DNA of 64,000 nucleotides from Apibacter adventoris (GTDB taxonomy: Bacteria; Bacteroidota; Bacteroidia; Flavobacteriales; Weeksellaceae), in contig NZ_PSZM01000003.1 of assembly GCF_002964975.1 (NCBI RefSeq), positions 1 through 64,000 on the forward strand, in the 5' to 3' direction. Below the pieces are notes generated by a model that made no database searches, had not been told where the DNA came from, and saw only the letters and a list, made by a program, of their open reading frames with translations. The translations under genes and the position numbers were made by a program. Below are positions 1 through 64,000 of this stretch, piece after piece (the stretch's first letter is position 1; every line of letters begins with the position of its first letter).

Positions 1-352
1 TACATGCTACTAATAAGGGGGTTGTTGGACTCCCTTTTTCAAGATTACTCAACTGATTAGGATTTGCCCCTAATTTTAGTAATGTTTCTACGGATCTGGG
101 TAAATTATTAGCAACAGCATTCATTAGTATTGTATTTCCATATTCTGGGTCATAGTATTCTAAATCAAGATTCCCTTGTTTTACTAATTCTTTAATCTTT
201 TCTTCGTCTTGATTTTTTACCGCTTTTGATAAAGATTCTAATGGGGTATTTTTAAAGTTATTTAAATCAAATCCCGGCACATAATAATATTGACAACTAT
301 ATATCTTCGTTGATATAATTAATATAGCTATTATTTTAAATACTTTACTCAT
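1..352 (-). CDS. Ankyrin-repeat secreted protein, probable immunity protein (C-terminus beyond the window)
   Basis: The frame starts with ATG at 352 and is still open at position 1, so only the first 117 residues are visible. It opens with a hydrophobic signal segment (MSKVFKIIAILIIS) ending in a cysteine near residue 20, so it may be a lipoprotein. Two ankyrin-like helices follow, with the signatures NTPLESLSKAVKNQD and GNTILMNAVANN ending in LLKLGANPNQ. The start lies 2 nt after the stop of the toxin-like unit upstream, so the two were probably co-translated. Ankyrin-repeat proteins are known immunity partners of several polymorphic toxins; that role here is inferred from position and from the eight other immunity genes of the island. 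Confidence 0.75.
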   Translation of the reverse strand, partial: MSKVFKIIAILIISTKIYSCQYYYVPGFDLNNFKNTPLESLSKAVKNQDEEKIKELVKQGNLDLEYYDPEYGNTILMNAVANNLPRSVETLLKLGANPNQLSNLEKGSPTTPLLVAC

Positions 353-354
353 TT

Positions 355-904
355 TTACCATTTTATATTAGGATTAAATCGTTGCTTTGCTTCATCGCTT
401 GCCCGCTGTTGTTCAGGTGTAAGCATCTTATCTACAGCCTCTACCATATTATCTATACTATGTCCATTCCATTTCCCATTTTTTGAAGCTGGAGTAACAT
501 AGTGTCGAGTTCCATCAACTGAAGGTAATATAGTTACCATATTTTGCACTAGGTTTAATGGATCAGTGGTCATAACATAAGCATCAATAGTTTCTTTATA
601 ACTTTTAAATATAGATTTGAACCTTAGATGACTTCTTTTAGTTGATTTTCTTAGTCTATGCTTATTTCACCTTTTTGCCTCCTTTGGGCTTTAACCTGAT
701 CTCTTTCATAAGTTCCTTGCCCTTAATTCTTACGCCTACGTCCATTACTTTTATCCGGCTATTGTTTACATTCATCATAGGTCTACCTTCTTTGATCTCT
801 CCGTTTTTTAAACATACTTTGGAGGCTACTTTTATGCCTCCTGTTTGTGCGTTGACTCCTATTTCTATCAGGAATATTATACTTAGTAGTAATAACTTTT
901 TCAT
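355..904 (-). pseudogene. Frameshifted small secreted toxin-like protein, unit A
   Basis: ATG at 904 begins a signal peptide (MKKLLLLSIIFLIEIGVNAQ) and a basic region with NNSRIKVM and LKPKGGKK. The frame stops at 662. The sequel continues in another frame (KHRLRKSTKRSHLRFKSIF, then MTTDPLNLVQ and a tail ending FNPNIKW at 355). The sister copy at 1592-2103 reads through this point without interruption, which shows that about two bases are missing near 664 here. The last ~55 residues differ completely from the sister copy, so they are the variable tip, and an ankyrin gene follows at once. This looks like a short polymorphic-toxin scaffold unrelated to the RHS core. The tip family was not recognised. 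Confidence 0.6.
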
Positions 905-970
905 AGTTGTTTTGTTTTATTTTTTATTTTGTTTTTCTATCTTTAAAACACCTCGCAAATGTGAAGGGTT
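485..970. repeat. Direct repeat, copy A of the secreted-scaffold unit
   Basis: This stretch of about 480 bp matches 1680-2172 almost base for base from the upstream leader through the signal peptide and scaffold to the TTDPLN segment. Homology ends where the variable tip begins. It marks a tandem duplication in which only the 3' tip and the partner gene differ. Confidence 0.85.
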
Positions 971-998
971 TACCAATCTATTTTAAAATGTAATATAT

Positions 999-1592
999 TT
1001 ACTCTATTACATTGACTAACTTTATATACTCTCCCCCTTCTTTAAAAAATTTTTTAATAAAATTTTCATCTTGAGTAACTACTAATTCTAAATAAGAATA
1101 TCTACACATTATTAATATTCTTTTATTATCTCCTGCATATATTAATAAAATATTTTGATTATATATATATTCTTGAAATTCAGAATTTTTTATCAGAGAC
1201 ACATTACCTACCACTCTTGAATCCATATCCCATATCGTTTTATGTAACCATTCCTCTGCATATACTTCTATCTTTTTTATTTTAAAATTTTCTCTGATAA
1301 ATGAAATTGAACTATTTAATGACTTACGTTCTTTATCTTCCTTTGCTTCTATTGATAATGTGATAAAATCATCTCCCGCATACGTCTCATCATAATTATA
1401 TTTGAAAAAATAAGAATATAAACCATCATAAATAATAATTTTTATCCATTCACAGAACTTAAAAGTCCCTTGATTTATAAAATCAATCTCCACATTATCA
1501 GATTCAATACTCCAAATATTCTTATTTATCAAATGATAGAGAAAATCTATTTCTCTATCATTTATCTTATTTATAAATCTTAATGCTTCCAT
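999..1592 (-). CDS. Hypothetical protein, probable immunity gene of unit B
   Basis: This is an intact 197-residue soluble protein with no signal peptide or membrane segment (MEALRFINKINDREIDF at the start). Its ATG overlaps the stop codon of the upstream toxin-like frame by one base (TAATG), a sign of translational coupling. I do not recognise the family. The acidic, aromatic-rich composition (YAGDDFITL, EWLHKTIWDMD) and the position directly after a variable tip match the immunity genes elsewhere in this island, so an immunity role is inferred. A cytoplasmic location suggests that the cognate toxin acted in the cytoplasm. Confidence 0.7.
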   Translation of the reverse strand: MEALRFINKINDREIDFLYHLINKNIWSIESDNVEIDFINQGTFKFCEWIKIIIYDGLYSYFFKYNYDETYAGDDFITLSIEAKEDKERKSLNSSISFIRENFKIKKIEVYAEEWLHKTIWDMDSRVVGNVSLIKNSEFQEYIYNQNILLIYAGDNKRILIMCRYSYLELVVTQDENFIKKFFKEGGEYIKLVNVIE

Positions 1593-2103
1593 TATTCTTT
1601 AGGAGTAACTCTAATTTTATTTATTTCCCCTCTTTTATGTAAATCAAATTCGGAATATGGTTGCCTTATATCAATATTTGAAACTGGGGTAACATTGTAT
1701 CGAGTTCCTTCAACTGAAGGTAATAAATACCTTGGATTATCTTGCACTTGGTTTAATGGATCAGTGGTCATAATATAAGCATTAATAATATCTTTATATT
1801 TTTTAAATATAGATTTGAACTTTAGATGACTTCCTTTAGTTGATTTTCTTAGTCTATGCTTATTTTTCATCCTTTTACCTCCTTTGGGCTTTAACTTAAT
1901 CTCTTTCATAAATTTCTCACCCTTAATTCTTACGCCTATGCCCATTACTTTTATCCGGCTATTGTTTACATTGTTCATAGTCTACTTTCTTTGATCTCTC
2001 CGTTTTTTAAACATACTTTGGAGGCTACTTTTATGCCTCCTGTTTGTGCGTTGACTCCTATTTCTATCAGGAATATTATACTTAGTAGTAATAACTTTTT
2101 CAT
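1592..2103 (-). pseudogene. Frameshifted small secreted toxin-like protein, unit B
   Basis: ATG at 2103 starts the same signal peptide and scaffold as unit A, but the frame stops shortly after NGEIKES near 1980 because one base is missing compared with copy A. The rest is open from 1978 to 1592: NNSRIKVM, LKPKGGKR, KHRLRKSTKGSHL, MTTDPLNQVQ and a tip ending INKIRVTPKE. The last ~45 residues are unrelated to the tip of unit A. Damage therefore sits at different places in the two copies, so they decayed independently after duplication. Function is unknown; a secreted toxin or effector scaffold is inferred. Confidence 0.6.
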
Positions 2104-2172
2104 AGTTGTTTTGTTTTATTTTTTATTTTGTTTTTCTATCTTTAAAACACCTCGCAATTGTGAGGGGTTTTT
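1680..2172. repeat. Direct repeat, copy B of the secreted-scaffold unit
   Basis: Partner of the repeat at 485-970. The region around the signal peptide (about 1985-2160) is nearly identical between the copies, including the T-rich leader, while the distal part has more substitutions and small indels. Confidence 0.85.
2150..2165 (-). terminator. Hairpin downstream of the lipoprotein immunity gene
   Basis: The segment CCTCGCAATTGTGAGG is self-complementary (one G-T wobble) and lies about 30 bases past the stop at 2194. The minus strand reads into a T-rich tract after it. A weaker version sits at the matching place in copy A, near 950. Confidence 0.45.
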
Positions 2173-2193
2173 GTTTTTAATTAAACTTATTTA

Positions 2194-2586
2194 TTATTTT
2201 TTTATTTTACGATAACAATTTTGATTTGGTAAACTTGCAGATAAATGACCAATACAAAACTCTAAATTTCCATTGTTATATCCTAAATACCCACCCCAAT
2301 TACCCATTGTGTCTTGTACTAGTTTCGGATATTTCTCTAAATCATCATCTAAATTCAAATAAAAAGATTGAAACCTTATAGCATCATTACTACGTTGCCA
2401 TTCCCCTTTCATTTTCAATAATAATTTTCCATTTTTATTATAAACTTTCCTATCATATATTCCATTCATCTTAATACAAATAGTATCAAAATTATTTTTA
2501 TAATCAACTGGAACATAAACTCCTTCTACATCTCTATCTGAGATACAAGATAAGAAGATTAAACTACATAAAATTAATAATTTCAT
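2194..2586 (-). CDS. Lipoprotein, probable immunity protein of RHS cassette 7
   Basis: This is an intact 130-residue protein. The N-terminus MKLLILCSLIFLSCISD is a lipoprotein signal with a lipobox ending in Cys14, so the mature protein should be membrane-anchored on the periplasmic side. The mature part is a small beta-rich domain (EGVYVPVDYKNNFDT, GEWQRSNDAIRF) with extra cysteines. It starts 15 bp after the end of the cassette 7 toxin frame at 2602. The envelope location suggests that the matching toxin acts, or enters, through the periplasm. The family was not recognised. Confidence 0.75.
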   Translation of the reverse strand: MKLLILCSLIFLSCISDRDVEGVYVPVDYKNNFDTICIKMNGIYDRKVYNKNGKLLLKMKGEWQRSNDAIRFQSFYLNLDDDLEKYPKLVQDTMGNWGGYLGYNNGNLEFCIGHLSASLPNQNCYRKIKK

Positions 2587-2601
2587 TATTTAAAATATTT
2601 A

Positions 2602-3740
2602 TCACCATTTACTAAATCCTTGTTGACCTTGTTGCATTTTAACCTTTAGCTCTGGAGTATATATAAATTCTCCTTTTTGTATCACTTCATTCATTGTTTC
2701 TGTCCAGATGTAAGTTTGATAAGTATTCCCATTTAAATGAAATGTAGACCTTTCCCAACTTGGAAGTATTCTATAATGACCGCATTGATTTAGAATCATT
2801 TATCATAAACAACACTTTATCATTACCCAAATTATAATATGAAACATTTGCTCTTCCTAAAAACTGTTCCCATCCATCAAAACCTGCCGTTAATGGATTT
2901 ACTTCTGTATAATCAAAAGTTACTGATCCTTTACTTTTATTATCTGATAAAACTGCAGATCTAGCTTTTGATGCATAAATTGAACTTTCTTTATCTAATT
3001 AGCCAAAAATACCTAAAGTAGAATCTTCAAAATCAGCAAACATACTCTTAGTAGGACCTTCTCCTTTATCAAACTCTTTAAATAACGTCCACCAACTTGT
3101 GCTTTTTTTCCTATAAGTATATCCCTGAATAAGAGATTTCCCTCCTGTAATTATATTTGACTCTCCACTTTCTCTATCAACAACTTTAGTACTTCCATCC
3201 TTTTGATGATAAAAATCTATTTTATCCCCTCCTAAATTACTTATTTTATTGCCCTTCTCATCAAATTCATCTTCACCTTTCATCCCCGTTGGGTCAGTAA
3301 ACCTAATTGGATTTTGATAGGTATATTGATACGGAGTCATTGTTTTTTCAAACATCGTATCTACACTTAAAAAGATAGACTCCCTCGGATTGTAGTACCT
3401 AGCCCCGTAATAGTATAACCTCGTTTTCTCATCCTGTTCCTTTCCATTAAACAAATAAGGGGTATTCCAACTCTGGTTCCTTTCCTCAATTTATACCTCT
3501 CCAAACTGTAAATATTCTACATGCTGTACTATTTGTGCGTCTAAGTTAGTAATATAACTGCTACTTCCCAAATGATCCGCATGATCATAATACTGCTTCT
3601 TTTCATATTCTTCATTCCCTTTGCCGATTCCTCCTCCATAGGCTTGGCGTTTTTTATCCTTTCCTACACAGCAGAAGCCTGCTCCGTTTACATAATCATT
3701 ATGCCCTTTTCCATGGTAAGGCTCTTCAAATAAGAATAGT
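2602..3740 (-). pseudogene. RHS orphan cassette 7: core fragment plus broken toxin tip
   Basis: The RHS core (YYYGARYYNPRES, DPTGM) is open only from 3454; before that it is shifted. The tip carries a nonsense TAA at 2999-3001 between FADFEDSTLGIFG and LDKESSIYASKARSAV, and a one-base loss near 2795. After that the true frame resumes as YRILPSWERST, TYIWTETMNEV and ends QQGFSKW at 2602. The reconstructed tip contains VSYYNLGNDKVLFMIND, a motif I associate with C-terminal tips of RHS proteins of unknown activity. Toxin function is inferred from the modular setting. The gene is not functional as it stands. Confidence 0.75.
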
Positions 3741-3752
3741 GGGCTTTATTTA

Positions 3753-3890
3753 GGGAGTATCCTCTGTAAATTCTCCCTTATCCTCTCTTTGGAACAACCC
3801 GAATTTACAGAACACAACATCTGGGATATTTATAATACCATTGAACTCCTGCGCTTGCTCTGCATGGACGAGGGAGATAGAGTGAAATAA
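3753..3890 (+). pseudogene. Gene X 3' remnant, copy at the cassette 6/7 boundary
   Basis: This open plus-strand stretch of 45 codons plus TAA encodes GSILCKFSLILSLEQPE followed by WDIYNTIELLRLLCMDEGD and RVK. It has no start of its own and fuses upstream to antisense RHS core. The same peptide, in the same frame, recurs at 5545, 10839 and 12594 with changes that largely keep the amino acids, so it is the tail of a real gene caught in each duplication. The family was not recognised. Confidence 0.55.
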
Positions 3891-3896
3891 AAAAGT

Positions 3897-3912
3897 CCTC
3901 GCAAATGCGAGG
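3897..3912. terminator. Bidirectional hairpin between gene X remnant and immunity gene 6
   Basis: CCTCGCA-AA-TGCGAGG is followed by seven T on the plus strand and preceded by six A, so it can end transcripts from both sides. Confidence 0.75.
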
Positions 3913-3962
3913 TTTTTTTGTGTCTATTTTAGCTTATAAGTATTACTTATTATATATTAACC

Positions 3963-4313
3963 TTAAAGTATTCTAAAATTAATATCAACATTGGTAAAGA
4001 TTAAAGTTATATATCTATCATCAAGCGTATTCACTAATATTTCCAATCCTCCTTCCTCTAATTTAACATATAATATCATACTAAATATACCCATATTCTT
4101 ATCCAAATCAAAAAATCTATTCTCATCTCCAACTTTACTTTTTGCCTTTTCCCAATTTTCTATTGTAAATATACATTGCCTATCTAAAAACCGTTTCTGT
4201 TCAATTAAATCTGTATATCCTGTAAAGTAAGTTATAATCTTTTTTTTATCTATATCATAACAAAACTTACTTACAACTTCATCATCAAATGAATAATTAA
4301 ATTTATTTTCCAT
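3963..4313 (-). CDS. Hypothetical protein, probable immunity protein of RHS cassette 6
   Basis: This is an intact 116-residue soluble protein without a signal peptide. Visible segments are CYDIDKKKIITYFTGYTDL, CIFTIENWEKAKSK, and GIFSMILYVKLEEGGLEILV ending NTLDDRYITL. The start lies 15 bp after the reconstructed end of the cassette 6 toxin frame (4329), the usual toxin-immunity spacing in this island. I do not know the family by name. Immunity is inferred from position. It remains open although its toxin is frameshifted. Confidence 0.7.
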   Translation of the reverse strand: MENKFNYSFDDEVVSKFCYDIDKKKIITYFTGYTDLIEQKRFLDRQCIFTIENWEKAKSKVGDENRFFDLDKNMGIFSMILYVKLEEGGLEILVNTLDDRYITLIFTNVDINFRIL

Positions 4314-4328
4314 ACTCTATTTATTCAA

Positions 4329-5540
4329 TTACTTTATCTTAATATGTGCAGCAGGACTTTTATAATTAACTGGGTTAAGGTTTATATCGTAAGTTCCTTT
4401 ATTTCCCCCATAATTAATGTGCATATAATTAAATGGTGTATTTGCATCTGGTCTCCATCTAATCTTAACTTAACTCCTCCTCTTTGATAATGCAAACTTG
4501 GTGAATTAGACGGACTAACCTTCTTAAATTCAGCATCTCCAATTTCTCTAATTAATTGATTTCTTTCTAAATTCCCTGCATTCTTTAACCACTCTTTAGC
4601 GGCAGTTCTACTCGCTCCTAAACTTTCTGCCTTACTCGCGTTAACAATCGCAGTACCTTCTACAACACTACCCGCTAACATAACATCCATCAACACTCCT
4701 AAAGGCATTAATAAAACAGCTTGTGAATCTGGTTCTGTTATTGCAACATACGATACATCTTTTATAGCGTACAAAGTTCTTTCAAATCTATTCAACCTAT
4801 CAAACATTACAGTCTCAACTTTCTTTGGGTGTCCATAAGTTTTTACATAATCAGATACTGCATCAGTACCACTATAAGCTTTAACGCTATAACCATCTTT
4901 ATCTACTACATTTACAAATGACTCATAACATCCTGAATTTGTAACCCCACTATAACTACCTGTTTCTGTTAATTTTCTTCCGCCTCCTTTTATTGAACTT
5001 GATGTATAAACATCTGTTCTTCTTTTCTCAGGCGGATCTCCCAAACCATCCCCATCTTCCGGCATCATCTCCGTTGGATCAATAAATTTAATCGGGTTCT
5101 GGAATGTGTACGTATACGGAGATACATTCGGGTACTTTTCCGCTAACGGATCCACAGATAACCAAACAGACTCCTTCGGATTATAATACCTAGCCCCGTA
5201 ATAGGATAATCCCGTTTCCTCATCCAGTTCCTTGCCATTAAACAGATAAGGGGTATTCCAACTCTGGTTCCTTTCCTCAATAAACACCTCCCCAAACGGT
5301 ACATATTCTACATGCTGTACTATTTGTGCGTCTAAGTTAGTAATATAACTGCTACTTCCCAAATGATCTGCATGATCATAATACTTTATCTTTTCATATT
5401 CTTCATTCCTTTTGCCGATTCCGCCTCCATAGGCTTGATATTTTTTATCTTTGCCTGCACAGCAGAGCCTGTTCCGTTTACATAAGCACTATTGTTTTTT
5501 TCCATGGTAAGGTTCTTCAAAATAGGCATAGTTGTCTTTA
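4329..5540 (-). pseudogene. RHS orphan cassette 6: core fragment plus tip with a C-terminal frameshift
   Basis: The core (HLGSSSYITNLDAQIVQH, NGKELDEETGL, YYGARYYNPKESVWLS) is open from the TTG at 5362; upstream, near 5465, one base is missing so the beginning is out of frame. The open frame runs to 4382, but its last ~30 residues are spurious. After GGVKLR near 4465 the other frame gives RWRPDANTPFNYMHINYGG, then NLNPVNYKSPAAHIKIK ending at 4329. The His-rich MHINYGG and AAHIKI ends look like the active part of a nuclease-like tip, so a single-base indel probably removed the activity. Assignment as a toxin rests on architecture and is not tied to a named family. Confidence 0.75.
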
Positions 5541-5544
5541 TTTA

Positions 5545-5667
5545 GGGAGTAACCTCTGTAAATCTTCTCTTATTCTATTTTTGGAACATAAAGAACTCCA
5601 AGAACATTCCACATGGGATATTTACAACGCTATCGAACTCCTCAAATTACTCTGCGTGGACGAGTAG
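5545..5667 (+). pseudogene. Gene X 3' remnant, copy at the cassette 5/6 boundary
   Basis: The plus-strand frame reads GSNLCKSSLILFLEHKELQ, then EHSTWDIYNAIELLKLLCVD, E, TAG. It matches the copies at 3753 and 12594 in the same frame. No start codon of its own remains. Confidence 0.55.
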
Positions 5668-5684
5668 ATTAGTTAAATAAAATA

Positions 5685-5706
5685 GCCTCACTTAATTAAG
5701 CGGGTC
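5685..5706. terminator. Decayed boundary hairpin
   Basis: The palindrome CTTAATTAAG (5691-5700) is flanked by imperfect GC arms and followed by T-rich sequence, at the place where other cassettes have a clean bidirectional terminator. Confidence 0.35.
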
Positions 5707-5740
5707 TTTTTTATATTTCAATTAATGATTATCTTATAAT

Positions 5741-6004
5741 TTATTTAGGTTTACATACCTGAATTATATTATCTCGAACATCTTTTAAATCTTGTAAATG
5801 TATTTCATTAGTTAAATCATATTCTAACTCTAATTTATTAATCAAAATATCTTCTAGACAATTCATCAATAAATCTGGATTATCAATATATTTAAAAAGC
5901 TCTGACCCATAATCTTTATACTCATCCATTGCTATTTCTTGAGGAACACCTATTGGATTCCATAAAGCTAAAATACAATTTATTTTTTCAATAATACTAT
6001 TCAT
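5741..6004 (-). CDS. DUF1871-like small protein, probable immunity protein of RHS cassette 5
   Basis: This is an intact 87-residue protein. It starts MNSIIEKINCILALWNPIGV with a conserved-looking WNPIGVP and DEYKDYGSEL, and it ends in a helical acidic segment. The pattern of a WdP-G-P motif followed by dEY resembles small DUF1871-type proteins, some of which are predicted immunity proteins; I am moderately sure of that resemblance. It begins 11 bp after the reconstructed end of the cassette 5 toxin frame (6016). It has no signal peptide, so it should act in the cytoplasm. Confidence 0.65.
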   Translation of the reverse strand: MNSIIEKINCILALWNPIGVPQEIAMDEYKDYGSELFKYIDNPDLLMNCLEDILINKLELEYDLTNEIHLQDLKDVRDNIIQVCKPK

Positions 6005-6015
6005 AATATATGTCC

Positions 6016-7236
6016 TTAATCAATTGGTATAAAATGTCCTTTTCCTAAACCATTTTTTGAGCCAACTGCGCTACTAAACATTGCAACCACTTTTCCTTGC
6101 CCATTTACAATAACTGTATTTCCTCCTAATGTTATCTCATCTGTACGCCAAACCTACCCGCAGCTTTTACAGCTTCACCTTCTTTAATTTTTAATATATT
6201 ACTAGCACTAAAACCTCTCTCTATCATTCTATTTACAGCATGTTTAGTAAAACTTTTTATCGCACCTCCTGACTTACCTTTAGATAAAACCATTACCCCT
6301 ACTCCTAAAAGTACAGCTTGTTTTCGTGTTATATTTCCTTCTTCTATTTTGTTTACTAACATAAGCTCATATTGCATCTGAAAATCCCGGATCATATCCA
6401 AATCCTATATACATAAGCGGTCCATCAGTCAGTGGATACTTTTCTTTGAGAAATTAAAAAATCTAAATTGGGATCGTCTGAATTAGCCCCAAATCTTGCT
6501 AATATATTTAAATCCGTTGCTACATTGAATGGTCCCATTTACACTTTGTAAATCTATAGTTACACTAGCCTCTACTGTGAATTTCCCTCTGCCTACTTTA
6601 TTTACAGTTCCTGCTCCTCCAAAATTCTTTTTATTATACTGCTCAGCACGTATTCCATTAGAATGCTTAAAAATATTATTCCATATCCCAGCTCCCTTTA
6701 CCCAAGTATCTTTAGCTCCTGTTACCGTTACTCCAGAAAGTTCTTTTTCTGGCGGATATGCAGGAGTCTTTCTGTAGGTTTATATAATTAACTGGATTTA
6801 AAAAAGCATATGCATAAGGACTAATTTTAGGGTACTTTTCAGCAAGAGGATCCGTTGATAACCACACAGCCTCCCTCGGATTGTAATACCTAGCCCCGTA
6901 ATAGTATAACCCCGTTTCCTCATCCAGTTCCTTGCCATTAAACAGGTAAGGGGTATTCCAACTCTGGTTCCTTTCCTCAATTAACACCTCCCCAAACGGT
7001 ACATATGCTACATGCTGTACTATTTGCGCGTCTAAGTTAGTAATATAACTGCTACTTCCCAAATGATCTGCATGATTATAATACTGCATCTTTTCATATT
7101 CTTCATTCCCTTTGCCGATTCCCCCTCCATAGGCTTGGAGTTTTTTATCTTTGCCTGCACAGCAGAAGCCTGCTCCGTTTACATAATCATTATGGTCTTT
7201 TCCTTGGTAAGGCACTTCAAAATACGCATTGAACAC
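6016..7236 (-). pseudogene. RHS orphan cassette 5: core fragment plus heavily broken BECR-like tip
   Basis: The core is open from a GTG at 7236 (AYFEVPYQGKDHNDYVNG to NPVNYINLQ), then shifts near 6780. The linker (GAGIWNNIFKHSN, RGKFTVEASVTID) is homologous to the linker of the tip at 13207-14274, but in several frames. Near the end, 6401-6132 is open again with FTKHAVNRMIERGFSASNIL and KIKEGEAVKAAGRFGVQ. The other frame continues ITLGGNTVIVNGQGKVVAMF to 6016. That tail resembles DUF4258, a BECR-fold family that includes RNase-like toxins. At least three frameshifts make it non-functional. Confidence 0.7.
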
Positions 7237-7329
7237 AACAAATGGGATATTTACAACATTCTTTTTCTCATTAAATCCTTAATTCCTGAATCTGAATTGG
7301 AACTGTTGGATCTCTTAAATAAAAAGTAA
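7231..7329 (+). pseudogene. Gene X 3' remnant, shortened copy at the cassette 4/5 boundary
   Basis: The plus-strand frame reads EHNKWDIYNILFLIKSLIP then ESELELLDLLNKK and TAA. A deletion has removed the GSNLCKSSL part, so it joins straight to antisense RHS core. The long tail ELELLDLLNK is shared with the copy ending at 12752. Confidence 0.5.
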
Positions 7330-7337
7330 TAAAAAAC

Positions 7338-7352
7338 CCGCTCGATGAGCGG
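7338..7352. terminator. Bidirectional hairpin downstream of immunity gene 4
   Basis: CCGCTC-GAT-GAGCGG is flanked by six A on the left and a run of seven T on the right, so it works on either strand. Confidence 0.7.
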
Positions 7353-7358
7353 ATTTTT

Positions 7359-7868
7359 TTATTTATCAAAGACTTTAATTATTCCTATTGTATCAATATT
7401 GTTATATATAATGTCTACAAATAATGTATCCTTAAAGGTTGGCTCTTTCAAATAAATTACAAAATGAGAAGTTATTAAATTATTATTATCGATTAATCCT
7501 TTAGACCTATTATAATCTATAGAAAAATATATATCATTACTTATATCCAATTGATCTACAGATATTTGATATGGAAAATTAAAACCATCTAAAACTCTAG
7601 TTGTATTTTCAGAAAAATACCCATATTTATACCCTCGTTCTATATAAGCCTTAAACTTTTTTATAGAAATTTCTTTTTCAAAAAATTCTTTACAAACTAA
7701 ATCTTTGACAAAAACCCCTCTTTCAATAGATTCCTCCTTATTTCCTCTTGTATCTCTTCTATATTGCCATTTTTTATACCCAAACCAACTAGAGTAAAAA
7801 TAAATCAATAATAAAACTATAATTAAAACAGTCCATAATAATATCTTTATACTATTCTTTTTCATCAA
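7359..7868 (-). CDS. Membrane-anchored protein, probable immunity protein of RHS cassette 4
   Basis: This is an intact 169-residue protein with one N-terminal membrane segment (about residues 8-27, IKILLWTVLIIVLLLIYFYS) after MMKKN, followed by a soluble domain outside the cytoplasm (YKKWQYRRDTRG, YKYGYFSENTTRV, FYFPYQISVD-like region). It starts 7 bp after the stop of the cassette 4 tip. The tip is a papain-like domain, so an anchored periplasmic inhibitor would fit a toxin that attacks the envelope. The family was not recognised and the immunity role is inferred. Confidence 0.7.
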   Translation of the reverse strand: MMKKNSIKILLWTVLIIVLLLIYFYSSWFGYKKWQYRRDTRGNKEESIERGVFVKDLVCKEFFEKEISIKKFKAYIERGYKYGYFSENTTRVLDGFNFPYQISVDQLDISNDIYFSIDYNRSKGLIDNNNLITSHFVIYLKEPTFKDTLFVDIIYNNIDTIGIIKVFDK

Positions 7869-7875
7869 TCAATTA

Positions 7876-9021
7876 TTACAATTCTGTTTTTTCTATTTTT
7901 TTTGGCTTACTTACTTCTTTTGATACAGATCCTTTCTGAGATTTAATAGTCAAAGCTCCTTCTTTCTTTAGAATATTATTTACATCGACAATTATACCAT
8001 CTGCTGAAAAAGTATGTTTATCTTCATCTAATTCTTTATAATATGTATTAGGCACTAATATATTATTTCCAATGCTATTTTGTTCTCTAAAACTTAGTTT
8101 TCTACCTATCCTCTTTTCAATTGCTGCTTTTAGTGCCTCTTGAGGAACATCAATACAAGAAGATCCTAAAATACCATAATATTCTTTTCCAGCCTGTCTC
8201 TTAGCAGCAGATGCTGCTGCTTGATCTTCACTTTTACTAAAGCTTCCTAAGTAAACCATCTTATCATAATTATGTGATTCATTAGGGTTAGAATCCTGTA
8301 TAATAGATATTACTTTCTTATGAGTTAAGCCTGTTCCTCTAAAATCATTTCGCCCTTTAATTGTACCTAAATCAGCATTTTGACTCTTTCCATAAACAGT
8401 TGCTCCTGGACCTGTTCCATTCATAGAATAGTACCTCCATCCATCTTTATCATTTCCTATTAAAACAGCAGCATGTCCAAAAGCCCCACCTTGAACAGCA
8501 TTGCTATCTATAAGAATAATAATATCTTTCCCATCAGGATCAATAATATTTATTGGATTATTAGCTGAATATGCATAAGGCGAAATACTTGGATATTTTT
8601 CCATTTTCGTATCCACACTCAACCACACAGACTCCCTCGGGTTATAATACCTAGCCCCGTAATAGTATAACCCCGTTTCTTCATCCAGTTCCTTGCCATT
8701 AAACAGGTACGGAGTATTCCAACTCTGATTCCTTTCCTCAATAAACACCTCCCCAAACGGTACATATTCTACATGCTGTACTATTTGCTCGTCTAAGTTA
8801 GTAATATAACTGCTACTTCCCAAATGATCCGCATGATCATAATACTGCTTCTTTTCATATTCTTCATTCTCTTTGCCGATTCCTCCTCCATAGGCTTGGT
8901 GTTTTTTATCCTTTCCTTCACAGCAGAAGCCTGCTCCGTTTACATAATCATTATGGTCTTTTCCATGGTAAGGTACTTCAAAATACGCATAGTGGTCTTT
9001 ATTTAGGTAGTAAATCCTTTC
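7876..9021 (-). CDS. RHS orphan cassette 4: intact core fragment with papain-like toxin tip, no ATG start
   Basis: This is the only cassette whose whole frame is open, from 9021 to 7876 (about 380 codons), but it has no ATG. The first usable start is an ATT near 9015 or the internal TTG at 8823. The core runs from AYFEVPYHGKDHNDYVNG through GSSSYITNLDEQIVQH to YYYGARYYNPRESVWLS. The tip follows NNPINIIDPDGKD and holds GGAFGHAAVLIGNDKDGW and LGSSCIDVPQEALKAA. A conserved His in GHAA and a Cys in SSC are typical of the circularly permuted papain-like (NlpC/P60, LRAT-like) fold known from polymorphic toxins. It is probably silent unless recombined into an expressed RHS gene. Confidence 0.75.
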   Translation of the reverse strand, partial: ERIYYLNKDHYAYFEVPYHGKDHNDYVNGAGFCCEGKDKKHQAYGGGIGKENEEYEKKQYYDHADHLGSSSYITNLDEQIVQHVEYVPFGEVFIEERNQSWNTPYLFNGKELDEETGLYYYGARYYNPRESVWLSVDTKMEKYPSISPYAYSANNPINIIDPDGKDIIILIDSNAVQGGAFGHAAVLIGNDKDGWRYYSMNGTGPGATVYGKSQNADLGTIKGRNDFRGTGLTHKKVISIIQDSNPNESHNYDKMVYLGSFSKSEDQAAASAAKRQAGKEYYGILGSSCIDVPQEALKAAIEKRIGRKLSFREQNSIGNNILVPNTYYKELDEDKHTFSADGIIVDVNNILKKEGALTIKSQKGSVSKEVSKPKKIEKTEL

Positions 9022-9115
9022 TTATCCTTTCTTTAAAACATAAAGAACTGAACTCTCCGAGCACAACCTATGGGATATTACAACACACTATTAAACACCT
9101 GTTTGTACTTACTAT
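9006..9115 (+). pseudogene. Gene X 3' remnant, degenerate copy at the cassette 3/4 boundary
   Basis: The plus strand begins GSKSFLILSLKHKEL in the usual frame and then loses it. TATGGGATATTACAACAC still aligns with the WDIYN region of the other copies. The hairpin that should follow is also decayed (about 9141-9170). Confidence 0.4.
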
Positions 9116-9204
9116 TAAAGATAAAATTGAATAAAATATAAAAAGTCACCTCATTTTGACGCAGTCTTTTGTTTTTTTATGTTATTAATTACTAAGAATC
9201 CATC

Positions 9205-9666
9205 TTATCTTACATCAACTTTATCTTTTTTAACTTTCATTAAAATTGCATTTTCATTCATTTCTTCAGTAAAATAAACCTCTTTATTTAATAAAAAAGA
9301 TATATCTTGTAAATATTTTACTAACTCTTCATGCTCTAATATAGATTTTATTTGTATTGGACTAATATCTTGATCAAGACTATCTGAAGAATTAAAATAA
9401 CAATTTACAATTACTTTTCCCAAGTTTATTAATGCATAATAATGTACACTCTCTCCATCATTACCCCATATACTTTTTAACAAATTATAATCTATATAAT
9501 CTAGGCATACTTCATTATAATAATTCTTAAACTTGACTTTATGCATAATATTAACATGATTTATCCATTTATACCACTCTTCATTATTCATATTAAATAC
9601 TAAAATATCACGTAAAGAACCATCCAAATAATATAATTTATTTTTTATAATACCCCATTCTAACAT
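9205..9666 (-). CDS. Hypothetical protein, probable immunity protein of RHS cassette 3
   Basis: This is an intact 153-residue soluble protein (MLEWGIIKNKLYYLDGSLRD at the start; later CLDYIDYNLLKSIWGNDG and YALINLGKVIVNCYF). It has no signal peptide. ATG at 9666 lies 5 bp after the reconstructed end of the cassette 3 toxin (9672), the same tight spacing as its neighbours. I do not recognise the family. It stayed open although the toxin is frameshifted. Confidence 0.7.
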   Translation of the reverse strand: MLEWGIIKNKLYYLDGSLRDILVFNMNNEEWYKWINHVNIMHKVKFKNYYNEVCLDYIDYNLLKSIWGNDGESVHYYALINLGKVIVNCYFNSSDSLDQDISPIQIKSILEHEELVKYLQDISFLLNKEVYFTEEMNENAILMKVKKDKVDVR

Positions 9667-9671
9667 AAAAA

Positions 9672-10835
9672 TTATTTTTGTTCTTTTAAATATCTAAATC
9701 CATTAAAATTACCATTTCTTGAAACATTTACTCCACGACCAGTATTTTTATCAAATTATTCTTAGTTCCATTATTTAATTCTTCAACAATTTTGTTTTTA
9801 GAATCTAATACCTCATTTAAAACATTCATCCCAACTTTGTCCGCAGTTTTTTCCAAAAATTTTATATTACTAAAAGAACTACCTTCTCTTCCCGCATGTT
9901 TCTGTAAAGCTTGACCAACAACAGATAAACCATTTTTACTTGGAGCTTTTGCTGAAGCAATAAACTTACACATATTTTTTATTAGCGATCCTTTAAAAAT
10001 TGCTCCTGATATTCTCTTAGTAACAATTACCGATGCTCCCACAACAATAATCGTACCTGTAATTTCCCCTTGAATATATGAGTCTGAAGTAATTTTATCT
10101 ATAGCAGCACCTGGATCCGATATAGCCTTACCCATTTTATCTGTTGTTTCCAATAATTGTTCAGTTCGCTTAGTATAAACTTCTACAGCTTTCTCATTTC
10201 CTTGTAAGCCTACAGATGCTGGCCAATCTTTTATACGTTCCCATGTATTAGTAGCATAACCAACTATAGCATCTTTCATTCCCTTTAAAAAATTACTTTG
10301 CTTCCCATTCGGATCTATTAATACGACAGGACTTTGATAACAATATCCATATGTATTAAGGTTTCTTGAGTTAAATACTCCTCCGTTATGTTGACCATCG
10401 ATGTAGTGCTCCGTTTCCATAATAGGGTTATAACCGCTTAACGGATCAGTACTCAACCACACAGATTCCCTCGGGTTGTAATACCTAGCCCCGTAATAGT
10501 ATAACCCCGTTTCTTCATCCAGTTCCTTTCCATTAAACAGGTAAGGGGTTTTCCAACTCTGGTTCCTTTCCTCAATTAACACCTCCCCAAACGGTACATA
10601 TTCTACATGCTGTACTATTTTGCGTCTAAGTTAGTAATATTACTGCTACTTCCCAAATGATCTGCATGATAATAATACTGCATCTTTTCATATTCTTCAT
10701 TCCCTTTGCCGATTCCGCCTCCATAGACTTGGAGTTTTTTATCCTTCCTTTCACAGCAGAAGCATGCTCCGTTTACATAATCATTTTGGACTTTTCCATG
10801 TTAAGACTCTTCAAAATATGCATAGTTGTCTTTAT
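9672..10835 (-). pseudogene. RHS orphan cassette 3: core fragment plus tip with a C-terminal frameshift
   Basis: The core is out of frame before 10582 because a G is missing in the QIVQHV codons near 10620. From MLIEERNQSWKTPYLFNGKE it is open to 9728. The tip has a helical pre-toxin region and then KNGLSVVGQALQKHAGREG and FLEKTADKVGMNVLNEVL. The last residues are shifted after NNGTKNN: the other frame gives DKNTGRGVNVSRNGNFNGF then RYLKEQK, ending at 9672. The GQALQKHAGR to GRGV-GNFNGF pattern is one I know from C-terminal tips of RHS and contact-dependent toxins (probably nuclease-like), without a secure family name. One indel separates it from an intact tip. Confidence 0.75.
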
Positions 10836-10838
10836 TTA

Positions 10839-10967
10839 GGTAGTAAATCCTTTCTTATCTTTGCTTAGGAACATCCCGAATTTCGAGAACATTCCACATG
10901 GGATATTTACAATACCGTGGAACTTCCTCAGATTGCTCTGCATGGACGAAGAGAAAGAGTGAAATAA
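10839..10967 (+). pseudogene. Gene X 3' remnant, copy at the cassette 2/3 boundary
   Basis: It reads GSKSFLIFA, in-frame TAG, EHPEFREHSTWDIYNTVEL, then a locally shifted part and RERVK, TAA. The N-terminal and final segments match the copy at 3753-3890. The internal stop and compensating indels show it is not translated. Confidence 0.5.
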
Positions 10968-10970
10968 AAA

Positions 10971-10992
10971 AGCCCGATATGTAAATCGGGCT
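10971..10992. terminator. Bidirectional hairpin downstream of immunity gene 2
   Basis: AGCCCGAT-ATGTAA-ATCGGGCT is preceded by six A and followed by seven T; a strong stem usable on both strands. Confidence 0.8.
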
Positions 10993-11045
10993 TTTTTTGA
11001 GTTTAATTTGTCTAAACTTTTTGGGGCAGTCCAAAAGCAGGAAAG

Positions 11046-11429
11046 TTAATAATACTTATCTAATTCTTCTTCTAAGTCCAACTTAAATTCATTCAAACTA
11101 ACAACAAATCCTGTTATGTCATTTATTGGAAAAACATTTATTAAATATTCATTATTATCAATTATCTCATACCATTCATCAATAAAGTCATCCAAAGGAA
11201 TTTCTCTTATAGTGAAATATTCCCAACCGTTAATCTTACAACTCTCTGCAAATTCTGTAGCGGACCATACTGGCAACATAATATATCCATCCAATTCAGA
11301 TATAGCTATATCCCCTTCTTTGCTAAATAAAAGATAAATGAATTCATTATCTGCAACTTTTTTAATAAAGTATCTATATCTCTCTAAAGGTGTTAATTTA
11401 ATAACATTGTCAAATTCATACTTATTCAT
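11046..11429 (-). CDS. DUF2750 family protein, probable immunity protein of RHS cassette 2
   Basis: This is an intact 127-residue protein that matches the DUF2750 pattern along its whole length: LERYRYFIKKVADNEFIYLL near the start, then YIMLPVWSATEFAESC, GWEYFTIREIPLDDFIDEW, and INVFPINDITGFVVS at the end. DUF2750 proteins are often found next to polymorphic toxins and are predicted immunity proteins. The start lies 6 bp after the stop at 11436 of the adjacent type-8-like toxin tip. It has no signal peptide. Family assignment is fairly secure; the role is inferred from context. Confidence 0.8.
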   Translation of the reverse strand: MNKYEFDNVIKLTPLERYRYFIKKVADNEFIYLLFSKEGDIAISELDGYIMLPVWSATEFAESCKINGWEYFTIREIPLDDFIDEWYEIIDNNEYLINVFPINDITGFVVSLNEFKLDLEEELDKYY

Positions 11430-11435
11430 TATACA

Positions 11436-12606
11436 TTATTTTATAGGTCTTTCTTTATTTTTTCTTCCCCCATTATCATATTTATGTTGTGCTCTATGAT
11501 CTTTCTTATTTTGAAGTTTAGAATGTTCATAAGAATATCCCTTTGCTGCCTCTCTACCTCTCTCATGGGCTAATTCTTTACCAGGAGGATTCCTTATACT
11601 TTTTCTTTTACTTTGTTTTATTAATTTTAATTTCCTGTTTAATCTAAGCCCTATTTGTTTTCCCCAATTTAGGATCATTAGCCAATTGTCTTAATCTTTT
11701 TTATTTCCCTAACCTAGCTGTAGATTTTCCCTTTGAAACTGCAATTACCAATAGATCAGTTGCTAACTGAACATCTCCTGCATCTGATTTAGATATATTT
11801 TCTCCTAATATTAGCTCTCCTATCCTTTGAATTTCTTGCATCGTTATTTGCTCCGATCCTGAAAAAGGATCTCCCCCAATAGTTTTAACATCAAGTCTAG
11901 GCCCATCATAGTTATTCCAATAATGAAATTATCCATATATCATCAATATATCCCAAGCTTTCTACATTTACAACTGAACCTGAACTTTCTCTTGAAGAAT
12001 TAGAATTAATCTCAGGAAATGGATTGAATAAATTTCTAAAAAAATTACCTATAGGTTCTGATATATTTCTTCCCAACCAACTTCTTTTTTTAGGTCCAGG
12101 ATCTCTTCATCTTCTGCACTCATCCTTGTCGGATCGGTATATCTAATTGGATTTTTATATGTTTACTTATATGGAGTTCCTGTTTTCTCAAACATCGGAT
12201 CCACGCTCAACCACACAGACTCCATCGGGTTGTAATACCTAGCTCCGTAGTAGTATAACCCCGTTTCCTAATCCAGTTCCTTGCAATTAAACAGGTATGG
12301 GGTATTCCAACTCTGGTTCCTTTCTTCAATAAACACCTCCCTAAATGGTACATATGCTATATGCTGTACTATTTGTGCGTCTAAGTTAGTAATATTACTG
12401 CTACTTCCCAAATGATCCGCATGATTATAATACTGCATCTTTTCATATTCTTCATTCCCTTTGCCGATTCCGCCTCCATAGGCTTGGAGTTTTTTATCAT
12501 TGCCTGCACAGCAGAAGCCTGCTCCGTTTACATAATCATTATTGTCTTTTCCATGGTAAGGCACTTCAAAATAAGCACAATGGTCTTTACTTAGGGAGTA
12601 ATCTTT
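11436..12606 (-). pseudogene. RHS orphan cassette 2: core fragment plus decayed polymorphic toxin type 8-like tip
   Basis: The core (AYFEVPYHGKDNNDYVNG, YLFNCKELD) is open from 12618 to a nonsense TAG at 12268, then resumes ETGLYYYGARYYNPMESV and meets a second stop near 12163. The tip is readable only by changing frame several times: WLGRNISEPIGNF, LDVKTIGGDPFSGSEQITM, RLRQLANDPKLGK. The end, open from 11678, has IRNPPGKELAHERGREAAKG and YSYEHSKLQNKKDHRAQHKY. ELAHxRGREAAKGYSY and the final QHKYDNGGRKN match what I know as polymorphic toxin type 8. At least four lesions are present, the most of any cassette. Confidence 0.75.
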
Positions 12607-12752
12607 GTACATCTTCACTTATTCTCTCTTTGGAACATCCCGAACTCCAAGAACACATCCAATGGGACATTTACAATATCCTGCAACTCATTCGCTCCCT
12701 TATCCCTAAAGACGAGTTAGAATTGTTGGATTTGCTTAACAAAGAACTTTGA
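12594..12752 (+). pseudogene. Gene X 3' remnant, longest copy, at the cassette 1/2 boundary
   Basis: The plus-strand frame encodes GSNLCTSSLILSLEHPELQ, then EHIQWDIYNILQLIRSLIP and KDELELLDLLNKEL, TGA: 52 codons and a stop, followed 8 bp later by a strong hairpin. It is the best-preserved copy and, like the shortened copy ending at 7329, keeps the long ELELLDLLNK ending. Upstream the frame runs into antisense RHS core, so the true N-terminus is missing. Confidence 0.6.
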
Positions 12753-12760
12753 AAACAAAA

Positions 12761-12782
12761 AGCGACCGATTTATCGGTCGCT
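12761..12782. terminator. Bidirectional hairpin between gene X remnant and immunity gene 1
   Basis: AGCGACCGAT-TT-ATCGGTCGCT is a ten-pair stem with A-rich sequence on the left and TTTCTTTTT on the right. Confidence 0.8.
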
Positions 12783-12838
12783 TTCTTTTTAATATTTACT
12801 GAATTCTTGTAATTCCTTTTTAGGAAATTTATTCTCCT

Positions 12839-13204
12839 TTATATAGCTAAAACTTCTATAAACTCTATGTCTATTAATTCCATTTTATCATCATATAAAA
12901 ATTCACCAACACATTTTTCTAATTTTAAAATTCCTGATTTATATACCTCAAATTCACCAATAATTACTTCAATCGTTATAAGTGGTATTTGATCACTTTC
13001 TTTTGAATAACTTTTCTTAATTCTCAAATTTAATACTTCCAAACTATCATCAAAAGAAATTTCTCTTGTGTAAATTTTTTCTAAACCATCTACATCCACT
13101 TCAATAACTGGATTCTCAGCAGATAAAGATAAATAAGCATTTAAATCTTTTTTTAACTTATCTAAATCTATATTCACTGAAATATTAAATATAATATTAT
13201 TCAT
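12839..13204 (-). CDS. Hypothetical protein, probable immunity protein of RHS tip 1
   Basis: This is an intact 121-residue soluble, acidic protein of beta-alpha character (MNNIIFNISVNIDLDKLKKD at the start; then VIEVDVDGLEKIYTREISFD, LITIEVIIGEFEVYKSG and a final YDDKMELIDIEFIEVLA). It starts only 2 bp after the stop of the toxin tip at 13207, so translation is probably coupled. The family was not recognised. With no signal peptide it should neutralise its toxin in the cytoplasm, which agrees with the RelE-like look of the tip. Confidence 0.7.
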   Translation of the reverse strand: MNNIIFNISVNIDLDKLKKDLNAYLSLSAENPVIEVDVDGLEKIYTREISFDDSLEVLNLRIKKSYSKESDQIPLITIEVIIGEFEVYKSGILKLEKCVGEFLYDDKMELIDIEFIEVLAI

Positions 13205-13206
13205 AT

Positions 13207-14274
13207 TTATTTATTAATTAATTTATCAAAAATTATAACAGGTTTTCCGTTATGTGTTCCCATATTTCCTAATATTCTGTAAGAACCAAACTGCCCTCTA
13301 CCCAATTTAATTTCATATATTCTTCCTTCTATACCCTTACCTGCTAATTGCTTTATCCCTCCTACTCCTTTTGCTCTAACAAAGCCTTTTTCTCCTGCTC
13401 TCAACATTTGATCCAATAATTTAGGTGAAATACCTGCTAATGTTTGATATGTTGATTTTGTTATCCAAAAAGCAGTCTTTGATCCAACTCCTTTTCCTTT
13501 AGATATAATAAGTCCTAAACTTCCTAATGCATATTTTTTAATTTGACTATCTCCTTCGTTTGATTCTTTATCAAGATAAGCGAATGCAGCATCAGCTAAT
13601 CCGGGATCAAAGCCAAATCCTGTATAAATAAGTGCTCCATCTGATGATACATTTCTTTGAGAAATTGAAAAATCTAAATTAGGTTCATCTGAGTTAGTTC
13701 CAAAACGTGCAGAAATATTTAAATCTGTTACTTCGTTATAAGGTCCGTTGCCTGGAGTTACATCTACAGTCGCACTTGCTTCAACGGTAAATTTACCTTT
13801 ACCAACCTTAGTTACTGTTCCTGAACCTCCAAAATTTTGCTTATTATATTGCTCTGCACGTATCCTATTAGAATGCTTAAAAATATTATTCCATATACCT
13901 GCACCTCTTATCCATTTATTTTTAGGAGGCGTTACTGTTATTCCTGGAAGTTCCTTTTCTGGTGGATCGGCCGGAGCCATTCCTGTTGGATCTGTATAAT
14001 TAACAGGGTTTAAATTTGCATAAGCATAAGGGCTAATATTTGGAAACATTTCCGCCAACGGATCCACTGATAACCACACAGATTCCCTCGGATTATAGTA
14101 TCTGGCACCGTAATAGTATAACCCCGTTTCCTCATCCAGTTCCTTGCCTTTAAACAGGTAAGGGGTATTCCAACTCTGGTTCCTTTCCTCAATAAACACC
14201 TCTCCATACGGTACATATGCTACATGCTGTACTATTTGTGCGTCTAAGTTAGTAATATAGCTGCTACTTCCCAA
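13207..14274 (-). CDS. RHS core end with RelE/HigB-like C-terminal toxin tip (cassette 1)
   Basis: This open frame of 355 codons starts at a TTG inside the RHS core (GSSSYITNLDAQIVQHVAYV) and continues through YYYGARYYNPRESVWLS and NLNPVNYTDPTGMA. A linker follows (RGAGIWNNIFKHSNRIRAEQ, GKGKFTVEASATVDVT, FGFDPGLADAAFAYLDKESN), shared with the broken cassette 5. The last ~70 residues, with GRIYEIKLGRGQFGSYRILG and PVIIFDKLINK, look like a RelE/HigB-type BECR RNase (basic, YRIL then a hydrophobic strand and final K). The upstream part of the same gene is broken by a frameshift near 14300 and a stop at 14394, so full-length export seems impossible. Confidence 0.7.
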   Translation of the reverse strand: MGSSSYITNLDAQIVQHVAYVPYGEVFIEERNQSWNTPYLFKGKELDEETGLYYYGARYYNPRESVWLSVDPLAEMFPNISPYAYANLNPVNYTDPTGMAPADPPEKELPGITVTPPKNKWIRGAGIWNNIFKHSNRIRAEQYNKQNFGGSGTVTKVGKGKFTVEASATVDVTPGNGPYNEVTDLNISARFGTNSDEPNLDFSISQRNVSSDGALIYTGFGFDPGLADAAFAYLDKESNEGDSQIKKYALGSLGLIISKGKGVGSKTAFWITKSTYQTLAGISPKLLDQMLRAGEKGFVRAKGVGGIKQLAGKGIEGRIYEIKLGRGQFGSYRILGNMGTHNGKPVIIFDKLINK

Positions 14275-14393
14275 ATGATCTGCATGATCATAATACTGTA
14301 TATTTCATATTTTTCATTCCCTTTGCCGATTCCGCCTCCATAGGTTTGGAGTTTTTTATCTTTGCCTGCACAGCAGAAGCCTGCTCCGTTTAC

Positions 14394-15275
14394 TTAATCA
14401 TTATGGTCTTTTCCATGGTTAGGCACTTCAAAATAGGCATAGTTGTCTTTTATATCCTGCAGGCTGTGTTCGTATTTTTCTTTCCAGTTTATTTTTACTC
14501 CTCGTAGGTCATCGCCGGCATATTCTATTCTGCGAGGATCGGCCCCGAAGCTTTCTATATCGCCGAGTTTACTTACTATTCGTTGGCTTCCTATGTAGTA
14601 ATGTTTGGTGTATTTCCCGTTAGGGCTCACTACTAAATACGGATTGATATAGGCGGTGAATCGTCCGGTTTGGGTGTTCCCTCCGGCAAATAGTGCGTTT
14701 ACATACATCTGCTCACTCTCTCCGCTGGTTTTTATCACTCTTTCTCCTGCTGCATCATACCAATAGTTGCTTACATATCCGTTGTCATCAAGGGCACGTA
14801 GGCGGTTTTCTTTAGCATTCTTATTCCCGTAGTAATAGGTTACATTGTTTTCAGGATGTTCCGGATAGGTAATTTTCTTTAGCCGTGTATATTCGTATTC
14901 ATAGTTTATAGTTTTGCCGGTTGGGGCTAAGTTTGAGGTCTGGCAGCTAATTACATTTCCTAGGTCATCATAATATAAGAATACGGTCCCGGCAGAAGGA
15001 TGGGTAATTTGTATCCTATTTCCCTGCATATCATATCGGGAAGTGGTCTTCTGTCCTTCGGTATCGATTACCTCGGTCAACTGTTGGATGCCGTCGTAGG
15101 TGAAACGGGTGGTTATAGTTCCTGATGGACCGGATAATTGTTCGGTTTTTACTGTTAATCCGGATCCGTTGGTATAGGTGGACTGTTTTCCTCCTAAGGC
15201 ATCGGTGGTAGTGGTTATCCGGGTACGATCCGAAGGGTTCAGGGTATAGGCTGCGGTGCGGTACTCTGGGTTTCA
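14394..15275 (-). pseudogene. RHS repeat core of the parental gene, with frameshift and nonsense mutation
   Basis: This is the middle of the parental RHS gene. From about 15260 the frame reads TAAYTLNPSDRTRITTTTDA, GSGLTVKTEQLSG, then from 15080 TEVIDTEGQKTTSRYDMQGN, YYYGNKNAKENRLRALDDNG, NYWYDAAGERVIKTSGESEQ and HYYIGSQRIVSKLG: typical YD/RHS repeats. An earlier piece, MKETTLPDETQ, is one frame off, so a base is lost near 15265. The frame ends at a TAA at 14394 in the codon that is TAT in most other copies (HNDYVNG). These lesions disconnect the tip from the export domain. GC content is visibly higher than in the tips and the rest of the window. Confidence 0.75.
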
Positions 15276-15303
15276 TCCGGAAGGGTGGTTTCCTTCATTC
15301 GGT

Positions 15304-16347
15304 CTAAAAGTTAGGATTTTCTTCATATGAGGTGGTCCCGCCTTTTTGGAATAATCCGCTTTTATCATCACGTATCATGCCTGTGATCCTTTTGCTATAT
15401 TTTCTATCTTGGTCAAGATCCCATATTAGGTAACTTTCACTATCTAAATAGGAGCGTTCCATGGTAAATCCATATTTTACGGCTAGGTAACTTTCTGTTT
15501 TTATCCTTTCTAAAGGGGTTAATATACGTCCGTATATAAATAATTCCGGTATATAGGCTTCTGCATAGTCTCCGTCGCCCCCGGGTAGGTCAAATGTGGA
15601 AGTGTTATTTACATTGTCGGGATAAGATCTTTGCCCTAAGGATATTACTGAATGGTTTCTTACTCCCCACAAAGAGGTATGGGGTTTACCGGTCCGGTAA
15701 TAGACAAAGGAACGAAGGGCTCTTTCTCTAAATTGGTTCATATCGGATTCGGGACTCTTCCCGCTATGGTACATAAAGTCATAGCCTTCTTCGGACCCAT
15801 AATCTAATATGCCTCTTTGGCTTTCTTTGCTGTTGATTACCTTATCTGTACTTAATATAAAGCTATTCCCCGGGACTCCGTTGAATGTAAACATATTCTT
15901 GGGTTGGTCCATTGGGTCGGCCCTTAATGAAAACGCTCCTATTATCGTCGTTGTGGTTAGATTTGATCCTTTAATGTATATTTCTTTGGATATTTCATTG
16001 TCGGAATCACAAAAATTGGATATGTTTTCTAATTGATTCTTTATCGCCTCTTTATCATTGGCATTAAAACTTAATGCCGGATTAAAGTTATAATTGCGCA
16101 GGTAGTTATCGGCTTTACCTAAATATTCAACTCCATAAGCAGCTCCTCGCGGATCGTAATATCTTACTTGTAGTAAGTCTCCGGAATAATCTTCCCATTC
16201 ATATGATCCATACCAATCTTCGGTACGGGGATGGGCTACCGGCTGCATCCATAAAACCGCTCCGGGCACTCCGCCTGGACCTATTATTTTTTCTTGGGAA
16301 TATAATAAACAGCTACATAAAGACATCAAGGTGTTGATCTTTTTCAT
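15304..16347 (-). pseudogene. N-terminal export and lectin-like part of the parental RHS protein
   Basis: I chose ATG 16347 because it begins a signal peptide (MKKINTLMSLCSCLLYSQ); the longer frame from 16398 adds residues upstream of it without purpose. The mature region has PGGVPGAVLWMQPV, then NPALSFNANDKEAI and a late segment AYIPELFIYGRILTPLERIK followed by ESYLAVKYGFTM. This is the pattern of the concanavalin/LamG-like N-terminal domain found on surface proteins of Flavobacteriia. The frame stops at 15304 after TTSYEENPNF, and the next homology is to the far end of an RHS core, so roughly the whole middle of a normal RHS protein is missing. A promoter-like element lies at 16375-16382. 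Confidence 0.7.
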
Positions 16348-16374
16348 AGTTATATTAGTTTTTTTAATGAATAG

Positions 16375-16382
16375 CAAAGCTA
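16375..16382 (-). promoter_or_regulatory. Bacteroidota -7 promoter element of the RHS gene
   Basis: On the minus strand this reads TAGCTTTG, matching TAnnTTTG, 27 bp before the ATG at 16347. It is the only clear promoter noticed for the whole RHS and immunity array. Confidence 0.5.
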
Positions 16383-16398
16383 AAAATTTATATTTCAC

Positions 16399-16935
16399 AC
16401 CCTAAAATTATTAATGTATATTATTTTTTTCTTGTTTACTGTTTTAAATATAACCCCTCATCCTTATTTTTATTGCAAGATGTGTATTGATTTTTTATTG
16501 TGTTTTTATATTTTTTTCTTTATTTTTTTTATTCATTATTATAAATATTTATGTTTCTATGTTAATTATAAATAAATCAGAATTGGATTGATTAATATTT
16601 TTGTTTTTTAGGTTTTTACTAAAAGTTACTAAAAAATATTTAATCATTATATTATCCGAAAGTAAAATGTTTATTTATTAAAATAAATAAGTAAATATAT
16701 TAGAATTATTATTGTATTCCAAAAATAGGCCCAAATCTATATGCTAAAAAAATAGATTTTAAATATTATTTGGATAATGTTATTTATATAATTACTTTTT
16801 GTAGTTTTTTTAATTATTTATATACAAACAATTATATATTTAATAAATGATAAAAGTTCATTAAATCTATTTATATAATAATTTTAAGCTTTACATTACA
16901 TATAATAAGTAATAGATTTAAAAAAAATGTAGTTT
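16399..16935. other. AT-rich intergenic region at the island edge
   Basis: This stretch of about 540 bp separates the toxin island from the GNAT gene. It is extremely AT-rich, with no open frame, RNA gene, attachment repeat or transposase trace that I could identify. Confidence 0.6.
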
Positions 16936-18060
16936 TTATATTTCTTTAAAATAAGTTCTTCTTCTTTTATGATTTATGGGATTATAATCTTTCCACAAAA
17001 GCTGAATGCTTTTATTGTTTTCTAATTCGGGATTAGTCTCTAAATACCTAATACCCTTAGAATTAAAAAGCTCAAAAAATTCTTTAAGTACTATAGCAGT
17101 GATGCCTTTTCTTTGATAATCCGGATGTATTCCTATAAGATAAAAATTTGCCCATTCATTATGTCTAGACGCTTTTAATAAATGATACCAGCCCCAAGGA
17201 AACAATTTACCTTTTGCTTTTTGTAATGCTTTAGAATAAGAGGGCATGGTAATAGCAAAACCTACTAATTTATTATTCTCATCAGCTATACAAATTACAT
17301 AATCTTTATTAATAAAGGGAATGTATTTTTCTTTATAATAATTGATCTGTTTTTCTGAAAATGGAACATAAGTAGGCAAAACCTTATAAGTTTCGTCTAA
17401 TAGTTTAAACATTTCATCTGCATATTTTATCAATTCCTTCTTGGTATTGAAACGTAAAGCTTTTAATTTATATTTTTGTTGTAAAAGTTCAGAAAATCGA
17501 ATTACTTTTTCTGGTAAAACATCTACAACCTTAATATAAAACTCTACCCATTCATTAGCTTTAGTAAATCCTAAAGATTCAAAATGTGTTGAGTAATAAG
17601 GGTAATTATATAAACCAATCATTGTGGCTAATTTATCATATCCCTTAATCAGTAATCCTGCTTTATCTAAATTAGTAAACCCTACAGGTCCTTCAATTCT
17701 TGTAAATCCGTTTTCTCTGGCAAATTCATAAGCTTTATCTAATAAAGCTTTGGTTACATTAAGATCATCTATCACATCAAACCACCCAAAACGTATTTTT
17801 TTTATACCTAATAGATTTTGTTCATTTTTATTAAGAATAACAGCAATTCTTCCTACTATTTTTTCATCTTTATAAGCTAAATATTTTTTACATACAGAAA
17901 ATTCAAAAACAGGATTTTTCCTCTCATCAAAAATTTCCATTTCTTCGGAAATTAAAGACGGTACATAATATGGATTATTTTTATAAAGGAAATTAGGATA
18001 TTCAACAAATTTTTTTAAATCAGATTGTGTATAAACTTCTTTAATTATTATTTGATCCAT
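16936..18060 (-). CDS. GNAT-family N-acetyltransferase-like protein
   Basis: This 374-residue protein belongs to a conserved Bacteroidota family with a GNAT fold. The N-terminal part (YPNFLYKNNPYYVPSLISEE, YLAYKDEKIVGRIAVILN) holds the beta strands that usually precede acetyl-CoA binding. The C-terminal part has FYLIGIHPDYQRKGITAIVL, which is the acetyl-CoA loop (QRKGI in place of Q/RxxGxG/A), then LETNPELENNKSIQLLWKDY. The substrate is unknown; family members are annotated only generally. It stands alone, with its own promoter element (TAAATTTG on the minus strand, 18078-18085), convergent with the toxin island rather than part of it. Confidence 0.8.
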   Translation of the reverse strand: MDQIIIKEVYTQSDLKKFVEYPNFLYKNNPYYVPSLISEEMEIFDERKNPVFEFSVCKKYLAYKDEKIVGRIAVILNKNEQNLLGIKKIRFGWFDVIDDLNVTKALLDKAYEFARENGFTRIEGPVGFTNLDKAGLLIKGYDKLATMIGLYNYPYYSTHFESLGFTKANEWVEFYIKVVDVLPEKVIRFSELLQQKYKLKALRFNTKKELIKYADEMFKLLDETYKVLPTYVPFSEKQINYYKEKYIPFINKDYVICIADENNKLVGFAITMPSYSKALQKAKGKLFPWGWYHLLKASRHNEWANFYLIGIHPDYQRKGITAIVLKEFFELFNSKGIRYLETNPELENNKSIQLLWKDYNPINHKRRRTYFKEI

Positions 18061-18077
18061 ACTGTTATTAAATAAGA

Positions 18078-18085
18078 CAAATTTA
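18078..18085 (-). promoter_or_regulatory. -7 promoter element of the GNAT gene
   Basis: TAAATTTG on the minus strand, 17 bp before the start codon at 18060. Confidence 0.55.
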
Positions 18086-18313
18086 AATATTATAAAAAAG
18101 GAATTACATCAAAAAAAATAGTAATAATCATTAATTATAAAAAAAATGAAAACTTAAAAAAATTACTTCTATTATTTTTTGATGCAAAAATAATATAATA
18201 ATTTAAAATGTGAGATTTCTAAGATAAATCAGGAAATTTTTTAAATTTAAGATATTTTGCTAATCGATAAAAAAAGGCATAATTTTAGTATTTATCAATA
18301 AAAATTTAATTTA

Positions 18314-19018
18314 ATGATGCACGATCCAATTTATATTGCAATTACAGCGGTTATTTTTATAGTGAGTATGATAGTTCAAGGGCAGTTAAAGTCTAAATTT
18401 GAATTATACTCAAAAACGAGTCTTTCTAATGGAATGAGTGGAAAAGAGATAGCGGAGAAAATGTTGAGAGATAATGGGATTATAGATGTTCAAGTAATTT
18501 CTACACCGGGTATGTTGACAGATCATTATAATCCGGAAAATAAAACCGTAAACCTTTCGGAAGCAGTATACAGTCAGAGATCTACTGCTGCTGCTGCAGT
18601 TGCAGCTCATGAATGCGGACACGCTGTGCAACATGCTGTTGGATATTCTATGCTTCAATTAAGATCAAAATTAGTACCTGTGGTAAGTATTAGTTCTAAT
18701 TTATTACAATGGGTTTTATTGGCAGGTATTGCCATAATGGCATTTTCAGGAAATACAATTGTTTTAGGTATAGGAATTGGTTTATTTGCTCTTACTACTC
18801 TTTTTGCGTTTGTTACGTTACCCGTAGAATATGATGCCAGTAATCGGGCTTTGGCTTGGTTAGAAAATAATCAGATTGTAAGACCAAATGAATATAATGA
18901 ATGTAAAGATGCTCTTACTTGGGCTGCTAGAACTTATTTAGTGGCTGCTTTAGGTTCTTTGGCTCAATTATTATATTTTTTAATGATTTTATTAGGTAAC
19001 CGAAGAGGAAATAATTAA
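18314..19018 (+). CDS. Neutral zinc metallopeptidase, YugP family
   Basis: This 234-residue membrane protein has a first membrane segment at residues 6-23 (IYIAITAVIFIVSMIVQG), the zinc-binding HECGH motif at 99-103 in AAAAVAAHECGHAVQH, then two or three further membrane segments (WVLLAGIAIMAFSG, GIGIGLFALTTLFAFVTL, ALGSLAQLLYFLMILLG). Length and layout match YugP-type zinc peptidases, whose physiological substrates are not established. The stop at 19018 lies 8 bp before aroB, so the two are likely co-transcribed. All key residues are present. Confidence 0.88.
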   Translation: MMHDPIYIAITAVIFIVSMIVQGQLKSKFELYSKTSLSNGMSGKEIAEKMLRDNGIIDVQVISTPGMLTDHYNPENKTVNLSEAVYSQRSTAAAAVAAHECGHAVQHAVGYSMLQLRSKLVPVVSISSNLLQWVLLAGIAIMAFSGNTIVLGIGIGLFALTTLFAFVTLPVEYDASNRALAWLENNQIVRPNEYNECKDALTWAARTYLVAALGSLAQLLYFLMILLGNRRGNN

Positions 19019-19026
19019 TATTTTAT

Positions 19027-20079
19027 ATGAATTTTATCAATCCCATTTATTATAAAAAAGAAGCAATAAAAAAAATAAATAATTTTATTTTAGAATATAA
19101 TCCTTCACAATTAATTTTTTTAGTAGATTCTAATACTCATCAATTTTGTTTTCCGAAAGTAGTATCAGATATAAAATCTGAATGTAGAATAGAGGTTTTG
19201 GAAATAGAGCCCGGTGAAGAAAATAAAAATCTTTATACTTGTATAAATTTGTGGGAGGCTCTAACTGAATTAAAAATAGACAGGAAAAGCCTTTTAATTA
19301 ATATTGGTGGAGGAGTTTTGACAGATATGGGAGCTTTTGTTGCAAATTGCTATAAACGAGGGATTAAATTTATAAATATACCTACAACTCTTTTAGCTAT
19401 GGTAGATGCTTCTATTGGCGGTAAAACCGGTGTAGATTTAGGTAGTCACAAAAACCAGATAGGAAATTTTGTTTTACCTGAAATGGTAATGATAGATTCC
19501 GATTTTATAAGAACTCTTCCACAAGCACAGATATTAAGTGGATTTGCTGAAATTATAAAACATGGATTAATAGCTGATAGAGAATATTGGAATAAAATCA
19601 TTCAAATACAAGATTTAAATGCTGAAAATTTAGAAAGCTTAATCTCTGCTAGTATTGATATTAAGAAAAAAGTAGTAGCTGAAGATTTTACAGAAACAGG
19701 ATTACGAAAAATATTAAATTTCGGGCATACAATAGGACATGCTGTAGAAAGTTTTTTTCTGGAAAATAAAGAACCTATTTTACATGGACAAGGTGTAGCA
19801 ATGGGAATGATAGTAGAAAGTTATATTTCTGTAGAAAAAGGTTTTTTAGCCTATTCAGACTATCAACTTATTAAACAGTATATTAATTCTCTATATTCAA
19901 AAATTTCTTTCTTGAAAGATAATTTTAAAGAAATTTTCATGTATATGCAAAATGATAAAAAGAATGTAAACAATGAAATTAAGTTTGTTCTCTTAAAAAG
20001 TATAGGTGAAGCGGTATATGATATCTCAGTAAATCATGAATTGATAGAAAAAGCTATTAATGTATATATAGAGATGTAA
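19027..20079 (+). CDS. aroB: 3-dehydroquinate synthase
   Basis: AroB converts DAHP to 3-dehydroquinate, the second step of the shikimate pathway, in the cytoplasm, using NAD and a divalent metal. The 350-residue length is normal. Diagnostic segments are the NAD-binding INIGGGVLTDMGAFVA, the IPTTLLAMVDASIGGKTGVD signature, the metal-site FAEIIKHGLI, and LNFGHTIGHAVES with the metal-binding histidines. It follows the zinc peptidase at 8 bp spacing. No terminator hairpin was obvious after it. Confidence 0.95.
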   Translation: MNFINPIYYKKEAIKKINNFILEYNPSQLIFLVDSNTHQFCFPKVVSDIKSECRIEVLEIEPGEENKNLYTCINLWEALTELKIDRKSLLINIGGGVLTDMGAFVANCYKRGIKFINIPTTLLAMVDASIGGKTGVDLGSHKNQIGNFVLPEMVMIDSDFIRTLPQAQILSGFAEIIKHGLIADREYWNKIIQIQDLNAENLESLISASIDIKKKVVAEDFTETGLRKILNFGHTIGHAVESFFLENKEPILHGQGVAMGMIVESYISVEKGFLAYSDYQLIKQYINSLYSKISFLKDNFKEIFMYMQNDKKNVNNEIKFVLLKSIGEAVYDISVNHELIEKAINVYIEM

Positions 20080-20341
20080 ACATATCAAATTTTTATCAAA
20101 AAATAATTTATTCTTTTTATTTTAATATCAATTGAACTACTTTTTCTTAAGAGTTGAAAAAAATAAGCGGTTTTATTTAAGTTTTGAATTAAATAAATGA
20201 ATAGTTTTTTATTTACAAAATTTCGAATATCTTAATATATCCTTTTTTTATTAGATTTTAAAAATTTTGTAATTAGTTTAAAATTCATTTTCCTAATAGA
20301 ACAAAAGAATCAAAAAAATATATGTGATGTTTATCATTTCA

Positions 20342-20395
20342 GGCTAAATACAGGGATTTTTATTTATATTTGGCCAAAAATTAATATTATGAAAG
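20342..20395 (+). repeat. 54-bp direct repeat R1, promoter and start-codon segment
   Basis: It matches 21816-21869 at 49 of 54 positions by eye, from GCTAAATACAGGGATTTTTA to ATGAAAG. It contains TATATTTG, a good -7 element, and ends in the first codons of a reading frame. Confidence 0.75.
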
Positions 20396-20517
20396 ATTTT
20401 AACAACTTAATTACAAATTTTTTATTGCTCATAATCTATCATGCTAGTGAGGTAAAATCAGCCATAAATAACATCTTTTACAACTTTAAAAATATTACTT
20501 TTTTACAGACTATATAA
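20389..20517 (+). pseudogene. Short 42-codon frame behind repeat R1, probably a remnant
   Basis: ATG at 20389 opens MKDFNNLITNFLLLIIYHAS then EVKSAINNIFYNF and ends with TAA at 20517. It has a hydrophobic N-terminal stretch like a signal segment. The promoter and first three bases after ATG are duplicated upstream of the lipoprotein gene at 21863, whose N-terminus it replaces. It is either a truncated paralogue or a genuine small peptide; nothing else supports function. Confidence 0.3.
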
Positions 20518-20620
20518 GTTTAAATAGTTTTTTTATGTTAAAATAATTAGTATTTCTAATTAAAAAAATAGAGAAGATCTGCAATACTCAATTTATCTAT
20601 AATTAAATAATTTATTTATA

Positions 20621-21307
20621 ATGAAAAACAAAACTACAGCTGCTCTTTTAGCTTTTTTCTTAGGCGGTATAGGTGGCCACAAATTTTATTTAAACAGACC
20701 CGTAGAGGGATTTATATATTTAATATTTAGTTGTACATTGATTCCTGCTATTATAGGTTTTATTGAAGGTATTATTTATTTATGTATGAGCGATTATTCA
20801 TTTAATCTCAAATATAATGAAATACCAATTCAAACTAATAGTAATAATATTTATTTGTCCCTTAATCAAAATTTAGCTCATGGTAATGGCGGGTATCACT
20901 CTCAACAAAATAATACTATTTATGAGAATAAAAATATATTACCTAAGACTCAATCTGAAGCCTTTTATTTTATATTAATTAAAACATCCCAATTAGATGG
21001 AGAGGTAACAAAAAATGAATATCAACGTATGGAAGTTGTTTTAAAATTATTTTTTAATGATAAGGTTTTAAATATGACTACAGACGAAAATAGGATTAAA
21101 CCTATATTACATGAAGATACTTTTGTGGTAATTGACAAATGCCTTGAATTTATTGATGATAATGAAAATTTATTAAAAGTTATTATAGAATTCAGTAATA
21201 AAAACGGAATAATAAATGAAGAAATAATGAACATTATCAGGTATATTTCTAAAAAGTCAGGAATGTCTAAAAATGTTTACACAGAAATAATTAATAATTA
21301 TAAATAA
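20621..21307 (+). CDS. TM2-domain membrane protein with TerB-like C-terminal domain
   Basis: The 228-residue protein begins with a TM2 domain: AALLAFFLGGIGGHKFYLNR (helix, then the GxHKFYLNR turn) and a second helix FSCTLIPAIIGFIEGIIYL. TM2 domains are common in small bacterial membrane proteins of unclear function. After an Asn/Gln-rich linker the C-terminal ~120 residues (ILIKTSQLDGEVTKNEYQRM, FLEFIDDNENLL-type helices) resemble a TerB-like helical domain, in which an acidic DGE motif recurs; that part is a weaker call. It stands alone between two long AT-rich gaps. Confidence 0.7.
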   Translation: MKNKTTAALLAFFLGGIGGHKFYLNRPVEGFIYLIFSCTLIPAIIGFIEGIIYLCMSDYSFNLKYNEIPIQTNSNNIYLSLNQNLAHGNGGYHSQQNNTIYENKNILPKTQSEAFYFILIKTSQLDGEVTKNEYQRMEVVLKLFFNDKVLNMTTDENRIKPILHEDTFVVIDKCLEFIDDNENLLKVIIEFSNKNGIINEEIMNIIRYISKKSGMSKNVYTEIINNYK

Positions 21308-21862
21308 GTAGTTTATACTACAAAAATTACTATCGCAAGTAAAAGACTAATTTTATATTGAATGAAATAAAATATTCAGATTATAATATGTGCAAAGTTA
21401 TTTTCAAATCAAAAAATAGCTTTTGAAAGTAAATTTAGTTAATGTATAAAATATCTTATAATGTAATGATGGTTTAAATTTATTTTTTTTCCTTATTTAT
21501 GATGATGACAGTATTATTATAAATATAAAAAAAGATAATCATTTTAAAAAATATAGATTAAATTCTTAAATTATACAATTGTTAAATCAAAAAAAGATCT
21601 TTTTAAAGTTCACAAATTTTTTTAAATTTACTTTTCTTAAAGCATACAAATTTGTGACCTGAAATTTAACTGATATTTTGCTTGAAAATAAGTTTTTAAC
21701 CATTATAGATCCAGATAAATATGATCAACTTATTTAGAATTAAAAGTTTTGAAAATTAATAGATTCTTAGTTAAAGTTCATTTTAAAAAATAAACACACA
21801 TAATATATCACAACCAGCTAAATACAGGGATTTTTATTCATATTTGGAGTAAAATTAATATT
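21308..21862. other. AT-rich intergenic region
   Basis: This stretch of about 555 bp shows no credible coding frame. Its last 47 bases are part of repeat R2 upstream of the lipoprotein gene. Confidence 0.5.
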
Positions 21863-21869
21863 ATGAAAG
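21816..21869 (+). repeat. 54-bp direct repeat R2, leader and start of the lipoprotein gene
   Basis: Second copy of the repeat at 20342-20395. It covers the leader and ATGAAAG of the gene at 21863. The -7-like octamer here is CATATTTG, one base off the consensus found in R1. Confidence 0.75.
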
Positions 21870-22387
21870 TATTTATAAATTCAATATCGATCTTTTTTAT
21901 AGGATTAATCTTAATTTCATGTAATGATTCATTTCTTAAAAATGCTGATTTATTACTAATTAACTTAAATAAAATGAATTATGCCTCAAGTAATGTTTGT
22001 TCATATTATTCTAATGTATGGAAAAATGCAATATACAATGAAGAAGAATATTTAGATGCTTCCAGTCCTTACTACCTCAAAGACTATAATCAGGCACTTA
22101 TTATAGCAAAAGATACAAAATATATAAAAGATGAAGTAGCTTTTATTGTAAAAAGCAAAAAGAAAGTTGACAGTTTAATGAAATATATTAGTGAACATTC
22201 AATTAAAAATCAAGCTTTGTATGATGATTTGTTTGAGTTATATGTAAAATCTAAAGAACTTACTTCATTGGCTCTAAAACCTTCCGGATCATTGATCTAT
22301 TTTGATGATAAAACAAATAATCTTTCGTATGAAATTGTAAATCTTTCTAATAGAATTAAAATTGAATTAGAAGCGAAGAAAAAATAA
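21863..22387 (+). CDS. Hypothetical lipoprotein
   Basis: This is a 174-residue protein with a lipoprotein signal (SIFFIGLILISCND, lipobox ISC near residue 20). The mature part is helical and lysine-rich: NKMNYASSNVCSYYSNVWKN, IYNEEEYLDASSPYYLKDYN, VKSKKKVDSLMKYISEHS, YVKSKELTSLALKPSGS. No family was recognised. The helical pattern with a conserved-looking tryptophan is like small periplasmic-facing lipoproteins of unknown function. Its leader is duplicated at 20342-20395. Confidence 0.65.
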   Translation: MKVFINSISIFFIGLILISCNDSFLKNADLLLINLNKMNYASSNVCSYYSNVWKNAIYNEEEYLDASSPYYLKDYNQALIIAKDTKYIKDEVAFIVKSKKKVDSLMKYISEHSIKNQALYDDLFELYVKSKELTSLALKPSGSLIYFDDKTNNLSYEIVNLSNRIKIELEAKKK

Positions 22388-22859
22388 TTAAAAAAAATAC
22401 TTTCTTTATAAGAATAGTAATTTCAGAATAAGTACAAAATTTACATTTTATTCTATAAAATATATTCCTACAAATAAAAACGACAACAGTTTTATTAAAA
22501 ACTTATTTCTTATTTAATAAAAAATGTTCAGTGAGGTTTCTTTCAAAAAGAGAAAAGCTTTGTCTTAGGTTTATAACCCCTAAGTGAAAACAGCATCCAT
22601 TTTCAAACCGGAAACTTATTTAGGTAAGAATTTTAATAATAAAACAATCTAATTATTTTAAAGATGAACTAAATAATACAATAATAACTAAAATATAATA
22701 GCAAAATTTTTCACCTTAGATAACAGAATAATATTAGAACAAAAACACAATAAATAACAAATATATTTATATAAGTATTTCTTAATCTTAATATATATTA
22801 TATAATAATATTAAATATTATCCCTATATTAGCTATACAACCAATTAAATATATTACTT
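22388..22859. other. AT-rich intergenic region
   Basis: This stretch of 470 bp precedes the leucine-rich-repeat gene. A slightly less AT-rich patch near 22545-22625 has no recognisable gene or RNA. Confidence 0.45.
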
Positions 22860-24500
22860 ATGAAAAAAATTTTATTATTTATGTTAGTATTGAGTGTATT
22901 CAGCACTCATAGTTTGGCTTTTGGAATTTATTCTGCCGAAAAACAAAATTATCTTAAAAAGAATTTTGTAACTTCTACAACTTCACAATACGACCCAATG
23001 GATGTATTGTGAATATTGAATTTTTTAATGCAGTATTCTGAAGATAATAAAAAATGGAATTACGAAATCGCAGGTTTTACCTGGAATGATATGGTTGAAG
23101 CTATAAATGGAAATCCAGATGTGGTTTTAAATAAGTGTAATAATATATATTATACTTTTACTTGGGAAATATCAGGAAATCTAAAAGTTTTAACTAAATT
23201 AAATTTTATTAGTTATAATATTTTTTCTAAATATTCAGGAACATTTGATGGTAAATATTTTAAAAATTTACAAGTTTTAGATCTTTCTCATCTTAAAATT
23301 ACTTCTCTAAATGTATCTAATAACGCTAAACTAGTAGATCTTCGTTGCGCAGATAATCTAATTACCATTTTAGATGTATCTAAAAATTCTAATTTAGAAA
23401 TTCTTTGGTGTGAAGTTAATAATATAAAAACTTTAGATGTTTCTAAAAATCGTTACCTATCTAGTTTTGACTGTAGTTTTAACGAAATTAAAGTTTTAGA
23501 TATATCTAAAAATAATCAATTAGAAGAAATTTACTGTTCAGGTAATAAAATCAGGAGTTTAAATATTCCGAAAAATCCAAGACTAAAATATCTTGAATGT
23601 TATGGTAATGAACTCAAAGTTTTAGACGTTTCAGAAGCTTTTAACTTAGTAGATTTAAATTGTAGTGATAATAAACTAAATGCTTTAGATGTTTCTAAAA
23701 TTACCGGGATAAAAAGAATAGATTGTGCTGGAAATTTAATTAACACCTTAGATTTATCTAACAATTATAATTTAGAAGCTCTTTTTTGTTATGACAATCA
23801 ACTAACAGCTTTAGACTTATCTAAAAATAAAAATTTTTATAATTTAATTTGTTATAATAATCAATTAAAATTCTCAACTTTAAAAGGAACTTTTACTGGA
23901 TTAAAAATCAAACCTTGGATAGGTTCTCAAGCTATACTAAAAGGAGATACTAAAGGTTTTTTTGAATTAATCGACCTTTCTACTGAATATAACATCAACG
24001 GAACTTTAACAACCTTTAAATGGTATGATAAAGCCACCAATCAAGAAGTGGGGGTATTTGCCTCTAAAGGAACTTTTTATGCAGGTCCGGCCAATGCAGG
24101 AAAAACCCTTATTTGTAAAATGACTAACACTTTATATCCTGATTATATAAATCAGAATTTTATTTTAGAATATGAAGTAAAAATTAGCAATTCTACGACT
24201 CAAGGATTCTCTGCTAAAACTAAGGATTTTAAAATACCTGAAAATTTTATTTTAACAAATTCTAAAGCAGAAGCTTCTAACTTAAAAATATTTCCTAATC
24301 CGATAATTGATATATTGAAAATCAATACTCCTTTACATATTGAAACTGTAAGTGTTTATGATTATTCCGGTAATGAAGTAAAAAAAATAAGTCCAGTTTC
24401 AAGTAAGGAAATTAATCTACAAGGTTTATCCAGCGGCAATTATATACTCACCATACAAACCTCTCAAGGGGTTATTACAAAAAAGATTATTAAGAAATAA
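22860..24500 (+). pseudogene. Leucine-rich-repeat protein with T9SS sorting tail, split by an in-frame TGA
   Basis: ATG at 22860 gives a signal peptide (MKKILLFMLVLSVFSTHSLA), then KQNYLKKNFVTSTTSQYDPM, DVL and a TGA at 23010-23012. The same frame continues without shift to 24500. The body has about ten repeats of ~21 residues (LDVSKNSNLEILWCEVNNIK, LDISKNNQLEEIYCSGNKIR), a Bacteroidota leucine-rich-repeat type with Cys in each repeat. The end (LKIFPNPIIDILKI, NLQGLSSGNYILTIQTSQGV) is a type A T9SS sorting domain. If the TGA is real, the body loses its export signal; one base change would restore a 547-codon gene. The part from 23016 is open by itself. Confidence 0.8.
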
Positions 24501-24521
24501 AAATTCTTAATAAAAGAAAAG

Positions 24522-24541
24522 AACCCGCCAAAGTGCGGGTT
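24522..24541 (+). terminator. Terminator of the leucine-rich-repeat gene
   Basis: AACCCGC-CAAAGT-GCGGGTT is followed by TTGTTTTTT, 21 bp after the stop codon. Confidence 0.8.
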
Positions 24542-24713
24542 TTGTTTTTTAAAGAAAGACAAAACAGACAAATTTCAGCTTTAGTAAATATTTTAAAATT
24601 TATATCTGTATCTTATCAAACGGGTAATCTAAACTGTATAAAAAGATAAAATTGATAGTTTTCACCAAAATTAGATTTATTGTATTTAGGAAGTAATATT
24701 ATTATAAAAATAT

Positions 24714-24760
24714 TAAGCATAAAAAACTCGAATTGTAATAATTCGAGTTTTTTATGCTTA
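24714..24760. terminator. Long bidirectional hairpin after sdhB
   Basis: This is a 21-bp perfect stem (from TAAGCATAAAAAACTCG to its complement) with a GTAAT loop. It has A-runs on the left arm and T-runs on the right arm, so it terminates the sdh operon on the minus strand. Confidence 0.75.
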
Positions 24761-24777
24761 ATTATAAAATTTAATAT

Positions 24778-25554
24778 TTATTCAGCTTTAATGTCATTTA
24801 CTATACTTGCATAAATAAACTCTCTATTCATTCTAGCAATATTTTCTAAGGAAATTCCTTTAGGACACTCTACTTCACAAGCCCCTGTATTAGTACAGTT
24901 TCCAAAACCTTCTTCATCCATTTTTCTTACCATATTTAATACACGGCGAGTAGCTTCTACCCTACCTTGTGGAAGCAAAGCAAACTGAGATACTTTAGCT
25001 GAAACAAATAGCATAGCTGAACCATTTTTACAGGTAGCCACACAAGCTCCACATCCTATACATGCTGCAGCAGCAAATGCTTTATCTGCTTTTTCTTTTT
25101 CAATTGGAATTGCATTCGCATCTATCGTATTACCTGAAGTATTGACAGATACAAACCCTCCCGCATGTTGAATTCTGTCGAAAGCAGTTCTGTCAACAAT
25201 TAAGTCTTTTATTACAGGAAATCCGGCAGATCTCCAAGGTTCAATTACAATAGTATCTCCATCGTTAAACATTCTCATATGTAACTGACAGGTTGTAATT
25301 CCCCTATCCGGTCCATGTGCTCTTCCGTTTATAAATAATGAACACATACCACAGATACCTTCTCTACAATCATGATCAAAAGCTACCGGTTCTTTATCAG
25401 AGTCTACTAATTGTTCATTTAGCATATCCAACATTTCTAAGAAAGAACTTTCTGTAGAAACGCCTTGTAATTTATATTCTTCAAATTTTCCTTTTTCAGT
25501 TTTACCTGCTTGTCTCCAAACTTTTAATGTTAAGTTTAATAATTTTCCTGCCAT
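24778..25554 (-). CDS. sdhB: Succinate dehydrogenase / fumarate reductase iron-sulfur subunit
   Basis: SdhB passes electrons from the flavin of SdhA to quinone through three iron-sulfur clusters on the cytoplasmic face of the inner membrane. The 258-residue protein has the [2Fe-2S] motif CREGICGMC at 63-71, the [4Fe-4S] motif [14 protein letters not shown] and the third-cluster cysteines in [15 protein letters not shown]. It is the last gene of the sdhC-sdhA-sdhB operon, 27 bp after sdhA, and is followed by a long hairpin. Gene order C-A-B and length are those of Bacteroidota. Confidence 0.95.
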
Positions 25555-25581
25555 TTTATTTATATTTTTTTACAGGTTATT

Positions 25582-27597
25582 TTATTTATAATTTCTTGCT
25601 GCAATTTTAATATATTTATAATTCAACTCCTCTTTATGAAGAATTTCTTTATTTATATCCTCTCCATTATATTCCCAAGCAGCTACATATGAATATTTTT
25701 CATCATCACGAAGTGTTTCTCCTTCTTCTGTTTGATATTCTGTTCTGAAATGCCCTCCACATGATTCGTTCCTATTTAAGGCATCCATTGCCATTAATTG
25801 TCCTAATTCAAGAAAATCTGCTACTCTTCCTGCTTTTTCTAATTCTAGATTAATGGTTTTATCTGAACCCGGAACTTTTACATCTTTCCAAAACTCTTTT
25901 CGCAATTCTTCAATTTCAACAATTGCTTCTTTAAGACCTTTTTCATTTCTAGCCATACCCACTTTATTCCACATAATTTTACCTAATTGCTTATGAAAAT
26001 AGTCTACTGATTTAGTTCCTTTATTATTCAAGAAAAATTCTATTCTCTCTTTTACATGCTTTTCAGCTTCATCAAACTCCGGTGTATTCGTACTAATTTC
26101 TCCAGTTCTAATTTCATCAGCTAAATAATCTGCCATGGTATAAGGTAACACAAAATAACCGTCTGCTAAACCTTGCATCAATGCTGATGCTCCTAATCTG
26201 TTAGCCCCATGATCGGAAAAATTAGCTTCTCCTGCTACAAAACATCCTGGTATAGTACTCATTAAGTTATAATCTACCCAAATACCTCCCATAGTATAAT
26301 GCACAGCCGGGTAAATTTTCATAGGGGTTTCATAAGGATTATCACCTGTAATCTTTTCATACATGGTAAATAAGTTCCCATATTTAGCTTCAACTACCTT
26401 TTTCCCTAATTTTATAATCTCTTCTTCAGAAGGATTATGTATATCTAATTCGTTAACTTTTTCTTTTCCATATTTAACAAAAGAAGCTGAAAAATCAAGA
26501 TATACCCCCTCTCCTGTCGCATTGTTTTCAATTCCGTATCCTGCATCACATCTTTCTTTAGCTGCTCTTGATGCAACATCTCTTGGTACTAAATTTCCAA
26601 AAGCAGGATATCTTCTTTCTAAATAATAATCTCTATCTTCTTCTTTTATCTCTGTAGGTTTTAACTTTCCAGCTCTGATAGCTTCAGAATCTTCTTTTTT
26701 CTTTGGTACCCATATACGTCCGTCATTACGTAATGACTCTGACATTAGAGTTAATTTAGACTGTTGATCTCCATGAACTGGTATGCAAGTAGGGTGGATT
26801 TGTGTAAAACAAGGATTTGCAAATGCTGCTCCTTTTTTATGTATTTTCCAAACGGACGTACCGTTAGACCCCATAGCATTGGTGGACAAGAAAAATACAT
26901 TTCCATATCCTCCTGAAGCTATTACTACAGCATGAGCAGAGTGTCTTTCTATTTCACCGGTAACTAAATCCCTTGCAATAATTCCTCTTGCTTTTCCATC
27001 TATAATTACAATTTCCAACATTTCATGTCGGTTGTACATTTGAAGACGACCTTTACCGATCTGTCTATTCATAGCTGAATAAGCTCCTAATAATAATTGT
27101 TGTCCGGTTTGCCCTGCTGCATAAAAAGTTCTTTGTACCTGAGTTCCACCAAAAGAACGATTATCTAATAATCCTCCATATTCTCTCGCAAATGGAACAC
27201 CTTGAGCTACACACTGGTCTATAATTGCACCCGATACTTCTGATAATCTATATACATTAGCTTCTCGTGCTCGATAATCTCCTCCTTTAATAGTATCATA
27301 GAAAAGACGATATACACTATCGCCGTCATTTTGATAATTTTTTGCTGCGTTAATTCCTCCTTGTGCAGCAATTGAATGCGCACGTCTTGGAGAATCTTGA
27401 TAACAAAAGGCTTTTACTTTATACCCCATTTCTGCTAAAGAAGCTGCAGCTGAGCCTCCTGCTAATCCTGTTCCTATAACAATTACATCTATTTTACCAC
27501 GATTATTGGGAGCAACTAAACGCATGTGGTCTTTATGATTTTTCCACTTTTCATGGATATCTCCTTCTGGAATTCTTGGATCTAATTTTATACTCAT
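25582..27597 (-). CDS. sdhA: Succinate dehydrogenase / fumarate reductase flavoprotein subunit
   Basis: This is the catalytic subunit, interconverting succinate and fumarate with covalently bound FAD. In the 671 residues the FAD-binding [20 protein letters not shown] starts at residue 42. [14 protein letters not shown] contains the histidine that links FAD. The active-site region includes [10 protein letters not shown] and [40 protein letters not shown] is the second FAD motif. The C-terminal cap is normal ([15 protein letters not shown]). It lies 30 bp after sdhC and 27 bp before sdhB. Confidence 0.96.
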
Positions 27598-27627
27598 AAT
27601 CGAACTTTCTTAATATTAATAAAACTA

Positions 27628-28314
27628 CTAAATTAAACTATTGCCTTTTAAGTAAAAATAAATTGCTATTGAGGCAAATCCGATAGCAATAAATATAAAG
27701 TAGGCTTTTCCTACTATTTTTATAACTGGAGTATAAATACTATGATTAACTCCTACTGATTGAAAAGATGATGCAAAACCATGACTTAAGTGTAATCCTA
27801 AAAATATAAAAGCTACCACATAGATTAATGTATATATAGGACTTTTAAAAAGTTCTGTAACCAATAAATAATCATCTTCTACACTTCCAAACTTAATCGG
27901 TAAAAAATAATTATATAAGTGTAACACCAAAAAAACCAGAATTAATAATCCGGTATATATCATGGTTCTTGAATTAAATGGTGTATTAGCGGAAAATTGA
28001 TTAATTGCGTATCTTTCTTTTCCTCTAGCTTTTAAATTTTTACGGGTTAACACAATTCCTAAAATAATGTGATAAATAAAACCGAAAGCTAAAACAAACT
28101 GCATAATCTGAATTAACGGATTAGTAGCCATAAAGTGTGAAGCTTGGTTAAATATCACTTCTTCTTTAGGTAATAAAGTTCCCTCACTATCTGTATTACC
28201 GGCAAATAATGTTAAATTAAGTCCTAAATGCACCAATAAGAAAATCATGAGAAAAAAACCTGTCAAAGCCATCATAAATTTCCTTCCAATCGAGGAAGAG
28301 TAAAATCGAGTCAT
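27628..28314 (-). CDS. sdhC: Succinate dehydrogenase cytochrome b subunit
   Basis: This 228-residue integral membrane protein anchors SdhAB and binds heme b and quinone. Five membrane helices are visible, among them FMMALTGFFLMIFLLVHLGL, PLIQIMQFVLAFGFIYHIIL, MIYTGLLILVFLVLHLYNYF and LIYVVAFIFLGLHLSHGFAS. Histidines in LVHLG, YHIILG, LHLYNY and LHLSHG are candidate heme ligands. Bacteroidota use a single large subunit instead of separate SdhC and SdhD; the size agrees. It is the first gene of the operon, with a TAAATTTG element 27 bp before its start. Confidence 0.93.
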   Translation of the reverse strand: MTRFYSSSIGRKFMMALTGFFLMIFLLVHLGLNLTLFAGNTDSEGTLLPKEEVIFNQASHFMATNPLIQIMQFVLAFGFIYHIILGIVLTRKNLKARGKERYAINQFSANTPFNSRTMIYTGLLILVFLVLHLYNYFLPIKFGSVEDDYLLVTELFKSPIYTLIYVVAFIFLGLHLSHGFASSFQSVGVNHSIYTPVIKIVGKAYFIFIAIGFASIAIYFYLKGNSLI

Positions 28315-28340
28315 ATTATTTCAATATTTTAATTTGATAG

Positions 28341-28348
28341 CAAATTTA
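28341..28348 (-). promoter_or_regulatory. -7 promoter element of sdhCAB
   Basis: TAAATTTG on the minus strand, 26 bp upstream of the sdhC ATG. Confidence 0.6.
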
Positions 28349-28508
28349 AAAAAATACAGAGGTTCATGTGTATGACAAATGTCAGATTTACTACTTTTAG
28401 ACTATTTCTAAATAATTTAATTATTATTTTAGACCTACTATATGTAAAAAATATAAAAACTGTATCTATTTAAAGAAACAGTTTTTATAAATAATTTTAA
28501 TTAAAATT

Positions 28509-29357
28509 TTATTGAGGTGGGATTCTAAACACAACCGGAAATCTAAATATAGATCTAACAGTTTTACCGTTCACCATGGCAGGCTTCCATTTTTTAGTTT
28601 GTTTAATAACCCTTACGGCTTCCGCTCCACATCCATCACCAATATCTTTAACAATACTAACTTGGGAAACAGAACCATCTTTTTCTACCACAAATTTTAT
28701 CATTACACGTCCCTCAGTATTCCTATCTATAGCTCTTGAAGGATACTCTATTCTACTGGCAACAAATTTCCGTAAAGATTCAATTCCACCGGGATATTGA
28801 GCTTCCTGTTCAACATCTCCGTCAAAAATTCTATTATCATTAACAGGTGGGGTTACCGGAGGAGGAATAGACGCCGCTGGAACATCATTTTGCTTACCAT
28901 GAGCAATAGCTGCATCACCTGTTCCTTTACCGTCTTTATTTTCTAATCCAAGAGCTTTATCTTTTGTTTCCTGTACTTGAGGAACGGTTTCTTCTTTTAC
29001 TACAACTTTCTTAGGTTCCGGCATTACCATCTTAACTTGAGCCACTTCATCCTGCTGTGGAGGAGGTGGAGCTTTAGGTTCTTCCGGCTTTATTTCTACC
29101 ACATCATCTTTTTCATCAGGAGGATTTAAATCACTTAAATTTACTTTTACTGCTTCTTTAGATTTTTCATTCGATTCTGCTTCCTTTCTATTATAAACGT
29201 ATAATAGCAATATGAACAAAATAAAAATGGCTGCTCCTATAAAAAAAGCTTTAGTAAGATAGCCTTTTTCATTATTTCTCAGTCTGTAAGCTCCGTAATT
29301 TCTATTTTTATGTTCAAATATTATATCGTCTAATGACTGTAAATGCTTATCTGACAT
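28509..29357 (-). CDS. tonB: TonB-family energy transducer
   Basis: TonB couples the proton motive force harvested by ExbB/ExbD to outer-membrane receptors. The 282 residues show a cytoplasmic head (DKHLQSLDDIIFEHKNRNYG AYRLR region), one membrane segment at about 33-52 (AFFIGAAIFILFILLLYVY), a Pro/Glu-rich spacer (KPEEPKAPPPPQQDEVAQVK) and a C-terminal TonB domain with YPSRAIDRNTEGRVMIKFVV and RVIKQTKKWKPAMVNGKTV. It is the last gene of the exbB-exbD-exbD-tonB set; the gap to the upstream exbD is 17 bp. Confidence 0.9.
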   Translation of the reverse strand: MSDKHLQSLDDIIFEHKNRNYGAYRLRNNEKGYLTKAFFIGAAIFILFILLLYVYNRKEAESNEKSKEAVKVNLSDLNPPDEKDDVVEIKPEEPKAPPPPQQDEVAQVKMVMPEPKKVVVKEETVPQVQETKDKALGLENKDGKGTGDAAIAHGKQNDVPAASIPPPVTPPVNDNRIFDGDVEQEAQYPGGIESLRKFVASRIEYPSRAIDRNTEGRVMIKFVVEKDGSVSQVSIVKDIGDGCGAEAVRVIKQTKKWKPAMVNGKTVRSIFRFPVVFRIPPQ

Positions 29358-29374
29358 TTCATTACTTTTTATAG

Positions 29375-29914
29375 TTAATTTTTAACTTTCTCAATATACA
29401 CAGATTTTTCTGTTGAAGAAAGATCTTTAATTCCGTATCTAGTAGAATTCGTTATTTCCATCTCATCCAAAATATCAACTAGATTTTTATAATTAGAGTC
29501 ATCCGTAGGTTTAATAATTATAGTAAACTTATCCGGATCTGCCTCTTTCTGAGCTCTCAATATTTCTTTTCTTATTCCTTCTTTTGAATAATTAGTTTCT
29601 ATTAAATTTGAAGGACTTAAATCTTTAAGTTCTTGTTGATGCCAAAAAACTTTATCTTTTTTTCCTAGAATTATAGTAAACGAATTTTTAATTTTAATTT
29701 CAGGAATATCTTTTGGGGGAATTTCTACCTTGGGTGGCATATTTAAATGCATAATATTGGGCTTACTAAAAGTGGTTGTAAACATGAAGAATGTTATAAG
29801 TAAGAAACCTAAATCACACATGGGAGCCATGTCTACATTAATACTCATTTTTTTAGATCTTACTTTCCCTCCGCCTTTACCTTTACCACTACTTGTGTCT
29901 ACGCCTGCTGACAT
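29375..29914 (-). CDS. exbD: ExbD-family biopolymer transport protein (second copy)
   Basis: This 179-residue inner-membrane protein forms the proton channel with ExbB. The N-terminus is basic and glycine-rich (SSGKGKGGGKVRSKKMSINV), followed by DMAPMCDLGFLLITFFMFTT, the membrane helix carrying the conserved channel Asp. A periplasmic domain follows (NSFTIILGKKDKVFWHQQEL). Bacteroidota often have two ExbD proteins per Ton complex; this copy and the next share the DMxPMxDL motif but little else, so they are not a recent duplication. Confidence 0.9.
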   Translation of the reverse strand: MSAGVDTSSGKGKGGGKVRSKKMSINVDMAPMCDLGFLLITFFMFTTTFSKPNIMHLNMPPKVEIPPKDIPEIKIKNSFTIILGKKDKVFWHQQELKDLSPSNLIETNYSKEGIRKEILRAQKEADPDKFTIIIKPTDDSNYKNLVDILDEMEITNSTRYGIKDLSSTEKSVYIEKVKN

Positions 29915-29940
29915 TTTATTAATTTTTAGTTAACATTAAT

Positions 29941-30552
29941 TTATTCTGGTTTACTTTCTGAAGCAGTAATCAATTGAAATTTATTCATATTCTTATCTTG
30001 TAAACGATTCATCAAATTTTTAAATTTAGGATATTGGGTTTTTACGTCACCTCTTATACCTAAATCTAAAGAATCATTTGAATCTTTCGCAATCTTTCTA
30101 GCTTCAAAAACCCAATCAGTAATTTGCGGATTCAAGCTATCTCCGGGAATTCCCGGAACATTCATTCTTTCTCTGACATTTTCAGGAGCATTTAAATATT
30201 CCTTTAAGTTTTGAATAGGTACGCCAAAATCATTGATTTTCTTAAACTCATTTTTCTCTTTTTGGGTAAATTTAATGTTATATTTTTTTCCTATAGCTTC
30301 TAATAAAGGAATTCTATATTTTTCTTCATCCATAGAAAAATAATATTTCCCATCTTTTGTCATAGATATTCTCATAACTCCATGATCTTTTATTTTGATC
30401 TGTGATATGGAAGATGGAGGATCAATGGTTACGGTTTCTTTAGTTTTAAATTGAGTTGTCAATATAAAGAAAGTCAGTAATAACCACGCCAAATCACTCA
30501 TTGGCGTCATGTCTATATGTATACCTTGTCTCTTTGGTTTTACTCTTGCCAT
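29941..30552 (-). CDS. exbD: ExbD-family biopolymer transport protein (first copy)
   Basis: This is a 203-residue partner of ExbB. The helix IDMTPMSDLAWLLLTFFILT near residue 13 contains the channel aspartate. The periplasmic part is longer than usual for ExbD, with an insert around KEYLNAPENVRERMNVPGIP, and ends in VFEARKIAKDSNDSLDLGIR then a ferredoxin-like fold. It lies between exbB (79 bp upstream) and the second exbD (26 bp downstream), all in one direction. Confidence 0.9.
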   Translation of the reverse strand: MARVKPKRQGIHIDMTPMSDLAWLLLTFFILTTQFKTKETVTIDPPSSISQIKIKDHGVMRISMTKDGKYYFSMDEEKYRIPLLEAIGKKYNIKFTQKEKNEFKKINDFGVPIQNLKEYLNAPENVRERMNVPGIPGDSLNPQITDWVFEARKIAKDSNDSLDLGIRGDVKTQYPKFKNLMNRLQDKNMNKFQLITASESKPE

Positions 30553-30631
30553 TTTTTTATTATTTATTTATAAATAATTTTAAATATTAATAATATGTTT
30601 CTTAATTGTATTAAGAAATTATTATTTATTA

Positions 30632-31447
30632 TTAATGGTGAGAAGCAAAAGACTGTTGTATACTTAAACCTACTTCATCAATTTTAAAGGTTAATGTATC
30701 TATCTTAGAGGTAAAGAAATTATACATAATAATTGCTAAAGCTGAGGTACCAATTCCTAAAGCTGTGTTTACAAGAGCTTCTGAAATACCTACAGATAAT
30801 GCAGCTGCATCTGGTGATCCACCGCCATCTCCTAAAGCAAAGAAAGCTTTAATCATCCCGATTACTGTTCCCATCAAAGCTACTAATGTACCTATTGAAG
30901 CAATAGTTGCTAAAATAGTCATGTTTTTTTCTAACATAGGCATTTCTAGAGTTGTAGCTTCTTCTATCGTTTTATTTAAAGATGCTAATTTTTGTTCTTT
31001 ATTTAAAGTGGTATCATTAGCTAATGCTTTATAAGAAATTAGCCCTTCTTTTACCACGTTTCCTATAGATCCTTTCTGTTTATCACACAAAGAAATAGCA
31101 TCGTTTATTTGGTTTTTATCTAATAATTTTCTAATTTCGTTTACAAACCTGGTCAAACTTCCGGTACCTTCTGCTTTTCCAATAATAAAAAATCTTTCTA
31201 TTGAAAATACTAAAACCATTAATACAAAAGAAATTAGAATAGGAACAATAATTCCTCCTTTATGAATAATACCCATAAAATTTGATGGTTTTCCATCTAC
31301 TGTTTCTCCTTGAAAGTTCCCTTTTGCTCCAAAGAAAAAGATATATATTAATATACCTAGAGCTATTAAAATTAAAATTGTTATAAACGGATTTAAGCCT
31401 CCAGTTTTTCTAGCTGAATTTGTTTGAGTTAATTGTTGTTTTTCCAT
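30632..31447 (-). CDS. exbB: MotA/TolQ/ExbB proton channel family protein
   Basis: ExbB forms the pentameric proton channel that powers TonB. The 271 residues contain an extra N-terminal helix (FITILILIALGILIYIFFFG), then the canonical three helices: IIVPILISFVLMVLVFSIER, MTILATIASIGTLVALMGTV and GISEALVNTALGIGTSALAI. The sequence PMLEKNMTILATIASIGTLV with LMGTVIGMI is the family signature. It is the first gene of the exbB-exbD-exbD-tonB group. The 190-bp gap upstream should hold the promoter, though no perfect element was found. Confidence 0.92.
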   Translation of the reverse strand: MEKQQLTQTNSARKTGGLNPFITILILIALGILIYIFFFGAKGNFQGETVDGKPSNFMGIIHKGGIIVPILISFVLMVLVFSIERFFIIGKAEGTGSLTRFVNEIRKLLDKNQINDAISLCDKQKGSIGNVVKEGLISYKALANDTTLNKEQKLASLNKTIEEATTLEMPMLEKNMTILATIASIGTLVALMGTVIGMIKAFFALGDGGGSPDAAALSVGISEALVNTALGIGTSALAIIMYNFFTSKIDTLTFKIDEVGLSIQQSFASHH

Positions 31448-31640
31448 TTGATATAAAATTAAATTTTTGAATATTTTTCTTCTTATTTATTAATTATATT
31501 AATTTGCATTCTTTTATTTGGCTTCCTCTAAAAAACAAAAACGTTAACCTTTTTTTAACTTCAAGATTTATGCCAAGACTTACGAAATAGCCTTTTATTC
31601 CCATAAGGATAAATATAAAATATAACTAAATTGTTTTTTT

Positions 31641-32102
31641 TTATATTCTTACTGGTTTTGGCACTAAAATTTCATAATGTCCTTTGTATTTCATAATTTC
31701 TCTAACAATACTTGAACTTATAAAAGATTTTCCTGAGGAAGTTAAAAAAAACACTGTCTCTAAATTTTTATTTGCTAAGGTTCTATTGGTATGAGCTATT
31801 GCTTTTTCAAATTCAAAATCTGCAGGATTTCTAAGTCCTCTAATTATATATTGAGCTTTTTTTTCAAAACAATAATCGATGGTCAATCCTTCAAAATGAT
31901 CCACTTCTATATGGGGAAAATGCTCTACAGTTTCTTGTATCCATTGCATCCTTTTTTCTAATGGAAACATATATTCTTTATTTGAGTTATTTCCTATTGC
32001 TACGATAATTTTATCAAATAATGGTACTGCTCTTTCTATTATATCAAAATGCCCCAATGTTATAGGATCAAATGAGCCTGGAAACACAGCAATTTTTTCC
32101 AT
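31641..32102 (-). CDS. coaD: Phosphopantetheine adenylyltransferase
   Basis: CoaD adenylates 4'-phosphopantetheine to dephospho-CoA, the penultimate step of coenzyme A synthesis. The 153 residues are normal length. Motifs: AVFPGSFDPITLGHFDIIER with the nucleotidyl-transferase (T/H)xGH, the substrate-binding YIIRGLRNPADFEFEKAIAH, and the end FISSSIVREIMKYKG, equivalent to the ISSTxVRE motif. It lies 22 bp after ddl, so the two are probably one transcript. Confidence 0.95.
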   Translation of the reverse strand: MEKIAVFPGSFDPITLGHFDIIERAVPLFDKIIVAIGNNSNKEYMFPLEKRMQWIQETVEHFPHIEVDHFEGLTIDYCFEKKAQYIIRGLRNPADFEFEKAIAHTNRTLANKNLETVFFLTSSGKSFISSSIVREIMKYKGHYEILVPKPVRI

Positions 32103-32124
32103 ATATATAATTTAATTTTCAAAT

Positions 32125-33105
32125 TTATTTATTAAATCTATGCAAAGCCAAGTTTATTTCATTATCCAATAAGTCAGAAAAATTATATCCAGCCTCTTTC
32201 ACTTGTTGAGGGAATATACTTGCAGGAGAACAGCCAGGTGTTGTATTTATTTCTAAAAAATATGGAATTTCGTTTACTATTATAAAATCTAATCTTGAAA
32301 ATCCTGTCATATTTAATAATGTATAAATACGAGCTGCCATTTCCTTTATATTTTTATTTTCTTGACTGCTTAGCTTAGCAGGAGTTATTTCTTCAGATGC
32401 TCCTAAATATTTAGCCTCATAATCAAAAAATTCATTTTTTGAAATAATTTCGGTGGTATTGATTACCAATACCTTTCCTTGATAGTTTATAACTCCTACT
32501 TGAACTTCTTTTCCATTCAAGTAACTTTCTATTAATATTGAACTATCTTCTTCAAAGGCTTTTTGAACTGCAGGTAAAAAATCTTCAATGTTTTTTACTT
32601 TAGATACCCCTAAACTTGATCCCGATTGATTGGGTTTGACAAAACATGGTAATTGTAACTTGTCAACTATTTCTGTCGGATTTATATTTTCTCCTTTGTT
32701 TATATAAATGGAGGAAGCCATGGGTATATTATATTTTTTTAAAACAGAAAGTGTGTCTTTCTTATTAAAAGTTAGGGCTGAATTATAAAATGAACAGCCT
32801 GAATACGGAATTTCTAATAATTGCCAATAAGCTTGCATTAAACCATCTTCTCCCGGAGTGCCATGTATTGTATTTAACAAAACATCAAAATGAATTTTAC
32901 TTCCATTTAAATTAAAACTAAAATCACCTCTGTCTATAGGATATAATGTGTTTTCAATAGAGACCCCCCACCCTTCTTTTAATATAATTACTTTAAATAC
33001 TTCATATTTCAATTTATCAATCTGACTATAAAAATATTCTCCACTTTTCAGTGAAACATTACTCTCATCGGAGTATCCCCCCATTACAATTCCGACTTTC
33101 AACAT
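32125..33105 (-). CDS. ddl: D-alanine-D-alanine ligase
   Basis: Ddl joins two D-alanines with ATP for peptidoglycan precursor synthesis. The 326 residues are an ATP-grasp fold: the start VGIVMGGYSDESNVSLKSGE, the HGTPGEDGLMQAYWQLLEIP segment, the ATP loop CFVKPNQSGSSLGVSKVKN, and the metal/catalytic end RLDFIIVNEIPYFLEINTTP followed by CSPASIFPQ. The gene is followed by coaD and is divergent from the PASTA-domain gene at 33271, another cell-wall-linked gene. Confidence 0.95.
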   Translation of the reverse strand: MLKVGIVMGGYSDESNVSLKSGEYFYSQIDKLKYEVFKVIILKEGWGVSIENTLYPIDRGDFSFNLNGSKIHFDVLLNTIHGTPGEDGLMQAYWQLLEIPYSGCSFYNSALTFNKKDTLSVLKKYNIPMASSIYINKGENINPTEIVDKLQLPCFVKPNQSGSSLGVSKVKNIEDFLPAVQKAFEEDSSILIESYLNGKEVQVGVINYQGKVLVINTTEIISKNEFFDYEAKYLGASEEITPAKLSSQENKNIKEMAARIYTLLNMTGFSRLDFIIVNEIPYFLEINTTPGCSPASIFPQQVKEAGYNFSDLLDNEINLALHRFNK

Positions 33106-33194
33106 AAGAATTTATTATATTATTAAAAAATAGATTTATTTAAAATTATTGTATAATCAAATAATGTGATGAATCATTATTTTCTATTGCTACA

Positions 33195-33202
33195 CAAAAT
33201 TA
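33195..33202 (-). promoter_or_regulatory. Candidate -7 promoter element of ddl-coaD
   Basis: TAATTTTG on the minus strand fits TAnnTTTG, about 90 bp upstream of the ddl start and back to back with the plus-strand element at 33246. Confidence 0.4.
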
Positions 33203-33245
33203 AACATATTTTTAACTATTAAACCATATTATTTTTATTTATTTA

Positions 33246-33253
33246 TATATTTG
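33246..33253 (+). promoter_or_regulatory. -7 promoter element of the PASTA gene
   Basis: TATATTTG, 17 bp upstream of the ATG at 33271. Confidence 0.6.
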
Positions 33254-33270
33254 CTTAGTAAAAAGCATAT

Positions 33271-34257
33271 ATGAAAATATTAAAATTCATAATTTCCTGG
33301 CAATTCTGGGTTAGTGTTATAATAGTTATCGCCATTTCATTTGTACTATTACAAGGTACTTTTCTTTGGTTGAATGCATATACTAATCATGGAGTTCAAG
33401 TAGAAGTTCCTAATTTAAGCAACCTTAATTTAGAACAAGCTATAGTCAAACTCGATGAAAGTAATTTGGAATATGAAATTGATACTTCAAAATATGATCC
33501 TAAATATAAACCATACCAAATATTAGATATATATCCATTAGTAGGCTCTAATGTTAAGAAAGGAAGACGTATTTTTATCCGAGCAAATGCAAAAACTTGG
33601 AAACCTGTAGTAGTTCCCAATATAATAGGCAAATACAAATATCTAGCTTTCAGTCAATTAGATTTAGTTGGTTTAAAAGTTTCCGATACTATCTATGAGC
33701 CTAATTTAGCTGTAAATACAGTTATAAAAATTTTATATAAAGGAAAAGAAGTTCAACCGGGCGTAACTTTACCCAGGTTTTCTCCTTTAACTATAGTTTT
33801 AGCAAAGGGGTTGGCTAAAAATGTTTCTGTGCCTAGTTTTATTGGTTTGGATGAAACAACAGCAAAAGGAATGATTACTGAAAATTTATTTTCGGTAGGT
33901 TCTATAATTTACGATGATCCTGAAGATAAAGGCAATGCCCGAGTTTATTATCAGGTTCCTGTACCTTCTTCCACATATGACCAAGGTCAGGCAATAGATC
34001 TATACTTAAGTTCTAAACCTCTTGAAAAATTAAAAGATAAAATTAGAAATTTAGATCAAACATTTAATAGACGCTTTATTAATGATTCTGATTCTTTAAA
34101 TTTAAGTAGCCCCGTTAATGAATTTGAAAATAGTCCTTCCACTCATAATAATACAACTAATACTCATAATTCCGAAACCAATACTTCTCCTCCTCCCCCT
34201 AAAACAAATACATCTAGAGAAGAACATAGAAGACCCAACCGAGTTATTATAGAGTAA
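33271..34257 (+). CDS. PASTA-domain membrane protein
   Basis: This 328-residue protein has one N-terminal membrane helix (WQFWVSVIIVIAISFVLL, about 10-27) and three PASTA repeats in the periplasm: VEVPNLSNLNLEQAIVKLDE, VVVPNIIGKYKYLAFSQLDL and VSVPSFIGLDETTAKGMITE. The C-terminal ~70 residues are low-complexity Ser/Thr/Asn/Pro. PASTA repeats bind peptidoglycan or muropeptides; here there is no kinase or transpeptidase domain. Its position between ddl and the pseudouridine synthase is conserved in Flavobacteriia. It ends 5 bp before the next gene. Confidence 0.88.
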   Translation: MKILKFIISWQFWVSVIIVIAISFVLLQGTFLWLNAYTNHGVQVEVPNLSNLNLEQAIVKLDESNLEYEIDTSKYDPKYKPYQILDIYPLVGSNVKKGRRIFIRANAKTWKPVVVPNIIGKYKYLAFSQLDLVGLKVSDTIYEPNLAVNTVIKILYKGKEVQPGVTLPRFSPLTIVLAKGLAKNVSVPSFIGLDETTAKGMITENLFSVGSIIYDDPEDKGNARVYYQVPVPSSTYDQGQAIDLYLSSKPLEKLKDKIRNLDQTFNRRFINDSDSLNLSSPVNEFENSPSTHNNTTNTHNSETNTSPPPPKTNTSREEHRRPNRVIIE

Positions 34258-34262
34258 TAAAT

Positions 34263-35312
34263 ATGGGAGATACAATAAACTTAATACCAGAGGTTGATAC
34301 TGATGAAATGTATGAACACTATAAGTTTGTAGTTGATAGGGGTCAAAATTCTATGCGTATTGATAAGTATTTGGTAAATTATATTGAAAATTCTACTCGC
34401 AATAAGGTACAACAAACTATTAAGGCAGATAACGTTCTAGTCAATAATTCCCCTGTTAAATCCAATTACAAAGTAAAACCCAATGATATAATCTCCGTTG
34501 TTTTAGCTCATCCTCCTAAAGAAACCAATATAATTCCTCAAAATATACCTTTAAATATTGTATATGAAGATGAAGATTTACTTGTTGTAAATAAAGAGGC
34601 AGGAATGGTTGTGCACCCTGGTTTTGGCAATTTTGAAGGAACATTAATTAATGCTTTAGCCTATCATTTTAACCAACTTCCATATTTTCAGAATGATTTA
34701 GATAAACGTCCGGGTTTGGTTCATAGAATAGATAAGGATACTTCTGGATTATTGGTCATAGCTAAAAATGAATTTGCTATGAACTTCTTAGCTAAACAAT
34801 TCTTTAATAAAACTACACAACGTGTATATCAAGCCTTAGTATGGGGTAATTTTGAAGAAGATGAAGGAACTATAACCGGACATATTGGAAGAGATATAAA
34901 AGACAGAATGCAAATGTCTGTATTTCCTGATGGTACGCATGGAAAACATGCTGTTACTCACTATAAAGTTTTAGAAAGATTCCGTTATGTCACTTTGATA
35001 GAATGTACTTTAGAAACTGGAAGGACACACCAGATTAGAGCACATATGAAATATATCGGGCATATTTTATTTAATGATGCCAGATATGGTGGAAATCAGG
35101 TATTGAAAGGGACTACTTTTAGTAAATATAAACAATTTGTTGAAAATTGTTTCCAAATTATTCCTCGTCAGGCTCTACATGCAAAAACTTTAGGATTTAT
35201 TCATCCAACAACAAAAAAAGAAATGTTTTTTGAGGTGGATTTACCTGAAGATATGCAAAAAGTTTTGGAAAAATGGAGAACTTATATAAATTATTCATCG
35301 CTATCTGAATAG
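34263..35312 (+). CDS. RluA/RluD-family 23S rRNA or tRNA pseudouridine synthase
   Basis: This 349-residue protein has an S4 RNA-binding domain at the start (MRIDKYLVNYIENSTRNKVQ) and a pseudouridine synthase domain. The catalytic motif is RPGLVHRIDKDTSGLLVIAK with Asp in HRIDKDT. Other family blocks are EDEDLLVVNKEAGMVVHPGF, CTLETGRTHQIRAHMKYIGH and RQALHAKTLGF. It is of the RluD type by length and S4 domain, but the exact target uridines cannot be read from sequence. It is 5 bp from the PASTA gene, so they are co-transcribed. Confidence 0.92.
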   Translation: MGDTINLIPEVDTDEMYEHYKFVVDRGQNSMRIDKYLVNYIENSTRNKVQQTIKADNVLVNNSPVKSNYKVKPNDIISVVLAHPPKETNIIPQNIPLNIVYEDEDLLVVNKEAGMVVHPGFGNFEGTLINALAYHFNQLPYFQNDLDKRPGLVHRIDKDTSGLLVIAKNEFAMNFLAKQFFNKTTQRVYQALVWGNFEEDEGTITGHIGRDIKDRMQMSVFPDGTHGKHAVTHYKVLERFRYVTLIECTLETGRTHQIRAHMKYIGHILFNDARYGGNQVLKGTTFSKYKQFVENCFQIIPRQALHAKTLGFIHPTTKKEMFFEVDLPEDMQKVLEKWRTYINYSSLSE

Positions 35313-35362
35313 CTATTACAATGTATTAAAAAACCATCTAATTTTAAATCAAAATATTTTGG

Positions 35363-35370
35363 TAACTTTG
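35363..35370 (+). promoter_or_regulatory. -7 promoter element of kdsA
   Basis: TAACTTTG, 41 bp upstream of the kdsA ATG and in the gap after the pseudouridine synthase gene. Confidence 0.5.
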
Positions 35371-35411
35371 TAAGTGTATACATACCTATAAAATACTCAT
35401 TAAGATTAAAG

Positions 35412-36230
35412 ATGAAAAATAGTTTATATAATATACCAAAAATAAAAAATACTGAAACAAATAATTTCGTACTTATAGCCGGACCATGTATTATTGAAGG
35501 AGAGCAAATGGCAATGGATATAGCCGGTAAAGTAATAGAAATAACCAACAAGCTAGGGATTCCCTATATATTTAAGGGATCTTTTAAAAAAGCCAATCGG
35601 TCTCGTGTAGATAGTTTTACAACTATTGGAGAACAAAAATCCTTAGAAATACTTAAAAAAGTCGGTGATTCTTTTCATATTCCTACAACTACAGATATTC
35701 ATGAAAATCAACATGCTGCCTGGGCTGCTCAATACGTAGATGTTTTACAAATTCCTGCATTTTTAATTCGCCAAACTGATTTATTAGTAGCAGCAGCTAA
35801 TACTGGAAAATACATCACATTGAAAAAAGGTCAGTTCCTTTCTCCGGAATCCATGCAATTTGCAGCACAAAAAATTAAAGATTCTGGTAATAATAATTAT
35901 GCTATTATTGATAGAGGCTCTTCCTTCGGATATCATGATTTAATTGTTGATTATCGTGGAATTCCAACCATGAAAAAATTTGCTCCAGTACTTTTAGACG
36001 TAACTCATTCTTTACAACAACCAAATCAAATTTCTGGTGTAACCGGTGGTCGCCCAGATATGATTGAAACCATTGCTAAAGCAGGTATTGCTGTAGGTGC
36101 CGACGGTATATTTATAGAAACTCATCCTAATCCTGGCAAGGCTTTATCTGACGGAGCCAATATGTTGCAATTAGATTTATTAGAAGATCTATTGGAAAAA
36201 TTAGTAAAAATCAGAAAAGCTATTTCTTAA
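35412..36230 (+). CDS. kdsA: 3-deoxy-8-phosphooctulonate synthase (KDO-8-phosphate synthase)
   Basis: KdsA condenses arabinose-5-phosphate with phosphoenolpyruvate to make KDO-8-phosphate for lipopolysaccharide inner core. The 272 residues contain LIAGPCIIEGEQMAMDIAGK, FKGSFKKANRSRVDSF, the IPTTTDIHENQHAAWAAQYV segment, QIPAFLIRQTDLLVAAANTG and GVTGGRPDMIETIAKAGIAV. The cysteine in AGPCI position and the final HPNPGKALSDGANML histidine/aspartate are consistent with the family. It shows that the organism makes a KDO-containing outer membrane. Confidence 0.95.
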   Translation: MKNSLYNIPKIKNTETNNFVLIAGPCIIEGEQMAMDIAGKVIEITNKLGIPYIFKGSFKKANRSRVDSFTTIGEQKSLEILKKVGDSFHIPTTTDIHENQHAAWAAQYVDVLQIPAFLIRQTDLLVAAANTGKYITLKKGQFLSPESMQFAAQKIKDSGNNNYAIIDRGSSFGYHDLIVDYRGIPTMKKFAPVLLDVTHSLQQPNQISGVTGGRPDMIETIAKAGIAVGADGIFIETHPNPGKALSDGANMLQLDLLEDLLEKLVKIRKAIS

Positions 36231-36304
36231 ATTTATAAAGTATTCTTTAGGTTTATATTCTTTACTTATTATTAACGTTAAGTGATGATATTGACTAATT
36301 TAAA

Positions 36305-37666
36305 ATGTTAAACTATTTAATTAAAAAATATAATGTTCCTGGTCCGAGATATACCAGTTACCCTACGGTTCCATATTGGGACTTAGAAGGATTTTCTACA
36401 GAAAAATGGATAAATACCTTAAAAAAATCTTTTTTAGAAAGTAATTCAAAAGAAGGGATCAGCCTATATCTACATCTTCCATTTTGTGAAAGTTTGTGTA
36501 CTTTTTGTGCTTGCTATAAGAGGATAACCAAACAACATAATGTGGAGCTTCTTTATATTGAAGCTATACTAAAAGAGTGGAATTTATATATAAATCTACT
36601 TCCAGAAAAACCTATTATCAGAGAATTGCATTTAGGGGGAGGAACTCCTTCCTTTTTTTCTCCTAAGAACCTTAAATTTTTAATTGAAAATATTTTATCT
36701 AAAACAAATATTCATCCTAAAAAAGAATTCAGTTTTGAAGGACATCCAAACAATACTACCCATGAACATTTACAAGTATTATATGATTTAGGTTTCCGAA
36801 GAGTCAGCTTTGGGGTACAAGATTATGACTTACAGGTGCAAAAAGCTATTCACAGAATACAACCTTTAAAAAATGTGAAACAAGTTACAGAAACTGCCCG
36901 AAAAATTGGTTATGAAAGCATTAGCCATGATTTAGTTTTTGGTTTACCCTTTCAAAATTTAGACAAAGTCATTAATACTATTAAAATAACTGAAACGCTA
37001 CAACCTGACAGAATTGCTTTTTATTCTTATGCTCATGTTCCCTGGATTAAAGGAGTTGGACAAAGGGGGTTTAAGGAAAAAGACTTACCCAGTGGAGAAG
37101 AAAAAAGAAAACTTTATGAGAAAGGTAAAGAATTATTAGAAAATATGGGATATTCAGAAATAGGAATGGATCATTTTTCACTAAAAAGCGATTCTCTTTA
37201 TCAATCGATGATTCATAAAAAAATACATCGAAATTTTATGGGGTATACTTCATCTTCCACTCAAGTGATGATCAGTTTGGGGGTTTCCTCTATTTCTGAT
37301 AGTTGGTACGCTTTTGCTCAGAACGTAAAAACTTTAGAAGAATATTATCAAAAACTGGAAAATAATGAATTACCTGTATTTAAGGGACATATCCTTACTA
37401 AAGAAGATTTGTTTATAAGAAGGCATATATTAAATATCATGTGCCTATTGGAAACACATTGGCAAAATTCTATTTTACAAGAAAATTTTCCTGAAATAAT
37501 AGATAGACTTAAAGAATTTGAAGATGACGGATTATTAACATTAAAGGATAATCAAATACTAGTTAAAGAAGAAGGAAGATCTTTTATAAGAAATATATGT
37601 ATGGCCTTTGATTTAAGAATGATGAGAAAAGCTCCGGAAACTAAACTGTTTTCAATGACAATCTAA
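36305..37666 (+). CDS. hemN: Oxygen-independent coproporphyrinogen III oxidase
   Basis: HemN decarboxylates coproporphyrinogen III to protoporphyrinogen IX without oxygen, using two S-adenosylmethionines and a [4Fe-4S] cluster. The 453 residues include the entry motif VPGPRYTSYPTVPYW, the radical-SAM cluster LHLPFCESLCTFCACYK (CxxxCxxC), the SAM-binding LHLGGGTPSFFSPKNL and the C-terminal HemN domain (DHFSLKSDSLYQSM, HRNFMGYTSS). The length and YTSYP motif separate it from HemW, which is encoded separately at 61914. It stands alone downstream of kdsA. Confidence 0.94.
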   Translation: MLNYLIKKYNVPGPRYTSYPTVPYWDLEGFSTEKWINTLKKSFLESNSKEGISLYLHLPFCESLCTFCACYKRITKQHNVELLYIEAILKEWNLYINLLPEKPIIRELHLGGGTPSFFSPKNLKFLIENILSKTNIHPKKEFSFEGHPNNTTHEHLQVLYDLGFRRVSFGVQDYDLQVQKAIHRIQPLKNVKQVTETARKIGYESISHDLVFGLPFQNLDKVINTIKITETLQPDRIAFYSYAHVPWIKGVGQRGFKEKDLPSGEEKRKLYEKGKELLENMGYSEIGMDHFSLKSDSLYQSMIHKKIHRNFMGYTSSSTQVMISLGVSSISDSWYAFAQNVKTLEEYYQKLENNELPVFKGHILTKEDLFIRRHILNIMCLLETHWQNSILQENFPEIIDRLKEFEDDGLLTLKDNQILVKEEGRSFIRNICMAFDLRMMRKAPETKLFSMTI

Positions 37667-38472
37667 AATTTATTTATTTTAAAATAAATTTTAAAACAAG
37701 TTGAATTTAAATTAAAACCTTAATTTTCATTCCAAAAAATTAAATCAAACATAAATTTTACGCTTCACTAAATTCTTATACATTTTCATTAATCATTATT
37801 GTGCTTAATTAGTTCTACTTTAAATATTTTTTATTAAAAAAAGCATAAAAAATTAAAATGTTTTTTTACCTCATTTAGACTTGCTAAAATTGAAATTTTA
37901 AAGATTATTCATATTTGTATATAGTATTTATCTGAGGAATATAGACCTATTCAAAATATTTTTTATTTTATCATATAATAATTAAAGTTTGTTATATTAT
38001 ATAAAAATAAATAAAATCGCATTATATTCTATTTATAAACCATAACTATTTTTTTTATTATATAAATCAATTAATACACATATAGTACACATACAACAAT
38101 AATAATATAAAACAAATATAGAATACTTAAAAATAATATAGTATAAATTAATAACCAAACTACTTTAACACAAAAATTAAAAAATAATATTAAAAAAAAT
38201 ATACACATTTAATATAACATTTAACCTTTTTTCATATTTATTGAATAAATTATTTGGTTTGTAATAAATTAATTTATAAATTCACATGCTGAAATTTTTG
38301 AAATACAACATTTCTAAACTAAAGCATGATTTAACTAAATAAAATAAGACAGATAAATCAAAGCTTTGTTAATGAGTGTTTTATGATGTAAATTAAATAA
38401 CGAGTAAAAAATATAATAATTAACACTACTAAACTCTGTTATAAGATAATTTTATTAATTTAATATATAATT
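37667..38472. other. Long AT-rich intergenic region upstream of the secreted-protein family
   Basis: These 800 bp contain no plausible coding frame. They are almost pure A/T in places (for example 37970-38220). Nothing recognisable as an RNA gene was seen; such length before a secreted tandem family may hold regulatory sequence. Confidence 0.5.
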
Positions 38473-39192
38473 ATGAAAAGAAGTTTAGTTGCTTTAATTA
38501 TGCTGTTTAGTATTTCATTTTCGGGAAATGCCCAGGTAGGTGTAAATACTAACACTCCTATGGCTACTTTACATATCGAGAACCTGCCCTCCTCAGCTAC
38601 TGTTGCCGAGGGCATATTAATACCTCGTGTAACAGTAGCTGATCTTGATGCTCAAGATTCTAAGTACCAAAATGATCAAAATGGTTCTTTAGTTTTTGTA
38701 ACCGACAATTCTATGGGGACTCAAGGAAAAAAAACAAGTAATATCAATGGAAGAGGTTTTTATTTTTATGATGCAAAATCTTCAAAATGGGCTTCTGCAA
38801 CCCCTTCTTCTAACGGATATGGAGATAGTGGGAGCTTTACCGCGACTCCAATTTCATTTGATCTAGTAAAAACAAATCCTACAACTTTAAATTTAAATAG
38901 CTATGTAAATGATTATAACTATTTTGAATTTAATAAAGATTCAGCACCAGTGGATGCTAAAGCTGAAATTTATAATATAACATTTCCTTCAGCTCTAGTT
39001 TTTAAAAATAAAACTATATATTTCTTCTCTAGAATACCTGACAGTAAAAACGGAGGTGTACGTTTTACTAATGTCCCTTCAGAATTTATTAACTCAAATA
39101 ACCTTGGGTTAAGTGGAAATGCATCAATTCGTCTTTATTCAGATGGAACCAGATGGTATTTAATGTCTGGAAATTTTTATGTCAATCATTAA
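38473..39192 (+). CDS. Secreted protein of a tandem paralogous family, member 1
   Basis: This 239-residue protein has a signal peptide (MKRSLVALIMLFSISFSGNA, cleavage before QVGVNT). The start of the mature part, QVGVNTNTPMATLHIENL then EGILIPRVTVADLDAQDS, follows a pattern common in secreted proteins of Bacteroidota in which a short NT-P-A-L-I module leads into a fibre- or adhesin-like protein. The middle has SLVFVTDN and RGFYFYDAKSSKWAS. The end is LYSDGTRWYLMSGNF, shared with members 2 and 3. The function is unknown; a surface or cell-envelope structural role is inferred. Confidence 0.75.
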   Translation: MKRSLVALIMLFSISFSGNAQVGVNTNTPMATLHIENLPSSATVAEGILIPRVTVADLDAQDSKYQNDQNGSLVFVTDNSMGTQGKKTSNINGRGFYFYDAKSSKWASATPSSNGYGDSGSFTATPISFDLVKTNPTTLNLNSYVNDYNYFEFNKDSAPVDAKAEIYNITFPSALVFKNKTIYFFSRIPDSKNGGVRFTNVPSEFINSNNLGLSGNASIRLYSDGTRWYLMSGNFYVNH

Positions 39193-39234
39193 AAAATAAT
39201 TTTTCCTTTATTATAACTTCTAAAAATTGAATTA

Positions 39235-39957
39235 ATGAAAAAAATTATTCTATCAATATTTATTTTAGCCGGAATTTCTTTTGCTAGTAATGCTCAGATT
39301 TTAATTGGTGATGATGGAAATACAACCAAAGCCCATGCTAATCTGGAAATAGTTAAATCAAAAAATACAGATAACATACCCAGTGGAATTTTAATTCCGC
39401 GTCTTACTGTAAGTTTTCTTGAAAATAATGAAATTGCTAAATTATATGGAGCAAATCAAAATGGGGTATTAATATTCGTTTCTGATAGTCCAGGGAATAG
39501 TTCTATAACTAGTAATATTACCAAACCTGGATTTTATTATTTTGATGCTACTCAAAATAAATGGTTTAGTATAGATGCTAACAATTATGGAAAAGGAAAT
39601 TTTAAACCTATTCCGGTTAAAATTACTTTAAGTCCCGGAATTACATGGAATAACTGGAAATCAAATACACCCGAAGGAAAACCTTACAGTAATTATAATT
39701 ATTTTGAATTTCAAGGAACAGTTGATGATACTACTAAAATTTATATGCCGGATCCTTCTGTTTGGCCAACAGGTGCTACTATCTATATAAGAAATAATAC
39801 GAATGGAACAATTGGATATGATAATATAGATCCAAAAAATTTTGTAGCTAATACTTTAACAAACCATTTTGAACAAATTCCCAATAGTGCTACTCATCAA
39901 TTATATTCCGATGGTACAAGATGGTATCTTATGGGAGGGACTGCTTCGGATTTATAA
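39235..39957 (+). CDS. Secreted protein of a tandem paralogous family, member 2
   Basis: This 240-residue paralogue of member 1 has a signal peptide (MKKIILSIFILAGISFASNA, then QILIGDDG). Shared blocks are SGILIPRLTVSFLENNE, GVLIFVSDS, KPGFYYFDATQNKWFSID, YNYFEFQG and the end HQLYSDGTRWYLMGG. It follows member 1 after 42 bp, so they are probably one transcript. The middle segment (TWNNWKSNTPEGKPY) is divergent from member 1, suggesting an old duplication. Confidence 0.75.
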   Translation: MKKIILSIFILAGISFASNAQILIGDDGNTTKAHANLEIVKSKNTDNIPSGILIPRLTVSFLENNEIAKLYGANQNGVLIFVSDSPGNSSITSNITKPGFYYFDATQNKWFSIDANNYGKGNFKPIPVKITLSPGITWNNWKSNTPEGKPYSNYNYFEFQGTVDDTTKIYMPDPSVWPTGATIYIRNNTNGTIGYDNIDPKNFVANTLTNHFEQIPNSATHQLYSDGTRWYLMGGTASDL

Positions 39958-39995
39958 AATTTAATATTAATTTTTATTATTTAAAAGATAAAAAT

Positions 39996-40697
39996 ATGAA
40001 AAAAAATTTCTTACTTATGACATTATTGCTTACTATGTGTATAATGGGAAAAGCACAAATAGGCATTAATCAAAATTCGCCGATGGCCAATTTAGATATA
40101 AAAGCATCTGTCACCCCTACTTTTGCTGAAGGTTTATTAATTCCTAAAGTAAGTGTGAGCTTATTAGATGCTATGTCTTCGCGTTATAATCAAGATCTGG
40201 ACGGCGTTTTGGTAAATGTTACACAAATTACGAATTCTACAGATTCCAAAACAATTGATATTAAAAATGTAGGATTTTATTACTATGATCAACCTCAATC
40301 TAAATGGAAAAGAACCGATGTAAATCTAGGTAATGGTAGTTTTACACCCAACATTATTAAAATGGCAGTATCTAAAAATACAAAATGGAGCAATTATGTA
40401 AATTATAATTATTTTGAATTTTATGAGGATGGTAGTTTTAATAGTACAATTAACATGCCTGCTCCTAATGTTTTCGCAAATAAAACCATTTATCTTAGAA
40501 ATAATGCCGGAGGTAATCTAATGCTAGATTGTACCGATAAGACAGATTTCCCAGATACCATCAATCCGGACAATTCTGTAACTCAAAACATCGGTTTAGG
40601 CGGTTTATTATCCTATTCTTTATATGGAAGTTCCGCAATTCAAGCCTATTCTGACGGAAATAGATGGTATCTTATGTCAGGTCAAAAGACTTTCTAA
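39996..40697 (+). CDS. Secreted protein of a tandem paralogous family, member 3
   Basis: I start it at ATG 39996, where a signal peptide begins (MKKNFLLMTLLLTMCIMGKA, then QIGINQ). The longer frame from 39921 would overlap member 2 and put 25 residues before the signal. Blocks shared with the family: SPMANLDIKAS, EGLLIPKVSVSLLDAMSSRY, GFYYYDQPQSKWKR, YNYFEFYED and AYSDGNRWYLMSGQ. It lies 38 bp after member 2 with a short purine-rich leader. The role is unknown. Confidence 0.75.
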   Translation: MKKNFLLMTLLLTMCIMGKAQIGINQNSPMANLDIKASVTPTFAEGLLIPKVSVSLLDAMSSRYNQDLDGVLVNVTQITNSTDSKTIDIKNVGFYYYDQPQSKWKRTDVNLGNGSFTPNIIKMAVSKNTKWSNYVNYNYFEFYEDGSFNSTINMPAPNVFANKTIYLRNNAGGNLMLDCTDKTDFPDTINPDNSVTQNIGLGGLLSYSLYGSSAIQAYSDGNRWYLMSGQKTF

Positions 40698-40748
40698 ACA
40701 ATAATTTTACAAATTAAAAATAAATTATAATTATTTAACAAATAAATT

Positions 40749-41468
40749 ATGAAATCAAAAATATTTAAACTTTTTTTATTATTAACATTATCCATGACCG
40801 AAATCATAAATGCTCAAATTTCAGTCTATAATGCCCCTGATACCAAAATTTCAGAAACTAGTTATTTTTTTGATGCTTCTCTTACTGAAGGTTTAAATAA
40901 CCCAAATTTAGGTAGACTATTTGGATTTCCTGGAATAGATTTGACTAGATTTAAATTTGATGTCGATAATGTAAGGGGTAAGGTTTATCCCTCTTTCTAT
41001 GATGGGGCATTAGTATTTAATAAAACCCCCGGAACAACTGTTGATGGTATTCCTACTGTAGTAGGAAGAGGTTTTTATTTCTTTGATAACCCAAAAGGTA
41101 AAAATATAACTAATGGACAATGGATAAGATTAGGTGGTACTGATTATTCTTCTAACGCTCCAAACGGAATTATAACTAGTAATACTATAGATGGAAAACC
41201 TATTTATAGTTATAAGAGTACCTTTACACAAAAAGCAGGGGAAACTAAAACTGAATTTGATCTAACAGTACCAACCGGAATCACAGGGTTATTTAAAATT
41301 ACAATTTATAACACAGACCCCAGTGTAAACTACTATACAAATAGTGTTTACTCCTTAACTATGGACGCTAATAGTAGTAATACAGTCAAATTGGTAACAG
41401 GTGTTCCTCATATTTCTATAGTATATCCTGAAGGTACATATAATTATATATTAGAATATTTAAAATAA
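40749..41468 (+). CDS. Secreted protein of a tandem paralogous family, member 4 (divergent)
   Basis: This 239-residue secreted protein starts with a signal peptide (SKIFKLFLLLTLSMTEIINA, then QISVYNAP). It keeps the middle blocks of the family (YDGALVFNKTPGT, VVGRGFYFFDNPKG, NGQWIRLGGTDY) but lacks the final SDGTRWYLMSG, ending instead with VYPEGTYNYILEYL. It is the last gene of the run and is followed by a clear terminator, so members 1-4 probably form one operon. Function unknown. Confidence 0.7.
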   Translation: MKSKIFKLFLLLTLSMTEIINAQISVYNAPDTKISETSYFFDASLTEGLNNPNLGRLFGFPGIDLTRFKFDVDNVRGKVYPSFYDGALVFNKTPGTTVDGIPTVVGRGFYFFDNPKGKNITNGQWIRLGGTDYSSNAPNGIITSNTIDGKPIYSYKSTFTQKAGETKTEFDLTVPTGITGLFKITIYNTDPSVNYYTNSVYSLTMDANSSNTVKLVTGVPHISIVYPEGTYNYILEYLK

Positions 41469-41492
41469 CCTAGTTATTTTGCTTATAATAAA

Positions 41493-41519
41493 AAAATGAC
41501 TTCTTTCCGAAGTCATTTT
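41493..41519 (+). terminator. Terminator of the secreted-protein operon
   Basis: AAAATGACTTC-TTTCC-GAAGTCATTTT followed by more T; 24 bp after the stop of member 4. Confidence 0.8.
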
Positions 41520-41575
41520 TTTATATCTTATTCTGAATCGTTTATTTCTTATTTCTGACTTTCAGTTTTTTATTG

Positions 41576-41583
41576 TAAATTTG
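41576..41583 (+). promoter_or_regulatory. -7 promoter element of bshC, very close to the start codon
   Basis: TAAATTTG ends only 4 bp before the GTG start at 41588. Transcription would begin at or next to the start codon, suggesting a leaderless message or a later true start. Confidence 0.5.
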
Positions 41584-41587
41584 CTAA

Positions 41588-43171
41588 GTGAGAAATCGTA
41601 TTAATATTGCAGAAATACCTGGTATCTCCCCTACAATTAAAGATTACCTTAACCTTGGGGAATCGCTTGCCCCATATTATAAAAGAACCCTTTCTTTTGA
41701 TAATTTATTAATACAAGCTAAAGATAAACTATCTTCCTTTTCTTATAGGAGTGAACTCTCTGAAGAGTTATACAATCAACACAAAAATTTAGATTTATCA
41801 GATAAACAAAAAGAAAATTTATTAAAAATATCCCAAGACTATACAGTGACCATAACTACCGGTCATCAATTGAACTTAATGTCCGGACCTTTATATTTTA
41901 TCTATAAAATTTTGCATGTAATAAAACTATGCGATGTTATAAATCGTGATCAAAAGGATTATCATTTTGTTCCAATTTACTGGATGGCTACTGAAGATCA
42001 TGATTTTAAAGAAATTAATCATTTTTATGTACAAAATAAAAAGTATGAATGGAAGGGCGAACACACAGATTTTGTAGGAGAACTTCCTACCCAAGAACTT
42101 AAAAGTGTATTATCCGAATATTATGAGAGCCTAAAATATTTTCCTAAAGGAAAAGAGCTAAGATCAATTATAGAACAATCATATTTTTCTCAGTCAAATT
42201 TATCAGACGCCACCCGTTACCTTGTTCATAAGCTATTTAAAGAATATGGTTTATTAATTATAGATGGAAATAGTAAAAATTTAAAAAAACTTTTCATTCC
42301 TTGGGTGGAAAAGGATATTAAAGAGCAAAAATCATATCAAATTATTTCTGATACTATTAAACTACTTAAACCTTTATATAAAATTCAGGTTAATCCCAGA
42401 AAAATAAACTTTTTTTATCACGAAAATAAAGAACGACATCGAATAGATGAAACTAACGGAAAATATTATATTTTAGGAACTTGTAATAATTTTTCACAAA
42501 AAGAAATTTTAAATCAACTGAACGAAAATCCGCAAAAATTCAGTCCAAATGCCTTAATGCGTCCGGTCTATCAAGAAGTTATTCTTCCCAACGTTGCTTA
42601 CATTGGCGGAAATGCAGAAATATCTTATTGGCTGGAATTAAAAAAATATTTTGATAATCAAAAAATTCCTTTTCCTATATTAATCCCCAGAAATTCATTT
42701 TTACTTATTAATGAATCTCAGGAAAGAAAAATGGATATTTATAACTGGAAAGGTAAAAGATTATTTCTTCCTAAAAAAGACATTATAGATTCTGTTGTAC
42801 AACAAAAATCAGATTTTAAATTTGATTTTCTTAGTTATAAAGAAAGAATACAAAACATTTTTTCAGATCTTTTAAAAGAATCCGAACATACTGATCCTTC
42901 CTGGAAAAACATGATCTTAGCCCAACAAAAAAAACAGTTAAATGGACTTAATAAAATCAATACCCGCTTCTATAAAGCTGAAAGAATAAAAAATCACGAA
43001 CTTATTTCTAACTTTGAGAATCTTCATTTAGAAATATTTCCTCATAGTACATGGCAAGAAAGAATCGAAAATTTTTCTTATTATTATTCTATCTATGGAA
43101 AAAAATTCTTTAATTATTTATATAACGAAATTAGTGAATTTGAATCTGTTATGAATATAATAACTATATAA
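41588..43171 (+). CDS. bshC: Bacillithiol biosynthesis cysteine-adding enzyme BshC
   Basis: BshC is thought to add cysteine to glucosaminyl-malate in the last step of bacillithiol synthesis. The 527-residue length is typical. Recognisable blocks are TITTGHQLNLMSGPLYFIYK, PIYWMATEDHDFKEINHFYV (nucleotidyl-transferase-like HD region), VLPNVAYIGGNAEISYWLEL (here ILPN) and FPILIPRNSFLLI. I used the GTG at 41588, as the translated residues RNRINIAEIPGISPTIKDYL align with the family start. It begins right after a promoter element. Bacillithiol is known in Flavobacteriia, so this fits the host. Confidence 0.88.
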   Translation: MRNRINIAEIPGISPTIKDYLNLGESLAPYYKRTLSFDNLLIQAKDKLSSFSYRSELSEELYNQHKNLDLSDKQKENLLKISQDYTVTITTGHQLNLMSGPLYFIYKILHVIKLCDVINRDQKDYHFVPIYWMATEDHDFKEINHFYVQNKKYEWKGEHTDFVGELPTQELKSVLSEYYESLKYFPKGKELRSIIEQSYFSQSNLSDATRYLVHKLFKEYGLLIIDGNSKNLKKLFIPWVEKDIKEQKSYQIISDTIKLLKPLYKIQVNPRKINFFYHENKERHRIDETNGKYYILGTCNNFSQKEILNQLNENPQKFSPNALMRPVYQEVILPNVAYIGGNAEISYWLELKKYFDNQKIPFPILIPRNSFLLINESQERKMDIYNWKGKRLFLPKKDIIDSVVQQKSDFKFDFLSYKERIQNIFSDLLKESEHTDPSWKNMILAQQKKQLNGLNKINTRFYKAERIKNHELISNFENLHLEIFPHSTWQERIENFSYYYSIYGKKFFNYLYNEISEFESVMNIITI

Positions 43172-43185
43172 AAAAAATAATTATT

Positions 43186-43193
43186 TACATTTG
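43186..43193 (+). promoter_or_regulatory. -7 promoter element of the LysM gene
   Basis: TACATTTG, 19 bp upstream of the ATG at 43213. Confidence 0.55.
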
Positions 43194-43212
43194 CATCAAA
43201 GTTATTAAAAAA

Positions 43213-44772
43213 ATGAAAAAATATTTTTTACTATCAATAATATTGCTGTTTAACTCTTTTATAATGGCACAGCAAAAAAAACATATAGTAGAAGCTAAAG
43301 AAACTTTATATGGATTAAGCAAAAAGTACCAAATTTCTATAGATGAATTAAGAAAGTCTAATCCTCAACTTAAAGATCGGGCTCCTCAAATAGGAGAAAC
43401 ACTCATAATTCCAGATAAAACTTCTAGCCCTAATCAAAAAAAGAAAGATAACGCTGTAACTACAAACACATCAAATAAATCATTTGAAAAAGATATAGAC
43501 ACATCTAAAGAATTTATCTATATAACTGTAGAACCCAAAGAAACTCTTTATAGGATAAGTAAAAAATATAAAATAAGTATTGATTCCATAAAAAAATTAA
43601 ACCCTAATATGGACGAAAAAGGTCCTAAAATTGGGGAAATATTAAAATTATATGCAACCACTAATAAAATAAAAAATCAGAATTCTAAAGATTCTGACTC
43701 AACTAAATCAAACGCAAAAGAAGATAATGTTGCTATATCTAAATCAACAGTTAATGATAAAAATGAAAATGTTATCAATGTTGTAATGTTTTTACCCTTT
43801 CATACTGAAACTACAGAAAAAAATGAAGAAAGAAATATAGCTAAAGAATTTTATTCAGGAGCTTTTATCGCCTTAGACTCGCTAACCAACAAGGGGAGAA
43901 AAATTAATGTAAATTTATTGGATAGTGGAGAAGATAATAAATTTAAGGAAACCCTTAATACTTATGATTTTTCTAATACTCAACTAATTATTGGTCCGTT
44001 GTTTAAATCAGGAATCATATCTGTTGCCAATAAAATCAAAAAAATACCAATAGTTTCTCCTTTTACTTCTAGTGACGAATTAGATAATTATTCTAATTTA
44101 ATTCTCTATGACACCAAAGATCAAATTTTAGCAGAAAAGCTAGTAGAGGAAATGATGAAAAAATATTCCGGTGAAAAAATATACATACTATATGATAATG
44201 ATCATGTTGAGGTAGCACATTATGTAAAATCTTTACTTCTAAATAAAAAGAAAAATATAGAAATTGTATTAACTCAAAAAGCTGAAGATATTAAACCTCA
44301 ACAAAATTTGGTTACTCAAGAATACAATAAAATTTATTCTATAATAATTTCAGAAGATAACAATTTATTGACAAACTATTTAAATAATATTATAAACTGG
44401 AATACTGATCAATTGCAACCTATATCTTTATATTATTCTTCCTTATTTGATAATAAAAAATATAGTGGAAAGTTATTAGATTTCGGACTTATTTATTCAG
44501 ATACAAAATATGTTAACGAATATGGTTTTAATGAACAAAAAACAATAAATGCATATAAAAAGAAATTTTGTAATACTCCCGGTAAATATGCTATTGTAGG
44601 TTTTGATGTAACCTATGATATTTTAAACCGAATGGATAACAATGGAATTTTATATGATAAATATATGAAGAGTGAAGCAAAACAATTAAGCAATAAATAT
44701 TCTTTTATAAGGATTAAAAATAATGGTGCTTGGGCAAACCAAGGAGCTAGAATCATACAACTTCTTAAATAA
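43213..44772 (+). CDS. Secreted protein with two LysM domains and a periplasmic-binding-protein-like domain
   Basis: This 519-residue protein has a signal peptide (MKKYFLLSIILLFNSFIMAQ). Two LysM peptidoglycan-binding domains follow, at about 22-66 (HIVEAKETLYGLSKKYQISI) and 99-143 (ITVEPKETLYRISKKYKISI). After a Lys/Ser/Asn-rich linker, from about residue 185 there is a type 1 periplasmic-binding-protein fold (INVVMFLPFHTET, FYSGAFIALDSLTNKG, QLIIGPLFKSGIISVANKIK, KIPIVSPFTSSDELD, IVGFDVTYDIL). Such proteins are common in Bacteroidota. The ligand is unknown; a cell-wall-associated sensor or binding role is inferred. It precedes fabD by 34 bp. Confidence 0.85.
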   Translation: MKKYFLLSIILLFNSFIMAQQKKHIVEAKETLYGLSKKYQISIDELRKSNPQLKDRAPQIGETLIIPDKTSSPNQKKKDNAVTTNTSNKSFEKDIDTSKEFIYITVEPKETLYRISKKYKISIDSIKKLNPNMDEKGPKIGEILKLYATTNKIKNQNSKDSDSTKSNAKEDNVAISKSTVNDKNENVINVVMFLPFHTETTEKNEERNIAKEFYSGAFIALDSLTNKGRKINVNLLDSGEDNKFKETLNTYDFSNTQLIIGPLFKSGIISVANKIKKIPIVSPFTSSDELDNYSNLILYDTKDQILAEKLVEEMMKKYSGEKIYILYDNDHVEVAHYVKSLLLNKKKNIEIVLTQKAEDIKPQQNLVTQEYNKIYSIIISEDNNLLTNYLNNIINWNTDQLQPISLYYSSLFDNKKYSGKLLDFGLIYSDTKYVNEYGFNEQKTINAYKKKFCNTPGKYAIVGFDVTYDILNRMDNNGILYDKYMKSEAKQLSNKYSFIRIKNNGAWANQGARIIQLLK

Positions 44773-44806
44773 TAACAATTAATTTATATAAACACAGAAA
44801 AATTTA

Positions 44807-45691
44807 ATGAATTCGTTAGTATTTCCTGGACAAGGAACTCAATTCCCTGGTATGGGAAAAGAACTGTATGACAGTAGAACTGATATTAAAGAAATGATGA
44901 ATTCTGCTAATGATGTATTAGGGTTTGACATTATTAATATTATGTTTAACGGTACGGAAGAACAACTTAAGCAAACTAAAGTAGCTCAACCTGCAATTTT
45001 TATTCATTCCATTGCCGCCGCTAAGATTAATGAAAATGCTAGAATAGAAATGGTTGCCGGACACTCTTTAGGAGAATTTTCTGCTTTAGTCGGTAATGGA
45101 GTGTTATCTTTTGACAGTGGATTAAAACTTGTGTATGAAAGAGCTTTGTCTATGCAGGAAGCTTGTGAAGAAAATCCGTCTTCTATGGCTGCTATTATAG
45201 GACTTCCGGATGAAATTATCGAAAATGTATGCCAAGAAATATCTACAGATAAAAATCTGGTTGTACCGGCAAACTATAATTGTCCGGGTCAATTAGTTAT
45301 ATCTGGTCATACACCTGCTGTAGAAAAAGCTTGCGAAATCTTAAAAGAAAAAGGAGCAAAAAGAGCATTGATTTTACCTGTACATGGAGCATTTCACTCT
45401 CCATTAATGCAAATGGCGCAGGATAGACTTGCTAATGCAATTAACAATACCAAGTTTAATACTCCAAGTGTTCCTATTTATCAAAATGTTACAACTACTC
45501 CTGTAAAAGAAGTAGAGCAAATCAAAAAAAATCTCATCAAGCAACTCACCCTTCCTGTTAAATGGAAACAAACTATACAAAATATGATTGCTGATAATTG
45601 TTCTGTTTTTATTGAAACAGGTCCTGGTAAAACCTTACAAGGGCTTATTAAAAAAATTGATAATTCTGTAGAAGTTTCTTCATTATCTTAA
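44807..45691 (+). CDS. fabD: Malonyl-CoA:ACP transacylase
   Basis: FabD moves malonyl from CoA to acyl carrier protein to feed fatty acid elongation. The 294 residues contain LVFPGQGTQFPGMGKEL at the start, the nucleophile Ser87 in VAGHSLGEFSALV, the malonyl carboxylate-binding Arg in YERALSMQEACEE, and the catalytic His region PVHGAFHSPLMQMAQ. The C-terminal FIETGPGKTLQGLIKKID is intact. It is followed by a strong terminator. Confidence 0.96.
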   Translation: MNSLVFPGQGTQFPGMGKELYDSRTDIKEMMNSANDVLGFDIINIMFNGTEEQLKQTKVAQPAIFIHSIAAAKINENARIEMVAGHSLGEFSALVGNGVLSFDSGLKLVYERALSMQEACEENPSSMAAIIGLPDEIIENVCQEISTDKNLVVPANYNCPGQLVISGHTPAVEKACEILKEKGAKRALILPVHGAFHSPLMQMAQDRLANAINNTKFNTPSVPIYQNVTTTPVKEVEQIKKNLIKQLTLPVKWKQTIQNMIADNCSVFIETGPGKTLQGLIKKIDNSVEVSSLS

Positions 45692-45703
45692 TTTAAAATA
45701 TAT

Positions 45704-45738
45704 AAAAAGCTAACTTTATTAAAAAAGTTAGCTTTTTT
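45704..45738 (+). terminator. Terminator of fabD
   Basis: AAAAAGCTAACTTT with the complementary AAAGTTAGCTTTTTT around a short A/T loop, beginning 13 bp after the fabD stop. Confidence 0.8.
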
Positions 45739-46096
45739 ATAAAAGAATTCTATCTAACTTCTTTTTCATTTTTATAATTTTTCTTTAAATCTTAAATTAA
45801 AATTAATCAAATCAATTAAGTTCTTTTATTACGAAATCTTCCTTCAATTAATTATTTAAAAGAATAAGTTACCTACATAATTTACTCTATACACGTAGTT
45901 TCCTTATAATTTTTTAATAAAAATTCATACAAAGTAAATATTTTTAAACCTTTTATACAATTATTACCTATACATTTTTACTAATATTAATTTACGGAAT
46001 ATTTTTTAATAATGTTATTTAAATATTTATAATTTAGATATCTATATGTAACATTTAATAATAATCTTATACAAATTAAGTAATATATAATATACC
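45739..46096. other. AT-rich intergenic region before the ABC operon
   Basis: About 360 bp without a coding frame or recognisable RNA. A promoter for the ABC operon must lie here, but no perfect TAnnTTTG was found close to the start. Confidence 0.45.
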
Positions 46097-46792
46097 ATGA
46101 TCTCATTAAAAAATATACAAAAATATTATGACATAGGACACAACAAATTACATGTTTTAAAAGGAATAAATTTAAATATAGAGGAAGGAGAAATGGTAGC
46201 TATTATGGGCTCTTCAGGATCGGGAAAATCAACTTTATTAAATATTTTAGGAATTTTAGATTATGCAGATTCAGGGGAGTACATTTTAAATAATGTCACT
46301 ATAGGAAAAGGATTAAGTGAAAATAAATCTGCAGACTACCGAAATAAATTTTTAGGTTTTGTATTTCAATCTTTTAATCTTATAGGATTTAAAAATGCTT
46401 TGGAAAATGTAGCTTTACCTCTTTATTATCAAAAAATTAAACGAACCAAAAGAAACGAAATAGCTAGAGAATTTTTAGAAAGTGTGGGTTTAGGAGATCG
46501 TGCAGATCATATGCCAAATGAGTTATCTGGAGGTCAGAAACAAAGAGTAGCGATTGCTCGAGCTTTAGTTACACATCCTAAAGTAATTTTAGCTGATGAA
46601 CCAACCGGAGCATTAGATAGTCAAACTACCTATGACGTAATGAAATTTTTACAGCAGATCAATAATGAAGGTAAAACCATTCTTATAGTTACTCATGAGT
46701 CTGAAGTTGCACAACAATGTAAAAGAATTGTTCATTTAAAAGATGGGATAATTGAAAGTGACGAAATTATTTCTCAAGATGTTTTAATTTAA
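46097..46792 (+). CDS. ABC transporter ATP-binding protein, MacB/LolD type
   Basis: This 231-residue ATPase powers the two permeases that follow. Walker A is GSSGSGKST at residues 38-46, the Q-loop is FVFQSFNLI, the signature LSGGQKQRVAIARALV, and Walker B VILADEPTGALDS followed by the H-loop in ILIVTHES. The layout with two FtsX/MacB-like permeases suggests export of a peptide, lipoprotein or drug rather than import. The substrate cannot be read from sequence. It is 10 bp from the next gene, so this is one operon. Confidence 0.92.
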   Translation: MISLKNIQKYYDIGHNKLHVLKGINLNIEEGEMVAIMGSSGSGKSTLLNILGILDYADSGEYILNNVTIGKGLSENKSADYRNKFLGFVFQSFNLIGFKNALENVALPLYYQKIKRTKRNEIAREFLESVGLGDRADHMPNELSGGQKQRVAIARALVTHPKVILADEPTGALDSQTTYDVMKFLQQINNEGKTILIVTHESEVAQQCKRIVHLKDGIIESDEIISQDVLI

Positions 46793-46802
46793 TATATAAT
46801 CT

Positions 46803-48032
46803 ATGTTTGATATAGATCGATGGCAGGAAATATTTTATTCAATTAAACAAAATAAGCTTAGAGCTTTTCTATCTGGATTTACTATCACTTTGGGTTTATT
46901 TATATTTATAATCTTGTTTGGAATAGGCAATGGACTTCAAAATGGTTTTATGTCACAGTTTATAAGAGATGCTACAAACCTTATCAGTATATTTCCGGGA
47001 AGAGCTACTGAAGCCTATAAAGGATTACAGGAAAACCGAAATATAACTTTAAAGAATGAAGACTTAAATCTTATTAAAAAAGTTTACAATAAAGAACTTG
47101 AATATAAGACATCTGTTATTTCTACATCTGATACCGTACGATATGGTATGGAAACAGGTAAATATCCCATTCAGGGGATCTTTCCTGAAAAACAATATAT
47201 TGAAAAAATAGTAATGATTTCAGGTCGCTTTATTTCAAAAAATGATATGAATAATGATCAGAAATTTGCTGCCATAGGCAGATTAATAGAAAAAGATTTA
47301 TTTAAAAATGGAAATGCCTTAGGGAAATATATCTCAATCGGAGGCATAAATTATAAAATTATTGGAGTATTTTCTGACAGTGGAGGAGATAGAGAAGAAA
47401 GAATTATTTATGTACCTATAACTACTTTACAATTAGCAAAAAAAAATTCTGATACAATAAATCAGATTGATTTATCCTACAACTCTTCAATGAATCCTCA
47501 GCAGGCAATTAAATTAGGAAAAAATATTGAAATGAATTTAAGATCTAAGCTAAAAATATCTCCATCAGATAAATCAGGCTTGTATGTAAGAAACAATGCA
47601 GAAAATATGGGTGATACATTTGCTTTTTTTGCTGTCATTTCTTTTTTAGTTATTTTTATTGGATTTGGAACTATTATGGCTGGTATAATAGGCATTAGCA
47701 ACATTATGGTTTATATTGTTAAAGAAAGAACTAAAGAAATTGGTGTAAGAAAAGCTCTGGGAGCAAAACCATCTAATATAATTGGTCTTATATTGCATGA
47801 ATCTATATTTATAACTGTTATTTCGGGAATTTTAGGAGTTTTACTAGGCATTTTAACTCTATATTTAATTGGAGATCATTTATCGGATTATTTTATAGTG
47901 GATCCATCTGTAAGTTGGACATTAATATTATTTGCAACTTTCTGCTTAATTATTTTTGGAAGTATTGCCGGCTTTATACCTGCTCGTAGAGCTGCTAAAA
48001 TTAAACCTATTGAAGCTTTAAGAGCAGATTAA
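46803..48032 (+). CDS. MacB-like ABC transporter permease, first
   Basis: This 409-residue permease has the MacB/FtsX layout: a first helix after RWQEIFYSIKQNKLRAFLSG (FTITLGLFIFIILFGIGNGL), a periplasmic MacB_PCD domain of about 230 residues with FPEKQYIEKIVMISGRFISK, and three C-terminal helices (FAFFAVISFLVIFIGFGTIM region, then ISNIMVYIVKERTKEIGVRK with the coupling segment RKALGAKPSNI). The end, IPARRAAKIKPIEALRAD, is the usual FtsX tail. It works as a heterodimer with the next gene, 24 bp downstream. Confidence 0.9.
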   Translation: MFDIDRWQEIFYSIKQNKLRAFLSGFTITLGLFIFIILFGIGNGLQNGFMSQFIRDATNLISIFPGRATEAYKGLQENRNITLKNEDLNLIKKVYNKELEYKTSVISTSDTVRYGMETGKYPIQGIFPEKQYIEKIVMISGRFISKNDMNNDQKFAAIGRLIEKDLFKNGNALGKYISIGGINYKIIGVFSDSGGDREERIIYVPITTLQLAKKNSDTINQIDLSYNSSMNPQQAIKLGKNIEMNLRSKLKISPSDKSGLYVRNNAENMGDTFAFFAVISFLVIFIGFGTIMAGIIGISNIMVYIVKERTKEIGVRKALGAKPSNIIGLILHESIFITVISGILGVLLGILTLYLIGDHLSDYFIVDPSVSWTLILFATFCLIIFGSIAGFIPARRAAKIKPIEALRAD

Positions 48033-48056
48033 TATAATAAATTTAGACAAAGTATT

Positions 48057-49304
48057 ATGCTTATTTTTGAAAGAGAAACTTGGAGCGAAATTTATTATTC
48101 TTTGAGTAAAAACAAATTAAGAACCATACTAACAATGATAGGGGTTGCCTGGGGAATGTTTTTATACGTTTTTCTTTTAGGAGCTGCTAAAGGTGTTGAA
48201 AATGGATTTAATAAAATATTTGATGGATTTGCTACAAATAGCATTTTTTTATGGGCTGATTATACAGGTGAACCCTATAAAGGTTATCCTAGAAATAGAG
48301 AATTATTTATACATATTAATGATGTAGATTATTTAAAAAAAGAAGTGCATGAAATAGATTTTATTGTTCCTAGAAGTGTACGAAATTCAGCTCAAGGATT
48401 AGTGTCCCATGGAAATATAAGTAAAAATTATAACATTTATGGAGACTACCCTATTGCTTCTAAAATTGAAAAAAAGGAATTAATTGATGGAAGATTTCTA
48501 AATGAAAACGATATTTCTCAAAATAGAAAAGTAACTGTTATCGGAAAAGAAGTTGCAGATCAATTATTTAAAAAAAATGAAAAACCTATTGGAGGTTTTA
48601 TTAAAATAGGAGGAATTTATTTTCAGATAATAGGTATTTACCGATTAGCCAATGCCAGCATAGAAGGAGAAAATACAATATATATCCCATTCAATACTTT
48701 TCAAATTCTCTATAATAAAGGAGATAAAATTAATTGGATGGCAATTTCTATAAAACCTCAATATAATGTAAAAACCGTAGAAAAAAAAATCAAACTATTA
48801 CTCAAAAAAAAATATGATGTTGCACCTACTGATGAAAAAGCTTTTGGAGCATTCAACTTTGCAGAAAATTTTAAAAAAGTTACAGGCTTTTTAACTGGTA
48901 TGCAAATATTAACCTGGGTTGTTGGAGGGCTTACTATTTTAGCTGGAGTAATAGCCATTTCCAATATTTTATTAATTACAGTAAAAGAAAGAACCCTTGA
49001 AATTGGAATTCGAAGGGCTTTAGGTGCCAAACCTGGAGAAATAAAACAACAAATTTTATTAGAAAGTGTTTTTTTAACTGTTTTTTCAGGAATAATCGGA
49101 TTTATCGGAGGTATTTTACTTCTTATTTTCATACGTTCCTCTATAGGAGAAAGCCCTAGTTTTCCATTTTATAATCCTACGGTTAATTTATGGAATGTCT
49201 TAATAGCTTTAACAATTATGGTTGGTTTAGGGGTTCTTATTGGACTTATTCCGGCAAAACGTGCTGTCCAAATTAAACCTATTGAAGCTTTACGTACTGA
49301 ATAA
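48057..49304 (+). CDS. MacB-like ABC transporter permease, second
   Basis: This 415-residue permease is homologous to its neighbour (SEIYYSLSKNKLRTILTMIG at the start, ISNILLITVKERTLEIGIRR with RRALGAKPGEIKQQILLESV, and the tail IPAKRAVQIKPIEALRTE). The periplasmic domain (SRSVRNSAQGLV-like region, IYGDYPIASKIEKKELIDGR) differs enough that the pair forms a heterodimer. No HlyD-type adaptor or TolC channel is encoded next to it in this window. A bidirectional terminator follows. Confidence 0.9.
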   Translation: MLIFERETWSEIYYSLSKNKLRTILTMIGVAWGMFLYVFLLGAAKGVENGFNKIFDGFATNSIFLWADYTGEPYKGYPRNRELFIHINDVDYLKKEVHEIDFIVPRSVRNSAQGLVSHGNISKNYNIYGDYPIASKIEKKELIDGRFLNENDISQNRKVTVIGKEVADQLFKKNEKPIGGFIKIGGIYFQIIGIYRLANASIEGENTIYIPFNTFQILYNKGDKINWMAISIKPQYNVKTVEKKIKLLLKKKYDVAPTDEKAFGAFNFAENFKKVTGFLTGMQILTWVVGGLTILAGVIAISNILLITVKERTLEIGIRRALGAKPGEIKQQILLESVFLTVFSGIIGFIGGILLLIFIRSSIGESPSFPFYNPTVNLWNVLIALTIMVGLGVLIGLIPAKRAVQIKPIEALRTE

Positions 49305-49310
49305 AATCAA

Positions 49311-49340
49311 AAGAATTTATCTGTAGATAGATAAATTCTT
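49311..49340. terminator. Bidirectional terminator between the ABC operon and cysN
   Basis: AAGAATTTATCT-GTAGAT-AGATAAATTCTT with T-runs on the right and A-rich sequence on the left; it serves two converging operons. Confidence 0.75.
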
Positions 49341-49358
49341 TTTTAATATTATTATTTA

Positions 49359-50603
49359 TTATTTAACAAAACCAACTGCTACAGTATTATTGGTTTGCAT
49401 GTCTATTAAAATAAATGCTCCATTCATTTTGTTATCTTCATATTTATCCAAATATAATGGTGAAGCTAACTTTATATTTACCTCTGAAATTTCATTCATA
49501 GATATTTCTGAAGCTTCAAATTTAGCAGATGGATCTTCCGGAGGAATAATATAATGAATTTCATGTAACTTACATACTCCCATTCTAGCTCCTGCTTGTA
49601 TACCATATTTACCACTTAAGGTAGCTTTTTGCTCGTCTAACCAAACTAAATCTGCCAAAATATCTTTATTGATAAGAAAATCTTTATTTTCTTTAATTAG
49701 CATGCTCCCTCTACTAATATCTATATCATCAGACAGTCGTATTTGTATAGATTGTCCTTGTTCTGCTTTTTCATAAGTGGTTTTATACTTTCTTATTTCC
49801 TGCACTTTACTTTTTTTCCCGGAAGGTAATACTATAATAGTATCTCCTAATGAAATCGATCCACTTATAATTCTTCCAGCATATGCTCTATAATCAGTAA
49901 ATTCTTCATTCTGAACATGTAAAACTTGTTGTATATCCATTCTAAAGTCAAAATGTTCCGATTGTGTTTTACCTATGGTATGTAATAGCTCAGATAGAGT
50001 TTTTCCTTTATAAAATGGCATATTATCAGATTTATACACGATATTATCACCTTTTAAAGAGCTTACAGGAATAATAGCTATTTCTTGATCTTGTTTAGGA
50101 TACTGTTCTAACATATTATTAATCTGACGTGAAATATTCTGAAACACTTTCTCATCATAATCTACTAAATCCATTTTATTAATACAAAATAAAATATGCG
50201 ATTGCCTAAGTAAACGATTAATAAAATAATGTCGATAAGTTTGTTCTAACAGTCCTTTTCTGGCATCTATTAAAATAATTGACACTTCAGAATTTGAAGC
50301 TCCTGTAACCATATTACGTGTATATTCTACATGTCCCGGACTATCTGCAATAATAAATTTACGTTCGGGAGTAGAAAAATATATATGGGCTACATCAATA
50401 GTTATTCCCTGTTCCCTTTCAGCTATAAGCCCATCGGTAATTACTGAAAAGTCAAGATCGGATAAACCTTTTTCTTCAGTTTTTTTCTTTATTAAATCTT
50501 CTTGTTCTTTAGTAAGTGCTCCATTGTCATAAAGTAGTCTCCCTATTAAAGTGCTTTTTCCATCATCTACACTACCTGCTGTATTTATTTTTAATAAATC
50601 CAT
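49359..50603 (-). CDS. cysN: Sulfate adenylyltransferase subunit 1 (GTPase)
   Basis: CysN is the GTP-hydrolysing subunit that drives formation of adenylyl sulfate (APS) by CysD. The 414 residues include P-loop VDDGKSTLIGRLLYD, switch I EREQGITIDVAHIYF, DSPGHVEYTRNMVTGASNSE and NKMDLVDY. The C-terminal beta-barrels are complete. There is no fused APS-kinase (CysC) domain, unlike the CysNC of many species. It is the last gene of the minus-strand run and follows cysD by 18 bp. Confidence 0.94.
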   Translation of the reverse strand: MDLLKINTAGSVDDGKSTLIGRLLYDNGALTKEQEDLIKKKTEEKGLSDLDFSVITDGLIAEREQGITIDVAHIYFSTPERKFIIADSPGHVEYTRNMVTGASNSEVSIILIDARKGLLEQTYRHYFINRLLRQSHILFCINKMDLVDYDEKVFQNISRQINNMLEQYPKQDQEIAIIPVSSLKGDNIVYKSDNMPFYKGKTLSELLHTIGKTQSEHFDFRMDIQQVLHVQNEEFTDYRAYAGRIISGSISLGDTIIVLPSGKKSKVQEIRKYKTTYEKAEQGQSIQIRLSDDIDISRGSMLIKENKDFLINKDILADLVWLDEQKATLSGKYGIQAGARMGVCKLHEIHYIIPPEDPSAKFEASEISMNEISEVNIKLASPLYLDKYEDNKMNGAFILIDMQTNNTVAVGFVK

Positions 50604-50621
50604 CTATTCGTTTAATTAAAA

Positions 50622-51521
50622 TTAAAAATATCCTGTTTTTTTACGTTCTTCTAGAGCTGCTTCGGATCGTTTGTCATCCATTCGAGCTCCTCTTTCAGAT
50701 GTCTTTGACGATTTATTTTCTTTCATAACTTCTTCAATAGTTGTTGCATTTGAAAGAAGAGCTGCTGTACATGTCATATCTCCCACAGTTCTAAATCTTA
50801 CTATACCTTCTAGAACTTTATCTGAATCCACTAAATTAAGATAATCAGAAAACGCTATATAGCTTCCATCTCTTTCTACTAATTTTCTGGAATGTGCAAA
50901 ATAAATAGAGGGTAATTTAATACCTTCTTGTTTTATATAATTCCAAACATCTTCTTCTGTCCAGTTACTTATAGGAAAAGCTCTAACATTTTCACCAAAA
51001 TGTATTTTACCATTTAATATTGTAAATAATTCCGGTCTTTGTTTTTTTGCATCCCATTGTCCAAAATCATTACGAACAGAAAATATTCTTTCTTTTGCCC
51101 TTGATTTTTCTTCATCTCTTCTTGCTCCTCCCATGCAAACATCAAACCCAAATTCCTCTATTGCATCTAGAAGAGTCACTGTTTGTAACGAATTTCTACT
51201 GGCATATTTCCCGGTTTCTTCTTTTACTTTCTTTTGATCTATACTATCTTGTACATATCTAACAATTAATTCTACCCCTAATTTTTTAGCTAACCAATCT
51301 CTAAATTCTATAGTTTCCGGAAAATTATGTCCGGTATCTATATGTAAAAGCGGAAAAGGAATTTTAGCCGGGTAAAATGCTTTTTGAGCCAATCGAACTA
51401 ATGTTATGGAATCTTTACCTCCTGAAAATAATAGTACGGGTTTGTTAAATTGAGAAACTACTTCCCGTATTATATAAATACTTTCATTCTCTAAAGTTTC
51501 TAAATGTTTATCTAAACTCAT
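50622..51521 (-). CDS. cysD: Sulfate adenylyltransferase subunit 2
   Basis: CysD transfers AMP from ATP to sulfate. The 299 residues carry the PP-loop SGGKDSITLVRLAQKAF, LLHIDTGHNFPETIEFRDWL, the GGARRDEEKSRAKERIFS loop and FRTVGDMTCTAALLSNATTI. The C-terminal RMDDKRSEAALEERKKTGYF is the standard ending. It lies 2 bp after cysH and 18 bp before cysN. Confidence 0.95.
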   Translation of the reverse strand: MSLDKHLETLENESIYIIREVVSQFNKPVLLFSGGKDSITLVRLAQKAFYPAKIPFPLLHIDTGHNFPETIEFRDWLAKKLGVELIVRYVQDSIDQKKVKEETGKYASRNSLQTVTLLDAIEEFGFDVCMGGARRDEEKSRAKERIFSVRNDFGQWDAKKQRPELFTILNGKIHFGENVRAFPISNWTEEDVWNYIKQEGIKLPSIYFAHSRKLVERDGSYIAFSDYLNLVDSDKVLEGIVRFRTVGDMTCTAALLSNATTIEEVMKENKSSKTSERGARMDDKRSEAALEERKKTGYF

Positions 51522-51523
51522 TA

Positions 51524-52243
51524 TTAATTATTTTTATCTTTATGTATGTGTAAACCACATTCTTTTTTTCCGTTTTCCCACCACCATCTTCCAGCTCTGA
51601 AATCTTCACCTTCTTGTAAGGCACGGGTACAAGGTGCACATCCAATGCTAAGATAGCCTTTTTTATATAAGCGATTAATGGGTACTTGATTTTGTTTTAT
51701 ATATTCTTCTACTTCTTTTAGAGTATAATTTAATAAAGGATTAAATTTAATAAGATTATGCGTATCATCCCATTCTAAAAAATGCATGTTTTCTCGATTC
51801 GGTGATTGTTCTGCTCGTAAACCTGTTATCCACAAATTTGCTTCTTTTAAAGCCCTAGCAAGTGGAATTACCTTTCTTATATAACAGCATTGTTTTCTGT
51901 TTTCTATACTTCTATAAAATCCATTTATACCAAATTCTTCAACGTATTCTCTTATATCTTTTTCATCCGGATAGTATATTTTAAATTTAAAATTTTTATA
52001 TTTTATTTGTGAAGACTGAAACACATCATAAGTTTCTTCAAAATTTCTCCCTGTATCTAATGTAAAAACTTCTACTTTTTCTACATAATTATACAATATA
52101 TCTGTAATCATTTGATCTTCAATACCAAATGAAGTTGAAAAAACTTTTTTTCCTGGAATAGTATCTAAGATATATTTTATTTTTTCAAATACTGGGAGTT
52201 CTTTAATTTCCTTATTCCAATTTAATAAATCTTCATGCCTCAT
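51524..52243 (-). CDS. cysH: Assimilatory adenylyl-sulfate (APS) reductase, CysH family
   Basis: This thioredoxin-dependent reductase turns activated sulfate into sulfite. The 239 residues have the PP-loop region FSTSFGIEDQMITDILYN, TLDTGRNFEETYDVF and the catalytic ECGLH near the end (KKECGLHIHKD). Cysteine pairs RKQCCYIRK and IGCAPCTRA are the four ligands of a [4Fe-4S] cluster, which is found in APS-using enzymes and absent in PAPS-using E. coli CysH. With CysDN and no CysC here, the substrate is very probably APS. It sits between the transporter genes and cysD. Confidence 0.92.
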   Translation of the reverse strand: MRHEDLLNWNKEIKELPVFEKIKYILDTIPGKKVFSTSFGIEDQMITDILYNYVEKVEVFTLDTGRNFEETYDVFQSSQIKYKNFKFKIYYPDEKDIREYVEEFGINGFYRSIENRKQCCYIRKVIPLARALKEANLWITGLRAEQSPNRENMHFLEWDDTHNLIKFNPLLNYTLKEVEEYIKQNQVPINRLYKKGYLSIGCAPCTRALQEGEDFRAGRWWWENGKKECGLHIHKDKNN

Positions 52244-52275
52244 TTTATTTAATTATAACATATTTAAACTAATCA

Positions 52276-53133
52276 TTAACTAAATGCCCCTGAAAGATAT
52301 TTTTGTGTTAATACATTTTTAGGGTTATTAAAAACTTCTTGAGCTTCTCCTTGCTCAACTATTTCACCTAAATACATAAATATTACATTATCGGCAATTC
52401 TTAATGCCTGAGTTAAAGTATGTGTGACTAAAACAATGCCATATTCTTTTTTTAAATCCAAAAATAATTTTTCGATGGTATTACTGGAAATTGGGTCTAA
52501 AGCAGATGTAGACTCATCCCCTAAAATAAACTCAGGCTCTACAGCTAAACCTCTTGCTAAACATAGTCTTTGTTGCTGTCCTATAGATAAACTTGAGGCA
52601 GAGGTATGTAATCTGTTTTTTATCTCTTCCCATAATCCGACTGCTTTAAGATAATACTCAACAATTTGGTCTAATTTCTTTCTTCCTCTAACTCCATGTA
52701 TTTTACAACCATAAGTTATATTATCATAAATCGACATTGGTAATGGAGTTGGACGTTGAGATAATAATCCAATCTTTTTTCTTATATGAGTAATTTCGAC
52801 ATTTTTATCATAAATATCTTCATTATCTACTAAAATGTTTCCAGTAATCTTTACTTTATAAATTGTATCGGTTAGTCTATTAATACTTTTTAATAAAGTT
52901 GTTTTTCCACATCCTGATGGTCCTATAATACAGGTAATTTTACGATTAGGAATTTCAACATTTATATCTTTTAAAATATGTTGATCTTTAATGTAAAGAT
53001 TAAAATTTTTAATTTTTATACTAAAGGGATTATGTATTTCTCCAAATTTATTGTTAGGTAAAAATGATTGACTTATTTTACTCTTCATTTTTTTAGAATC
53101 AAATAATAAACGATTATTTATAAACGATTGCAT
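52276..53133 (-). CDS. pstB: Pst-like ABC transporter ATP-binding protein
   Basis: This 285-residue ATPase of the phosphate-type family has Walker A GPSGCGKTT, the PstB-typical KSINRLTDTIYKVKITG, GLLSQRPTPLPMSIYDNITY, signature LSIGQQQRLCLARGLA, Walker B FILGDESTSALDPIS and the D-loop. The N-terminal ~45 residues before FSIKIKNFNLYIKDQ are longer than usual; a start at the internal methionine near residue 16 is possible. It is 32 bp from cysH and 9 bp from pstA, so transport and sulfate activation appear co-transcribed. Real substrate is discussed under findings. Confidence 0.85.
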   Translation of the reverse strand: MQSFINNRLLFDSKKMKSKISQSFLPNNKFGEIHNPFSIKIKNFNLYIKDQHILKDINVEIPNRKITCIIGPSGCGKTTLLKSINRLTDTIYKVKITGNILVDNEDIYDKNVEITHIRKKIGLLSQRPTPLPMSIYDNITYGCKIHGVRGRKKLDQIVEYYLKAVGLWEEIKNRLHTSASSLSIGQQQRLCLARGLAVEPEFILGDESTSALDPISSNTIEKLFLDLKKEYGIVLVTHTLTQALRIADNVIFMYLGEIVEQGEAQEVFNNPKNVLTQKYLSGAFS

Positions 53134-53142
53134 TATTAGGAA

Positions 53143-53991
53143 TCATGAAATTTTATTTTTTGAAAATTTATATAAAAATAATCTACCCAAAATACTTAAT
53201 ATCAAAACTATAATAGTTAACAATAATGCTGCAGCATAGGCTTTATTCTGAACATCATCGGATGGACTACTCAACTGAAAAAATATAGATAAAGGCAAAG
53301 TAGCGGCCGGTTGATTAAGTGATGTGGGTATATTATCCGTAAAACCTGCTGTAAACATAACTCCGGCTGTATCTCCTATGGCTCTACCTATAGATAAAAA
53401 GGTTGCTGTGGCAATTCCCGGTGCAATTTGTCTTATTACAATTTTTAAAGTTTCTAAACGAGTAGCTCCTAACGAATATGATACCTCCAATAATTCTCTA
53501 GGTAACTGTTTAGTCACCTCATCCATAGATCTAATAAATATAGGAATTATTAAAAGCGAAATTACTATAATACCTGCCAAAAGAGAGGTTCTTAATCCCA
53601 GAAAAACCATAATAGTGAACCCAAAAGCTCCATACACAATTGAGGGTATTCCAAATAATACATCATAGGTTAAACGTGCAAATTTTGCTAAAAAATGTGT
53701 TTTCTTTAAATATATATTTATATAAAAAACTACAGGAATGCTAATTAAAAGGCCAATTAAAGTAGCCCCGCCTACAATATACAAGGATCCCACAATAGCA
53801 TTAAGTATTCCTCCTTCTTTACCTATATAAAACCCACCACCAGGAAGTTTTGAAATCATATCCCAAGATAATACAGGTATTCCTTTTTTTATAACAGTCC
53901 AAAGTATACTTCCTAAAAAAGAGATTACTAAAATGATAGAAATTATCATTAAAATATTCATAATCTTTTCTTCTAAAAATTTAATTTTCAT
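53143..53991 (-). CDS. pstA: Pst-like ABC transporter permease A
   Basis: This 282-residue permease has six predicted helices; clear ones are IMNILMIISIILVISFLGSI, LYIVGGATLIGLLISIPVVF and the last TIIVLILSILGRLFLYKF. The coupling motif is ELLEVSYSLGATRLETLKIV (EAA-like). It overlaps pstC by 4 bp (53988-53991), typical of translational coupling. It pairs with PstC to form the pore. Confidence 0.88.
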   Translation of the reverse strand: MKIKFLEEKIMNILMIISIILVISFLGSILWTVIKKGIPVLSWDMISKLPGGGFYIGKEGGILNAIVGSLYIVGGATLIGLLISIPVVFYINIYLKKTHFLAKFARLTYDVLFGIPSIVYGAFGFTIMVFLGLRTSLLAGIIVISLLIIPIFIRSMDEVTKQLPRELLEVSYSLGATRLETLKIVIRQIAPGIATATFLSIGRAIGDTAGVMFTAGFTDNIPTSLNQPAATLPLSIFFQLSSPSDDVQNKAYAAALLLTIIVLILSILGRLFLYKFSKNKIS

Positions 53992-54890
53992 AAGATATAT
54001 TTAGCTTCTACTTTCTGAAGTATTATTCTGGCTCCTACGTTAAATATTAATATAATCATAAACAATATTAAAGCGGCAAACATTAATGCTGATTCATAAT
54101 TTGGTATAGATAACATTTCTCCATAATTATTAGCTATTAATGCTGGTAAAGGATAACAACTATCTAAAATAGAAGTAGGTTTTGCTGGTACATTACCACA
54201 AACCATAACTACGGCAATCGTTTCTCCAAAAGCTTTGGATATTGATAAAACTATTGCGGCTAATATACCAGGAAAAGCTCTCCTTAAAACTACAAACTTA
54301 GAAGTTTGCCAATGTGTGGCACCTAAAGATATTGAAGCATCTTTCAAATCTTGTGAAACATTTGATAATACTTCTACAAAAAGGCTTATAAGAATTGGGA
54401 TAATCATCACACCCAAAACGATTCCTCCTGCTAAAACTGAATATCCACTAGTAAAATCGGAAAATTTAGGTCCCAAATAATCTGAAATCCATGGTACTAT
54501 AATTAAAACTCCCCAAACTCCATATATAATTGAAGGAATACCAGCCAAAATATCTAAAACAGGAAAAATTATTTTTTTCATTGTCCTATGCGATTTTTCT
54601 GTAATATATAAGGAGGTTAAAAGAGAAATAGGCAATGCAAACAAAACAGATAGCATTGTAACACTAAGAGTTCCATATATAAATGGTAAAAAACCAAATT
54701 GTCCTTTTAAAGGCTTCCATTGTGAAGAAAATAGCAATTCAGAAAGTGGAAAGTTATCTAAAACAGGAATTGATTTTGCATACAATCCTATACCTATAAG
54801 AAATAATAACAATATAGAGGCTACTGTTATTAATAACATATATTTTTCTGCAAATTTATCTTTAAATATCCGCCACTTTAAACGAGACAT
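53988..54890 (-). CDS. pstC: Pst-like ABC transporter permease C
   Basis: This 300-residue permease has a first helix YMLLITVASILLLFLIGIGL, a periplasmic loop (FPLSELLFSSQWKPLKGQFG), FLPFIYGTLSVTMLSVLFAL, IPSIIYGVWGVLIIVPWISD and the coupling motif DLKDASISLGATHWQTSKFV. The SQWKP and G-FGFLPFIYGT motifs are PstC hallmarks. It begins 9 bp after the binding-protein gene and overlaps pstA. Confidence 0.88.
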   Translation of the reverse strand: MSRLKWRIFKDKFAEKYMLLITVASILLLFLIGIGLYAKSIPVLDNFPLSELLFSSQWKPLKGQFGFLPFIYGTLSVTMLSVLFALPISLLTSLYITEKSHRTMKKIIFPVLDILAGIPSIIYGVWGVLIIVPWISDYLGPKFSDFTSGYSVLAGGIVLGVMIIPILISLFVEVLSNVSQDLKDASISLGATHWQTSKFVVLRRAFPGILAAIVLSISKAFGETIAVVMVCGNVPAKPTSILDSCYPLPALIANNYGEMLSIPNYESALMFAALILFMIILIFNVGARIILQKVEAKYIL

Positions 54891-54899
54891 CCGTGTACT

Positions 54900-55859
54900 T
54901 TAATTTAATTTTTTTAATTCTTCTTTTCTATCTTCCTCAGACAAGGCTACATAACCATTTTCTAATGTGTATTTTTGTCCTTTAGATAATACAAATTTTA
55001 AAAATTTTACTACTATAGGTTTTATAGGTTTTCCCTTGGTAATTATATACAGATTTCTTGCTGGAGGAGACGGGTATTTTTTTTCCGAAACAGCCTTTAA
55101 AAGCATTTTTAAATCATCATAAAAATTTTCATCTTTATCAATAATTCCATTGTTATTAATATCTATAGGGAGAATAGTTAATCCTTTATAAGGTTTTTGG
55201 CTTTTCAAATCATATACATAAGCAATATTATTAAATCCTATAGCAAATTTGTCTTTTTGTACAGCAGATGCAACTCCAGGATCTCCATATACTGCTATTC
55301 CTTCCAAATCTTCTTGTTTTTTATTAATCCATGCTGCCCATGTTTCTGCTGCTCCACATGCATCAGCCCTAGTATATATACGAATAGGATAATTATTTTT
55401 ACTACTTTTATCAATCTGATTCCAATACGAAATAGTATTATTCCATAATTTACTAGCAACTTCTTTTTTTAGCCCTATTTTTTTTATGTGATCTAAACCT
55501 GGATTATTTTCATTAATAGTCGCTACTACTGCATCTTTAGCTACAGTTATAGAATAAGCTCCTTTCTTTATTTCTTCTTTATGTAATTCCCTAGATACCA
55601 TGCCTAAATCAACTATACCTGAAATTACATCCGTCATTCCTTTACCGGCTCCACCTCCAGAAATATCTATTCTTACTTCGGGGTTTTCTTTTTTAAATTC
55701 TTCTGCCCACTTCACAACCATAGGATATAACGCAAAAGCACCTGAAATTTGAATTTCATTTGTATTATTATTAGGGTCATCATTTTTTGTTACAATCTTC
55801 CTATCAGAACAGGAAAAAATAAAAATTAGACTTATTATTACAAAAGCATTTTTTATCAT
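54900..55859 (-). CDS. pstS: PstS-like substrate-binding lipoprotein, anion importer
   Basis: This 319-residue binding protein has a lipoprotein signal (FVIISLIFIFSCSDRK, Cys at about 17). The fold matches the PstS-type family: GAFALYPMVVKWAEEFKKEN, DISGGGAGKGMTDVISGIVD, LGMVSRELHKEE, RIYTRADACGAAETWAAW and FNNIAYVYDL. At positions equivalent to E. coli PstS Asp56, Ser139 and Thr141 I read Ser, Cys and Ala by hand alignment, so several phosphate contacts are not kept. The genes downstream are cysHDN, so sulfate is a serious alternative substrate. A -7 element lies at 55899-55906. Confidence 0.8.
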   Translation of the reverse strand: MIKNAFVIISLIFIFSCSDRKIVTKNDDPNNNTNEIQISGAFALYPMVVKWAEEFKKENPEVRIDISGGGAGKGMTDVISGIVDLGMVSRELHKEEIKKGAYSITVAKDAVVATINENNPGLDHIKKIGLKKEVASKLWNNTISYWNQIDKSSKNNYPIRIYTRADACGAAETWAAWINKKQEDLEGIAVYGDPGVASAVQKDKFAIGFNNIAYVYDLKSQKPYKGLTILPIDINNNGIIDKDENFYDDLKMLLKAVSEKKYPSPPARNLYIITKGKPIKPIVVKFLKFVLSKGQKYTLENGYVALSEEDRKEELKKLN

Positions 55860-55898
55860 TTGTTACCCCCCTAATCTTAACTCTTATTTATTAATATG

Positions 55899-55906
55899 CA
55901 AATATA
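55899..55906 (-). promoter_or_regulatory. -7 promoter element of the pst-like / cysHDN operon
   Basis: TATATTTG on the minus strand, 39 bp upstream of the binding-protein ATG. It faces away from the cysJ promoter. Confidence 0.55.
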
Positions 55907-56170
55907 AATAAAATCTATAAACTATATCGATTAAGTAGGAATTAAATATAAAAATATTCTATATTATTAAATGTTTTCATTTATTGTTGATTAAATAAAA
56001 TTATCACATATTATTTTAATAATAATTGAATTATTATCATAATACTACTTTTTAAGTAAAAAAAAAGCAATTAATAAATCAATATAATTAACATAAAATT
56101 ATTTTAAATATAAATCCATATTTTATATTTTTTTTATTTAATAAAATAATATTTTATCCTTTTTAATTTG
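55907..56170. other. Divergent intergenic region of the sulfate-assimilation island
   Basis: This AT-rich 260 bp lies between the back-to-back promoters of the pst-like/cysHDN and cysJIG operons. No gene was seen. It is the natural place for an operator shared by both operons. Confidence 0.5.
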
Positions 56171-56178
56171 TAAGTTTG
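56171..56178 (+). promoter_or_regulatory. Candidate -7 promoter element of cysJIG
   Basis: TAAGTTTG matches TAnnTTTG, about 90 bp upstream of the cysJ ATG, leaving a leader of roughly 85 nt. Confidence 0.5.
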
Positions 56179-56184
56179 TCAGTT

Positions 56185-56206
56185 GTATTGATATAATGAA
56201 CAATAC
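56185..56206. promoter_or_regulatory. Inverted repeat in the cysJ leader, candidate operator
   Basis: GTATTG-ATATAATGAA-CAATAC, a 6-bp inverted repeat with a 10-bp spacer, lies just downstream of the -7 element. A second small palindrome ATTG-GA-CAAT is at 56255-56264, directly before the cysJ start. In such AT-rich DNA short palindromes can arise by chance. Confidence 0.3.
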
Positions 56207-56269
56207 TTATTTTATATTATTTTATACCATATTTTTATGTATTTAAATAGCCACATTGGACAATAGAAA

Positions 56270-58051
56270 ATGAATAATTTAACTTTGCCAATCACTCAAG
56301 AACAATTAAAGAAGTTAAATGCTCTTCTCAAAGAATTGAACTCAACTCAACAGGCTTGGCTTGCAGGATATTTATGGAATGCCTCTAACAATTTGAATCC
56401 AGAAAACACCTGTTTAACTGTAAACAATGAAATAAATTCTTTAACAACAATTACTATAATTTCTGCTTCTCAGACGGGTAATTCCAAAAAAATAGCAGAG
56501 CAACTCTTTGTAGATATAGAACGTATAGGTTTAAAAGTAAAACTCATTCAGGCTGGTGATTATAAATTCAAACAAATTTCTCAGGAAAAATATTTATTTA
56601 TAATAACTTCCACTCATGGTGATGGAGAGCCTCCGGAAGAGGCATTAGCTTTATTTAAATTTTTATTCTCTAAGAAAATAACCCATTTAAACAGTCTTAA
56701 TTATTCTATTTTAGCATTGGGCGATTCTTCTTACGATTTTTTTTGTAAAGCAGGTAAAGATTTTGATTCTCAGTTGTATAAATTAGGTGGAAAACGTATA
56801 ATGGATCTGATGGAATGTGATTTAGATTATCAAAAAACTGCTGATCTTTGGAGACAAAATGTAATAAATTATTTAGAAAAAAACCTATCTTCAATTACTC
56901 AATCAAAATCTCAATCTCATCAAGAAATTTTAGTTGAAAGCAGTATTTATACCAAAGAAAAACCTTTTCATGCTCAAATTTCCGTAAATCAGAAAATTAC
57001 AGCAAGACAAGCAGATAAAGATATTCGACATATAGAAATTGATTTAGGGGATTCTCAACTAAAATATCAACCCGGAGACGCATTAGGTATCTGGTTTAAA
57101 AATATGCCTGAATTAATTAATGAAATACTATCTGTGCTTCAATTAGCTCAAGATAGTCCAGTTAATTATTTTGGAAAAACTATTACTTTATTTGATGCTC
57201 TTACCCATCACTATGAATTAACACAGAATACTCCAATTATTGTTACTAAATATGCGAAATTTGCCGGAAAATCAAAATTAAACCAAATAATATCTAATGA
57301 ATTTGATTTAAAGGAATATAGTAAAAATACCCCCATTGTAGACATGATTCTACAATATCCGGCTATCATTACTGCTGAAGAGTTTTTATCTTGTTTACGT
57401 CCATTAACTCCTCGTTTATATTCAATTGCTTCTTCTCAAGAAGAAGTAGGCAATGAAGCTCATATAACAGTAGGAGTTGTTAAATATTTAAAAAATGGTA
57501 AAAAAAGATATGGAGGGGCCTCCGGCTACCTTTCTTTTTTAAAAGAAAATGATGAAGTAAAAATATTTATCGAACCCAATGATCGTTTCCGTCTCCCTAC
57601 TTCTAACGTTCCTATAATTATGATAGGCTGTGGTACAGGAATCGCTCCTTTTCGTGCATTCATGCAACAAAGAGAAGCTGATTCTGCAAAGGGCAAAAAT
57701 TGGTTGTTTTTTGGTAATCAACATTTTATTTCTGATTTTTTATACCAAACAGAATGGCAACATTATGTAAAAACAGGTCTTTTAACTCAAATAGATCTTG
57801 CTTGGTCAAGAGATCAGGCTCAGAAAATTTATGTTCAGGATAAAATATTTAATAAAGCTTCAGAAATATGGAATTGGATTAATGATGGAGCTCATATTTA
57901 CGTATGCGGAGATGCGTTAAAAATGGCTCAGGATGTAGAAAAAACATTAACTAACATTATTATGAAAGAAGGGAATATGAATAAAGAAGAAGCTGAGGAT
58001 TTTATTAATAACCTTCGTGTTGCACAGAGATATTTAAAAGACATATATTAA
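56270..58051 (+). CDS. cysJ: Assimilatory sulfite reductase (NADPH) flavoprotein subunit
   Basis: CysJ passes electrons from NADPH through FAD and FMN to CysI. The 593 residues are close to the E. coli length. An N-terminal extension (LNALLKELNSTQQAWLAGYL) precedes the flavodoxin domain at about 65 (ISASQTGNSKKIAEQLF, TSTHGDGEPPEEALALFKFL, ALGDSSYDFFCKAGKDFD). The FAD domain shows CLRPLTPRLYSIASSQEE and GGASGYLSFL; the NADPH domain IMIGCGTGIAPFRAFMQQRE and IYVCGDALKMAQDVEK. It is first in cysJ-cysI-cysG, 17 bp before cysI. Confidence 0.95.
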   Translation: MNNLTLPITQEQLKKLNALLKELNSTQQAWLAGYLWNASNNLNPENTCLTVNNEINSLTTITIISASQTGNSKKIAEQLFVDIERIGLKVKLIQAGDYKFKQISQEKYLFIITSTHGDGEPPEEALALFKFLFSKKITHLNSLNYSILALGDSSYDFFCKAGKDFDSQLYKLGGKRIMDLMECDLDYQKTADLWRQNVINYLEKNLSSITQSKSQSHQEILVESSIYTKEKPFHAQISVNQKITARQADKDIRHIEIDLGDSQLKYQPGDALGIWFKNMPELINEILSVLQLAQDSPVNYFGKTITLFDALTHHYELTQNTPIIVTKYAKFAGKSKLNQIISNEFDLKEYSKNTPIVDMILQYPAIITAEEFLSCLRPLTPRLYSIASSQEEVGNEAHITVGVVKYLKNGKKRYGGASGYLSFLKENDEVKIFIEPNDRFRLPTSNVPIIMIGCGTGIAPFRAFMQQREADSAKGKNWLFFGNQHFISDFLYQTEWQHYVKTGLLTQIDLAWSRDQAQKIYVQDKIFNKASEIWNWINDGAHIYVCGDALKMAQDVEKTLTNIIMKEGNMNKEEAEDFINNLRVAQRYLKDIY

Positions 58052-58068
58052 ACTAATAAAATAATACA

Positions 58069-59772
58069 ATGAATAACGAACAGGGAGACTCAACTCCTCT
58101 TTCTGATAATGAAAGGCTAAAAAAAGAAAGTAATTTTTTACGGGGAACTATTGAAAATGATTTTAAGGATGAACTTACCGGTGGATTTAAAGGTGATAAT
58201 TTCCAATTAATTAGATTTCACGGAATGTATCAACAAGATGATAGAGATTTAAGGGCAGAGAGAAAAGAAGAAAAATTAGAACCTCTATTAAATGTTATGT
58301 TACGTTGTCGTTTACCTGGTGGAATTATAACTCCGGCACAATGGTTAGGTATAGATAAGTTTGCTACAGAGGAAACACTTTATGGCAGTATAAGGCTGAC
58401 TACACGTCAAACCTTTCAATTTCATGGGGTTTTAAAGCCCAAAATAAAACCTATGCACCAGCTTCTTCACAGATTAGGTCTAGATTCCATTGCTACCGCA
58501 GGAGATGTTAACCGAAATGTATTATGTACTTCAAATCCTATAGAATCAGAACTACATCAAGAAGCCTATGAATGGGCTAAAAAAATTTCAGAACATCTTT
58601 TGCCCAAAACCCATGCATATGCAGAAATATTTTTAGATGGTGAAAAACTTTCTACCTCTGATAATGAACCTATATTAGGTCCTACCTATCTCCCTAGAAA
58701 ATTTAAAACTACTGTGGTTATTCCTCCACAAAACGATGTGGATTTACATGCAAACGATTTAAATTTTGTCGCTATTCAGGAAAAAGGAAAGCTAATAGGT
58801 TTTAATGTTTTAGTAGGTGGTGGATTATCCATGACATACGGAGATAAAAGCACTTATCCCCGTACTGCCTCTGAATTTGGATACATAGATAAAAAAGATA
58901 CTCTGGCAATTGCTGAAGCTGTAGTTTCCACTCAACGAGACTGGGGAAACCGTAGCAACCGAAAAAATGCTAAAACAAAATATACATTAGAACGTGTTGG
59001 GGTAGATAACTTTATAAAAGAAGTAGAAAAAAGGGCTAAATTAAAATTTCAACCCATTAAACCTTATTTATTCACTAGTAGAGGAGATCGAATTGGCTGG
59101 GTAAAAGGGATTGATAAACAATGGCATTTAACCTTATTTATAGAGAATGGACGTATATTAGATTACCCAAAAAAACCTTTAAAAAAAGGTTTAGCTGAAA
59201 TAGCTAAAATTCATACCGGTGATTTCAGACTTACAGCTAATCAAAATTTGATAGTTGCTGGAGTTATTGAAAATAATAAATCAAGAATTGAAGAAATAGC
59301 TCGTAACCATGGCCTTATTAATGATGAAGTTACAGAACAACGAAAAAATTCAATGGCTTGTGTTTCTTTTCCGACTTGTCCTTTAGCTATGGCTGAATCT
59401 GAAAGGTTTTTACCTGAATTTGTTACAAAGGTGGAAAAAATAATGACCAAACATAAAGTGTCTAATGATTTTATTGTTTTACGAATTACCGGCTGTCCTA
59501 ATGGTTGTGGTAGGGCTATGTTAGCCGAAATAGGTTTGGTTGGAAAAGCCTTGGGCAGGTACAACCTTTATTTAGGAGGAGATCGTATCGGACTACGTAT
59601 TCCCAAACTTTATAAGGAAAATATAACTGTAGATGAAATCCTTTCATCAATTGACCCGCTTATAGGTTCATGGTCTGAAAAACGCATAGGTAATGAAGGA
59701 TTTGGAGATTTTTTAATTAGAGAAAAAATTATTCGTCCGGTGGTTAACCCAGCTAAAGACTTTTATGCATAA
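58069..59772 (+). CDS. cysI: Assimilatory sulfite reductase hemoprotein subunit
   Basis: CysI reduces sulfite to sulfide in a six-electron step using siroheme linked to a [4Fe-4S] cluster. The 567 residues include [38 protein letters not shown], the Arg-rich substrate pocket and the cluster ligands [16 protein letters not shown] and [20 protein letters not shown] (C-x5-C ... C-x3-C). [13 protein letters not shown] is also diagnostic. It lies 17 bp after cysJ and 2 bp before cysG, so enzyme and cofactor are made together. Confidence 0.96.
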
Positions 59773-59774
59773 TT

Positions 59775-61142
59775 ATGGATTATCTTCCTGTATTCCTTAA
59801 TTTAAAAAATAAAAAAATTTTAGTTATTGGGGGTGGAGATGTAGCATATCGTAAAATACAGTTGCTTATAGATGCAGGAGCTGATGTATTTATTGTTTCA
59901 AAAGAACTTTGTTTCAACCTAGAAATTTTTGTTAAAAAAAAGAAAATTCAATGGATAGCCAAAAAATTTAGACCTGAACATATTCTGGATAAATTTTTGG
60001 TTATTGCCGCAACTAATAATCAAGACTTAAACATTCAGGTTTATAGAGAAGCAGAAAAAAATAATATTTTTATCAATGTAGTAGATCATCCTGATCTTTG
60101 TTCCTTTATATTTCCATCTATAATAGATCGTTCTCCAATTATGATAGCTATTTCTTCCGGTGGTAAAGCCCCTGTTCTTATAAAACAAATTCGTGAAAAA
60201 CTGGAGGCTATTTTACCTTTACATATAGGAAAAGCCGCTCAGATTGCAGGAAAATGGCGAAATAAAGTCAAACAAAAAATCTATTCTTCTATTGATCGTC
60301 GTAATTTTTGGGAAAAATTATTTCGCAGTAATTTTCTTTTTCTTGCTAATAGAGGTAATGAAAGTGAAGCTGAAAAATATTTAGAAGATAGTCTTTATCA
60401 TAACTATCATAAAACAGAAGGACGTGTTGTTTTATTAGGGGCAGGTCCTGGTGATGCAGAGCTTTTAACTCTAAAAGGATTGCAAATATTACAACAGGCA
60501 GACGTAATTTTATATGATAATTTAGTAAATCGAAAGATATTGGATATTTCACGACGAGATGCTGAGAAAATATTTGTAGGTAAAAAAGCAGGTAATCATC
60601 TAATGGTGCAAGAAAAAATAAATAATTTAATGGTTATGCATGCTAACTCAGGAAAGCTGGTTGTCCGACTTAAAGGAGGAGATCCTTTTATTTTCGGAAG
60701 AGGAGGTGAAGAACTACATTTTTTACAAAAAAATAATATTTTATGCGAAATTATTCCCGGTATTACTTCCGCAATTGGTGCCAGTGCTTATTTTAAAATT
60801 CCTCTAACTCATCGAAATGTTTCTAAAGGGGTCACCTTTATTACCGGACATAATCAGGAAGAAGAGGAAACATTACCATGGGAGGCAATCTCTCATTTTA
60901 ACCATACTCTTGTCATTTATATGGGAAAAATGAAAGCTCAATTTATTCAAGATATTCTTATACATTACAAAAAAGATATTTTAACTCCTATAGCTGTTAT
61001 TAGCAAAGCCACTTGTCCAGATGAAAAAATTTTTACAGGAACTCTTTCGCATTTAGCAGAATTGGCAGATAAGTCTGAATTTCCTTCGTTATTAATTATA
61101 GGAGATGTAATAGAATTATATAAATTATTCAATGTTTCTTGA
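59775..61142 (+). CDS. cysG: Trifunctional siroheme synthase
   Basis: CysG methylates uroporphyrinogen III twice, oxidises precorrin-2 and inserts iron to make siroheme. The 455 residues match the E. coli enzyme (457). The N-terminal half is the dehydrogenase/ferrochelatase (LVIGGGDVAYRKIQLLIDAG, VDHPDLCSFIFPSIIDRSP, AISSGGKAPVLIKQIREKLE). The C-terminal half is the methyltransferase (VVLLGAGPGDAELLTLKGLQ, VRLKGGDPFIFGRGGEE, PLTHRNVSKGVTFITGHNQE). It is translated almost directly after cysI, so cofactor supply is tied to sulfite reductase. It ends in TGA. Confidence 0.96.
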   Translation: MDYLPVFLNLKNKKILVIGGGDVAYRKIQLLIDAGADVFIVSKELCFNLEIFVKKKKIQWIAKKFRPEHILDKFLVIAATNNQDLNIQVYREAEKNNIFINVVDHPDLCSFIFPSIIDRSPIMIAISSGGKAPVLIKQIREKLEAILPLHIGKAAQIAGKWRNKVKQKIYSSIDRRNFWEKLFRSNFLFLANRGNESEAEKYLEDSLYHNYHKTEGRVVLLGAGPGDAELLTLKGLQILQQADVILYDNLVNRKILDISRRDAEKIFVGKKAGNHLMVQEKINNLMVMHANSGKLVVRLKGGDPFIFGRGGEELHFLQKNNILCEIIPGITSAIGASAYFKIPLTHRNVSKGVTFITGHNQEEEETLPWEAISHFNHTLVIYMGKMKAQFIQDILIHYKKDILTPIAVISKATCPDEKIFTGTLSHLAELADKSEFPSLLIIGDVIELYKLFNVS

Positions 61143-61378
61143 ACTTTCCATTTATTTTTTATATTTATTAAATAATATGTATCTATTAAAATTAGATTTT
61201 TATTTAAACACATATTAAGCTCTTATGTAAAAACACTCTCCTCATATACATATGGATTATTACATCCACTAATATTATATTACTCTAACTTGTCTTACAA
61301 ATGCTATTATATTTTTATTAATTAAAATTATTGTAAATTTTTGTAAAATATTTTAAATTACTTTTAACTTTACATTGT

Positions 61379-61858
61379 ATGGAAATAGAAGCCCAAGTAT
61401 CATCCGAACAATATTTAAAAGTAATAATGGAATTTTTTTTTAAAAAACCTATATTCATTTTTTTTGAAATAATAGGAATATTATTGTTAGGTTGTTATAT
61501 TTTAGGTTGGAATCTTGAAAATACTGTCTCTACTCCTATTTATTATTTAGTCTTCTCCTTATTTTTTATTTTTGTAAATCCTTTTATTTTTTATATTTAT
61601 TCTAAAATACAAATTTCCAAAATGCCGGAAATAACTGAAAAAATTATTTACTACTTTGGAAATGAAAACATTTCATTAACAGGAAAAAATTTTGATTCAC
61701 TAATTTTATGGGAAGATATAAAAAAGATTATAGAGAATTCAAACGGATTTATCTTAATTCAAAAAAATAAAATTTTAAATTTTATTCCTAAATCTGCTTT
61801 AAATAATAATTATGATAAATTTAAAAATTTATTAATCGAAAAAGGATTTCGTTTTTAA
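61379..61858 (+). CDS. YcxB-like membrane protein
   Basis: This 159-residue protein has two membrane helices near the N-terminus (PIFIFFEIIGILLLGCYIL and YYLVFSLFFIFVNPFIFYIY) and a soluble C-terminal domain with IIYYFGNENISLTGKNFDSL, ILWEDIKKIIENSNGFILIQ and NFIPKSAL. The pattern (E..i.. W.di.kiie....fil......fiPK.af) is that of YcxB-like proteins, which have no known function. It lies 55 bp upstream of hemW. Confidence 0.7.
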   Translation: MEIEAQVSSEQYLKVIMEFFFKKPIFIFFEIIGILLLGCYILGWNLENTVSTPIYYLVFSLFFIFVNPFIFYIYSKIQISKMPEITEKIIYYFGNENISLTGKNFDSLILWEDIKKIIENSNGFILIQKNKILNFIPKSALNNNYDKFKNLLIEKGFRF

Positions 61859-61913
61859 AATACTCAAAATTTTATAATATCCTATATTTAAAATAAATCA
61901 AGTCTTTTTTGTT

Positions 61914-63050
61914 ATGTCCGGAATCTATATTCATATTCCATTTTGCAGAAAAAAATGCAATTATTGTAACTTTCATTTTTCCACTCGACTTACTTATAAA
62001 TCAGAACTTATAAAAATGATAGGTACTGAATTGCAAATGCGAAAATCTGAGTTAGATAATAAACCGATTAATACTATATATTTTGGAGGCGGAACTCCTT
62101 CTTTATTATCTTACTTTGAATTAGATTTTTTATTTCAGACCATTGAAAGAAATTATAATGTTTCTCAATTAAAAGAGGTTACTCTAGAAGCAAATCCTGA
62201 TGATCTATCAAAAGATTTTTTATTATATCTTAAAAACAATTCTCCTGTTAATCGTTTAAGTATAGGAATTCAATCATTTATTGAAGAAGACCTTCAATTA
62301 ATGAATCGCGCCCATAATTCTCAACAAGCAAAAGATTGTATTTTAAATGCTAAAAAAGCAGGGTTTGAAAATATTTCTATAGATTTAATTTATGGAGGGC
62401 AAACTACCACAAATAAATTTTGGTTAGATAATTTATCCCAAGCAATCTCATTAGAAATTCCTCATATATCTTCTTATGCGCTTACAGTGGAACCTAAAAC
62501 AGTATTTGATTCTCAAATAAAAAAAGGAAAAATACCCGAAATCGATGAAGAAAAACAATGGCAACAATTTCATCTAATGAGAGAGAAACTTTTAGAAAAT
62601 AATTATATACAATATGAGTTCTCTAATTTCGGAAAAAATAATTTTTTTTCTCTTCATAATAGTTCTTATTGGAAAAATGAACCTTATTTGGGTATAGGTC
62701 CCTCGGCTCATTCTTTTAATGGGAAAAATATTCGGAGTTGGAATATTTCAAATAATATGAAATATATCAAATCATTACAAGAAAAGAAATTACCTTCTGA
62801 CCATGAAATAATTACTGAAATAGATTCCTATAATGAAAAAATAATGTTAGGACTACGGACAATATGGGGAGTAAGTATACAAGAAATTGAAAGAATTTTT
62901 CCCATTTTTATAATACAACATTTCTATAAAGAATTAGAAAAATTAGAAAAAGAAAAGAAAATAATTATTCAGGATTCTATAATAAAAATAGCCACAGATT
63001 ATTTATTTCAAACAGATGGAATAATCTCAAAATTCTTTTTTACGAATTAA
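61914..63050 (+). CDS. hemW: Radical SAM heme chaperone HemW
   Basis: HemW is related to HemN but delivers heme to target proteins instead of decarboxylating porphyrin. The 378 residues include the cluster motif IYIHIPFCRKKCNYCNFHFS (CxxxCxxC), GGGTPSLLSYFELDFLFQTI, RLSIGIQSFIEEDLQLMNRA and the C-terminal YEFSNFGKNN and GIGPSAHSFNG. The third cysteine is followed by N-F rather than the C-F that marks true CPO, which supports the HemW call. It lies 24 bp before murI. Confidence 0.92.
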   Translation: MSGIYIHIPFCRKKCNYCNFHFSTRLTYKSELIKMIGTELQMRKSELDNKPINTIYFGGGTPSLLSYFELDFLFQTIERNYNVSQLKEVTLEANPDDLSKDFLLYLKNNSPVNRLSIGIQSFIEEDLQLMNRAHNSQQAKDCILNAKKAGFENISIDLIYGGQTTTNKFWLDNLSQAISLEIPHISSYALTVEPKTVFDSQIKKGKIPEIDEEKQWQQFHLMREKLLENNYIQYEFSNFGKNNFFSLHNSSYWKNEPYLGIGPSAHSFNGKNIRSWNISNNMKYIKSLQEKKLPSDHEIITEIDSYNEKIMLGLRTIWGVSIQEIERIFPIFIIQHFYKELEKLEKEKKIIIQDSIIKIATDYLFQTDGIISKFFFTN

Positions 63051-63061
63051 TCAGAATCGCT

Positions 63062-63069
63062 TATTTTTG
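63062..63069 (+). promoter_or_regulatory. -7 promoter element of murI, very close to the start codon
   Basis: TATTTTTG (TAnnTTTG) ends 5 bp before the ATG at 63075 and lies just after the hemW stop, so transcription could start almost on the start codon. Confidence 0.45.
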
Positions 63070-63074
63070 CATAG

Positions 63075-63884
63075 ATGAAAGAAGAAGGTCAACCAATAGG
63101 CATTTTTGATTCCGGTATGGGGGGATTAACTAACGCTAAAGAAATTAAAAGGCTATTACCAAATGAAAGTCTTATTTATTTTGGAGATTCAAAACATTTA
63201 CCTTATGGAGATAAATCTAAAGAAGTTATTATTGAGTACTCTGAACAGATTACTAAATTTTTATTAGAAAAAAAATGTAAAGCTATAGTTATTGCCTGTA
63301 ATACCGCTACAGCTAATGCTCTAAAAGAAGTAAAGTTAATTGCAAAAGAAAAAAACGTTCCTGTTTATGATGTTATTTCTCCCGTTGCTGAAAAAGTAGC
63401 TTTTACATTTAATCAAAATGTAGGAGTTATTGCCACAAAATCAACTATTTTATCCCACATTTATAAAAAAAGCATTAAAAAACTAAATTCTCATATTGAG
63501 GTTCAAGAACTTGCTACCCCCCTATTGGTTCCTGTTATTGAAGAAGGCTATAATAACCATGAAGTTTCCAACATTGTGCTTAAAACATACCTAAGTAATA
63601 AAAAACTACAAAATATTGATTCTTTAATTTTGGGATGTACACATTATCCTATAATATTAGAAGAAGTAAAACATTTTTATCAAAACAAAATTCAGGTAAT
63701 TGATTCTCCTTTAATTGTAGCTAACTACATTAAACAAGATTTGACAAAGAAAAATTTATTAATTTCAGAAAATAAAAATCCTTCATATGAATTTTATGTT
63801 TCAGATCTAACCCCCACATTTATAAAACTTGCAAAAAAATTTTTTGGTTCAAATATAAATCTTGAAATTAAAAATATTTTTTAA
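63075..63884 (+). CDS. murI: Glutamate racemase
   Basis: MurI makes D-glutamate for peptidoglycan. The 269 residues show IGIFDSGMGGLTNAKEIKRL at the start (with the conserved Asp-Ser-Gly), YFGDSKHLPYGDKSKEVIIE, the first catalytic cysteine in VIACNTATANALKEV, and the second in LILGCTHYPIILEEVKHFY. All active-site residues are present. It has its own promoter element 5 bp upstream of its ATG. Confidence 0.95.
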   Translation: MKEEGQPIGIFDSGMGGLTNAKEIKRLLPNESLIYFGDSKHLPYGDKSKEVIIEYSEQITKFLLEKKCKAIVIACNTATANALKEVKLIAKEKNVPVYDVISPVAEKVAFTFNQNVGVIATKSTILSHIYKKSIKKLNSHIEVQELATPLLVPVIEEGYNNHEVSNIVLKTYLSNKKLQNIDSLILGCTHYPIILEEVKHFYQNKIQVIDSPLIVANYIKQDLTKKNLLISENKNPSYEFYVSDLTPTFIKLAKKFFGSNINLEIKNIF

Positions 63885-64000
63885 TTATTCCACTTTTTAT
63901 AATATTCAAAAAAATAGGAAAAATATTTGTAAATTGCAAACTCTTATTTACATTTCTACTTATAGCTTACTGAAATAAAATATGGATTTAATTAGATTAA
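63885..64000. other. Gap after murI, possible start of a new gene at the edge
   Basis: It is AT-rich and without a clear terminator. ATGGATTTAATTAGATTAA from 63982 could open the next plus-strand gene (MDLIRL...), but only six codons are visible. Confidence 0.3.

Follow-up and report, generated by a model that had tools for sequence, protein, structure and literature searches.

Layout of the locus

The window analysed here, a stretch of 64,000 nucleotides from Apibacter adventoris, contains a leucine-rich-repeat gene that is interrupted close to its start. A signal-peptide-like frame, judged by eye, opens on the forward strand at the ATG at 22860 and meets a TGA as its codon 51 (23010-23012), past which the same frame stays open for 495 codons up to the TAA at 24498-24500. 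The probability of 495 codons staying open is about 5e-21 at the local base composition under a simple model, so the body is not a product of chance. The features of the locus, each with its basis, are as follows.

22825..22833, forward: TATATTAGC, a promoter-like box that stops 26 bases upstream of the ATG (by-eye family alignment)
22860..23009, forward: first 50 codons, with a signal-peptide-like stretch and the beginning of the N-terminal domain (translation; alignment of nine relatives, no frameshift; profile match)
23010..23012, forward: in-frame TGA, nonsense codon 51 (sequence; column 51 of the relatives' alignment)
23013..24500, forward: rest of the N-terminal domain, the leucine-rich repeats, a linker domain, the type IX sorting tail and the TAA (495 open codons; Pfam and NCBIfam; paralogue alignment)
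23331..23897, forward: nine 21-residue leucine-rich units with one Cys each (body residues 107-295, counted from 23013)
24288..24497, forward: type IX secretion C-terminal sorting domain, type A (TIGR04183 over residues 425-494 and PF18962 over 425-492 of the ORF starting at 23016)
24520..24543, forward: terminator-like hairpin 3' of the gene (hairpin scan: nine pairs including five G-C, followed by a run of T)

The upstream regions of eight of the ten family members were aligned by eye, and all eight contain a TA-n-ATT-[AG] core. The promoter-like 9-mer at 22825..22833 is no rarer than chance within the window, and TAnnTTTG, the flavobacterial box, has no exact match in the eight family upstream regions.

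The body past the stop scores above the cut-off for the sorting domains TIGR04183 (50.7 bits against 23) and PF18962 (43.3 against 27) and for the leucine-rich repeats of PF12799 (47.9 against 27), and its cysteines run from residue 112 to 280 at a spacing of exactly 21, eight times in a row. The first-pass annotation had described a signal peptide and body sharing one frame and split by the TGA, a type IX secretion system (T9SS) tail free of damage, and regular repeats. All of this is borne out: translation and the profile match across the stop agree, both sorting models pass their curated cut-offs and the nine 21-residue units hold their cysteines in perfect register. The body length that it gave, 490 residues, has to be corrected to the 495 codons counted. 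A structure model of the ORF has a mean pLDDT of 70.4; in blocks of ten residues, the values are 69-97 over residues 81-280 and 60-81 over the tail, and the model is poor over residues 291-430.

Like T9SS type A cargo, the window gene keeps a sorting tail above both cut-offs, but unlike such cargo it has a stop that severs the signal peptide from the tail, i.e. the Sec signal (judged by eye) and the tail do not belong to the same translated product. Type IX machinery is reported in all strains, wkB301 included, in the accessible text of PMC5913662.

Relatives of the gene

The same genome contains two intact paralogues in tandem (544-aa and 563-aa frames on contig C47), which align with the window gene at 59% identity over residues 2-494 and at 60% and 44% over two overlapping segments; both exceed the PF18962 cut-off. 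Seven further copies are found in other Apibacter genomes, two of them in tandem in one genome (G007) and five on two contigs of a metagenome assembly (G003), where one copy is cut at the contig end. Every family member begins with a signal-peptide-like stretch and has both the conserved N-terminal domain and the repeats; the linker domain and tail are present in all save the contig-end-cut copy and one truncated copy. An N-terminal profile, made from seven relatives and excluding the window gene, aligns to 22860-23258 along its full 125 positions with one TGA inside (E = 6.1e-46). Searched against 296 Weeksellaceae genomes drawn out of a larger group, this profile gave ten full-model matches, all in three Apibacter genomes (three of the nine from this genus); nine of the matches are without a stop and the window copy has its one TGA. 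The other Weeksellaceae among the 296 genomes show no match to this domain, barring an eleventh match that is partial, weak and in a different genus.

One member of the metagenome assembly (L037 4058-5623, the same as L040 3702-5258) is without the type IX sorting tail, and no tail remnant was seen by eye in the three frames just downstream. Copies of the family thus do get broken, and copy loss is part of the family history. A plasmid search gave no match. In a first pattern scan of genome contigs, 55 stretches fitted and none was confirmed; in a second, 150 fitted and two were confirmed, both in an uncultured Apibacter assembly. The literature search found no title or abstract start bearing on the window gene.

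The best solved match to the gene is Listeria InlJ (3bz5), found by sequence profile at 9.5e-88 and by fold at an E-value of 2.6e-12, where the TM-scores are only 0.39 and 0.42 and the rmsd is 9.7. The title of this PDB entry names a cysteine ladder, and the window gene shares with InlJ-type cysteine-ladder proteins the 21-residue repeat and the Cys at every 21st residue, with one Cys per repeat in register through nine units. The NCBIfam model for InlJ (internalin class 1), NF033187, reaches 97.9 bits against a cut-off of 1700. By analogy, the Apibacter family would consist of surface binding proteins. According to the accessible portion of PMC5915736, Listeria InlJ is sortase-anchored, in contrast to the type IX tail of the Apibacter family, and Porphyromonas gingivalis InlJ mediates C. 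albicans binding and serves biofilm formation.

Genomic neighbourhood

The neighbouring genes are, judged by their sequences, putative sdhB and aroB, an acetyltransferase-like gene and a zinc-protease-like gene. In all six comparable Apibacter genomes, i.e. those with sdhB and aroB in one stretch, the order is sdhB, acetyltransferase-like, zinc-protease-like, aroB, and none of the six has a family member in that stretch. Outside these six, sdhB and aroB lie on separate contigs in one genome (G001), and another (G004) has no match to either. In the window (16936-25554), the block of acetyltransferase-like, zinc-protease-like and aroB genes is inverted relative to sdhB when compared with all six genomes, and between aroB and sdhB there are three genes, the broken one included, that are not seen in those six stretches. 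The absence of the family from this locus in six of six genomes, together with the inverted block, points to a dispersed extra copy at the edge of a rearrangement.

One neighbour (21863-22387, forward) is a lipoprotein-like ORF of 174 aa, judged by eye, which belongs to no Pfam family and has no match in the eight other Apibacter genomes. Elsewhere in the window, at 2600-16400 on the reverse strand, there is a chopped region of many short frames with a recurring motif like YFEVPY.GKDHNDYVNGA, which we take to be of the Rhs/YD type; it resembles an array of Rhs C-terminal cassettes that were displaced. The accessible text of PMC5913662 counts 41 Rhs-domain genes in wkB301 and 9 in wkB180, and fragmentation of Rhs genes may inflate the wkB301 figure of 41.

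Nature and age of the stop codon

At the stop column, column 51, all nine relatives have an identical amino acid, and the alignment of the window gene with its relatives contains zero indels across the stop. An invariant column (9/9) without an indel identifies the change as a nonsense substitution, and not as a frameshift or the junction of two fused genes, and a sense codon in every relative at this column is the pattern of a pseudogene made by a nonsense mutation. Two separate genes, or a chance overlap, are ruled out by relatives that are single genes spanning the stop, as is a frameshift by the passage from signal peptide to body without an indel.

The part of the gene past the stop looks intact. 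Its dN/dS (Nei-Gojobori) is 0.33 and 0.42 against the two own-genome paralogues and 0.29 against one G007 copy, and the range over four intact pairs among the other copies is 0.26 to 0.35; the value of 0.42 is the highest of the seven pairs, and all are coarse because the synonymous distances are large. The 495 codons contain no further stop, which 250 of 4455 single-base substitutions would create. Where the other seven complete members are invariant, the window gene keeps 107 of 121 columns, and by the same measure the figures are 107 of 117 and 107 of 116 for the intact own-genome paralogues and between 107 of 107 and 107 of 125 for the remaining five members (this count omits two of the ten members, one cut at a contig end and one without a tail). 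Private changes in a five-sequence comparison of 456 columns number 20 in the window gene and 10 and 17 in the two intact paralogues.

The signs of decay are therefore slight. A gene that decayed long ago is ruled out by the state of the body, with no further stop and with repeats in register; since the body is otherwise intact, the stop is either young or an error. Taken together, the window gene, which in its intact form would encode a secreted Apibacter surface protein with leucine-rich repeats, is very probably a nonsense allele that lost its function recently. Recent decay had been one of the options in the first-pass annotation, and the comparison with relatives favours it.

Alternative explanations

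The lack of further damage would also be seen with a sequencing error or with a working readthrough gene. A consensus error, with the gene intact in the organism and one base of the assembly wrong, would account for a body with no other stop and little excess change, and the assembly (2,754,692 bases) is in draft state, with 47 contigs. The accessible text of PMC5913662 describes the A. adventoris wkB301 genome as 2,756,245 bp in 47 contigs, with 29.1% G+C and 100x coverage. The TGA at 23010-23012 lies outside any homopolymer or direct repeat, which speaks against such an error, and mixing of copies is unlikely because about 40% of residues are not shared between the paralogues. If the strain is wkB301, a giant honey bee isolate, the data are Illumina MiSeq at 100x, substitution errors are rare in unique sequence at such coverage, and an error in base calling is accordingly unlikely.

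There is likewise only a small chance that the stop represents a selected OFF allele at the level of the strain, Apibacter strains silencing single InlJ-like type IX members and so diversifying the surface that binds host or partner. Were this true, strains of the same species would differ in the copies that they display.

A split gene that still works, whether by readthrough of the TGA or by a restart at the TTG at 23016 or the ATG at 23028, is a decidedly improbable reading. Both of these in-frame codons lie shortly 3' of the TGA and the body has decayed little, as such a gene would have it, but a restarted protein would be without the signal peptide that is required before type IX export. 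Furthermore, the TTG and ATG are unlike evolved starts because they align to internal positions of intact relatives, and readthrough is not a family trait because a sense codon is present in nine of nine relatives.

A switch, turning the gene on and off by slipping, by inversion or by recombination with a sister copy, is very improbable. Surface-protein families often vary, the locus stands at the edge of the block that is inverted relative to six other Apibacter genomes, and an exact 10-base inverted repeat with a 12-base spacer (22982-22991 and 23004-23013) places its right arm over the TGA. This repeat is probably due to chance because the DNA is so A+T-rich; the other five of the six inverted pairs at the site are imperfect and short, and inversion of so short a segment is, to our knowledge, no known kind of switch. 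The alteration consists of one in-frame codon in an otherwise invariant column. All three copies of the N-terminal domain in this genome extend over the full profile, so partial cassettes in store are not seen. No direct repeats were found at the stop site, and a repeat-based switch was rejected on this ground. Of the choice between decay, sequencing error and switch that the first-pass annotation had left open, decay is thus favoured, error is unlikely and a switch is unsupported.

The weakest reading, for which the probability is close to negligible, is that TGA is decoded as an amino acid through a changed code, a suppressor tRNA or selenocysteine. The codon is an infrequent stop, as this reading would require: among 42 hand-picked genes of the window, TAA ends 37, TGA three and TAG two. 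These 42 come from a set of 58 frames, of which 14 lying between 1592 and 16398, the interrupted gene and an overlapping antisense frame at 48758 were set aside. Three genes do terminate at TGA, however, one of them at 61142, and the earlier statement that TGA is a normal stop here therefore holds. ARAGORN read no UCA anticodon in any of this genome's 40 tRNA matches, and the single tRNA-Trp has the anticodon CCA. One tRNA could be missing, since the initial scoring covered 150 of the 194 candidates and the accessible text of PMC5913662 lists 41 tRNAs for wkB301. No selB in the genome exceeds its cut-off, the best match (194.5 against 242.25 bits, a 400-aa frame) being probably EF-Tu. With neither a SelB nor a UGA-reading tRNA found in these searches, recoding was rejected, in keeping with the earlier judgement that a different code is not the answer.

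Discussion

Recent loss of function in an extra copy is thus the preferred reading of the locus. Translation would end after 50 residues, and a restart downstream would give a protein without a Sec signal, unable to reach the type IX system. A truncated start, combined with restarts that lack the Sec signal, suggests that the copy is silent, and the window copy is probably silenced. The tandem pair of intact paralogues on contig C47 would probably cover its function, which is supposed to be cell-surface adhesion or protein binding, as for the InlJ proteins with the closest repeats. On this reading, gene loss here is an ordinary event, the recent loss of a redundant copy. Pseudogenes made by nonsense mutations are a known kind in multicopy bacterial surface-protein families; here too, an extra copy is broken by one substitution with intact sisters elsewhere, and the window gene is unusual only in its early stage of decay.

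The stop codon itself carries little weight, other than as a clear instance of very recent gene loss where the copy is redundant. The more useful result arises on the side, namely an Apibacter family of type IX surface proteins that are InlJ-like and bear cysteines. The copy number of this family varies between species, and its members may contribute to attachment in the gut of bees.
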